A stretch of 64,000 nt of DNA. Source: Turritopsis dohrnii (Eukaryota > Cnidaria > Hydrozoa > Anthoathecata > Oceaniidae). Location of the stretch: contig BQMF02000135.1 of the NCBI GenBank assembly GCA_027922465.2, forward strand, positions 124,001 to 188,000, written 5' to 3'. Under the pieces are notes generated by a model. That model worked only from the letters and a program-made list of their open reading frames with translations, was not told where the DNA came from and ran no database searches. Both the position numbers and the translations under genes were made by a program. Below, in pieces: positions 1 to 64,000 of the stretch; positions within the stretch are counted from its first letter, which is position 1, and the number at the start of each line of letters is the position of its first letter.

Positions 1-606
1 AATAAAATATTCAAGTAAAGGGCCGTGGTCGAACTCATTAAAAAACTAAAAGAAAGGCTCTTTTCTTTGTAAGAGATATTGGAGGGATCCATCAAATATG
101 CTGTAAAACCCGATAACTCGAACTCTCGATAACTCGCTTGACCGTTCTGTTTGGCCAACACTTTGTTCTAAATAACTCTTACACTCGATGAGTTTGAGGT
201 TCGAGTTAGAAATACGAAAATTCTTAATTCCATGGAGTTATCGAGACTCGACTATACTTTCAATCGTAAAAATCTTGCTCATAAAACGTGCGTTTCACCA
301 AGTGCGTCATTCAAACTGTTCTATCAGTCGTGTTTCGAAACATCACTCACTAGCCTAAGTTTGTTGTTTATATAAATAAGTGTACTATCTCAAGTCTATT
401 GAAATAGAATATTAAAAAACATTACAAGGAAAAATTTATTTAATAAAAGCCAAAGAAACTTAAATTATTTCTAGATGACGTTTTTCATCTACCGTCCGAC
501 AACAATCGTCAGTATCTACCGTCAGTATCTTCACAATAACGACACGTGAAGTTGCTATGAAAACTCAGTTTTAAATAAAATTCATGGTCACCATAATTTT
601 GTTCTT
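1..606. other. 3' flank of the receptor gene, no coding exon seen
   Basis: AT-rich sequence downstream of the stop codon of the minus-strand receptor gene. No exon-like frame is visible. On the minus strand an AATAAA hexamer (plus-strand TTTATT at 435-440) lies about 170 bases past the stop at 607-609 and is a reasonable poly(A) signal, giving a short 3' UTR. The remainder holds nothing I can name. Confidence 0.5.
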
Positions 607-1813
607 TCATGCCATCTTTCCAGAATTCGTTATCCCATTCAAATCTTTAATCAAACCTTCTAATCCAGCCATTTCCGATTCAAGATCACTCAATGCCTAA
701 AACGAGTGAAATATTTTCGTGGTAAAACAAAGTAGCACAGAGTAGCACAGAGAAGAAGAGCGTTGCTCCAGGTATTTAAGAGATTTACCGGATGACTGGC
801 CGATCTGGTGTCTGTCGAATGATACTCGTATTCGTGACTCACGTTTTGGACACTACCATATCCGCGAGTTGGTGAATCATGCTAGCAACAAAAGAAAATA
901 GAACATTAATTAGGAACGCATGAGAAAAGGACATTGATATTAACTTTAGTTCAACGTACTTGGGAATAGGAAGCAGATGCATTCGTCGCTTTCTTTGGCA
1001 AAGTCGTTGTTGTTGTTGACGTCGTGTGTTGATACGTCATGGAATATTGAAATGACGTGCCGTTGTTGGGTATTTGGTTAATCTCGTTATTCTGTCCGAA
1101 AGACTTTGAACGGGTTCTCGGAATAGTGCCGGTATTATTCGGTAATGTTCCGTTAGAAAATGTTGATTTGTACCCACCATCGTCGTAACCATGGGAAAAA
1201 CTGGAATAACTACTATCGTGGCCATGGAAACCACCACCAGAACTGTAACTTCTCTGACCTATCGAAAACTGAGGATCGCGTGGCGAAGCGTAAATAGATG
1301 ACCCTCCTCCAAAGGTTTGATTAAGTTGCGTCATCGATCCCTGTCTGGAACCAGGTCGCGAACTAGGTCGAGAGGCTGGTCTAGAGCCTGGTCTCGAGGG
1401 TGGTCTCGATCCAGTCCTGGAACCGTGTCGTGAAGTAGAATAACTTGTGGGAACTGACCCACCCATGTGACCAACAGTTACAATGCCACTTCCGTGTGTT
1501 AAACTAACACCACCGGAAGGTCCTGCTGTTTGGTTCGACTCCAATGCTGCTCCAAATTCAACTAACGATTCTAACAAACCCAAGCCTTGCAGAGCTTCAA
1601 ACGCTGCATGTTGCTCTGCCTCCAGGCGAGTTTGAAAGTAATCGCTACTCTGGAAAAACAAACCACCGAATTTTAACCTGGCCGAATAACCTTGCGTGCT
1701 TTGATTTGTTATGTACTGCGGAGGAGGGAGTTTATATCGTTGACAGAAATCGTGTAAACTGCTCTTGAATGAGATGAAGTTTGAATCACCTGGACCAGGA
1801 ACAGTGAAGCATG
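607..1813 (-). other. Exons 25-27: dsRBD3, SR-rich linker and C-terminal P3 motif
   Basis: Exon 960-1813 encodes dsRBD3 (FKSSLHDFCQRYKLPPPQY ... EAEQHAAFEALQGLGLL), then a Gly/Ser region with about seven repeats of the form GSRPxSRP (near 1340-1430), and ends in phase 0 at CAA/gtacgt. Exon 789-881 adds 31 residues (acceptor tgctag, donor gtaaat). Exon 607-696 adds ALSDLESEMAGLEGLIKDLN and a short end, then TGA. The last exon matches the P3 motif that closes DCC and neogenin (LEGLM-K-LNAIT). A stop exists at 951-953 if the 960 donor is not used, giving a possible shorter tail that lacks P3. Confidence 0.85.
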
Positions 1814-3969
1814 CTAAGTGAAGTAAAATATAGAATGAAAAAAGAATTAATAGAACTATTTTATACGATCCCCATTATGATGCCAGAAAAGGCTGAGGCT
1901 CAAATTATTGCTTTAAAAAGTCACGAACTGCAAGATTTAATATTCTGGGAAAATAATAATATTTAAAATTCTGCATTTTCTGCACGCTTATGAGATTGAT
2001 GATATTGTGCACCAAGCACAGGTGAGACGTAAAAAAAGTTTCAAAAATAAAAAAACACGTATCCAATAGGGAAACCTACATTCTGGATAATATCCACTTT
2101 GCGAATCCGTCATACATAAACCTTGCAAAGAAATACACGCGACTTTCTGTTCAGCTTCTTGAGAACTTCTCACTCTTCCCGGCATGTTGAAAGTATGGCT
2201 ACCAACTTGTACCTGGGATGATACATCGTAGTTGATTATGGTATAAATACAAAAGTAAAGAAGAACAAAAAATAGATTTTTAAAAAGTAATATGATAAAA
2301 TATGATAAAAATATTCGTACGGATGATCCATAGCCATTATCATGCTTCGATGTGCTGAATCGCGGTGGCAAGATGTTGCATTGTTGGCAGAAATCGTGCA
2401 AGCTACACTTATAAGAGATGAAGGAAGCATCGCCGGGGCTTGGTACCGAAATACTCGCTAAAAACAAACAAATAGATAAACACTATCGACAACAACAACA
2501 ACAACAACAAAATGTGCATATGTATCCATCAGTGCATTCTTACCGTCGTTAGCATATTTACTCGATAAGTCAAGCACACCAAGTTCAATCAAAGCAGTGT
2601 GAGCAGCTTTTTGTTCAGCTTCTTGTCTCGACGATCCAAATTCGTCACCTTTACCGTATGTTGAACCACCAAAGGAAACTTTTGAAATGTAGCCTGAATT
2701 AGTGTTGGTTGTGGTCGTATAAATGGGTGCTAACCAACCCACTTTCTGACAGTAATCCTGAAGAGATGTCTTGTAAGATATGAAGGTCGTGTCACCGGGT
2801 ATCGGTACTTTCACTTTCGCTATAGAACTTTTACTGGTCTGTCGACTCAATGACGGTCTAGAAAAACAGAACAGACATACGAATCTTGTCATTTTACGCT
2901 TAAAAAGAAGTTACATTAAAGCCAGAATACTTTTCTGCGACATCTCTTTGTGATGTGCATGACACACACAAGAAAAAAAAACTGCTATCGTAATCCCCTA
3001 TTTAAGTTTGTTCACTAAACAATAACAGACGGTCGTGTTAGTTCAGACAACATGAAATCTTAATCAGCACGAAATATTTCAGGGTTGCTTGAGGACTTTT
3101 CAAAAGGTGATAGGTAAAGTTTTCGCAAATAGAATCGATTCATGGTTTTCCGATAAAGATGAAGGATTGAGTAGAGAAAGAGTAGAAATCAAAAAGTAAA
3201 TAGAAAGAATAAAAAAAATAAAACGAATAAATCTGAGTACAAAACAGTTACTTTAAAATCGCTAACAAGAAATTATAAAAAAAATTTTTTTCAGGAAGTT
3301 ACTTTGGACAAACCATAAATGCCATCTTGAAAAAGACAACAAAATTTTAATTTTCGCTTTAGATTTTAATTGGCTTAGATGTTGACTGGCATAGATTTTA
3401 ATTGGCTTAGATGTTGACTGGCGTAGATTTTGCCGAAAATACGGCGAGGTCAAAAAACAATACATCTATACTAAAATGACATCATACAGCAAAAAAGTGC
3501 TACACTTTGTATACTCCTTTCTCACTGACCGAACATAACGTTTGTATTATAAAACCTGCGATATCATAATATTTTGAAAGAAAATAAATCTTGACATTCC
3601 TCTATGTGGCCTTTTAATGAATGAATCAAATACGTCATCAAATTACGTCATCCAACAACTATGTGAGAAATCAAACAATGCAGCTTTCATAACTAACATA
3701 GGTCTTACTTACCCAGTCATACTGGAACGCGCAGAGCGCGCAGTAAGTAGATCGCTTTCATGGGCTGCCGAGGTGAGAGGCATTAGCTCAATTTGATCTT
3801 TCTTGCCAGTCATCCACAAGTCTGGAGGCGCTTCGGCATGTCCGTTCGAGGCTTTTTCTTCACCGCCAATAATTGTGATTGGCGCAGCGATATATGTCTT
3901 TTGGTCTTTTCTAGAAAAAAAAAATAATAGGAAGTAAGAAAAAATAACAACGATAATAAAAGTTACAAT

Positions 3970-4057
<88 letters not shown>

Positions 4058-7000
4058 TACGTCTTCTTCTTTTCTTTACAACAACAAGGACAGCAACACA
4101 AACACCATGGTAAGCAACAACAAAACCAACATTTCTTGCAACACGGACAGCAGGCAAAGCAAGCCAGCAATCCGTTTCTTTTACAGCAACAGCAGTATAT
4201 GATCAACAATATCAACAGAATAAGAAGAATTATGAGGATGATAATAAGAAGGATCCACCACAGCTCGAAGTCATTTCCACCTATGAAGAGAAGGAAGGAA
4301 ATTGTACCAATAAATGAAAAAAGAATGCTTGACCAATCGACAATATGAATGAACGAATATACGAACGGCCGACCATAGGAACGAATGAGTGGGTGGCTGG
4401 TCATACATACGAACGATCAAATGACCAACCGACCACACAAACAAACGAATGGCCGGCTGACCACGAACTACCAAAATGATCAACACACCATCATGTTTAT
4501 GAGCAGAACCACCAGGCACAATAATCACTAAGATCAAACAGATACAATCGTAAGAAATCAAATTATCATTAAAATATAGAAATTAAAATGAAAACAAACC
4601 TCCGCCATCACCACCATTGGTGGATGGAAGACCGCCCCCAGGAACATAAACACCGCCTAAAAAAATTTCAGGTTCGTATTCTTAAGAGTTCGTCATTTGA
4701 TTTTAATTTTTACTTGAGAGGGATATTTATTGCTGAATGAAATTTTTACCTGTCCTTTTTGAGTACACCACAGACTTTTCACCTTCTCCAGCTCCGTTGA
4801 CAGCATACAAGACGAATTGATAGCTCGTACCAGCTGCTAATCCTGTGACGTTGTGATACATGCTAGCATCTGGATGGAAACATAAAATAGGCCGATAAGT
4901 GTGTTTGTCTAACAAGACTCGATCATGTAATCTTTATAGATGAAAGTCCCTTATATTCGTTCGATAGAACGAGGAATTATGCAGTAATTTGCTCGCTTAA
5001 CACAGACAGGAATAGTTTACCACCCATAAATGATTGCTTGCATTTTTTTTACCTTTTGATGTCACACTGCTCCATTTGTTTAGAGGTAAATTTCGGTCTG
5101 CTGTATAAAGAATGACATATTCTTTGATTTTTCCATTCGGATGACGAGGCACCTGCCAGCTCAATATCAACCATGTCGGATACTTGGAAACTCCACGTGC
5201 TGTGACGTCTAACGGTTTGCTAGGAACTGGTAAAAGATGGAAAATTAATGTTAGGGAAAATTATGCTCATCAATGAAGTAGAAACCTTTGCAAAACCCAA
5301 TTACGCTATCCATACCAGCTTCTAGAGTTTTGCATTCCAAAGTAGGCAAAGCAGGAAAATTTGCATCTGATTTTCGCTTAACAAAGAATTTGTATGTAGT
5401 GTAGGGTGTGAGTCCAGCAATAGTAATTTCTGGCACGACGGTTGTTTTCAAGATAGTATTAGGAACTCCATTCACATCAAAGCTTTTGTATCTACAAACA
5501 AAGGAGAAAATGTTACTGTAAGTCCAGGATTAGACTCTTCTAAGTTCATGATTTAATGTCGTTTACCTAACTTCATAATTGATGTTATTCCTTTGAAGAC
5601 TATCTGTCCACTTGAAGAATATACTGTCCGCTTTCTTATCAACACTCTCGATGTATATAGCTGGTATCACAACTAGAAGGGGAAAGATGTGTTGTGTTCA
5701 GGTCAAGAGCTTACAATACACAAGCACACAATACAATTGAATCTATCACGTAAAGGGTGTATGTGTGGTGGGACAGGGTGATGTGGGGGGCATCGATAAG
5801 GTTACCTGCCAAAGTTCTTGCACGTCGAACAACAGGGTTGCTGTTACCAAAATCATTGTATGACCAAATTGTCAATTCATATAGTGTGTCGGGTTCTAAA
5901 CAATTGAAAGATCAAAATGTAAACTAAACCATAATTTTTACACCTTTGCAGGTTTTACTTATAGGAATAGTAATTTTTAGACGAGTCTTGTTATTTCTGG
6001 GTTTTTATAAAAATGAGCAAGGAATATAGTTATAATAATATCAGTCCTAGGATCGAAACTTTTTTCAAAAAAAAATGAAATAATTCTAATTAAGAACATG
6101 AACAGTTTCATTTAAAACAAGATAGCAAAGTGAATCAAAGCATGGAGCATCTCACTATCAAAAATCATGATGATTTGAAATTGAAGGAAATGGTTTAGCA
6201 TGTTATTTCAGGTATTCTCCACTGTCCAAGTCATTTGCAGCATCTCTACTATTCTTATGGAGGATATCTGAGTGAGTTTTTCTTACCTATATTGTTATAG
6301 AGCTGGATGTTGGTATTCGTTCGTTCTGGGAGTTTATTATCAAAAATTTCTTTTCCACTTCCACTCGCAACAATTTTAACATGGTATCCCCTAACAACGA
6401 CAGGTGGTGTTTCTGCGGGTGGCTTCCATGACACAGACAAGGAATCAGGTTTAGGTATGACTACCACATTTACAGGAGGTGGTGGTCTAACATTTTCTAA
6501 AGTATTCATTTAAAAGAAATGCTATAGATTTAATGCATTCCAACAGTGGCAACAGCATGCCAAGATAGCTTTGTTTGCTTTTTTTCTTATGAAGAAGAAA
6601 GTAGAAGGAGAAGCATCTGCGGAGTGTGCAGGAAAAGCTAAAGTTAAAAACATAATAGACCAAATAGTTTTTGAGCGGTGGTGCATAAAACAAACCTTGC
6701 ATTGTATTGATACGAATAACTTGAGAATTCTTTCCTTCACCATTATTATCAGTAGCAACAACATAACACTCATAGGTTTCACCAAATTCAAAGTTAGTAA
6801 TGTTGTAACCCTTTGAATTTCCTGTCAGAGTAAGATGAGACCAATTTAATGAACCAACTTGTCGATAATACAATATATAACTGTTCACCGAGCCAGTTAT
6901 AAATTGTGGTTCATTCCAAGTGATCATAATTGAATCAGGAACATTTGCATGATGGACACCTTTAAACCCTGTAGGTGCACTGGGTCCTAAGATGAAATAC

Positions 7001-10000
7001 CAATTATTCAAAAAAGGTTTTCTACAAAACATTGCATATATATAATTTATAATTTATTTATAATTTCACTTTGGTTTCGTACCTATCTTGGTCTTATCTC
7101 TTGTTTTAACAGTCAGTATATTAGAAGAATCACCCATACCACTGCCACTAACACCGCTAACTTTGACATTATACATGGTTAGTGGCTTCAAATTCTCAAT
7201 CTTCCACTCTGTTACAGAGATCTAGAAGAAAGTCAATAGCATGTTTGTACTTATGCTTACAACTGATTAATTTTTACTATATGCTTCTGCAGCAGAACAA
7301 CTCACAGGAATGTCTGAAATACTTCTCAATGTTTCTGCTTGTCTGCCATACTCATAGTACAAAATTTTATACTTTACAAGTTTACCACGGAAACTATTTT
7401 GTGCTATCGGATCCCATTTGACTTTTATGGAAGTACTACTCACAGAAACTGACTGTATTGTTGCTGGTGCAGGAGGCACTAAACAAAATAATAATGTTTT
7501 CAGTTTTATTCAATTATGAAAAACTTAATCAATTCATAACAACATGCAAAAGTTTTCAACAATAACAAACACATAAAACGAAATACCTTCCTCTAGCATC
7601 CTTAAACTTCTGATAGCTGATTTCCGTCCACTTGAACCTTTCACAGATGGAATTACATAGAAAATGTAGTTTGCATATGGCACTAAACCTTTAAGCATTA
7701 CAGTTGTTGCGGTTGTTGAAAGTGTTTGTAATGGTGCAGAATTATCATCAATATTTTGGTAGTACACTGTGTAGTTGTCCGGTCTTGGTCCACTAAAATA
7801 TTTCAACAGTATACAGTATCGAAAATATACACATAACAATAGTATTGGTGGAAAGTAAGAGGGTACCTTCTTGGTGGAGTCCATTTAACATTCACTACAT
7901 CAGAAAGCACTGGTGTGATGACAACATTTTGAACAGCGTTTGGTGGCAACACCGGAGCTAAAGTTTAGAGGGTAAAATCTTTATAAATATTTCTAATTAA
8001 TCAAGACCTCATGGTGTGTACCTGATGAAAGATTTTATCAAATTGAATACAGAGAATGAATATTATTTGATCAAATATTTGAAAGCATTCCAAAACAAGT
8101 TACCTGAAGGGATAGTCACTAAAGACTCTTGCGATTTTATGCCCGGAGTACCATCTGCATATGGTGTTACCCAATATTTATAAGTAGCATCTGGCAAGAG
8201 ATTTGGAATCACAATTGATGTCAAGGATGTTTCAAGTTCCGTCACAGCTCCTCCATGAATGTTTTGATAATATACTTTATATGAAGTAGGTTTTCCACTG
8301 AAAATATCAAAATAGGTTGTGAAGGTTAAAGAAACTTAATCACTCACACAAAGTTTTCATTTTGTTCATCAAATTGTCCAAAATTTAGAAATCTCAAATG
8401 GATTAAAAATTAGTTTAAAATCAGTAACCTTGATGGAATATCCCACGATAATCTAAGCTGTGTTCCGGATACATAGCTTTGTATATTCCTGGCTTCAGTT
8501 ATTGGAGTTTTATTTGGCAATGTCTTTGCACTAACAATATCTGATAATGGTCCAGTACTATCAGAATTTAATGCTTGTAATCTAAATTTATATGTTGAAT
8601 CTGGAATCAAGTTGGAGATTGTGAGGAATCTTGTGTTGCCTTCAATAGTTATCTTTTCTGAAAATAAAAATACGCATAACAAGAAAAATGTAAAAGTGAA
8701 CGCTTCATCATATCCATATAATGCACTTAAGAAGCAAAAATCTTTGTCTTATTTTTTCATGACAAAAGAAATGATGAAGATTTTAGAAATTTTTCTGAAA
8801 TAACATATTTTCATACCTGCAGATTCGATGGTAGTAAAATATATTATTTGATAGCCAATGATAGGCCCATTTGTAATGGAAGGTTCTAGCCAAGATAATG
8901 CTATTGCAGTAGATGACTTTGCATAAGCTTGTATATTCCTTGGTTTACTGGGAGTACTTATTGTCACTGGCGTAGTTACAGTACCTAAATGAAGATACAA
9001 ACTGTGCAATAATTTTCAAAAAGAAAATTAAAATCAATATTGAAACTCCTCCTAAAGCTTGGTTTCCAATAGAATTATTTTTGTTGCACAACCGTTTTGC
9101 AGCACTTTGTTGTGCAACAAGTGTAGGAAATTGTTGCAGAGATAGATTTTTTTCTATCTCTGCAACAGGTGTTGTACAACATATCTTTTGTTGCACAACA
9201 TTCAGGCTTGTTGTGCGAAAGTTCTGAAAAACGGTTGCACAACCGTTGTGCAACAAAAATAATTTTATTGGAAACCAAGCTTAAAGTGTATCAATATTCT
9301 GTATTGATTTTAAGTTTTATTCTAGTTTTGATCTCCAGTAGAACCTGTTAATGGAGACACTGCACAAATCTGTTTATTGTCAAGAAGTCTTCTTCATCCT
9401 ATAAGGCGAGGCTCACAGTAGAGATTAAGAATTCCAGGTCAATGAGAACAGTCACTATTAATCAGACAATTTTGGGTGATAAAAAGATTTATCTTTTCAG
9501 AGCTCAAATAAATAAGCGTACAGCATAAAATTAATTATTATGGCCACATTCAAGAAAGTGAAAGCGAAAGTTATAAGTTATTCCAAACAATTCGTTCCGC
9601 AAACAGACTTCGAACGAAATTTTTAGGCTGCGTTTACACCTTGTATGTAATGCTAGAATTGTGGTAGAAAATAATGACCCCTTAGAATATTTTCACCCCC
9701 GTGGTTTACGCTTATGACTTGTTAGGTTTTCTTTGTTATTGTTATTGTTAGGGTTAAGGTTAGTCTAAACCACGGGGGGTGAAAATATTCTAAGGGGTCA
9801 TTATTTTCTACTACAGAATATACAATGATAGCTCGAAGCTATTAAAGGTAAGTGTTATTTTAGAAGTCTGCTCGAGCGATAGCGACCAAATTATAACTCA
9901 TCTTTTAAAATGTATTACAAAGAAATCTTCAATACTACTTGAAACGAAATGTCTGGAGATGGTGCAACCTGATATTCTGATGATTACTGTTTAAAATTCG

Positions 10001-12147
10001 CAGGGATTTATTTTCGCGTTAAAAACATTTTCTTTTACGGGGTTTGTGTTCGCAGTCGAGGGCAAAAAATAATTTTCGCAGGAAAAAAATCAGTTTTTGT
10101 TTGTGTTTTTATTATTCTATTAAGGCGCTTTTAACAATTTTTTCTCATTATGGTAGTTAACGGAATTATGGGAATTACTATTGGCTTGGACATTGGAATT
10201 CCGCATTCTTTCTATAATTCTCCATTCCTTCAGCGGTTAGTTTAAAATCGTTAATGAGTACGATTAAATTGCTTTTTTTTACTAATTTAAAAAGTACTTA
10301 ATTCTGCCTATCGATTTTTAAAGCACGCGAAGATTTCTCCAACTTTAACAGTACGAATACGAGTACCTTATCGGGGATAATTTCGTCGGGGAAAATGTTC
10401 GTCGGGGAAACTTTCGTCAGTTTGAAAAAATTAACTAATACTTTCTAATAGATTTCACTTTTTCAAACTTTTCGTCGGGGAAAATTTTCGTCACTTTTTC
10501 CCGACGAAATTATACCCGACAAGGTAACAAAATAGTGATAAGGTTTTACCTGGAGGCTGAACGAGCAATTCAAGCGACATTTGTGCGTCCCCACCGGCGT
10601 TGCTTGCTCTAGCCTGATACATTCCAGAATCAGCTTTAATCAAGTCTTTTATAATTAAATAATTTTCACCAAATTCTACAAAATCTGCCGCTGCGTCAAC
10701 CAGAACGCTATCACGAAACCAGACGATTTTTGGCTTTGGAAAACCAACCACTTTAAAATCGAATTTGACTGTTCCATCTTCCTGTCCATAAACTCGTTTG
10801 GGAGGGATCAAGGTAAATTGTGGCGGACCTGAGAAAATAGTAATCGTTGAATATACATTCCATCGCCATGTACTGCCGTTGAGAATGTCGAGTGTTGGAG
10901 GAGTTAATACTTACTGACAACTGTCACTTTTGCAGTCGATTCAAGCGTTTGGCCAGCCGACGTCGCGACAACCTTGTAATCACCCGAATCTTCTTCCTTG
11001 ACGTATAAGAGTTTTAGATTGCCTTTACCAACGATACTTCTCCTGTCATCCAGTTGAATTTCATTACCGTCTTTATACCATTTATAAGAAACTGCATTTG
11101 CACTATCTGCACAGGCTTCTAGTATTGTGCTTCTTCCCCATGCAAGCTCAACGTTCTGTGGAGTTCCCAAAAAATAAAAACCTTTGCTCGAAGGTCTTGC
11201 ATTATCTATAAAAAGATCCATTTTTAGACTTAATGGGGCCTTTTACCTTTGTCATAATTCTACCAGTCCAGACTTTGGTCAAGAGTCGTTTAGGGACGTG
11301 TTTAATGACACTCAACGAACAACATGGAACTGAAGAGTTTTACATATTTCTGCGTCACTTTTATTTTGACGTAAAAAAATGGGGCGGTTAAGCAGCCAAT
11401 CACATTTCCTTACCTGATTCTACAGTCAATTGCGCAAAGTTACCAGTGAAAGTTTGCGCCTTTTTAGTTCCCGACGTAGAGCGACTTCTAGCTATTGCCC
11501 GAATTTCCCCGCTGTCCGACGTTCTCATGTTGTTGATTTGCAGGACACCTTGCGGCAGGACAAAAAACCTGGTATCTGTATTACGTATCGCTGGTTTGCC
11601 TCGATAATTCCAGCCGATCATAGGAGCAGGTATAAAATTCGAAGCATCGACAGATAAGCGCATTGCACCTCCGACGTAACCAGTTTGTGTGCTAACATCT
11701 TGTTTGAAAACACTCGGAAATTCTATAGATAAAAAAACAGAAAATAACAAAAAAGTATCATTACTGAAATATGTTTGTTGTAAAGGCTAATTGTTTACTT
11801 GTACTCTGGATTTTGGCTTCTCTTGATAGAAGTACCAACTCAAGGTTGTTATACTTGACTATAGCTTTGCATGTGTATATGCCAACATCATCCGCAGGGT
11901 TGAATTTCTCGATGGTCAGGTCTCCATCTACAGATAGTTTTAGTCTCCCATCAATTTCTAATTCTTTGCCATTTTGAATCCAAATGAATTCGGGAGGAGG
12001 GGTCCCGGTTGCACGGCATTTCAACGTCAAATCTTGGCCTTCGTTAGCAAATGCATTTTGTGGTTCTTCTGTCATCGCCGGTGGAGAGTAGTTGGCACAT
12101 GCCAACTGAAGGATTACAACGAAAACAATAAAACTATTGCAATGCAT
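607..12147 (-). CDS. DCC/neogenin-like netrin receptor with three cytoplasmic dsRBDs (fusion)
   Basis: Single-pass receptor, 27 exons, about 1,896 residues by my count. Exons: 11799-12147, 11414-11722, 10915-11205, 10550-10828, 8817-8984, 8429-8657, 8104-8297, 7867-7957, 7587-7792, 7306-7478, 7083-7221, 6696-6986, 6287-6496, 5806-5895, 5567-5672, 5316-5491, 5053-5226, 4750-4869, 4600-4656, 4061-4280, 3713-3910, 2544-2857, 2321-2457, 2080-2212, 960-1813, 789-881, 607-696. All junctions are GT-AG and every phase closes. The start is the ATG opening a signal peptide (MHCNSFIVFVVILQLACA). Order: 4 Ig (to about 409), 8 FnIII (to about 1198), Gly-rich stalk, TM (about 1222-1248), Cys cluster, P1-like APPDLW (about 1320), dsRBD1-3 (about 1380-1625), SR-rich linker, C-terminal P3 (LEGLIKDLN). 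Ig/FnIII order plus P1 and P3 identify the DCC/neogenin family (netrin/RGM guidance receptors). Vertebrate members have six FnIII and, as far as I know, no dsRBD. Exon calls are by eye. Confidence 0.85.
2080..2457 (-). other. Exons 23-24: cytoplasmic dsRBD2 of the receptor
   Basis: Two exons (2321-2457 and 2080-2212) share one dsRBD. The first carries PSPGDASFISYKCSLHDFCQ and ends in phase 0 at a gtacga donor. The second carries the VQVG strand and helix 2 (SSQEAEQKVACISLQGL). The opening pattern PGDxxFIS(Y/F)KxSLxDfCQ recurs in dsRBD1 and dsRBD3, so the three domains look like tandem copies of one ancestor. The block of exons 22-25 totals 1,438 bases, not a multiple of three, so it cannot be skipped as a unit without breaking the frame. 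Confidence 0.85.
2544..2857 (-). other. Exon 22: cytoplasmic dsRBD1 of the receptor
   Basis: The exon opens after a pyrimidine-rich acceptor (tttttctag) with one base that completes the GG left by the P1 exon (donor at 3712), so reading passes from SSMTG to PSLSRQ without a break. It encodes a whole dsRBD: helix 1 SLQDYCQK, strands around GYISKVSFGG, then helix 2 EAEQKAAHTALIEL. The frame stays open into the intron as far as an ATG at 2890-2892, so a separate start there is formally possible. However, those extra residues are encoded by the polypyrimidine tract, which argues for an intron. The donor is gtaagaat at 2543. Confidence 0.85.
3360..3423. repeat. Two-copy 32-bp tandem repeat in receptor intron
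   Basis: A 32-base unit beginning tagattttaattggctta is present twice head to tail, with a partial third start. It lies in the intron between the P1 exon and dsRBD1. No coding role is seen. Confidence 0.8.
3968..4056. repeat. (CAA)n / (GTT)n microsatellite at a 5' splice site
   Basis: About thirty CAA triplets on the plus strand. On the gene strand this reads (GTT)n and starts immediately behind the gtatgt donor of the transmembrane exon (4061-4280). The open frames here (poly-Val, poly-Leu) are translations of the repeat, not genes. Confidence 0.95.
9055..9282. mobile_element. MITE-like perfect inverted-repeat element (228 bp)
   Basis: Ends read aagcttggtttccaatagaa and its reverse complement, continuing inward through ttattttgttgcacaaccgt for more than 40 bases, so most of the element can fold into one hairpin. 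It lies in the large intron between Ig4 and the first FnIII exon of the receptor. No coding capacity. Confidence 0.8.
9662..9816. mobile_element. Short inverted-repeat element (about 155 bp)
   Basis: Arms of about 50 bases, tagaaaataatgacccctta and its inverse, face each other around a short spacer containing gttattgttagggttaagg. Typical fold-back MITE in the receptor intron. Confidence 0.75.
10364..10526. mobile_element. Inverted-repeat element with TCGTCGGGGAAA subrepeats
   Basis: Ends taccttatcggggataattt / aaattatacccgacaaggta are inverted with a few mismatches. The inside carries several copies of ttcgtcggggaaa. The element stops about 24 bases from the donor of the Ig4 exon. Confidence 0.7.
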
Positions 12148-15100
12148 TATTTTTCAGTACTAGTCGAATGTTAAATTTGAATTTTATTTAATTCTTCATC
12201 TAAAAATTGTAATGATAAAACTGGCTCGTAAAGTGCGTGTTACCATAGAAATATTTTTCTTCTAATAGTCTTCTATTCAACTAGCGTTATCTCAACCGCA
12301 AAGGAGATGTCTATATTTCATTGCTTTATTGCCATTATTAAGGACAGGATGTTACGTTATAATAATTTACGTAGCAATTTAACTTGTTCATTTAATATAA
12401 TGCATTTTCACAGCGCTCAACTCGATAAAAACAATCGCGAGAAGCTATCGAGTCAAAGCTGCCTCGATTACCAAGATTACCAATCTTACCAATTTGAACG
12501 AGACATATTTTTCACAAATCGTTTTTACGTCGATTAAAATTACTTTCGATTCGCTTCGTTATTCTTCGTTTTGGAACACGCTAACAGACATATACACAGA
12601 GAATATGACTTAAGACTCGAGCTAAAACATAAGAATTTTTGATCCAATAAAACAATGAAACGAATATCAACAAAAAAGTAATATAACCAACGGATAATCC
12701 ATGAACATTTTGTCTCCACGTGTGTGTGTTTTGTGATTGTGTATTTCTTGTGATTTTTTTTTCTCTCAGGAAATGAAATCAACAAGGTCGCTACGTAGTA
12801 CAACACTGGAAACAAAATTCAAAATGGAGCGAGCTCAAACAAAAGCTCTTATTCAAATGTGTACTTATACAAAAAGAATAGTTATGGACGTTCTGATAAT
12901 TTTAAACCATGAATAATTAATAGCGTACCAATCACTCAGCTTAGTATTACCATCTGTCAGTTGATCATACGCAAACGAAAACATTTTATATACCAGTGAT
13001 AACATTACGTAGATACTCTTTTAAACCAAGCACAATAGTGAAAATAATTGCTTCAAACCATTTAGATTATGGAGTAATCACATAATAAATTGGCTGAATT
13101 TTTTGATTTCATAAAAAAAGACAAACACCATCAATCAACTATCTTAGAACATAATTGTCATTTCTACCAGCGATATTCTATTTGTTAATTAATAAAATTA
13201 CTAGCTAGAATTTCTCATTAAAACAAACAAAAATATCCCAACTATAAAATTATAACATTTATTAAAAGAAGTACTCAAGATAGACTGTATGGATTAGACA
13301 AAGAAATATACAATAACTTTCCATGAAGACTCGATCAAAACCACTCTCATACATAATTTATTTTCTCATTTCTTTTTAACAAATTACTTTAAGGTTTTCT
13401 GAGTGAAAAAAAACTGTAGTTACCATATGAAACAAGAAATGATCACGAACATTAATTTTCAAGTACGTGTTCTCTACAGACCAGATCACAATCTACTCAA
13501 CTGATAAATATTATCTCTGATTTTCTCCATAATTGTGCATACTCGAAGAGAAGTTTCCAAATAATCTTTATATTTCATAACAAAAATGTCATCAAACGAG
13601 TGGACAAAACATTATTAAAAACTTGTTTGAGATTAATAAAATCCGCAATCAAAACATCATGAGAAATATAATAACAATAATAATAAATAAATATAATAAT
13701 TTTTTAAAGCAGTTTGTTCTTGCAATGCATGACTTTTAGAAAAGAATAATGCTTAACACATGTGGTAGAGGCTGTGAGAAAGACAGCCTGCTGATATAAT
13801 ACGGAATCAATTCTCCTTTTTTTAAAAGCAAAATTTTTGTGGAATGTTTTATACATTTCAAATTATTGTCAAGATACAGATCAATAAGAAACGGTTGAAT
13901 ATCTAATAACACAAATTATATATGTACATACTCTTCCACACAAGGATCAACTATGTATAGAAGACAACAAACCATATCGTAATGTGCAACACACCTCGGT
14001 GATAATTCAAACATCAAATAACAAAACTAGCGGCTTGGTGTATATAACTATATTATGATTACTGTTGAATTTCTGGTCCTGATTTAATTCGATTGATTAA
14101 ATTCAAACCACAATCTACTTTAAAGATTGTCTGCAGGTCAATCTGCTGTCAGGAGTCACTTATAAGATTTAAAAGAACAAAATCATAAAAGGTCGTAAGC
14201 TGATGCAGCTGACGTAACAGCTCGCATGGTCACACCCACTAAACATTATCATATACTTTGGTGATAAGATTGATGATAAGACTTTCATCCACGTATTTGT
14301 TCTTTCGGCTATGCAGCATGTTTGATAAAATATCTTAAGCTTCTTTCAAGCTGTTCTCATTTTTAATTTACTGGATTGACCATGCAATAAGGAATAATTA
14401 ATGACAAGACATGTGTGACTGCATACTTAGCAACATTGTGATCAGTGTGTATAACAATGCTATGGTGATTTAATGGTAATGTAAGTATGTGTTCCATCTG
14501 TCATGTCGCCACTCTAGTCAACAAATACAAGAACGTTTTAAGATTTTGTTATGAGAAAAAAACAAAAACAGAAAACAAAATCTGAAAAAGAATTATAAAA
14601 ATGTGAAAAAAAGTTCAGAATTTAAATTCAGTGTTCCTTAGTCGATCTAGATTTAACTTGTAAGAAAAATCCCTCTACTATTAGTTGATGTTTCCGTCTC
14701 GTGTTATTGTAATACGAGATCTCAACAACACATTCTAAAATCTTTCTACTCAGCAAACACACATAAAAAGAAGAATCTCTTCATATCAAAAAAAAAAAAA
14801 AAAAGATTTTTTTTTTTTAAAAAGGCAACAACGAAATACAACGATGTTTGTTTCACATCAACGTGTGATTATAGATTGTTAGAAACATGAAAAATAATTA
14901 TATCAAAAAAACAACAAGATATCAAACGTTTTCTGGAACAAATGTGTTATAAAAATATTTACCAAATTAACGTACAGCTCCATTTCTCCAATAATGTCAT
15001 TACATTTTCAAAGCTACATACGATGATGTGAGGTTATTATTTCATTCCAGATAATATAGCAAGCTAGCGTTAAATGAAATACTGAAATACTCAAGGGAGT

Positions 15101-16797
15101 TTTCAGATGTCAATGTTTTTATACACGATTCTTCATAAATAAATTCACACTGGGTATAAAACATCATCTTGAAATGAACAGGTTCTCTGAAAAACAACAG
15201 GCATCAATTTCCTATGAAAGATATTCAAATAGAACTCACCAAAATAGATACGTATATTGTTATATATAATATGTATAAATCCTTTAAAACAACTTAAGAT
15301 CGAGCCATGCCTTGATCTTATTTCCTGCACTAATAAATGCTTTCTGATTTAATAAGAAAATTTCTGTCTTATGGCAACCATCAACACCTTATAAACGGAT
15401 TCATTTATTTATTTAGATGAAGCAGATTACAATCTTATTTCTTTTTTACTTAATAACAAACAAGAGAAATGCACATTATACGCCCATCACGAAACTTTTG
15501 TCATCTTCTGTTATTAAGATTTCCATGGAATGGATAATCTTATTCATTTCGGCGGCGTATCTATTTCTCTATCTATCTATCTGGGTAATGCTCTAGCCTG
15601 TGATTTTCATATCTCCGCTGTTGTGATATGTAAAATGTTGACAGGCTAAAGCTGAACCGAAAGCATGTAAAAACAATATGGTGGCGCGTGGAAGGTCGTG
15701 CGGGTGTTTTGTGCTTGGTACTTTTATCTGGAAATGTTGGAAAAGTTTACGTACAGATCGTTTCATAATTAAAGAACTGCATGTGACTTGTAAACAAGCA
15801 CATTTGCAATGAAATTTACCATCTCGAATTGTACTAGGAATCGTTCGAGCCATTTTTTCTAAAACGGCTGCTTGTCATCTGTTTATATATAACAAAATAT
15901 ACGTGATTTACAGTCGAATTTTGAGAATTTTATATACAGTTGTTGATAATAATAACAAGAAGGAATATCATAACATTGATATAACACTGTATGAAGACTC
16001 ATTTATCTGATGCCGAATCTCAAGATTTGTATTTCATCGATGGTAATGAAATGTAGGTATACATTGACATATGAAACAAATAAATTGAGAAGACAAGATA
16101 TTGAATGAAGATATCATGGATTAAGATATTTTCACAAGAGAATTTCCAGTCTTCTTACATGCTGCATGTATTGCTTGGCTGACAACAAAATATCTGTCAA
16201 AAGCCTCCAATACTGATTTTAATTATGTTGTGCAGTCTTTGAAAAAAGAAGTGATGTAATCTTGAAGAGAGTATGTGTCAGTATGATCCAGACATTATTT
16301 AAACAGTAAATTGATATATACACTTTGAAGCAGTTACGAGATGTCGATTGGTTTACAGTCTACAAAACAATAAACATTAACGAGACCATACCAAATTCAT
16401 GAGATCATTTTTAATAACTGGTAATAGAAAATAAAATTATAAAATTATATAAGTGACGTCTTTGCCCATGGCTGAATAAGTCATTTAAAAGCAAAATGAA
16501 CAATGACGATGCAGTATATTAAGGAAAGTCAACAAGAGTAAAGGTCACACCTATCCTGCCTTATTCTGTTTCTAAACAAAGCAAACCTCTGTGGCTGTGT
16601 GAAAACTTCCACGGAAGAACATAATGATCAAAAAGTTATTACGTAATTGCCCAGTGAATTTGAAATTTTACTTCTGTTGACTATAATTGAATAGTTCTTG
16701 ACGATTTTTTTTTTTTATTATTTTTATGTAAATTAATTTATTTTACATTGTATATATTTACTCTGCACATTTGTTATTGTACTTAACAGGACTTTAC

Positions 16798-16848
<51 letters not shown>

Positions 16849-17395
16849 AGCATGCATACATAATGAAGTGTATAATCCCTTAGAAAAAAGTTTATTTTTG
16901 ACAATGAAAAGTAATCACAATAACATCTTTTATCAAATTAAAATTACAAGCATGTCATGCTTAAGTTACGGAAATCTTTTAACAACTTAGTTGTTTCTTG
17001 TTCTGTTTTTAAAAATACCTCGATTTTATAAAATATATATGATGATTCAAGAGAATATAACTTCTTTATAAATATCAATAAAAGATTGAAGTTCATTCGC
17101 AGAGCGTTGACATTGAAATCCTTACAATTGTCATGATCAATTCAAAAAAAAAATGACATGAATGATACGGAGATTATAATGAAAGTTATTCACAAAGATG
17201 TAAGATCAAGATTGAAATTAACATATTGTGTAGCTGAAGAACGATGTAAGAACACTGGGGACTAAATTGCCTTAGATAAAAGTAACTTGAATATTATTAA
17301 AAATATGTATTCTTTCTTTTTAGCTCAGTCATACAAAAATAAACATTCTTTAGCAAACATCACATCAAATTATCTTACAAAGCCTATCAGAAAAT
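12148..17395. other. Gene desert between receptor start and PCNX4 end
   Basis: No exon with good splice signals or domain content was found. Short open frames here look random and AT-rich. It should contain the receptor promoter and any 5' UTR exon (right side, as the gene reads leftward) and the PCNX4 3' UTR (just left of 17396). One microsatellite lies at about 16796-16845. Confidence 0.5.
16796..16845. repeat. (TA)n(GA)n compound microsatellite
   Basis: About eleven TA units run directly into about fourteen GA units. Simple-sequence repeat in the intergenic desert. Confidence 0.95.
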
Positions 17396-28909
<11,514 letters not shown>

Positions 28910-29639
28910 TCTAAAAAAAGAATTCAAATTGTTGAATGTTCTTTCTTGGTAAACAAATACTTCATAATCATCAAAAACATCAAAAGGAAGAAAGAAACTA
29001 AATTCTAGCAAATTTTGCAACTATTAAAAATAATGAAGTATTTATTTTTATCAGTTCAATCAATCAATCAATATATACATATTTATTTGCCAAGAAAATT
29101 AGTAAATGAAATTACAATAAGGTCTAGGCAGGAGACCACCCCAATAGCGAATACTAAACAAAGGGGGTGGCCACCAAATAAATTAACAAATAAACTAAAT
29201 TAAAAAATTAAGATAACAAACAAAAAATGGTTTGAGTATGAGAAACAAAACTTCTGGAGAGAGAGACTAGATGGTATATTTTTCAAGGAAGAATTTTGTG
29301 GTTAAGGTTTTTAGGTGAGAATAGTTTAGTAAAGCTAGATCACGATTTGGATATTGACTTTGCATATGATTCCAGCAAGAAATTGATTGAAATTTCATTG
29401 AAGCAATTCCAAATGCTTCAGTTTTTACTGAAGGTTGATGTAGGTGCCCATATGAAAATATGGGAGAGTTTAGTGTAATTGAAAGTACTATGAATGCTGG
29501 GAGGGGGTTTTAAAGTTCAAGGCTTGATGAATAAATATAATATTCAATGACTTAACAAGGTCAAAGATATTCAGTAATTTAAGAGAGGCCGAGAGGGTGC
29601 AATAGGATTTGAGAAGGTTAGGATTCGGACAGCAGCCTT

Positions 29640-30483
29640 TTGTAGTACGAGGATGCGTTTAGTATTAGTTGTCTCACACTGACCCCAAGTTTGACAAGCA
29701 TAGCATAGATGTGACGAAAAAATAGCATGATAGATAGAGATTAAGGTACGTTTTGGTACATAATGTCTAATTTACATAGTGTACCATTAGCTATGCCCAG
29801 CCTAATCACACCAACATATTTAATATGTGAAGAGGGGTAAAGTTTCCTACCACCAATTTTTATCTGCAGGTCATAGTTGAGAGGTATTGTTTGGTGCCTA
29901 AATGGAATGGATTCAGTTTTGAGGGTTAACTTGAAACCAGGAAGAAAGGTATGACCTAAACCATAGGTCAGCAATGCCATGGATACCACAACATGAAAGT
30001 TTATGACAGAGTATTTCATGATCAACAGTATCAAACGCTTTCTGTAAGTCAACAAACACCCCACAGGCAAACTGACCAGAGTCAAGAGAGTTTTGTATGC
30101 GCTGAGTTATGTTAATGAGGGCATGATCAGTCGAATGACCCTTCCTAAAGCAAAGAGATTTTGAGGGCAGAAGGGAAGATGCCAGACTTAATAGGGAGAT
30201 TAATTAGGTTAGAGAGTGGATAGGAGATTTAAGAAGTTTTAAGATATTGATGGGGATATTATAAGGGTCATTGGCTTTGTGATCAGGCATGGAAGAGACG
30301 CAATTTATAACTTCAACGGTAGAGACTGGACATATGTAAAATGAGCTATTAAAATCACCAGGATGTTTGAGATAATTGATAAAGTGCTTTGAGGTATAGG
30401 GAATTTTAGCCCTAATAGTATCCACAATGGTACAGAAGTAGTTATTGAAAGTATTTGAGATTATAGAGTGATCAAAAGAGATA
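29640..30483 (-). pseudogene. LINE reverse transcriptase remnant
   Basis: Frame-shifted RT: DHKANDPYNIP (fingers), RKGHSTDHAL, GVFVDLQKAFDTVDHEIL with the first catalytic Asp, then a jump to FKLTLKTESIPF...YPSSHIKYVGV and the C-terminal AACQTWGQ-type region. The segment that should hold PQGS and YADD is absent. Part of the LINE described for 29036-38750. Confidence 0.8.
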
Positions 30484-30798
30484 GAGCCCAGGGTTCGAAT
30501 TAAATCTACTAAGTGATCCGCAAAAATTTGAAAACCTCCGGGGAGCACCTCCCCCACGATGTTTTTATTTCAAAATGATACTAGTAAAATAAAATACATT
30601 TCTTTTTAGCATAGAAGTAAAGTTATCAAAATAAAAAACACAACCAAGATCATACGATAACGTAATAAAAGAAGAAGTTATTTTACACGCAAAAATAATA
30701 CATTAATGTTCTTCATCGCTATCTAAATCTTCTATGTCTGAAAGTGTCATTGCACCAAGGTCTACAATACAAGGTTTCTCTTTAGATGTTTTTCTTTT

Positions 30799-31011
30799 CT
30801 AGGGGTAATTGTGAGGGCCCGAAGATAGTCTGCACACTTTCGCATCATACCACTCCGATATCGCAACGTCTGGATTAAAGCTTTCGATATCAGAGCCTTC
30901 TTCACATATCTGCAATGTAGCACTTAGTCGGTCACGACTTAATCTGTTACGCCAATCATTTTTTACACGTAACATTTCTAATGTCAAAACAATGTCGTTT
31001 TTTTCTTTCAT
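30799..31011 (-). pseudogene. C-terminal hAT transposase fragment
   Basis: About 70 codons: VLTLEMLRVKNDWRNRLSRD, RLSATLQICEEG, FNPDVAISEWYDAK. This resembles the extreme C-terminus after the dimerisation domain of hAT transposases related to zinc-finger protein 862-like genes. No upstream catalytic part is present; the host element is non-autonomous. Confidence 0.5.
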
Positions 31012-31767
31012 TCGATTTCCGGATGTACAAAATTCGAAACATTAAATTTCAACCAATCAGAGTGTGTCCTTCGTATGCGGCAAATGCGCAGAAGAAAAAA
31101 TTTAGAAGTTTGAATGAATTTTTTGAGATTTCCCTTGTGTTTATTAGTATCAAATAAAATCTTTTTAAAGAAAATGGCGTTTGGCTGTCATGCGAAGATA
31201 ATTTTTGTAAATGTCAGGTTCCTCTAAGATCAGCTCCCTAAGAAGTTGTGCATAAAAACCATGGCTATCTGTACGCTGTAACCAGGGCTTTGCGCAATCA
31301 CTTCTACGCTTTCTTAGTTTTTATTATCATCACAGTATAGCGCGATTATAATAGATGCGGTTGCAATTTTCACCTTCTCTAGCACATCCATCTTCACTTT
31401 TATTACTGTTATGAAAAAGTATAATATGATTTTACATAACGTGTATTTTACTATTACATATATGATTTTTTCCATTCATCAATTGAGTATGTAAAATCAT
31501 ATATGTAAAATCAGATCGTGTATTTTGACCTTAAAGGGGAATTGAGGTTTAGAAAAAAATTTTTTTTAAATTTCACTAAACATTCAAGAATAGCGTTTAT
31601 ATTCATAAGATAAAAGAATTTTCAAAAAATCTTTATTATTTCACAAAATAGAAGCATTTAAAAATTTTCATTTTTGAGTTCAAAGTCTGTTTTCTGACGT
31701 CATTGGTGTCATATCAATATACGAGCGCACGTGTTAGTTACTATAATATATCCTCATCGCTGGCAAC

Positions 31768-32169
31768 ATGCCTACGTGTCTTGCTTTCGGATGTTCAAAT
31801 AACAGTGGAAAAGTCAAAAATAAGAGTTACTTCAGGTTTCCTGATCCAAAGAAATGCAGATCACAATGTATTCGTTGGTTACATAATATGGGGAATGCAA
31901 AATGGAATATCAACAACTTTGTTCCAAGTAATCGTCGACTTTGCAGTGATCATTTCCATGATGAATGCTTTGAGCGAGATTTGAAGTATGAGTTAATGCC
32001 ACATTATGGACATAGTTCAAAAAAGTTAAAACCAGGTGTTGTACCGACGATATTTTCGCACAAGACATACAACCAAATAAATATCGATGGAACTACAATA
32101 TCAAACAAACAATCAGCATCTCGTAAGCGAAGTTTGGATTTGCAACATGCACATGTAAGTTGTAAATAA
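31768..32169 (+). CDS. THAP-domain protein (transposon-encoded, first exon)
   Basis: 133 codons to the first stop. Residues 1-90 are a THAP zinc-coordinating DNA-binding domain: MPTCLAFGCSNN with C4 and C9, the central Trp (IRWLHNMG), then RRLCSDHFHDECFE giving the final C and H, and the closing VVPTIF. A strong donor (cat/gtaagt, about 32153) precedes the stop, so the real transcript may splice onward. In the element it would act as the DNA-binding part of a transposase or an accessory protein. It faces the cysteine-rich gene on the other strand. Confidence 0.8.
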   Translation: MPTCLAFGCSNNSGKVKNKSYFRFPDPKKCRSQCIRWLHNMGNAKWNINNFVPSNRRLCSDHFHDECFERDLKYELMPHYGHSSKKLKPGVVPTIFSHKTYNQINIDGTTISNKQSASRKRSLDLQHAHVSCK

Positions 32170-32817
32170 ATTCACAAAACCTATTTAACATATTATTTAA
32201 TACATATTTTAGCTAGATTTAACTTGTGATATTTGCCATTCTCTTTCCTTATGTTTTTGCGTTGCTAGTTTTTTTTCAACATAACTTTGTGAATAGATTC
32301 CAAAACATAACCGGGGGTAAAGAAATGTTTTTTTGCATGCATCTGTAAAGAACATTTTTCGTCTTTACCCCCGTTCACTAAAAGAAAAATCATTTGGCCA
32401 TGCTCAAAGGGATACATAAAAAAGGAAAATATTAAGGGATGGTCTACACTATCCAGAAAGTGCTTTGATGTTTTATGTAAATGTTTATACTTGAATTGAA
32501 AATGCTTTTAAATTATTTAATTATTTATTTATTTAGTTTATTTTTAAATGCTTATTTTAATTTTAGCTTTAACCTTGGAGGAAAATCTTTATGCAAAGTT
32601 TTTTCTTTTGAATGTGTATATAGAGCCTTACAACATTTCGTTTGTTGACTCAACATTTTCATTGTGAAGCACATTGTATTTTGAATATATTTTTTGTTGT
32701 TGAGATTTTTGATGTACTTTATGTAAAAGAAATATAATGTGAAAATAACCATTCCTTCAAAAATGTAAAATGTTTTTGACAAAAAAATAAATTTATACTT
32801 ACTTATGGTTCATTTCT

Positions 32818-33231
32818 TTAAAGTCCTTGATAACGTCTACATCTTATGAATGAAAGCTCAAGAACAGCAGCAGTAAGAATTAGTGTTTCAAAGTCTGGGT
32901 GGGCTGTGATACAATTTAAGTTTTCCAATTTTTCACTCAAAATATTACATTCTTTACAACATTTACATTCTTTCAATGTCATTGTCAGACCTATAACGCA
33001 ACATCTACAGCAGCACCAGTGAAGGTTTTCTAAATGGCTAGAATCCAAATCGTCGTCAGAACTCGAATTTTCATTAATAATTTCTTTATCTATTTTCTTA
33101 AGTTCTTCCTCTGTATATTCTGGCGCACACTCATAGCATTCACCAACATCACTATAACTTTCGTTAGAATCATCAGAAGCAGAAGAAATATTAGAAAGTT
33201 CAGAAGAATGTGATGAAACGCTTTTCGACAT
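32818..33231 (-). CDS. Cys-rich protein resembling the P2X7 intracellular C-terminal domain
   Basis: 137 residues starting MSKSVSSHSSELSN. The first 60 are Ser/Asp/Glu-rich. Then comes a zinc-type cysteine pattern, WCCCRCCVIG...KECKCCKECN, and CITAHPDFETLILTAAVLE, the pattern of the P2X7 'ballast' (dizinc) domain. Stand-alone copies are known in invertebrate genomes, often as repetitive genes. There are no ion-channel segments, so it is not a P2X receptor. Function in the transposon is unknown. It ends at TAA 32818-32820; a gtaagt nearby could allow an alternative end. Confidence 0.65.
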   Translation of the reverse strand: MSKSVSSHSSELSNISSASDDSNESYSDVGECYECAPEYTEEELKKIDKEIINENSSSDDDLDSSHLENLHWCCCRCCVIGLTMTLKECKCCKECNILSEKLENLNCITAHPDFETLILTAAVLELSFIRCRRYQGL

Positions 33232-33662
33232 GTTCTTGCTTCGCGTCGCTTTAACTAAACTGTAACACCTATGACACCAATGACGTCATAACAGTAAAAT
33301 CTTTAAAATGCTCTTATTCGCTAATTAAGCAAAAATTATTCACAAAATATATATTTTTGTGATCCTCTCATCACACACAATATTTTAGGCGAAAAAAAAC
33401 AATATCAAAAATTTGACCTCAATTCCCCTTTAAGAAATTAAAAGAATACGTTTTTCATCTATTTGGAACTAAAGAGTAGACTGTAGAGGCGCGCTTAAGA
33501 AACATATGTGAATTTTCTTCGCACTAAAAAACATTTTTATTGAAGTTCAAATTGTTTTAAAACTATCAAAATCAATTCTCGAATATGATGAAAACTTGGA
33601 AAAAGTGTTCCGCGAAATCTTAAAACCAGATCGCGAATCGCGGACCGCTAATTCGAACCCTG

Positions 33663-34541
33663 GAGCCACTGATAGAGAGAGAAATTGGAGGAGAATTATT
33701 AGGAGAGATAATTGTTTTGACACCCTGCCAAATTTTACGAATGTTCTTCATATTTGCTTCAAAGTAATTAGTATAATAATTTAATTTGCTGCAGCGACAG
33801 AAAGTAACAATCAAATTCCTTGTCCTCCTGAATTCTTCATGATACGAGGATTTCTGAGTAGGGTCTTTAGGGTCTGAGTAGTTTTCATGAAAAGTTTAAA
33901 CAGAGTGTCGCATCGATTGATTGAGTTATGAATGCCAGAAGTAATCCAAGATTTGAATATAGTTTTTTATAGTTTTTTTTTGTCAGTCTGGTTAGAGGTG
34001 CATGTTGATCTACATGATTAGTTATTGTTTTATAAAAAATGTCAAAGGAGGTATCCACTTTTCCAGACTTAAGTTGATGAATACCTTTCCAGTCAATATC
34101 TGGATAATCAAGAATAAATCGTTCTTGATTAAATCTGGAACAGTTAGGTTTATAGACTGGTATATAAGGATTAGGAAAAGAGCTGGGGTCCCTTAGGAGT
34201 GTAACCTGGAGGAGGTGATCAGAAATGTTGTACACAAGGTTGCCTGGTTGGACGTTATAGTTTGAGACTGATATAAAAATGTTATCAATGAGTGTTCCAG
34301 AGCTCGCTGTTATTCTAGTTGAGAGGACGATAGATGGCAAGACTGAGTAGGAGCCTAAAATGTCTAGAAAATAGGAGATATTAGAATGGATAAGTTGAAA
34401 TCACCTACATTTCCCAAGCAAATTTGAGATGAAAATTACTGTCATCATGGGATCCCTGTAGATGGACCCAACAATGATATTAGCCTTTTTAGGCAAGGCA
34501 ACTTCAACAAAAATTGATCCAAGAGATTTTGGTTCATAAAG
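33663..34541 (-). pseudogene. LINE endonuclease core and linker remnant
   Basis: From the right: EPKSLGSIFVEVALPK, NIIVGSIYRDP, GDFNLS, then TRITASSGTLIDNIF, ISDHLLQ (the catalytic Asp-His pair of apurinic-type endonucleases) and the linker toward RT (YYTNYFEANMKNIRKIWQG). At least two frame changes. Part of the LINE described for 29036-38750; a mariner element breaks it at 34542. Confidence 0.8.
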
Positions 34542-34543
34542 TA

Positions 34544-36342
34544 CCGGGTGAGTCAAAAAAAAGTACCGTTGTTTCACAAAACATATCTTTCGATGGAATA
34601 TCTATGACAGCTAGTGTTTTTTATTTCTGAATAGAGGAATCCTTTACCTACATTTTGGTGTATCATTTGTCTAATTTGGTTGAGTAGAAAGAAAATTATG
34701 GACAAAAAAATGGAGGTGGTCCTTGTAAAATTCTTCGAAAAATGACGAAAAAAGCTGAACAAAACTTCTCGAAACAAGATTTTGTTCTTATTGCAAACCG
34801 TATGGGATTGAAACTCATACACACTTCCATATGCTAAAACTATTCCCAATGCTCAAATTAAGTAAAAAGTTCAAACTTTTTTCAAAATTTTATTAAAACT
34901 TTACTTGATGAAGTTTTTTATAAAGACTGTTTTGTAAAAAATGCCACAACTCACGTTACAACAAAGAATTTGGGTATGTATCCAGTTTGCTAGGTTGAAT
35001 AATGCTGCAGAGGTAGTTAGACAATGGAATAACCGTTGGCCTAACGTACCTTCTCCTACTCGTAGAACTGTTGTCAAAACGTTTCAAAAATTTGAAAGAG
35101 AAGGTACTTGTAAAAACCTCAATAAAGGAAACAGTGGAAGACCCCGTACAGCAAGATCACAGAACAACGTAAACATGGTTCTTCAATCCTTACAACAGAA
35201 TGGGAATCGATCATCAAGACGAAATGGTCTTGGATTATCACAAAGCACATTCATAAGAATCACTCGTGAATTGAAATTTCACCCATATGTTCTGATTAGA
35301 AGGCAAAAGTTGAGAGCTAATGATCCTGGTCAAAGGTTAGCGTTTTGCAACTGGTTTTTGCATCGTTTAAACATCGACAATGGTTTCCTTCAAAACCTGA
35401 TTGTATCAGATGAAGCAATCTTCTCTCTGAACTCAGAAGTGAACACAAAAAATGTTATCCAGTATTGTCCCTTTGGTAATGGTCATCCACAAGATCACTA
35501 CGTAGAATTCGAACAAGGAGATAATCAAATCATGGTGTGGATGGGCTTAACGGGAGAAGGTCATGTATTGGGCCCTCATTTTGTAAGGGGTCGCTTAGAT
35601 ACCAGAGAATATTTGCGTATTATTCGCTATCACGTTGTTCAAGGTGATCTTCGTCGGCTAAACATCAATAGAGCTAACACGTGGTTTCAACAAGATGGAG
35701 CACCTGCTCATACAAGCAATCAGTCATTAAGATACCTTTATCGACAGTTTCCTGGTAAAGTTATCAGTAAAAGAGGAGATCAGCCTTGGCCACCACGCTC
35801 TCCAGATCTAGCGATATGTGATTTCTTTCTTTGGGGTCACTTAAAACAAAAGATCTGGACTCAACCGCAACAAAACTTACCACAGAATCTCAGACAACTT
35901 CAAAGAGCAATCATCGATGCAAGTAATAACTTAGATCCTGTAATGATAATGAAAGCGTTTGATGGTATGGTTCATCGTATTAATAAATGTGTCCAAGATA
36001 ACGGAAACGCCTTTCCAAATGAATAAAAAATAGTTTTATCTTTAACATTGTGTCTTTTCTCTCAATTCCCACAGCCCTTTCATTAACATTATCAAATTTA
36101 ATCAAAGAATCACGCATTAAGTTTTGTTAAGCTTTTTTCGTCATTTTTCGAAGATTTTTACAAGGACCACCTCCATTTTTTTGTCCATAACTTTCTTTCT
36201 ACTCAACCAAATTAGACAAATGATACACCAAAATGTAGGTAAAGGATTCCTCTATTCAGAAATAAAAAACACTAGCTTTCATAGTTATTGAATCGAAAAA
36301 TATGTTTTGTGAAACAACGGTACTTTTTTTTGACTCACCCGG
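34544..36342 (+). mobile_element. Mariner-type (IS630/Tc1/mariner) element, apparently intact
   Basis: Inverted ends ccgggtgagtcaaaaaaaag / its reverse complement, flanked by TA (34542-34543, 36343-36344). The inverted repeats are long, about 220 bp each, with only scattered mismatches between arms. One uninterrupted transposase gene lies between. Inserted in the LINE endonuclease. Confidence 0.92.
34941..36026 (+). CDS. Mariner-type DDE transposase
   Basis: 361 residues, no frameshift or stop. The N-terminal third is a helix-turn-helix region (LTLQQRIWVCIQFARLNNAA; then GRPRTARS, a linker with the usual GRPR-like motif; then a second HTH, SRRNGLGLSQSTFIRI). The catalytic half has IVSDEAIF (first Asp), WFQQDGAPAHT (second Asp) and PPRSPDLAICDFFLWG (third acidic residue, Asp, about 37 residues after the second). 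This is the pattern of insect and cnidarian mariner/Tc-like transposases with DDE_3 domains, which cut and paste at TA. Length and motifs are complete, so activity is plausible. An ATG opens the HTH directly. Confidence 0.92.
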   Translation: MPQLTLQQRIWVCIQFARLNNAAEVVRQWNNRWPNVPSPTRRTVVKTFQKFEREGTCKNLNKGNSGRPRTARSQNNVNMVLQSLQQNGNRSSRRNGLGLSQSTFIRITRELKFHPYVLIRRQKLRANDPGQRLAFCNWFLHRLNIDNGFLQNLIVSDEAIFSLNSEVNTKNVIQYCPFGNGHPQDHYVEFEQGDNQIMVWMGLTGEGHVLGPHFVRGRLDTREYLRIIRYHVVQGDLRRLNINRANTWFQQDGAPAHTSNQSLRYLYRQFPGKVISKRGDQPWPPRSPDLAICDFFLWGHLKQKIWTQPQQNLPQNLRQLQRAIIDASNNLDPVMIMKAFDGMVHRINKCVQDNGNAFPNE

Positions 36343-36344
36343 TA

Positions 36345-36585
36345 GTTTGGAGAGATCAGGGCGTGTTTTATAGGTGATTGTAATTGGTTTCGGTATATAA
36401 TTGCTATAACACCAAAACTATGATGCATTTGAGTTAACAGTCAAAGTGGCAATTGAGTGAGGCAACATTCAAGTAAAGCTGAGAGAGATTTGGATTTGGG
36501 TTTGATGCACTTGAACTCATCCACGTCATAGTACTTGCAATTAATATTGTTGATAGCAAGGTCATCAAAGGAATCATTGTTATTA
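36345..36585 (-). pseudogene. LINE endonuclease N-terminal remnant
   Basis: Minus strand reads NDSFDDLAINNINCKYYDVD then KSKSLSALLE...LTQLPL and, after a frame change, FGVIAIIYR, which is the usual start of a CR1/L2 endonuclease domain (two short strands and the 'hidden' search helix). It lies between the mariner insertion and the pogo-like insertion. Confidence 0.6.
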
Positions 36586-38393
36586 CAGTACACATCCGTT
36601 AATTCGAATACCCAAGGGACTGAAAAATTTGTTCGAATTAGTGAATGTTCAAATTATCGGATCATTAGGAAAAATAACAGTGCGGATAGAATTTCTTACA
36701 TCTTTCTTTCACGTCGGCAGTAAACGAGAAGAAGTGAGAAGAAAGAATGAAAGAAAAAAACGTTCAAGTTTTCAAAATCGAATGTCTTTAAACATTGAAC
36801 GTTTTCAGAATCAAACGATTTCAGAATGGAAAATTTTACAACACTCTGCAAAGCCATAGATTTTAGGATAGAAGAAGAGGAATACAAGATGTCTTCGGAT
36901 AGGTTACTGTGCTTATATGGAAATATGGCAGCCAAAAATTGAAGAAGTTGTGGAGAGTTGAGTAAAACCGAAAAATTTGACAAATACGCTGCTGCAGTAA
37001 TACAAAGCAACGTCGTAGTTGGACATTTGGCAAAAGAAAAGACATTTTTTTACCTGCAAAGTAGAAGTTACTGTGAAAAAAGTTGGTGATACAGGCCTGG
37101 TCATGAATGGCGTGCGATCGCACGCGCACGCGCCCACACACGCCTAGATCGGCTAAGGCGTGCGTTAATCGCACACGTGAATTTCGTAAAAACGGACCCT
37201 AGGCGTGCGATTACCACACGTGCAATCAAACAGATTTATAAATCGCACGTGCAGAATATTTACATATTTTTTCTTCCATCAGCTGGTAGAAAGAATGATC
37301 AACTTGAATTAATCATTAATGTAGATTAATCAACAGGTGTTATATATGTTTATATTTACGAAAGAAAAACTTGTTTGATGAATGAAGTCATGTTGAATGA
37401 ATGGGGAGATCAAACACGTTCACCTGTCTCTTTTGTGTTAATGTGATTATAAAAGTTGTTTGTTTACAAAAACTGGATTAAATTGGATTAAATGAAAAAG
37501 CACTAAATGTGTATTCAGTATATTTTTACTTCCTTGTCTATTATGCCAAATAATTTTTGTTGAAATTTACGATTTCGTTTTCTTTTCTTTACAACACATT
37601 TCCCCTTATGTCACTCGAAGAACCAGCAACGGCCGATCCTGAAGGCCTTAAAAAAATCCATTCAAAACTTGGAGTTGAACATGAATCGTTTTGAGCACTT
37701 CGGCATGCAAGTTAATAAATTGCCGACCTGTGGTAGGCGTCAGAACACTAATGCCGACCTACATTATAGCTTAGGTTTATTAGCTGTTGCTAAGGAAAAC
37801 GACCACCGTTGCTAAGGTAATTTTGAAATTTCCTTCATTATTCGAATTTATTTGTTCACCTAACGAAAGAATATGAAAACATAAGTGGTACCAGCAGGAC
37901 TAGTTTTCGTGTTATTCAGTGAAATTAAAAAGCAGCTTAGTTTCCAGGTCCCGTGGCGTGCGATCACTTTTTTGGCGTGCGATGATCGCACGCCATAAGT
38001 TTTTAAAACTTTTATGGCGTGCGGTTACCGCACGCGAAGCATTTTATTCACGGCCAGGCCTGTGATAAAGAAGAAATCCAAATACCTTGTAAACTTGCAA
38101 TTTATTGAAAGTTGAAAGAAATTTTACCACCATAAGAAAAATATCTTCATTTTCACTACAGCTTTAGATTAATAATGCGCAAAAGTTTGAATTAACAAGT
38201 GTTTTTTTAGCCTAAGGACCGAAAAAACTGTTCGAATTAACAAAATGTTCGAACTAACAAAATGTTCGAATTAGCGGAGTTCGAAATAAGCGGTATAAAG
38301 TAGACTTTATTAGACCAAACTCAAGGGACTGAAGACTTTGTTCAAAATAAAGAATGTTCGAATTAAGCGGCATTCGAATTAACGGGTGTACTG
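36586..38393. mobile_element. Pogo-like non-autonomous element inserted in the LINE
   Basis: Ends cagtacacatccgttaattc and, inverted, gaattaacgggtgtactg, with TA on both sides (36584-36585, 38394-38395). Terminal 100-150 bases contain repeated ttcgaattaac(g) units and caagggactga. It has no transposase of its own and holds a further element at 37092-38062. A related end occurs at about 51826 in the last ADSS intron. Confidence 0.75.
37092..38062. mobile_element. hAT-like MITE with GGCGTGCGATCGCACGC ends
   Basis: Ends caggcctggtcatgaatggc / inverted cacggccaggcctg, with a 5-bp duplication tgata (37087-37091, 38063-38067). Near each end are palindromic stretches rich in cgtgcgatcgcacg. 971 bp, no transposase. 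Nested inside the pogo-like element. Confidence 0.75.
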
Positions 38394-38469
38394 TATTACT
38401 AAAATTGTTAAAATTAGAAAAAAGTGATTTGAATTTGGGAAATATCAATACCAGAGCCAGAGGGAGAGT

Positions 38470-38640
38470 CAAGACTAGATGTCACTAGGGAGTTTAAATC
38501 AGAGTTATTTAGTAGTTTGCATTTCTGGTGTACCCAGGAATGGCAAGAATCACAAAAAATGGAGTTGCATTGTTCAGAAACGTGTCTCTCACAGACTGGG
38601 CATATGAGAATTTCGTTTACCATGAAACCAATGGCAAACG
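38470..38640 (-). pseudogene. LINE PHD-finger remnant
   Basis: ILICPVCERHVSEQ...IFCDSCHSWVHQKCKLL: C-C, C-C, H-C spacing of a PHD finger, as found ahead of the endonuclease in many CR1/L2-type LINEs. Followed by a Ser-rich stretch. It marks the 5' part of the LINE. Confidence 0.65.
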
Positions 38641-38750
38641 TAAGAAAAATGAAATGAAATAGACTATATATACTTGCAAGAGCAATATCAAAAGTCAAAC
38701 ACCTGGAAAAAATAATAATAAAGTGTTCTACATACGGAACCAGCACAGTT

Positions 38751-40205
38751 ACATTACCATCATGAAGTTACTCTGGAAACACAAAGAACATTCACATGAA
38801 ATTTCTTAGAACTCTTAGGATCACTGCAAACAGTTCATAGAATAGAAAGATAATGATTGAACATGCATTCCATACAAAACCATTATATATAATGATTGGA
38901 ATTCTTTATATAGGATATATGTGACTGTTCTAGTAAAAAACTTGCTGTTTATCACACTGGTCCTGTGCAAGAGAGGTAAAAAAATATAATAATTATAGGT
39001 GCATCAAAGAGAGAAAGATGATTTTTTTTTCGATTATGATTCGTTGTCTGTGAAGCTCTAAATGTAACTTGTCTAAAACCTAAACTAGTTAATTCAGTTA
39101 TAACAGCTGCTGTGGCTCCAACTCAAAAATGAGTTGATGTATCCAGGATCTAATCTAGAATGGTCGGGCAGCACCCAACAGAAGGAAAAGCGGCACATTA
39201 TGAACATCCAAAGGGCATTTTTTTTAGGAAAAGGGCAACCTGAGCTTTATGAAGTTTTTAAAGCTAAATAAATATTTCAAAAAAAGAACATAGAGGGAAG
39301 CGTGTGATGAACGGATGCTCTTTCGGCCTAGATTAGACTCTAATATCCAAAGCTTTCAATACATTTGTATAGATAACACAACATTTTCAAAAAGGAAACA
39401 TTATTTATTTTCCTCAATATGGATGCAAGATTTAATAGTATTACCTAAAAAATATACTCAAAGAGCTAACAAAGTCATAAAAAAAGATAGGACGTGGCTA
39501 GAGCGCCAGATATACCTCATACATACATCATCAGTCAATAAATGTACTATTATATACATGAATGTAAAACTAGGTAGTGGAAAGAAAGTCTTGCTATATC
39601 ATTAAAAGACTTAGGCCAATGAAAGCCCATCTTTTGCTTGGTCATAAAATGGTATGCAAGACTATCAACTCAAGAAACCCATTATTGTGTTGGAAAACAA
39701 TTGAAAAACTCATCATCATCATCCTCTCCTCTCCCGATGCGATGATACTCATATAAAATACTTCTCTTGCACAGGACCAGTGTGATAAACGGCGAATTTG
39801 TTACTAGAACAGCTGCATATATCCTAATAAAGAATTCCAAACATTATTAGATTGAAAAAGGAAGGATTTGATGTAAAACAATTAGCGCACAATGATGTTA
39901 AACACCAAATCACAACATTTTTCGACCATGGTTTCGAGATTTGCTTGATCTCGACTCGATTAAACATACCAATTTAAAGTAGTTGTCTTATTTCATTAAA
40001 GGTAACAAGGCAAACTCAATTCTTAAAGGTAATGCCTACTGTTAGTACTTGAGGGCAGACGCACCATCTTAAAAAGATAATGAACTGACATTTTATTTGT
40101 TTCAGAATATTCAACCAAGGAGTTCTTTATTTTTCGTGTCTTTAATTCTCCAAAGAACGCCATCGTGCATGCCACAATCGCCCTGAACGATCACATGCTG
40201 CAGAG
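38751..40205. other. Intergenic region before ADSS with one inverted-repeat element
   Basis: No host exon recognised. A large fold-back element occupies about 38895-39842. The rest must contain the ADSS promoter and 5' UTR (just left of 40206). A short open frame at 39315-39605 lies inside the fold-back element and is not recognised. Confidence 0.5.
38895..39842. mobile_element. Inverted-repeat element, arms of about 80 bp
   Basis: Left arm ttggaattctttatatagga...tttatcacactggtcctgtg; right arm is its inverse (cacaggaccagtgtgataaa ... aaagaattccaa) with several mismatches. No clear target duplication and no recognised coding sequence. Confidence 0.65.
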
Positions 40206-43200
40206 ATGACTGGAAAAACTGTAGTAAGTCTTGTATTAGGTGCTCAATGGGGAGATGAAGGAAAAGGCAAGATAGTTGATGTTTTAGCTGGTGAAAGTGA
40301 TCTCGTATGCAGATGTCAGGTTCGTTGCAGAACTTCTGTTTTTGTAGGGTTTAAACGTCTATCAATCATAATACAACAACAGCCACACGGCACGGGTAAA
40401 AAGCAAACACATACACACTGTCCCTGAGTTAGTAATGGGGAAAATGCCATTCTGTAAATTCTATTTAAATTAAAGGAGCTAATATTTAAAAAAATTTTAA
40501 CTTCAGTAATCTTAAAATTTTATCTTGGTGTCATGTGACGGGTCATTGACATGACATCATTGGTTTTAGAACTTTTGGTGACCCGAAAGGAAATTTTAGC
40601 GCACCCCCCACTCTCCCGTCCAGGATGTTTTAGGGTTAGGGTTAGGGCTAGGATCAGATACATTTAGGGGGGGGGAGGGGGGGGGGGGGGGGGGGGGGGG
40701 GGGTGCGAAAAGGAAATAGAAATTTTAATGGCCTGATACCGTCTTCGTGTCTAATTACGGACAGCCTTTGTAATTACGGACATCGATCAAATCATATTGC
40801 AACTGTCTGTAAAATTAAAAACACTGCACATGCCGTACAATCAATCAAACTAAAACACAAACTTTTGACTTTTATTCAACAAATTTCTTAATAGACACTT
40901 AATCTCCCTCGAGAGTCCTACGTAATTTTACGAGCTCGTGATATGATTAAAAATCTATATAAAGTGACGTGTTGAGTTATTGTGGAAACTTGTATAATGC
41001 GCCCGGGGCGCTTGTTAAATTTGTGGTGCATATTGTGTGTTTAAATTGAATGAAGCACAAGGAAAAATACATTTTCCCAGCGAAAACACTTTCTTTGAGA
41101 GAAAAATAGGTCGAACTTTTCACTGTTTTGATCAATTTATTTAGCTAAACTATAATATTCCTATGTTTTAACAAATATCGCATTTGAAATCGATCACTTC
41201 AATGTTCACCAAGCTTCATCAATATAAACTCCAGAACATTTCAGATGAAATACACGATCGCATTCGTCGCATGCAATCCATTTTGATTTTTCACCACTCT
41301 TTGCATGATGGACTTTGCATCGGCAACATACCCATGCCTTATCGGAGAAGACAGACATCTTCTCCACGTCCTTTGGCTCGATTGGTTTGCCTTATGCTAT
41401 TCTGGAGCCACGTCTTTTCTTCGTTGGCGGTAGTGTTGCTGATATTTGGTTAATTACTGCAGCTGATAAACAGTCTTTTATAGAAGGACCAGCCTCATCA
41501 GTATCATCATTTTCCTGAAAAACAACAACAAACGGTATGTTTTAAGAATGTGTACATTGACGCGCTGGATTTGGAATTAAGGTACTATGTAATCAGATAG
41601 ACTGGATTCACCAAGGAAGCGACTGTTGGGATACGCTTAACCACTTGCTCTTTAACTAGAGGAAAAATTCCAGTAGCTGTAAATCCCGAAATCAAATTGC
41701 AACTTGTGACTGCCGAACACAATTTTTTCAATAGTCCGGGGAATTCTGCTTTGTCGATTGCGCCGACTGAATTAAGCAGCCTCCAATCCCTCAATATCTT
41801 CGTCCATATCGATTCCATACCCTTGAAAACTGCTACGTCAAGTGGCTGGCAGAGATGTGTTGAATGGTAACGAACCTGATATTGTTAGCAACACAATAAT
41901 TAATTACGTCTTCTGAGAAATGTGCCCCGAGGTTATCACCTATAATGACGATAGGTGCATTGTTGTGTTCAACGTTTTTAATGAAAACCTAGAAAAGAAA
42001 ATTGACATATCAATTTAAAGTAACCCATTTTCCCAGAATTTCACCCTCATTTTGACTAGTTTTACTATTTCGATGGGAATGTGTATTCATTTGCAAAACA
42101 AAGATCACTTTATTTAGTGACCAGAAAAATAACGAACACCGTGGAATTCACAAAAAAGGTGGACCAGAGAATACATACAAAAAACATTTTTGTTATTATT
42201 GTTATAAAAAACCGAGAATATTAAATACTAACCTCAAAAAACCACTGTGTAAATGTGTCGTTATTGAACCAGCCGCTTTTGGTGGCTCCATAAACGGCAT
42301 TTTCTGGTCCACCTTCTTGCCAATTTGAATAAACATTTTTCGCTTTATGGATGACCATGGGGGGTATATAACGACCAACAGCATTAGCGCAAAACATCAC
42401 ACTGAATAATGAGAATCGAACAATCAAATTAAGTTTTCATTCTAATATGATTTGATTGACTTAGACCATTATAATAAAGGCAATACCTGAAACTTTGTTT
42501 TGAGTGCTCCTGTTTCTTTTCAATTCGATGGTTACCATCAAAAAACCTTCTCGGAACTAATACTCTCTTTCTCCTCGGATCGTCGCTGAGGTTAGTTTCA
42601 TCATAGTTATAAATATTGCTGGGAGGTACACCAGCTAAAGATTCCCTCAAGTTTTCAAAATATTCCTTTATTAAGAAAAAATACAGGTCACATGCTTGTC
42701 AATTATCTTTTTTCTTTCATATGTATCGTTCTTACCATTAACTCTTCTTCTGTCACTGAAGCTCTGGCCGGTTTAGGGTTGTCTGGCAACCTTAACATCA
42801 GATTGTGCCTTTTTATAAAATTGCTGACCCATGTTTCTCCTGGAGTGTTGTTATTGAATACCTTGACAGTTACATTTCTTTTATCTAAGAAATCTTTTAC
42901 CATCGTTCTTACTTGTATTTTGTCAACTGGGCTAAAAACCCGATGATCTTAACCAGCATAGCCTCAATCTCCGCTGATAACGCTGCTGGGCAACCAACTT
43001 TCTCAGAGGCGTATTTCTTTTTGATTTTGTCATGAAGTGTAGATTTTGGAACATTAAATCGTTCACAGACATCTCGGTATGAATAACCTTCGTTAATAGC
43101 TTCCAACGCCGCGTCCAAATCAGTTTTAGAGTACTTTGGCATGATTTTGCAATGAAGTAGGAAAGAAAGTGTATTTTCACTCGTTTATATAGGCACCCCA

Positions 43201-46200
43201 TGGGGAATCAATTAGTATTGGCCAATAGAAAGCAAAATCAGTAATTCAAGATAAAAAAGAAATGCTAAAATGTCCGCCTAGCGGGGTATAAAACCAGTCC
43301 CTCTAGGCTAACATGTGTAGAATCGCGGAACCATCAAATTTCTCTTCCACCTGATTAATTTTTATTCATTCAAGGCTCCTTCGTAAATTTTGGATACACA
43401 CGAGATTCTTATGTAAAGAATGTGAACACTTAAACACCCACCGCCGTATTTCTGATACGTATTATTTAACAGATCTTCATTTGGCGGGAAAATATCCGGC
43501 TTTACGCCCTTTTGTGAGAAAGAGCCCTTATAGACTTTCAGTTTCAGAGTTTGACTAGGTGAAATTTATTGCTTTAAAAGTAGTTGAAATAACAAAATTT
43601 ATTCAGAAAAGTTTTTGTAAAAAATAAATAAAGTCAAATAAAAAAATATTTGTACATCAATCATACTGTAGTGGAGGAGAACATTAACAAGTATTTAAGT
43701 AAAGAGGCTTCTTCACGGTTCACAGTTCATTTCTTCATACACGTATTTCTAGTAATTGCTCTCTTTTGCTCTGTTTCATAAAACATTTTATTCAGTTATA
43801 CGTGGTGAACTTGGCAAGAACGCATGTCTATTTTCGTGACAAGAATGTTTGTTTACATTTCGATGTCCGTAATTACAAAGGCTGTCCGTAATTAGACACG
43901 AAGACGGTATTCAATAACACTCTACAATTTCATTTGGACACACTTAGAAATTCTTACAAAATAGAAAAAAAGAGCTGAAATTGCAAACTCAAATCTCTTC
44001 TTGTAATGGAAATTAAATCACATTTACAATTTATATGCGTTTTTTTTCATTAATTCCAACCATCCCGGTTTGACCGGGATTGTCCCGGATTTGGTCATAG
44101 CGTCCCGCTCTCCCGGATTCTTATGAAAGTGTCCCGGTTTCCCAATAACTTTCCTTGAAATTTTTACTTATGGATCGTGTATTGAAGAAAAATAGCATAT
44201 TTGCCAGTCAGCTTAAACATCTTTATTGCTTTCAGTCCACTTAAATGCAGAGAATTCAATTCCCCGCTACGCAATTGGATAATATCCACGATTTTACCAT
44301 TTCTTATATTTCCCACTCGGCGAAGATGTCAAACTCGTTCCCAAGACCTTCTATCTGAAATAAATAAATTTTGGGAACAAGGATGCAGAGAAATGCTTCC
44401 ATAATCAAAATTACAAGTGAACAATACCATAAAAGTCTTTTTCAATAATAGTTTTCTTTTGAATAAAACAATAGTTTAGAAGCGTGATATCGTCATATGA
44501 TATTGAACAGGTGTGTCAACCTTGTTCCAAAGTTTTAAATCGAATTTAAATGAAAAAAGAGAAAAAGTCTTAAGAACAAGGTTGAAAGGGATATTACTCT
44601 TTATTTGAATTTGAATGGAACATTTGTAGTGATAAAATCAAAAGTTTTTTAAAATTATGACAGTAAAAGAAACCTCATCATGGCTTCACAACCGAAAAAA
44701 ATTAAAAGAGTTTAACCAAGAGTACAGTTCTACATATCCATTTATTCAGAAGTGTTCATCATCAGTACCTGATCATATTCACAAGTTTCATTGCACTACG
44801 CTAAATGCAGGACAAACCATACAGCATTATGTTGGATGCCAGTAATGATACTGGTGCACAGAAAATGTTTCCGATGACTGTTAGAATATACGATACCCGT
44901 TTTAATTGAATCATGACTAAATTTTTCGATATTAATCTTCTTGAGGGCAGGGACGCATCAACAGCTGAGGTTATGTTTCAGAGTGTTGATAATCTTTTGA
45001 GCAAACATTCTATTCGCTGGGATCACTGTATGGCAATAGGACTAAACAACACAAATGCAAACATAGGATCACAATTCTCTCAAAACTAGAGCACGAGCTA
45101 AAAATGAAGATATTATAATTGCCGGATGCCCGTGTCACATCTTGCACAATGCTTCTTGTAAAGCAAGTAAGGCTTTCTTTGCTGAAAGTAATTTTGATGT
45201 TACTGATCATTGCGTTGATCTTTTTCATTGGTTTGAAAAGTCGAGTAAGAGAAAGTCAATTTTAAAAGAATACTATGAGTTTTGTGATATGGAGTATTCT
45301 CAGGTTATAAAGTTTATTTCAACAAGATGGTTGAGTCTTGAAACTTGCATAAATCGAGAATTGAGAAAATATATTGGACTAAAGTCATATTTTCAATCTG
45401 AAAATTTTGCCGATGCTAGATTCAAGCGATTGTCTGATAGTTTTACTAATCCCATGACTGAGGTATACTTATTGTTTTATCAAGCGATTCTGCCGTGTTT
45501 CAACATGTTTAATAAGTTACTTCAGAGGGAAGAACCACTTATCTATTGCCTTCGTGGTGCTCAACAACGTTTCATGGGAAAATTGGCCGCCAGATTTATT
45601 AAAGCAGAAGTAATTCAAAATCTCAAATCCACTGACATGTCCTTTTCTGAACTTGATTTATCCCTTGAAAACCAACGTAATGATATCGATGTATGGGTTG
45701 GGAATTTAACCCGGCAAATTTTGAAGAAACTTGTTAGCGATGGGGATGTGACTCAAAGAGACATTGATCGGTTTTACGATGCTGTACGTGCGTTTTATGT
45801 CCGGGCCTATGAATACTGTGTTCAATGGCTCCCCTTGATGACCGATTCTTAAAGCATTGTGTGTTTGTAGATTTTGAGAAAAGATCTAAGGTTACATTCG
45901 AAGACATTCAAGACGTAATAAGCAGTTTCAGTCGAATTAATGCCACCATAAACAATGATCCCGCCATTCTTGACACAGTTGAAGAAGAATTTCTTGATTA
46001 CCAGGCTATGGTTCAATCAGATATCCCAAATGATACTTGGGAAGCTGCTGTTACATCAGAAGGGGAACACAGAATGGATATCATTTGGGGGTATTTGGAG
46101 CCCAAACTGCCATATCTTGGGGCCATTGCACTTTCTGTTCTCGTTGTTCCACACAGCAATGCTGGAGAAGAACGTGTTTTTTCTTTGATAAAAAAGAACA

Positions 46201-49200
46201 AAACTGATTTCCGTGCTCAGCTACAACTTGATGGTTCTCTTAACTCAATCATGAGAATCAAAATGAGTCATCCAGAAGAACTTCTCCCATGTCATAAATG
46301 GAAGCCGCCAAAAGATCTGCTTAAAAATTGCAAGTCTGCCACAAGAAGATATAACGAGGAACATTCCAGCAAACATTGAACAACGTACCTTTTTTCACTA
46401 TGTATTTAGTTTATGCCCAGTTTTCTAAACACCAATTGAGTATACTACACCAACAAAGGGTTAAGATAAAAAACGTTCTGAGACAGTATAAGTAGTATGG
46501 TCAATGTATAATAACGTAGGTGTCTAGGCTAGTGTTTCATTTGCCACCATTATTTATCGAACTGTTTAGTTTTTATTAAGTTATGAAGGGAAGCATGTTT
46601 TCAGCTTTATTTAATGTAAAACTCTTTACACAAATATAGAGAGAGAGTGTTTGGCGTAATTAATTAAACAATTTCGGCTACAAAGGTCGTTTTACACTAT
46701 CTGAGGCACTGAAATCTCAAAACATTTTTGCTCGCACAAACCATAGTTGCGTGTTTGTGGAGAAATTAAACTTAGTTAAGAGTGTCCCGGATTTTGAACT
46801 CCAGGGGTTGAAATGTCTGTTTTTTGCCTGTCCAGTCGGGCAATCACAGCCCTCTGAATTAGGAAAAAAGACTGACAGCAAAAAAATGCCGTCGTATTTG
46901 AAAATTGCGACAGCAGATCATTATTTACGGGAAAACTTGATTGGTTTAGGATAATAATAAAACAGAAATTAACTATAAATCAATAGTGTTATCTGGAACA
47001 AGAAGTTACAAGATTTAAAATTATAAACCACAACCATTTCTCAAAAGATGAAATTAAATGTTCATTAAAGATAATAAAAGTGGTACCAGTTGTCAAAGAA
47101 AAAGGTAATATTTGTATTCAAAAAACACTGTTGGCAAAATTTTGCCGTCGTAATTTTGATTTACGGCAGCTTTACGACGGCAAAAGCTGAATGCGGTTGC
47201 AAATTCAGAGGACTGCAATCACAACACTGGTTTTCAAACATTTTGGTGCCCCGAACCAATATTTGACTGTCTCAGACAGTCGGGCCACCACTAAGATTAG
47301 ACACTGAATTTTTGAATTTTGAATTAGGCAAAGTGACATCTGTGTTTCCCTTAAAAAATGTAGATGAGTTTCTGATGGTAAAAGCCATTATTTGTGAGAA
47401 TCTAAAGAAAATAAAAGAAGTAATATCTTCAGATTTTGGTCATTTTCAGATGAATAGCAAATTATCAAAAAATATTGCTCTGAAACAAATTTCAAGGTGT
47501 ATTTTATGGAAGTATGTATTTCATGGAAATATTACTCTAGCTTAAACTGTCCATTGATTGTATAGAAAATTCTGGTAAAAAATAGGCTAAACAAAATATT
47601 GCCAGTTGATGGGGAACTATGTGCATACCACTGCCTTTCTGCTGGTATTGGGGGTGGAGGGCTGCAAATAGAGCCAGCACCAAGATCATCAATATATTTA
47701 TGGAAAAGAAAATACCTACACGATCGGTCCCTGTACACACCTTGAACTTGTTGTACAACTACCGCACCAATTCAACACTGCCGATTAGTACAGCTTTTTG
47801 TTATAAGAACCTAAACAAGTTTTAGTCAACCACAAGTTTTACAGACAGTGCTCCTAATGCAGAAATTACATGTCAGAATAGGTTTAGTTAATCAAGAAGA
47901 AGACATTTACAGAGGAGAAACAGCTGCTGAGTTATTAAGCAGTTCTCTGCCTTGAGCGAATGGAGTAAGCATAGGTTACACCAAAAGTTCAATATAATGC
48001 AAGAAAACTTGAGAAAAGGTTTACAAAGGCACCTAGGCAGTCAGGAATTTACAGAAAAGGCCACCATCAATATGAGTTATGGCATTTGGTACACTTTTTG
48101 TAACGTTTAAGTTTATGGAAGTACTCTTCCCTAGGCCCTTCTTTACACATGAATTTTCTTTCATTAATTTAAATAAAAGGCAAGGCTCTTTCATTTCCAC
48201 CAAAAAACATCATGTGCACTCATTTCCCTAAAGAAATAAAACATATATAGCTTAAACATAGTTGAATTGCAAAAAACTGAGTTTTCTGGCCATGATTTCA
48301 ACAGCAAAAAATATGGGTCCCTGAAATTTGGACAGGTGGAGGACTTTTGACCATGCTTCCGTAAAATACACTTGATAATTTTTTGATAATTTGCAATTGC
48401 ATTCTGTAGGCACTTTTCCCAAGAATTTTCCAAAAACAAATTTCCAGGTGTCATAAGCTGTGATTTTGACCATAATATCTGAAAATTAGCAAAATTGTCT
48501 GACTCGTACAGGTAATACCTCTTTATTACAACCTAATACCCTAACTAACAATTGAACTTCACAAAAATAGAATTCAAGTGCTAATGAAAAGAAATGTTAT
48601 TTCATTGTCTTTAAAGAGCACAAAATAATCATATAAAATCTTGAAGTGTAGAGAAAGCATCTATTTACATGTGAAGATGTGTGCGGATGTTCATAGGAAC
48701 ATTGCCTGATAAATAGCATTTAACTTTGTGGCATAAAGCAATGTTGAGCAAAGGACAACAATATTTATAAATATATCATAATATGTCGTAATATGATTTC
48801 AGAAATCCTGCAGCTATTATGTTTTCTATTATTACTAACTGTAATAACAATTTTGGGCAAGTTGAAATTTGATGTAAAGGTGGTCATTGAGAAAACTTGA
48901 AGATCATTATAACATAATGTATACCAAAATGATTTTTTGAAATCATTAAGTCTTTCTCAATTATAGTATGGAGATAATGGATTATTTAAGTGGATTATTT
49001 TTGCTATAGGGAGGAAGCAATGCTGGACATACCGTTCTTGTTGGAGATAATGAATATAAATTTCATCTCATCCCAAGGTGCTACATTATTTGAATATCAA
49101 ATTTTATACTTGTTGTTTTTTATTATTTTTACCCAAAAATTATGGCAGAAAGATTGAATACATAATAAATTTTATACTCTACACATAAAACATTTTGACT

Positions 49201-52062
49201 ATACTAGTATTTTATCTTTCAGTGGGATTACAAATGAAAGTTTGAATGTTTTGATAGGTAAGGTTTTATAATGAACCTGTTTTGTAGTGTTGTGATGGTC
49301 TAGGGCTTCCATGATAACAAACAATGTTTAAAACATTTTCTTAGTCTTATATTCAAATTATATTCAAATGTTATCAAAAACTGCTAGAACATGATATTTG
49401 TTTCGACAGTGTATCAGCATGTAACATTTTGCTTTTTTTTAAGGAAATGGTGTAGTTTTGCACATTCCAACATTGATGAAAGAAATTGAAACAAATGAAA
49501 AAAAAGGAATAAAAAATATGAGAAAAAGAATTAAGATTTCTGATCGTTGTCACCTAGGTATGTCTATTTTTCATAGTAATTCAACTTGCACCTTATGAAA
49601 AGTCCATAAATTCCAAAATATTCTCAATAAGAAATAAGAAATCCATGACACTTGTTATTTGGATTTTATAAAACAAGTGATTTCTAAAAGTCCAACATCT
49701 AAGTCATGTAAATTGTAAAATGAAATTAATCTGATACCTTTTTCGTTTCATTAGTATTTGACATGCATCAACAAGTTGATGGTTTGCTTGAAAGTCTCAG
49801 AAATAAAAGCAAGTAAGCTGAAAGAATATTTTGAGGCTTGCAAATCGAATATTTCATATCTGAATCAAAATTATCATTTCAAAATTTCATAGAATTGGAA
49901 CCACAAAACGTGGAATTGGCCCAACTTATGCTACGAAGGTAATTTTCTGACTTTTGAACTTAGTTGAAGTCAGTAGAACTGTTCTACCATTTCTAGAACA
50001 ATCTTTTCAGGCTCTTCGTAATGGCATACGGTTAACAGATTTGATATCTGATTATGATGATTTTTGTAAAAAGTAAGTCTTTCAATAACACAGTTTTACA
50101 CCTGGTGTTTTTTTTTTTTTTTTTTTTTTTTTTGCATAGAGCATAGTTTTGCGTTAAGCTCCACATTTGAAGATATGCCAGTGTATTTTTGAACCGTGAA
50201 CACATTCTATTTTTTTTCTATTTCAGGTTTCAGGCTTTGTATGATTACCACAAAAGATTGTAAGTTTATTTGTTGACAAATATTTTTAACGAAAACTTTG
50301 TGAGAAAGTTCATGTCAATGATTTTTCTTAGGTTTCCCGAATTGGAAGTGGATGTAGCAGATGAGTTAAAGAAATATCAAGTATTATACCTTCAACTTTC
50401 ATAATGCTGATTCATTTTCATAATACTAAGTTGTTTATTAAACAGTAATCAATCTTATCTTTTTGAGGGATATAGAGATATTCTTAAAGATATGATGGAA
50501 GATACAGTTGTTACACTGCACACAGCTCTTTCAAGTGGTTTGAGAATATTAGTAGAAGGGGCAAATGCTGCGATGCTTGATATTGACTTTGGTAATTTAC
50601 CATTTTCACTCACAGTTTCTAAACATTAATGATAATAAATAAATGGTTTTTAATGTTTACTTTGCTTAATATATTTGTATCAAAGAGGTTTAGGGCAAGC
50701 TCTAGACTTTAGAAACTTTTCCTTATCGCCATTTTTTATTTACTGCAGACTCCTCATCTCCTCTTAACTTGATATGATAGGTACTTATCCATACGTGACA
50801 TCATCCAATTGCAGCTCTGGTGGTGCTTGCACTGGCTTGGGTCTTCCTCCAAAGAAAATCGATGATATATTTGGTGTTGTGAAGGCGTACACTACACGTG
50901 TTGGAGAAGGTATTTTACCTACAGAGCTTCTTGATGTAAGCATATTCTCTCATTGTTTGTACTGTGGTGTTTATTTGTTTTGTTTTTTAACTCAAACTAG
51001 TCTGAAATGTAACGATTGCCATACCGTTAGAAGTCATGTTGGATTGTCTCTTGTAGGATGTTGGATCACATCTACAACAAGTTGGTGGAGAATTCGGTAC
51101 AACAACAGGTCGACCTAGGCGTTGTGGGTGGTTAGATTTGGTGGTGGTCAAATATACCCATATGATCAATGGCTACACAGCGTAAGTGAAAACAGTTTAA
51201 ACAAAATACACATATCATCAGAACAGTATCATTCACTGTCATGTTTGTATTGCGTCTATAGGCTTGCTGTTACTAAGATTGACGTCCTTGATGATCTAGA
51301 TGAGATCAAGATCGGAGTCGCTTATGAACTTGATGGCAAGCCTTTAGTTTCTTTCCCAGGTAAGTAAAGTGTAATGGCTCTCTGCTATTGCTGTTAACAG
51401 TTTAAGCCACCAAAGATATGGTTTAGTTGATACACCTAATAATTAAAGGGGAGTGTATTAAACAAAAAGGACGCACCTTTCTTCTTCACTTCCTGATCAC
51501 GATATTGTTGGTATGCTTGGTCTTGAAATATCGCCTATATTACTGGACAGTATCTTCGTCGCGTTTTTTAGGTAACTTAAATACATTAGAAAATGTGAAA
51601 GTCCAATACATAACTCTGCCAGGATGGAAGCAGAGTTTGAAAGACATACGAAACTACGACGATCTCCCGGTGAATGCCAAGAAATATTTATCCACCATTG
51701 AGGAACACGTGGGCGTGCCTGGTGAGTAATCTATTGCTATTTAACGAGAACGCGCCCTATTCAGTACCATGAACCTACGGCCTGGTAAGCTATGTTTGAA
51801 TACCATTGACAGCTTACCATATTGTACAGTACACTCTGTAATTCGAACATCCTAAGAATCGAAAGAAAGTTCGATTTATGGAGAGTTCGAATCATGGTGG
51901 TTCTTTGACAAAGAAATGACGGGTTAAGGGACCTTTCGTTCGAATTACCAATTATCAAGATTCGAGAGCATTCATCAATGAATAACATTCGCTTTTATTT
52001 GTATTTTTTTAGTCAAATGGGTGAGTGTTGGAAAGCGACGCGATGCAATCATAATTAGATAA
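40206..52062 (+). CDS. ADSS: Adenylosuccinate synthetase
   Basis: Catalyses IMP + Asp + GTP to adenylosuccinate, the first committed step from IMP to AMP; cytosolic. 15 exons: 40206-40319, 49010-49077, 49223-49257, 49444-49557, 49755-49812, 49893-49938, 50011-50072, 50227-50259, 50332-50380, 50468-50591, 50781-50935, 51057-51181, 51262-51359, 51572-51721, 52013-52062. All GT-AG, all phases closed, 426 residues, normal for the family without the vertebrate N-terminal extension. Motifs: [11 protein letters not shown] (P-loop-like GTP/IMP site with the catalytic Asp), [63 protein letters not shown], and the end [15 protein letters not shown]. The ATG follows a 5' UTR and opens directly on strand 1. 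The first intron is 8.7 kb and full of transposons; the others are short (79 bp to about 290 bp). Confidence 0.97.
40631..40703. repeat. TTAGGG-like triplet followed by a long G-run
   Basis: Three near-telomeric units (ttagggttagggttagggct) precede, after about 25 bases, a run of about 36 G interrupted by one A (about 40667-40703). In ADSS intron 1. It can form G-quadruplex on the transcript strand. Confidence 0.9.
40739..43907 (-). mobile_element. Pogo/Tigger-like DNA transposon in ADSS intron 1
   Basis: Inverted ends ccgtcttcgtgtctaattac / its reverse complement, each followed by a second inverted unit ttgtaattacggacatcg, with TA on both sides (40737-40738, 43908-43909). 3,169 bp. It carries a DDE_1-type transposase on the minus strand, with intact key motifs but at least one frame problem. 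Confidence 0.88.
41585..43142 (-). pseudogene. Pogo/Tigger (jerky-like) transposase, damaged
   Basis: In order on the minus strand: psq-type HTH ([20 protein letters not shown] ... [16 protein letters not shown]), CENP-B-type HTH ([20 protein letters not shown]), catalytic start [13 protein letters not shown], then [17 protein letters not shown] and [15 protein letters not shown], second Asp [13 protein letters not shown], and after a one-base frame shift near 41870 [16 protein letters not shown] (third Asp region) and [10 protein letters not shown]. Segments are separated by short stretches out of frame, some of which may be introns (for example around 42480 and 42690). The frame shift before QPLDVAVF suggests an inactive gene. 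Confidence 0.8.
44657..46379 (+). pseudogene. hAT-type transposase relic (BED/ZBED-like host-gene type)
   Basis: A frame-broken hAT transposase in ADSS intron 1. It begins with a BED-like start (44657: [16 protein letters not shown]), then [20 protein letters not shown] and [13 protein letters not shown] (about 44913-45080, the first catalytic Asp region DNTNANIG with D to N here), then [20 protein letters not shown] (45115) and a long clean stretch 45142-45852 with [11 protein letters not shown]. After one frame shift at about 45840 comes the C-terminal dimerisation domain ([39 protein letters not shown]). Several stops lie between 44845 and 45140. Inverted ends were not identified. Confidence 0.75.
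46847..47215. mobile_element. hAT-like MITE (369 bp)
   Basis: Ends cagccctctgaatt / aattcagaggactg are inverted with one mismatch and are flanked by caatca (46841-46846, 47216-47221). Inner parts carry gccgtcgta / tacgacggc inverted copies. Non-coding, in ADSS intron 1. Confidence 0.7.
47222..49009. other. Remainder of ADSS intron 1, nothing recognised
   Basis: AT-rich intron sequence between the hAT MITE and the second ADSS exon. Short open frames show no domain, splice context or similarity that I recognise. Confidence 0.5.
51826..51985. mobile_element. Fragment of a pogo-like element in the last ADSS intron
   Basis: tacagtacactctgtaattc followed by gttcga repeats and aagggacct resembles the terminal part of the element at 36586-38393 (cagtacac-ccgttaattcga). 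Only one end is recognisable. Confidence 0.45.
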
Positions 52063-53305
52063 CAGTCAACTTTTTGTTTGCTCTAAATTTTTGTTTTGGT
52101 TTGTAATTTTATACGGTGTGAGTTCAATTTTATCGGTGTGAGTTCAATTTCGAGGTAATTGTGAAGTGAGAAAAGTCTATCGATCACATAAATCGATCAC
52201 ACATCCTTTTTTGGAGAATTTTTTATTGATGCAAGATGTGTATTTTTGTACTTTTCTTTTTCTTTTTATCACTGCTATTTATTCATTATTTTTAATGGAG
52301 TGGATCCGAGGTAAACCCGAGGTCTGCTTATGGATAGATTTAGTTGTAGATTTCTTTCGGAAAAAAAAATTTGAACCAAAAAATGACATTTTTCATGTGA
52401 CCATAAATCTCCATAAATTCTAGTTTCAACCGTAACTACATTGATTCAAGTTTTTGTCACTGGAGAAACTGGTAAATTTTTATAATAAGTCAGTATATTG
52501 CGCTGTAAGACTCCCTCTTTTTTGACCTAGCTAACAACCGCGACCTTCGAAGCCTTCAATACTGGGAAATGTGAATAATGAGTGAGTGTTTTCAAGTAAT
52601 CAGGTCATGAAATTACTCATGTTTTTTTATAAGAAATAGTTCTTTAAAACAATACTGAAATTTGGTAAAAATTTGATTAAACCAGGACTGGGATTCACAT
52701 CAACTGAGAAACACTTGTCATAATGTTCTTTCATTTGTTTCTAAAAATCTGAAATTGAGAAACTTCGGTTCTTTTATGTTTCTCAAAAATGCTACTTGTC
52801 AAACAACAGCATCGACAGATACGAGGCGAAACCTGATAATTAAGCGTATGGCGATGTTTGAACAGAAAATCGAGAAATGTTTGTTCAAGTCAGACAGGAT
52901 GATAAATATAAAACACAAAAAAAGAGTAAACCTTTTATGTGGTCCGGCCGATTTTTTTTGCAGTGTATTTGTATAATGGAAATATTGGGTTGGATATTCA
53001 AGTGTAAAGGTGAAATAAAATTCCTAGATCTATCTCGGTTAGAACACAGAAATATCTATGGTTAGAATGATCATTCACTCTAGTGATAAATCCTATTCTA
53101 CCTCGGCTTATCTTTTTAAGATATCCTAAGGTCTACTGAACATCTCGCTGTGTGGACAAAAGATAACATGATTACAAAGCTCCAATTGCCTGCTTGTTTT
53201 TATAGATTGTCAAGAAAAGGAAATTTTGGTCGAATTTGGACCAAATTTTAAGAGCGTTTCAATTTTTTAAAAAGGCTGTACATTCATCAATTTCATTACC
53301 TTAAT

Positions 53306-53834
53306 CGGAGAAATTTTGGCGCGGAGAAAATTTGGCGCAAAATGCCAAAAATCGCCAAACTAAATCCGCGCCAAATTTAGTTTTTTTCTGGCTGCGCCAA
53401 ATTAAATCCGCGCCAAAATTATTTTTTTTCTAGCTGCGCCAAATCATTTTTTTCTTTTCTGGCTAAGTATAGAAACGCCGCAAACAACACCTAGTCGGCA
53501 CCGAGGGAGTCTTTTAGATATGTGAATCGTGTAGGCCCCCTGTGTTGGCTGGGCACTGATCACGCTTGTCACGCTTTTAATTCTTCTTGTTATATCACTG
53601 TCGTGAATCTTCTGTTTATAGTTTTAATAAAAAAAAGTCATGAGTACATGAATGTTTGAAGTTCTATGCTTTACCGTCTCACCTTCTTTGAATGTATGGT
53701 ACTGTAATTAGTTCTGATTGATTCGTTAAACGACTATGAAATTTTTGAAACATTCTGGCTGCGCCAAATTAAATCCGCGCCAAATATTCCAAATTTGCCG
53801 TGCGCCAAATTAAATCCGCGCCAAAATTTCTCCG
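53306..53834. mobile_element. MITE with CGGAGAAATTTTGGCGCGG ends
   Basis: Ends cggagaaattttggcgcgg / ccgcgccaaaatttctccg are perfect inverses. The interior has multiple copies of gcgccaaattaaatccgcg near each end. 529 bp, non-coding. Confidence 0.8.
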
Positions 53835-53840
53835 AATAAG

Positions 53841-53929
53841 GTACCTAATAAACGCCGCGTTGTTTATTAAAAATTTCCAACTTTTGGATGTGGCGTTTAT
53901 CAAAGGGCGGCGTTTGTTAGAGGAAATAC
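53841..53929. mobile_element. Fragment of the AATAAACGCCGC element family
   Basis: ctaataaacgccgcgttgtt ... gggcggcgtttgttagagga matches the terminal part of the element at 23883-24360. Only a short piece is present, abutting the neighbouring MITE. Confidence 0.6.
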
Positions 53930-56379
53930 GTTCGATTTGAGAGCTAAATCGTAAACAAAGAGATTTAGGGGCTGTTCATATGGAGGCGGGCTGGTGAGAT
54001 CTTTCTATTTTTAAGAAACGCATGAAAAAATCTTGGAAAAATGGTTGTCATTTGTGAACAATCCCAAAGAAAGTACATTTCTTAAAACGCGCACAATACC
54101 ACAACAACCAGAATGTCTGCTAACAAAAAACCGTTGAGACTTCGATGGAAATCTGGGAAAAAATACTAACTTTTGTAATTTATGTCACAGCAAATAATAT
54201 TGAAATTTAATGAAAAATTAAATACAAGTGCTTTTAAAAATTAAGATAATTTCAATGGAACTCTTACTGATAACAAATCAATGTACATTAACTCGTACTT
54301 TTTAACTCCGATGAAAATTTATAGCGTCAAAGCGTTCATTCCTTGCAGGCCTGCGTTTGACTTGAGAGGTAATGTTACCGATGTCATGCCTCCATTAACG
54401 TGCGACTACTTTTAAAATTCTTTCTTTCAATGATAAAAAATACATCCTGTATCAAAAGTGAAAATTTTTCTGCAAAAAAATGATCTCAGACAATAAAGTC
54501 AAACACGGTTGATTCTGGTGAGTTCTATATCGCTTTCTCCCTCAATGTTACTACAAAAATTTCTAATCATTCAAAACGACAAATAACTTCGTCAAAAACA
54601 ATTTATGCAAAAAGACAAAAAAAAGTAGATACAAAATTCATATCTGTAAAAGGAAACAAAACACGAAGTACAACAAACAGGAATCTGATAAATAGAGTCT
54701 ATAACCCGGATCGAAACAGTCATTAGCATTCCAGTAACAGATAAAATAAGAACGCTTCGGTATACAAAGCAGCTACATTTTTTTACGAGGACATCTATAT
54801 TTCAGATGAGGCTATCTGCCATTTATTAAAATTCAAATTCAAAAATCAGATCACTGCGGAGTATCCTCACCCCCTACACAGACCTATTCACATGTCATCG
54901 AATGAATACGTTCCTTGAGGGAGACTCCAAAAACGGTGTAAGTTTCTTTTATAGTTCGCTAAAGCACTAGACGAAGAAGCCGTTAAGTTACAGTGGAAAA
55001 CATAGGCTATTATCAGACGATGCAAATAAATAACCGATCCTGAATATAATTATAAAGTGAATTGTTCCTTACATGCAAACGAGATATATTGAAATAAAGT
55101 GTTCATATTACATCGTATCACAAAAAGGCTGTCTCAAGAGGTTTGATGACTACAGTAATATGATACGATGGACTTGATGTGATACTTGAGGAAACCATGG
55201 TGATATCAAAACACAAAGATTATAGAGGAATGAGAAGTCAAACAATAGTGTTCCATTTCTACACTAGAGTGAAATCACACTGAAATTATAACAGATAGTG
55301 TGGAATGACGCCCCATCACTAATAAAAATCATTTCCAAATGAAACCTCACTGCAAGGTGTGAACATCACCATAACACTAGATAACCACTTCTTATTGATT
55401 GCACTGAATGTTTATCCTGTAGACGACTTGCAAAGTTACTGCAGGCGATTGGAAAAAAGATTAAGTCGACAAAGCGAAATTGGAACATGACGATAGGGTT
55501 TCCTTAGAATAATATCGGTTTGAACTTAAATTGAACTGAAAAACATATTCTCCTAACGATATGTTAAGCTTTTACTGTGAACAATTTTAAACATTTGAAA
55601 GACCTCAAAAATAAACACAACAAATACAAATAGACTATATAAATACACAATTCTTCAGAAAATCCCCCAGTCTTTTGTCAATATTCTAACTATGAAAGTT
55701 AAACATAACATATTACCAAAATATCACACCTTGTCCAAGCATCTAAAATAAAATCCGACTCAGCTTCAATCAGGCTACAAAAAACAACGAAACTTGCACC
55801 TAAGTGTTTATAGTGTTAATGTATATTATCACTCTCAACAAAACATAGGTAATTTAGAGGGTTGTTTTGTTAGAACATGTGACAGACCTATTCAAAATAT
55901 TTACTGCTGTTCATGAAAAAGTGAAAAATCTTTAAATGCTAAGAAAAGGGATGACATGAGCCTGACTTTAGGCCGTTATTAGCATTATTCGTCATGCTTG
56001 GGATATAAGAAATACTTCTGAAGTATCTCTTAAGCATATCCCAAGCTTTTATTTGATTCCAGATATTCAATAATAGGCATATCAGTTTTAAACCTATAAA
56101 AAGGTGTATGGTATTTGCATTGGAGTACTTCTCTGTAAAAACAAAAGTGCAGAATATAAACGAGGTAGGGGATCTTCCTACTATAAAATTTACAAAAGTT
56201 CAACAACAACACATGCTCAAGTTTAAGTTGCAAAATCTACAAAAGCTTCTAGTCAAAATCTGAAAACAGCAACAGAATAATAAACAAAATTAACTTTTCT
56301 ATCATAATGGAAACAATCACCATTATCATTAATTTTAACAGTGTAATTATGATAATTAAAGTATTACTTCCGTTCACCT

Positions 56380-57885
56380 TTATCTTAAATGTTGCTTCTC
56401 GCCATCTCTTTCATCAGTATGGTTTCTTCTGTACAACACTGCCACTGTAATTACAACAATTAATGACAATATACAGAGCACAATGAGTATGATGTAACCT
56501 ACACCAAGACCACCACCATCCTTATCAGCAGATCCTTTCTTCTTTTCACAACGATTGCCTTCATATTGACTGGTACAGTTACATCGATATGCTGATTCAC
56601 TCACTTCTATGCAGGTACCATTATGAAAACATGGATTAGGGTAACACACTTTCTTTACTTCACACTTGTCTCCTTGGAAACCAGCTGTGCAATTGCACGA
56701 AAAAGCAGTTTCGTTAACAATGTTGCAAACTCCGTTATTCTGACATGGATTTCGAGCACACATGATTTCCTGTTCGCAGTGTTTACCTTTAAAACCATAT
56801 GCACATGAGCAGTTGTAAGTACTCTTGGAAAACACATTACAGGTACCATTGTTCACACATGGATTGTAAGAACATATTGTACAATTCAATAAATTATTGG
56901 TAACAACATCCATTATCCATATGGTTTCTACAGAATTTGGTAAACGACAAGTCCCATTTATTTTTACATTTGGTTCTGTCTTGGCAAACTGCTGGAAAAG
57001 TTCGTATAGATGGCATTCACAAGCTAAAGGATTATTGGACAAGTCAAGTTTTATATAAAGAGCTGTATCAATAAATGCATCTTTTTGGATGGACTTGAGT
57101 TGATTTCCAGATAGATCTATTATATCTGGCTCTAACTTACTGAATGTTCCAGGTTCAATGGAAGAGATACTATTATTAGCAATGAAAATATTGTATACAG
57201 ATTTCATATTCCTGAAGAGTTTTGGATTGAGTTCTGTAAGTGAATTGTTTGTGAGCCATAGATCTTGAAGATTTCCCAAATCATCAAAAGTCCCAGCATC
57301 TAGACTCTTGATTCTGTTATTTTCCAAACTGAGTTTACGTAGATCGTGCAAATTTGAAAATGCTGTATCAGCTATTTTTGAAATCTGGTTACCTTCCAAG
57401 TATAAGCTGGTAAGTTGAGGTGTATGTTTGAAAACATTATCTCCAAGATTTGTCAAAAGGTTACCATACAAATCTAAATCTTTAATATTGCCATAAGTTT
57501 CTAAGTCACTTTCCTTAAGTTCTGTGAACTGATTTCTGTTCAAGAATATTAAAGCTAGCTTTGGCAAATATGTGGAGATGTTTTGTGGGAAGCCTGTCAT
57601 AAGATTATTGCCCAGATATAAGCCAACTAATGAACTAAAATTTTTAAACAATGCAGTGGGGAAGTACTTGATTCGATTTTCAGCAAGATATAATTCCCTG
57701 GCAACTGATGTTAAGTTCCCAAATCCATTAGCAAGTGAAAGCAAATCTTCATTGCTGATATTCTTTCGAAAACATTGAATCTTTGACTTTAAGCATGTTT
57801 CACATTTATCAGGACATTTTGCCACCACCACAAAACCATGCAAACATAACAGACAACCACAGATTGTAATATATAAACTTTTCAT
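56380..57885 (-). CDS. Single-pass membrane protein with leucine-rich repeats and three EGF domains
   Basis: 501 residues in one uninterrupted frame. Residues 1-22 are a signal peptide (MKSLYITICGCLLCLHGFVV). Residues 24-40 are an LRRNT-type Cys cap (CPDKCETCLKSKIQC). Next come about nine to ten LRRs of the LxxLxLxxNxI type, an LRRCT cap starting NPLACECHLYELFQQF, then three EGF domains (CSYNPCVNNGTC, CARNPCQNNGVC, CYPNPCFHNGTC, each closed by a C-C-C pattern). Then a Gly-rich stalk, one TM (VGYIILIVLCILSLIVVITV) and a short basic tail. The layout recalls Slit fragments and vasorin (LRR plus EGF, cell surface), but three EGFs and no FnIII match neither; no orthologue is claimed. Likely an adhesion or signalling protein. 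ATG at 57883-57885 opens the signal peptide. Confidence 0.92.
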   Translation of the reverse strand: MKSLYITICGCLLCLHGFVVVAKCPDKCETCLKSKIQCFRKNISNEDLLSLANGFGNLTSVARELYLAENRIKYFPTALFKNFSSLVGLYLGNNLMTGFPQNISTYLPKLALIFLNRNQFTELKESDLETYGNIKDLDLYGNLLTNLGDNVFKHTPQLTSLYLEGNQISKIADTAFSNLHDLRKLSLENNRIKSLDAGTFDDLGNLQDLWLTNNSLTELNPKLFRNMKSVYNIFIANNSISSIEPGTFSKLEPDIIDLSGNQLKSIQKDAFIDTALYIKLDLSNNPLACECHLYELFQQFAKTEPNVKINGTCRLPNSVETIWIMDVVTNNLLNCTICSYNPCVNNGTCNVFSKSTYNCSCAYGFKGKHCEQEIMCARNPCQNNGVCNIVNETAFSCNCTAGFQGDKCEVKKVCYPNPCFHNGTCIEVSESAYRCNCTSQYEGNRCEKKKGSADKDGGGLGVGYIILIVLCILSLIVVITVAVLYRRNHTDERDGEKQHLR

Positions 57886-58935
57886 ATTGTTAACAATCTA
57901 TAATGAAAACGAAACGTGAGTAAAATTGAATACAATGCGATCCGTGTTGTCTCATCTCAATCTTCCATATTTTCATCATTATCATGTGATGTTTTCGGTT
58001 TTGGTTTGGACTATTAAAAATGTATTAGCCTTGGTTCATTACCACAACAATCCGACCATGTTTATTTTTTTTTGTTTGGTTTAAATGGGCGTGAAATCAT
58101 CAACTTCGAACCCAGCGTCTCTTGCTTTTTTTGAGATATAAAATGACAATAGCAGGAAATAAATAAAACTTTATTAAATCAATTCATTATACTTAATAAA
58201 TTTAGCACGAAGATTTTGGTTAAAATCGTTATAATCTTGTATTACAAAAACCTCATGTTAATTTTATTATTGAATTGAATGGACTATAAAATGTCACAAC
58301 AAACAACCACTTTATTTTAATAATATTTATGCAAGTGCTCTTAACTAATCTCTTATTCAATCAAGGAAGTTTTTTTTCATCATGCCTGTTGATAGAGAAT
58401 AACAGGAGATAGGGGATAAATTTGAATAATAAAGGATAACCGTAAGTGCCTTAAAGCTAAGGGGACACGAGCAACATTTTTCGTGCGATTGCAACAAATT
58501 TCACCCATAAAAAATATCAAATCAGTTTGATATTTCTTTTTGTTGCTGCAACAAATTTTTCATGTTGCAAATGCGTTTTGTAAAATGTCGCTAGTGTCCC
58601 CACATTTGCAACATGCTTTTATAAAAAACTTTTGTTTTTAATCCAATGACATTCGTTTATTTTTGCTGACATGTCAAAACAAGTTGGCTTCGGTAATCAT
58701 AACAACATGGCTTCCAACGAGAGCACGCAGTATTTTGCTGCAACAAATTCAACATAGACGAAAAATAAAAAATGTTGTCCTTGTCCCCGAAGCTTTACAG
58801 TTCCTTAACCATTAAGGAATTAATAACCGTGACATTTTAAAGAAATCCTATAGTGTGTATCAAAATGTCTTATCCACCAACTTTCAAGGCGTATATCTCA
58901 TTACATGTCTGATAAAATATGTGAATTTTATATCC
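57886..58935. other. 5' flank of the LRR/EGF gene
   Basis: Non-coding AT-rich sequence holding the presumed promoter of the minus-strand LRR/EGF gene and one MITE (58459-58789). No promoter motif stands out. Confidence 0.5.
58459..58789. mobile_element. MITE with a 5-bp duplication AAGCT
   Basis: Ends aaggggacacgagcaacatt and, inverted, aatgttgtccttgtccccg, flanked by aagct on both sides (58454-58458, 58790-58794). Inner copies of tgttgcaacaaat. 331 bp, non-coding. Confidence 0.7.
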
Positions 58936-59514
58936 CTAGCCGCCAAGGCGGCGTCGTTCGCCGCCCGTGTTCAGGCTGCGTCCAGTTCACGAAAAATAAA
59001 ATATAGGAATTTGCGATGACAGGTGTGCCCATGTTGAAGAGCTCGAAAAACTGATCAAAAAAATGTATGGGATCGTTTTGCTACGACCAACCGTTACGGA
59101 GGTATCGTTGATCAAAATTTTGATGACGTCATAGACCCGTCCCCCGAAAAAATTAGACCCAAATTTTTCGTGTCCCAATCGCCTGTATCGCGGACCCCAA
59201 AAAACGTCAGTTATCCCTATTGGTTACTGAGATAAATTTCCCTGAACGTCGTGTTCTAATTGGGTCTCAATGGAATGGCTTCACATTGACGTCGCGCAAA
59301 AGATAAGAAATCATTTCTCTCACAACTCACCTACCATTTTGCGTGACAGACAAACAAACAGACAAACAGAGGCTTTAAAAATGGCGGTCAGCCACGTGTG
59401 TTTTTATTTTCCCTAGGTATATTTTTTTCAATATCGCAACAGAAGATGGCGGATGTCTAACCGTCATTTTTTTATTGGAAAGTCATAAAAGCGGTCGACA
59501 AAGGTCAGCACCCT

Positions 59515-60771
59515 TTGGAATTGTTAAAATTCGCCGCTAATAACGCTTATCAGTACGCAGAAAAGAAAATGAAATATCACAAATTTGCAACATTCAATGT
59601 TCAAGGCTTAAATAGCGACATCAAGAAAATGAACCTCGCTGACAACTTCTTGCAACACAATATCACGGTGATGATGCTGCAGGAGACCCGCATCAAAGGT
59701 CAAGGAGCGTTATCATCAAATGGTAACACATTCACACTATTCAACTCTGGTCACAAATCCAACTCCTATGCTGGAACCGGCTTCCTCGTATCAGATTGCA
59801 ACACAACCTTCAAGCCGATCTCAGAAAGATTATGTATACTAACATCTACGTTCAAAAAATCAAAATATATGTTCATCAGCGCATACGCACCGACAAACGA
59901 ATCAACTATCAAGGATCCAGAGAATACTAGAACATTCTATGAAAGCCTATCTAATATCATCAATAGCGCTAACAAAAACGACATTGGTATTGTCGGAGGT
60001 GATTTCAACGCCAAAACTAAAATACCTAACCGAGATCATGCATTGAACAAAACTGTCGGGAAATACGCAGAAAGTAATATTAACAAGAAAGGAGAAAAAC
60101 TTATCGAACTATGTAATATTCATAATCTCCGTATAACTAATACTTTCTTCAAGCACAAGCCAATCCATCAAACAACATGGACGTCACCAGCTTTCTACAA
60201 AAATATCACTGACTCAAAATCGAAGAAACCGAGAAAGAACCCATATCGCAACCAAATCGATTACATACTTGTTAGAAACACCGTTAAGATCAAGATTACT
60301 GACTCGAAGTCTACCATAGACAAGATCACATCGTCTGATCATAAACCTGTTATTATGACAACGAACACTGCATTTCGAAAATCAACCAACAGCAAATCTA
60401 ATAAAGGAATTGATTACATCAAACTCAAAACACATGCTATTAGATCAAAATACAAAGAGATGGTCGAAACGAAAATCAAGAAACTCGACCAAGATATCAC
60501 CAATAGCCAAGAAAAGTGGGATAGAATATCAAAAATCCTGATCAATTCTGCAGAAACCGTTGGCTACAAAAAACCAAACAACAAATCTGATAACACAGAC
60601 ATCATCATGTTGTCAAATATACAGAGACACATTCAGAAACAAATCGAGTCAACAAAAAATGAAGAGCAGGTAGCCGTTCTCAAAAGATACCGAAATCGAG
60701 TCATGTATGAAATACATCGCGAAAAGAAGCTACTAGAAAACAAGAACACTCATGAGCTGTCTCGAGCATAA
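59515..60771 (+). CDS. LINE apurinic-type endonuclease frame
   Basis: 418 residues. Endonuclease motifs in order: ATFNVQGLNS (Asn of the active site), LQETRIKG (Glu), SAYAPTNES, VGGDFNAKT (Asp-x-Asn), QTTWTSP, RNQIDYILV (Asp), SSDHKPVIM (Asp-His). All catalytic residues are present. The last 150 residues are a basic linker rich in Lys/Asn toward RT. Its end overlaps the RT frame by 20 bases in a different frame, so in an intact master copy the two are probably one polyprotein or are joined by frame shifting or re-initiation. It lacks an ORF1-type RNA-binding domain. Confidence 0.93.
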   Translation: MELLKFAANNAYQYAEKKMKYHKFATFNVQGLNSDIKKMNLADNFLQHNITVMMLQETRIKGQGALSSNGNTFTLFNSGHKSNSYAGTGFLVSDCNTTFKPISERLCILTSTFKKSKYMFISAYAPTNESTIKDPENTRTFYESLSNIINSANKNDIGIVGGDFNAKTKIPNRDHALNKTVGKYAESNINKKGEKLIELCNIHNLRITNTFFKHKPIHQTTWTSPAFYKNITDSKSKKPRKNPYRNQIDYILVRNTVKIKITDSKSTIDKITSSDHKPVIMTTNTAFRKSTNSKSNKGIDYIKLKTHAIRSKYKEMVETKIKKLDQDITNSQEKWDRISKILINSAETVGYKKPNNKSDNTDIIMLSNIQRHIQKQIESTKNEEQVAVLKRYRNRVMYEIHREKKLLENKNTHELSRA

Positions 60772-62524
60772 CCAAAATGAAAATGAGAAAATGTACGAGG
60801 CAGTCAAAATTATAAACAAATTGAAACCGAGACAACCCCTTCTGATATCATCTGATGAAGGTCTAACCACCAATGAAAAACAGCAAGCAAACATCATCGC
60901 AAAATACTTCAAAGGCATCTTCTGGAAAGACGCAGAACCAATGCCAGATGTTCATCCAACTCCGATGGCAAACCCTTTCACAGGAGAAGAGATACTGAAA
61001 GCCGTTCACAAAATGAAAACCAACAAATCGCCAGGCTGTGATGATGTACCTGTAGAGTTAGTAAAATATGCTCCAATTGAAATATTTCAACATATCGCAG
61101 ATATTTACAACAAAATCGCAACTCATGGGGAATGTCCGAGAGAGATCAACCACGGCATCCTTGTACCGCTACAAAAGCCTGGTAAAGCAAGAGAACCCAT
61201 GTCAAACCTACGCCCAATTACCCTTCTATCTACGCTGAGAAAGATTCTAGCCGTCGTCATGATGAGCCGCGTTGGTAAAAAAATGGATAAAGAGACTCCC
61301 ATCACGCAAGCAGCATATCGGAAAGGAAGATCCACAACCGAGCATGTATTTGCTACCGAGATTGTCATCGAACGTACAATTACATCGAAAAACGAAGCAG
61401 TCTGCCTCACTCTACTTGACATGAGCAAAGCTTTCGACAGCATCCGTAGAAAAGATCTCATCCAATATCTTCAGAACACCGTCAATCAAGATGAGCTGCA
61501 CATCATGAAGAAGATGCTCGAAGTATCATTGACCGTCAGATGCAGAAACAGCACAAGCGAAACTTTCCCTACTGATACTGGAGCCCCCCAAGGCGATTGT
61601 GCAAGTGCCAACAGTTTTACATACTATCTCGCGAAATCCCTGTGCAATCATAATCCAACAATACTCGACCATCAGTACTATCAACAAGCTATCGTCAACA
61701 ATGAGATCCCTGACCAGTTAGCTGAGCACAACTACTCTTCATGCACTCAAGTCAAGCATATCAACATCAATATGGAGTACGCTGACGACTTGAGCAAGAT
61801 CACCAGCGACCACAACAATATTAGGCGATACGAACATGAACAGCCGATTAAACTGGGAGCAAAGGGGCTCCAAGTAAACGAAACCAAGACGGAGAGATAT
61901 ATTATCACCAGAAAGCATCAAGAATGGAAGAAGTGCAAGCTGCTCGGTACTCTACTTGACACTGACGAAGACATCAAGCGGCGTAAAATACTATCCATCA
62001 ACGCTGCAAACAACCTCAAACTGTTCTTCGAGAATAATAAACTGTCAACAGCCACAAAAACGAAAGTTCTCGAAACGTACGTAGAGCCAATATTTCTGTA
62101 TAACTCGGAGACATGGACATTAACCAAAACGCAAGAACAATCTATTGACGCGTTTCAACGGAGACTCCTCAGAAAGTATGTGTTCAATGTGAAATGGCCG
62201 AAAACCATGAGTAATGAAGCAGTTTATAAACGATCAAAAGTGGAGCCATGGAAAAAGAAGATCACCCTACGTAGACTCAAATGGTTCGGTAAAGTGACGA
62301 GTCTCCCTGAAGAAATACCAGCTCAACAAGCGCTGAGATATGGACTGGCCGAATACCCTAAACCACGTGGGAAACCAAAAACAACATGGATTTCCAAGGT
62401 CAAAGAAGATTTATCTAAAATGAACTTAACATGGGAGGAAGCTGTGAATATAGCAAAAGCAAACCTGACAGTATGGAATAACACAATCGATGAACATTTA
62501 AAGACTATTCAAGATCTTTTGTAG
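60752..62524 (+). CDS. LINE reverse transcriptase frame
   Basis: 590 residues starting at an ATG inside the end of the endonuclease frame. RT motifs: NKSPGCDDVPVELVKY, LRPITLLSTLRKILA, AYRKGRSTTEHVFA, LTLLDMSKAFDSI (catalytic Asp), DTGAPQGDCASANSF, MEYADDLSKI (the YADD box), GLQVNETKTERY, KLLGTLLD. The C-terminal part has LYNSETWTL, AFQRRLLRKYV, RLKWFGKV and RGKPKTTW, as in RTE/CR1-like LINEs of invertebrates. No stop or frame shift inside. TAG at 62522-62524, followed by a short UTR. It copies the element's RNA at the target site. Confidence 0.93.
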   Translation: MSCLEHNQNENEKMYEAVKIINKLKPRQPLLISSDEGLTTNEKQQANIIAKYFKGIFWKDAEPMPDVHPTPMANPFTGEEILKAVHKMKTNKSPGCDDVPVELVKYAPIEIFQHIADIYNKIATHGECPREINHGILVPLQKPGKAREPMSNLRPITLLSTLRKILAVVMMSRVGKKMDKETPITQAAYRKGRSTTEHVFATEIVIERTITSKNEAVCLTLLDMSKAFDSIRRKDLIQYLQNTVNQDELHIMKKMLEVSLTVRCRNSTSETFPTDTGAPQGDCASANSFTYYLAKSLCNHNPTILDHQYYQQAIVNNEIPDQLAEHNYSSCTQVKHININMEYADDLSKITSDHNNIRRYEHEQPIKLGAKGLQVNETKTERYIITRKHQEWKKCKLLGTLLDTDEDIKRRKILSINAANNLKLFFENNKLSTATKTKVLETYVEPIFLYNSETWTLTKTQEQSIDAFQRRLLRKYVFNVKWPKTMSNEAVYKRSKVEPWKKKITLRRLKWFGKVTSLPEEIPAQQALRYGLAEYPKPRGKPKTTWISKVKEDLSKMNLTWEEAVNIAKANLTVWNNTIDEHLKTIQDLL

Positions 62525-62906
62525 AGCAAAATCTTTTGTATGTAAATCTTCTATGCGTACTTAGGTAGTGTAAATTTCTATTTACGGAATAAACCTATTG
62601 AATGAATGAATGAATGAAACAGAGAATCGGCTATTAATGTATAGACTAGCCGCCAAGGCGGCGTCGCTCGCCGCCCATGTCCACCTGCTCTGTATCACTG
62701 TATCAATAAACGTCAAATTTCCTTATAAACGGCTCGTATAACTTGTGCTCAACCAGAAGCAGATTCGAAGTCACAACCTCTGGTAAAACCAATCTTTTAT
62801 CAGTGTAACAATACACTCAAAACGTAGAGAGAGAAAACTTCAACTTTTTATTAACTTTTGTTTTAAAAAAAGTTACGCGCTCTAACATGGGTGCTATCAA
62901 ACGTAA

Positions 62907-63571
62907 AGGTGGATTTACACACGTCGAAATTTTCGATCGAAATTTTCGATCGAAATTTTTTAAGCTTGCTGATTGGCTGAGAAAAATCATCTGACTTTTC
63001 TTCTTCGAAAAAAATACTCTTCGAAAAAGTTGAAACTTTTCAACTTTTTCGTGACGAATTTTTTTCGAAGAAAAGCTAAACCAATCAAAATCGCTGTTTT
63101 AAACTTGTTTTGCTGTGTCCATCAAAACGTGCAAATCAAACATGGACGTTAATCCAGAAGTGCTGCATATGCTTTATTTTGCGCTGTTTTTCAGCAGCAA
63201 GACAAACAACAAGAACTTCTGTCTCCCGAATATATTGCTAGTAACGAGAATTGTGAAGAATATTCAGAGTCGTGTAATAACATTTGACGTACAAGCATAT
63301 GGAATTCACCCTTCTGTTCACACTCTTGGTAAATCAGACGTACCCACATTCTCTTTTGTTCTGCTTTTATTTTCTTCTTATACTTAATCAGGAGCAACAA
63401 CCTCGTTAATATTATTTTCTATACAGAAGAGCCCTGCACTTCATGTTTGTTTACATAAGAAATGGCGCCTTTTTTCGTCAGTGTGTAAATTAAAAATGAA
63501 AATTCGACGCAAAAATTATCGATCGAAAATATCTATTCGATCGAAAAATTTCGACGTGTGTAAATCCACCT
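62907..63571. mobile_element. Harbinger-like MITE with TAA duplication and CGATCGAAAATTT repeats
   Basis: Inverted ends aggtggatttacacacgtcg / its reverse complement, flanked by TAA (62904-62906, 63572-63574). Inner copies of gatcgaaattttcgatcg lie near both ends. 665 bp; open frames inside are not recognised. Confidence 0.8.
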
Positions 63572-63574
63572 TAA

Positions 63575-64000
63575 GGGGGAAATGGTTTCTCTTCTTAAAA
63601 AGTTCACACGGAGGAGAGAAAAAAGGCACGTGCTAAATGAATAAATAGAATAAAAAAACGTTCGATCAGAACGCTTAACAATTAAAAGAAGAAATTAATT
63701 TATTAAAAAAAAAGCAAAAAAAAAAAAAAAAAAACATTTTGTTTTGATATGATACTCTTTTTACCAGGGGCGGACGCAGAAATATTTTGTAGGTACAGCT
63801 CAACTTTTCGGATTCCAATAAGTATTCCGATTCCCGATTTTTATTCGGGACAACCCGATTTCCGGAAAATGCCGTCCGAAAATGTGCGATCATTTTAACA
63901 GACGAGTTCTGTCACAGTTACTCACGGTGAACACCCCAGACACCAAAATTACCTTTCACTAAGCATTGCAACCACAGAGCCATAAAGATAGAAGCCAAAA
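63575..64000. other. Right edge, no gene recognised
   Basis: AT-rich with an A-run at about 63705-63735. A short open frame on the minus strand (63675-63893) has a poly-Phe end produced by that A-run and is not credible as a gene. Confidence 0.4.

What the first reader, a model, noticed from the sequence alone, without database searches (positions are those of the whole stretch)
607..12147. A DCC/neogenin-type receptor whose cytoplasmic tail carries three double-stranded-RNA-binding domains
Seen directly: the exon with the P1-like PPDLW motif (3713-3910) ends with two bases. The first dsRBD exon (2544-2857) begins with the one base that completes the codon. The dsRBD exons then run in phase to exons 789-881 and 607-696, and the last one encodes the DCC/neogenin P3 motif (LEGLIKDLN). 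Joining the P1 exon straight to either P3-side exon gives an immediate frame break (stops ACG TGA, or CAT TGA), and the dsRBD block is 1,438 bases, not divisible by 3. So in this model P3 can only be reached through the dsRBDs. Known: vertebrate DCC/neogenin have no dsRBD, but DCC is reported to associate with the translation machinery, and the intracellular domain can be released by gamma-secretase. Inferred: a guidance receptor that contacts structured RNA or an RNA-silencing/translation complex at the membrane, or carries the dsRBDs to the nucleus after cleavage. I know of no described receptor of this design.
Basis: partly seen in the sequence, partly recalled or inferred. Interest (0 to 1): 0.96.

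Follow-up and report, generated by a model that had tools for sequence, protein, structure and literature searches.

The report
Guidance receptor carrying three RNA-protein-type domains
An animal genome (likely a cnidarian's) holds a gene for a predicted nerve-guidance-type surface receptor whose inner tail carries three domains of the kind that normally grip double-stranded RNA; in relatives these domains are among the best-kept parts of the protein, yet they lack a key RNA-gripping residue, so they likely grip partner proteins and would tie the receptor to the small-RNA machinery.

Summary
A 27-exon minus-strand model (window 12147-607, 1,896 aa) has 4 Ig, 8 FNIII, a membrane-spanning segment, a P1-like motif, three tandem dsRBDs and P3. 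Ig1-4 match DCC best among solved structures; the C-terminus matches Pfam Neogenin_C and DCC P3 peptides. dsRBD3 and the start of the Neogenin_C match share one exon. Two proteins from other sources read P1, dsRBD1-3 and P3 in one ORF, crossing six and seven of the window's junctions; a third joins an Ig/FNIII ectodomain to the same tail. All three dsRBDs fold as such; dsRBD3 is closest to plant HYL1 dsRBD1. With P3 they are the best-kept parts, but neutral to acidic, and the second Region-3 lysine is basic in 0 of 21 receptor dsRBDs against 6 of 6 controls. So 'contacts structured RNA' is not the best reading: Type-B-like protein docks, probably for Dicer-type machinery, fit better. Mechanism is inferred. 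Prior-art gap: Nematostella Hyl1Lb 'carries additional protein domains'; the paper that describes them was not held here.

The parts
607..12147 (-). whole predicted gene: 27 coding exons, 1,896 aa, DCC/neogenin-type receptor with dsRBD tail
   Evidence: spliced model, all GT-AG, no internal stop; domains
10550..12147 (-). exons 1-4: signal-peptide-like start and four Ig (I-set) domains
   Evidence: 4 I-set stretches; best PDB match DCC 3laf, 147.7 bits, query residues 9-391 of 392. Signal peptide: by eye, no program run
4600..8984 (-). exons 5-19: eight fibronectin III domains and a short Gly-rich stalk
   Evidence: 8 fn3 stretches; last FNIII domains match Neogenin 7ndg and DCC 5x83/4urt, but receptor phosphatase 6tpw scores higher
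4061..4280 (-). exon 20: membrane-spanning segment (by eye), Cys-rich juxtamembrane stretch and KEKKK basic patch
   Evidence: sequence; Cys-rich part kept in P0003, 27 of 36 aligned identical
3713..3910 (-). exon 21: P1-like motif PPDLW
Evidence: motif present in P0001, P0002 and P0003; Pfam Neogenin_C positions 3-52 match this part of P0003 (whole-protein 21.1 bits, under the 25-bit cut-off).
2544..2857 (-). exon 22: dsRBD1 (core 2581-2775)
   Evidence: 44.6 bits in the genome search; 44.3 bits, cut-off 23
2321..2457 (-). exon 23: first half of dsRBD2
   Evidence: (14.4 bits, under cut-off); fold of the same domain in P0002
2080..2212 (-). exon 24: second half of dsRBD2
   Evidence: as exon 23; junction 23/24 aligned without gap in P0001-P0004
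960..1813 (-). exon 25: dsRBD3 (core 1581-1766), basic S-R-P linker and the start of the Neogenin_C match, all in one exon
   Evidence: (34.1 bits; Neogenin_C from aa 1813, exon ends at aa 1836)
789..881 (-). exon 26: tail linker within the Neogenin_C match
607..696 (-). exon 27: P3 motif EMAGLEGLIKDLNGIT and stop
   Evidence: Neogenin_C to its last position, 28.8 bits, cut-off 25; DCC P3 peptides 6bz3, 3pzd, 3au4, E 0.04-0.18; the only Neogenin_C place found in the genome, 23 bits
435..440 (-). AATAAA, the first on this strand after position 4726, 167 bases past the stop
   Evidence: motif scan only

Best explanation
The locus encodes a predicted DCC/neogenin-family receptor whose tail carries three tandem dsRBD folds between P1 and P3, and these dsRBDs, which lack the second lysine of the dsRNA-gripping motif, likely act as protein docks that would hold a Dicer/HYL1-type small-RNA complex at the membrane under control of receptor clustering. 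Shown: exon order, frame, domain identity, presence of the same order in other sequences, strong conservation, loss of the second Region-3 lysine, neutral-to-acidic charge. Inferred: (1) the dsRBDs descend from a HYL1/DRB-like Dicer partner, since HYL1 and DRB4 are their nearest solved relatives and Dicer-bound TRBP, R2D2 and Loqs rank high by fold; (2) they bind protein, as Type B dsRBDs do; (3) the partner is Dicer-type small-RNA machinery; (4) netrin/RGM-type ligand binding brings tails together and loads or releases the partner. The juxtamembrane basic patch plus P1-like motif, whose counterparts in vertebrate DCC hold the 60S ribosomal subunit, would put a translation platform and a small-RNA platform side by side.
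Confidence: 0.42

Rival explanations
1. The three dsRBDs bind structured RNA (mRNA, rRNA, pre-miRNA) at the membrane; weak single domains add up, helped by the basic linker.
For: Three tandem copies; alpha-1 strongly kept and a basic residue at the first Region-3 place in 15 of 21 rows; basic linker; dsRBDs with imperfect KKxAE and KKxAS motifs can still bind RNA (PMC6486548, passages).
Against: Second Region-3 lysine absent in 21 of 21 rows; short loop 2 (also short in the HYL1-like gene); neutral or acidic domains. In the MLE study mutation of both lysines ended RNA binding by dsRBD1 (PMC6486548).
Confidence: 0.25
2. The tail is cut free by gamma-secretase and acts in the nucleus or cytosol as a HYL1-like co-factor for particular miRNAs; the gene may be the counterpart of Nematostella Hyl1Lb.
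For: Vertebrate neogenin tail is released by gamma-secretase and can enter the nucleus (PMC11599459, passages). Hyl1Lb is a HYL1 paralog that 'carries additional protein domains' and is specific to stinging cells (PMC9098223, passages) and is needed for miR-2022 (PMC10548089, passages and section 10). This genome has a separate basic HYL1-like gene on contig C635, as expected if the receptor is the second, 'b'-type gene.
Against: What the additional Hyl1Lb domains are is not said in the texts I could read; Moran 2013 is not held. Three protein searches in a database that holds EukProt entries gave no hit that I could tie to Nematostella; the species of the hits, P0001 included, is not shown. 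The dsRBDs lack the lysines that a canonical dsRNA binder has.
Confidence: 0.18
3. The dsRBD triplet is a self-association device: tails of clustered receptors dimerise through the dsRBDs, taking over or aiding the tail-tail contact of DCC, with no RNA machinery involved.
For: Type B dsRBDs of PACT, TRBP, Loqs and Staufen homodimerise (PMC5716075); netrin-1 triggers homodimerisation by the DCC C-tail (PMC12556795, introduction text).
Against: P3 is kept as well, and three conserved copies seem more than a dimer needs.
Confidence: 0.12
4. Model artefact: a receptor gene and a dsRBD gene lie side by side and were spliced together on paper.
For: Window exons come from sequence alone; a retained intron after P1 would end the frame at once and that intron holds ATTAAA variants; P0001 lacks a recognisable membrane segment.
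Against: Uninterrupted ORFs P0002 and P0003 across the junctions, P0001 with ectodomain and tail, shared exon of dsRBD3 and Neogenin_C, conserved junctions.
Confidence: 0.03

Closest known systems
DCC / neogenin receptors (4 Ig, 6 FNIII, TM, P1-P2-P3 tail; tail names recalled)
   Same: Ig1-4 match DCC best in the PDB, last FNIII match neogenin/DCC among others, P1-like motif, Neogenin_C end and P3
   Different: 8 fn3 stretches instead of 6 (6 in neogenin: PMC11599459, passage) and three dsRBDs between P1 and P3; the DCC ribosome-binding stretch is disordered and the neogenin tail predicted so (PMC12556795)
HYL1/DRB Dicer partners of plants and the HYL1-like proteins of cnidarians (Hyl1La, Hyl1Lb)
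   Same: closest solved dsRBD relatives by sequence and, for dsRBD3, by fold; three dsRBDs as reported for Hyl1La (PMC9098223)
   Different: dsRBDs sit in a receptor tail, are neutral or acidic and have lost the second Region-3 lysine; the genome's own HYL1-like gene (C635) is basic and keeps it. Hyl1Lb's extra domains could not be checked
Type B dsRBDs (TRBP/PACT/Loqs D3, Drosha, Staufen D5)
   Same: dsRBD fold without the pair of Region-3 lysines
   Different: in d1 and d2 the most conserved surface is N-terminal motif plus alpha-1 rather than the beta-sheet; a basic residue at the first place in 15 of 21 rows; three in a row; in a membrane receptor

Membership tests
DCC/neogenin receptor family | four N-terminal Ig domains of DCC type | tested here: met
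   4 I-set; DCC 3laf best, 147.7 bits, DCC 5z5k 144.3, best non-DCC (titin 6fwx) 123.4
DCC/neogenin receptor family | FNIII repeats, last ones of the netrin/RGM-binding kind | tested here: inconclusive
   Neogenin 7ndg (77.8 bits) and DCC 5x83/4urt match the last FNIII, but PTPRF 6tpw (101.6 bits, best stretch also on the last two FNIII), PTPRD and titin score higher; 8 repeats, not 6
DCC/neogenin receptor family | Neogenin_C tail with P3 at the very end | tested here: met
   28.8 bits, cut-off 25, to the last profile position; the only solved matches of the last 21 residues are DCC P3 peptides, E 0.04-0.18
DCC/neogenin receptor family | P1 in the tail | tested here: inconclusive
   PPDLW seen and kept in P0001-P0003; the profile match in P0003 is under the cut-off; P1 naming recalled
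DCC/neogenin receptor family | binds netrin or RGM | not testable with these tools
   no binding data; RGM_N search uninformative, Laminin_N search unanswered
[quoted passage not shown]
   d2 over no Pfam cut-off, by fold only (in P0002)
canonical (Type A) dsRNA-binding dsRBD | two critical Region-3 lysines | tested here: not met
   both basic in 0 of 21 rows
Type B dsRBD | lacks RNA-binding residues, among them the two Region-3 lysines | tested here: met
   second lost in 21 of 21, first basic in 15 of 21; loop 2 short but also short in the genome's HYL1-like gene
Type B dsRBD | mediates protein-protein binding | not testable with these tools
   needs binding assays
cnidarian HYL1-like (Hyl1La/Hyl1Lb) | function in miRNA biogenesis | not tested
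   no functional data here
cnidarian HYL1-like (Hyl1La/Hyl1Lb) | sequence kinship of dsRBDs to HYL1 | tested here: inconclusive
   DRB4 and HYL1 are the nearest solved relatives but no tree with Hyl1La/b was made, their sequences not being at hand

The most novel reading that the evidence does not exclude
A netrin-type surface receptor is itself a Dicer-partner protein: its tail, a captured HYL1-type dsRBD triplet, docks the small-RNA (and next to it the translation) machinery at the membrane, so that an outside guidance cue sets which RNAs are processed or translated. It may be the cnidarian Hyl1Lb, which would make miR-2022 maturation in stinging cells receptor-controlled.
Probability: 0.2. 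Interest if true: 0.96.

Novelty: new variant of a known kind. Interest (0 to 1): 0.86.

Why it matters
Vertebrate DCC controls local translation by holding the 60S subunit with a disordered tail (PMC12556795). A conserved relative in which a HYL1-type dsRBD triplet is built in between P1 and P3 would be a direct, genetically tractable link between a guidance receptor and small-RNA or translation machinery, and would make the origin of receptor-linked RNA control testable, likely outside bilaterians.

Tried and rejected
Two-gene or mis-splicing reading: rejected by P0001-P0003, the shared exon and the junctions. Skipping isoforms: enumerated, 6 of 64 reach P3, all with dsRBD1. Canonical RNA binding as first reading: set back by Region 3 and charge. 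A second neogenin without dsRBDs: Neogenin_C gave one match, at this locus (23 bits, under the cut-off), so a diverged second copy is not excluded; the ectodomain and P3-pattern searches did not complete. Papers: ten searches found 17, 84, 0, 2, 32, 2, 105, 104, 16 and 54 papers, of which 15, 12, 0, 2, 12, 2, 10, 10, 15 and 12 were listed; among those listed, by title, counts and start of abstract, I saw none on dsRBDs in DCC/neogenin; the unlisted ones and papers outside the library were not seen. Passages of two further papers (PMC9923473; PMC11811051) did not describe Hyl1Lb's domains. Rfam on the window: 0 matches at gathering score. Third protein search (candidates of about 605-1,925 aa) gave only P0001-P0003. 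One search scored only the 7,987 candidates sharing most words and found P0001 alone. NCBIfam gave only weak RNase III matches.
Full report
What was checked. I read the minus strand of window 1-12000 and chained exons with GT-AG sites and an open frame. The result is 27 exons, 12147 to 607, 1,896 aa.

What it is. Pfam finds four I-set, eight fn3, dsrm (d1 and d3 over cut-off when scanned apart, d2 under it) and Neogenin_C at the very end (28.8 bits, cut-off 25). The four Ig domains match DCC best among solved structures (3laf, 147.7 bits; best non-DCC, titin, 123.4). In the FNIII part the best matches are receptor phosphatases and titin; neogenin (7ndg, 77.8 bits) and DCC (5x83, 4urt) match the last three or two FNIII, but PTPRF 6tpw has its best stretch there too, so FNIII alone does not name the family. 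The last 17 of 21 residues asked match DCC P3 peptides, the only solved matches (E 0.04-0.18). A membrane segment and a Cys-rich juxtamembrane stretch with KEKKK precede the P1-like motif (by eye).

Is the fusion real? Three lines say yes. First, dsRBD3, the S-R-P linker and the first residues of the Neogenin_C match lie in one exon, 960-1813. Second, P0002 and P0003 (longest contigs 2,833 and 2,502 bases) run from P1, P0003 even from the Cys-rich stretch, through all three dsRBDs to P3 in one frame; 6 and 7 of the 7 junctions from the membrane exon to P3 are crossed, P0002 with a 5-residue gap at junction 21/22. The source tag does not say that they are cDNA; I infer it because the window needs 3.3 kb with six introns for P1 to P3. 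An intronless copy would look the same. Third, P0001, a EukProt gene model of 1,822 aa, has Ig, FNIII, PPDLW, three dsRBDs and P3; its membrane exon is missing or mispredicted, and its species is not shown. P0004 carries a more diverged version ending in the P3-like EGLIQDLN. P0005-P0013 look like genomic reading frames with dsRBD3 or its end plus linker (by eye).

Conservation. Between the window and P0001, identity is 81% (76 of 94) in dsRBD3, 64% (58 of 90) in dsRBD2, 53% (48 of 91) in dsRBD1, 77% (23 of 30) in the P3 exon, 43% (127 of 292) in Ig2-4, 32% (251 of 775) in FNIII and 31% (66 of 215) in the linker. P0002 and P0003 cover only the tail: dsRBD3 90 and 83%, dsRBD2 86 and 81%, dsRBD1 67 and 67%, P3 exon 90 and 79%, linker 63 and 54%; the Cys-rich stretch in P0003 75% (27 of 36). 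The ectodomain comparison thus rests on one relative.

Do they bind RNA? Type B dsRBDs lack two critical lysines in Region 3 and bind proteins, among them Dicer (PMC5716075, abstract and passages). Here the pair is RQ, NQ or KQ in dsRBD1, SQ (once GL) in dsRBD2 and RL or RI in dsRBD3: both basic in 0 of 21 rows, first basic in 15 of 21, second basic in 0 of 21 (P0012 and P0013 were not caught by the pattern and are left out; P0004's cut dsRBD1 likewise). As control, six of the eleven other dsrm places of this genome were aligned: second basic in 6 of 6, both basic in 3 of 6 (by eye); the five others (C774, C12 twice, C211 twice) were not fetched. Twelve of twelve dsRBDs of the window and three relatives have pI 5.3-7.1, against 10.0 and 9.5 for the HYL1-like gene on C635; the charge of the other controls was not computed. 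Against this reading, alpha-1 with its N-terminal motif is the best-kept element in d1 and d2 (22 of 30, 24 of 30), which is also an RNA-facing helix, and the linker is basic.

The HYL1-like gene. C635 holds two dsRBDs whose nearest solved relatives are DRB4, DRB3 and HYL1. Among the six dsrm loci fetched outside the window (L001-L004, L006, L007; L002 and L004 both C635) it is the nearest to the receptor's dsRBDs (E 1.7e-9; the other four loci 0.27 or weaker). So this genome has an ordinary HYL1-like protein beside the receptor.

Prior art. Nematostella has Hyl1La (three DSRM, miRNA biogenesis) and Hyl1Lb, 'specific to stinging cells' and with 'additional protein domains' (PMC9098223, abstract and passages), needed for miR-2022 (PMC10548089, passages and section 10). 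The texts read do not say which domains; the record of PMC9098223 as searched, larger than the text I could read, holds none of the words fibronectin, immunoglobulin, neogenin. Moran 2013 is not held. So the gene may be an unrecognised, or an already drawn, member of that clade. I lower the novelty claim for this.

Mechanism. Vertebrate DCC binds the 60S subunit through the basic juxtamembrane stretch and part of P1 (PMC12556795, discussion); similar elements are present here, followed by the dsRBDs. Neogenin's tail can be released by gamma-secretase (PMC11599459, passages). I commit to a docking model: Type-B-like dsRBDs hold a Dicer/HYL1-type complex at the membrane. The partner, the ligand and the gating are inference.

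Noticed in passing
window 56380-57897 (-): Single open frame of 505 aa with leucine-rich repeats (6 LRR_8 stretches), EGF-like domains and a membrane-spanning end: Slit-like parts on a membrane protein, about 44 kb from the receptor gene (membrane end by eye).
   Followed up: no
window 59461-62524 (+): Two overlapping ORFs with endonuclease and reverse-transcriptase domains, a LINE-type element.
   Followed up: no
window 31747-32169 (+) and 34938-36026 (+): A THAP-domain ORF, and a 362-aa transposase-looking ORF without Pfam match at 1e-5 (the look is by eye).
   Followed up: no
window 20727-29020 (-): Exons of what looks like a multi-pass membrane protein, no Pfam match at 1e-5; pecanex-like only from memory.
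   Followed up: no
window 3963-4060: Long TTG/CAA trinucleotide repeat in the intron straight after the membrane exon.
   Followed up: no
window 9663-9810 (-): What looks like an inverted repeat in the large intron between Ig4 and FNIII1, likely a small mobile element (by eye).
   Followed up: no
L010 (G000:C635:100500-110400): HYL1-like gene with two basic dsRBDs; beside it a long retroelement-looking ORF (by eye).
   Followed up: partly
window 1330-1425 (-): Basic S-R-P repeat in the tail linker, of which similar repeats occur in most relatives checked.
   Followed up: partly
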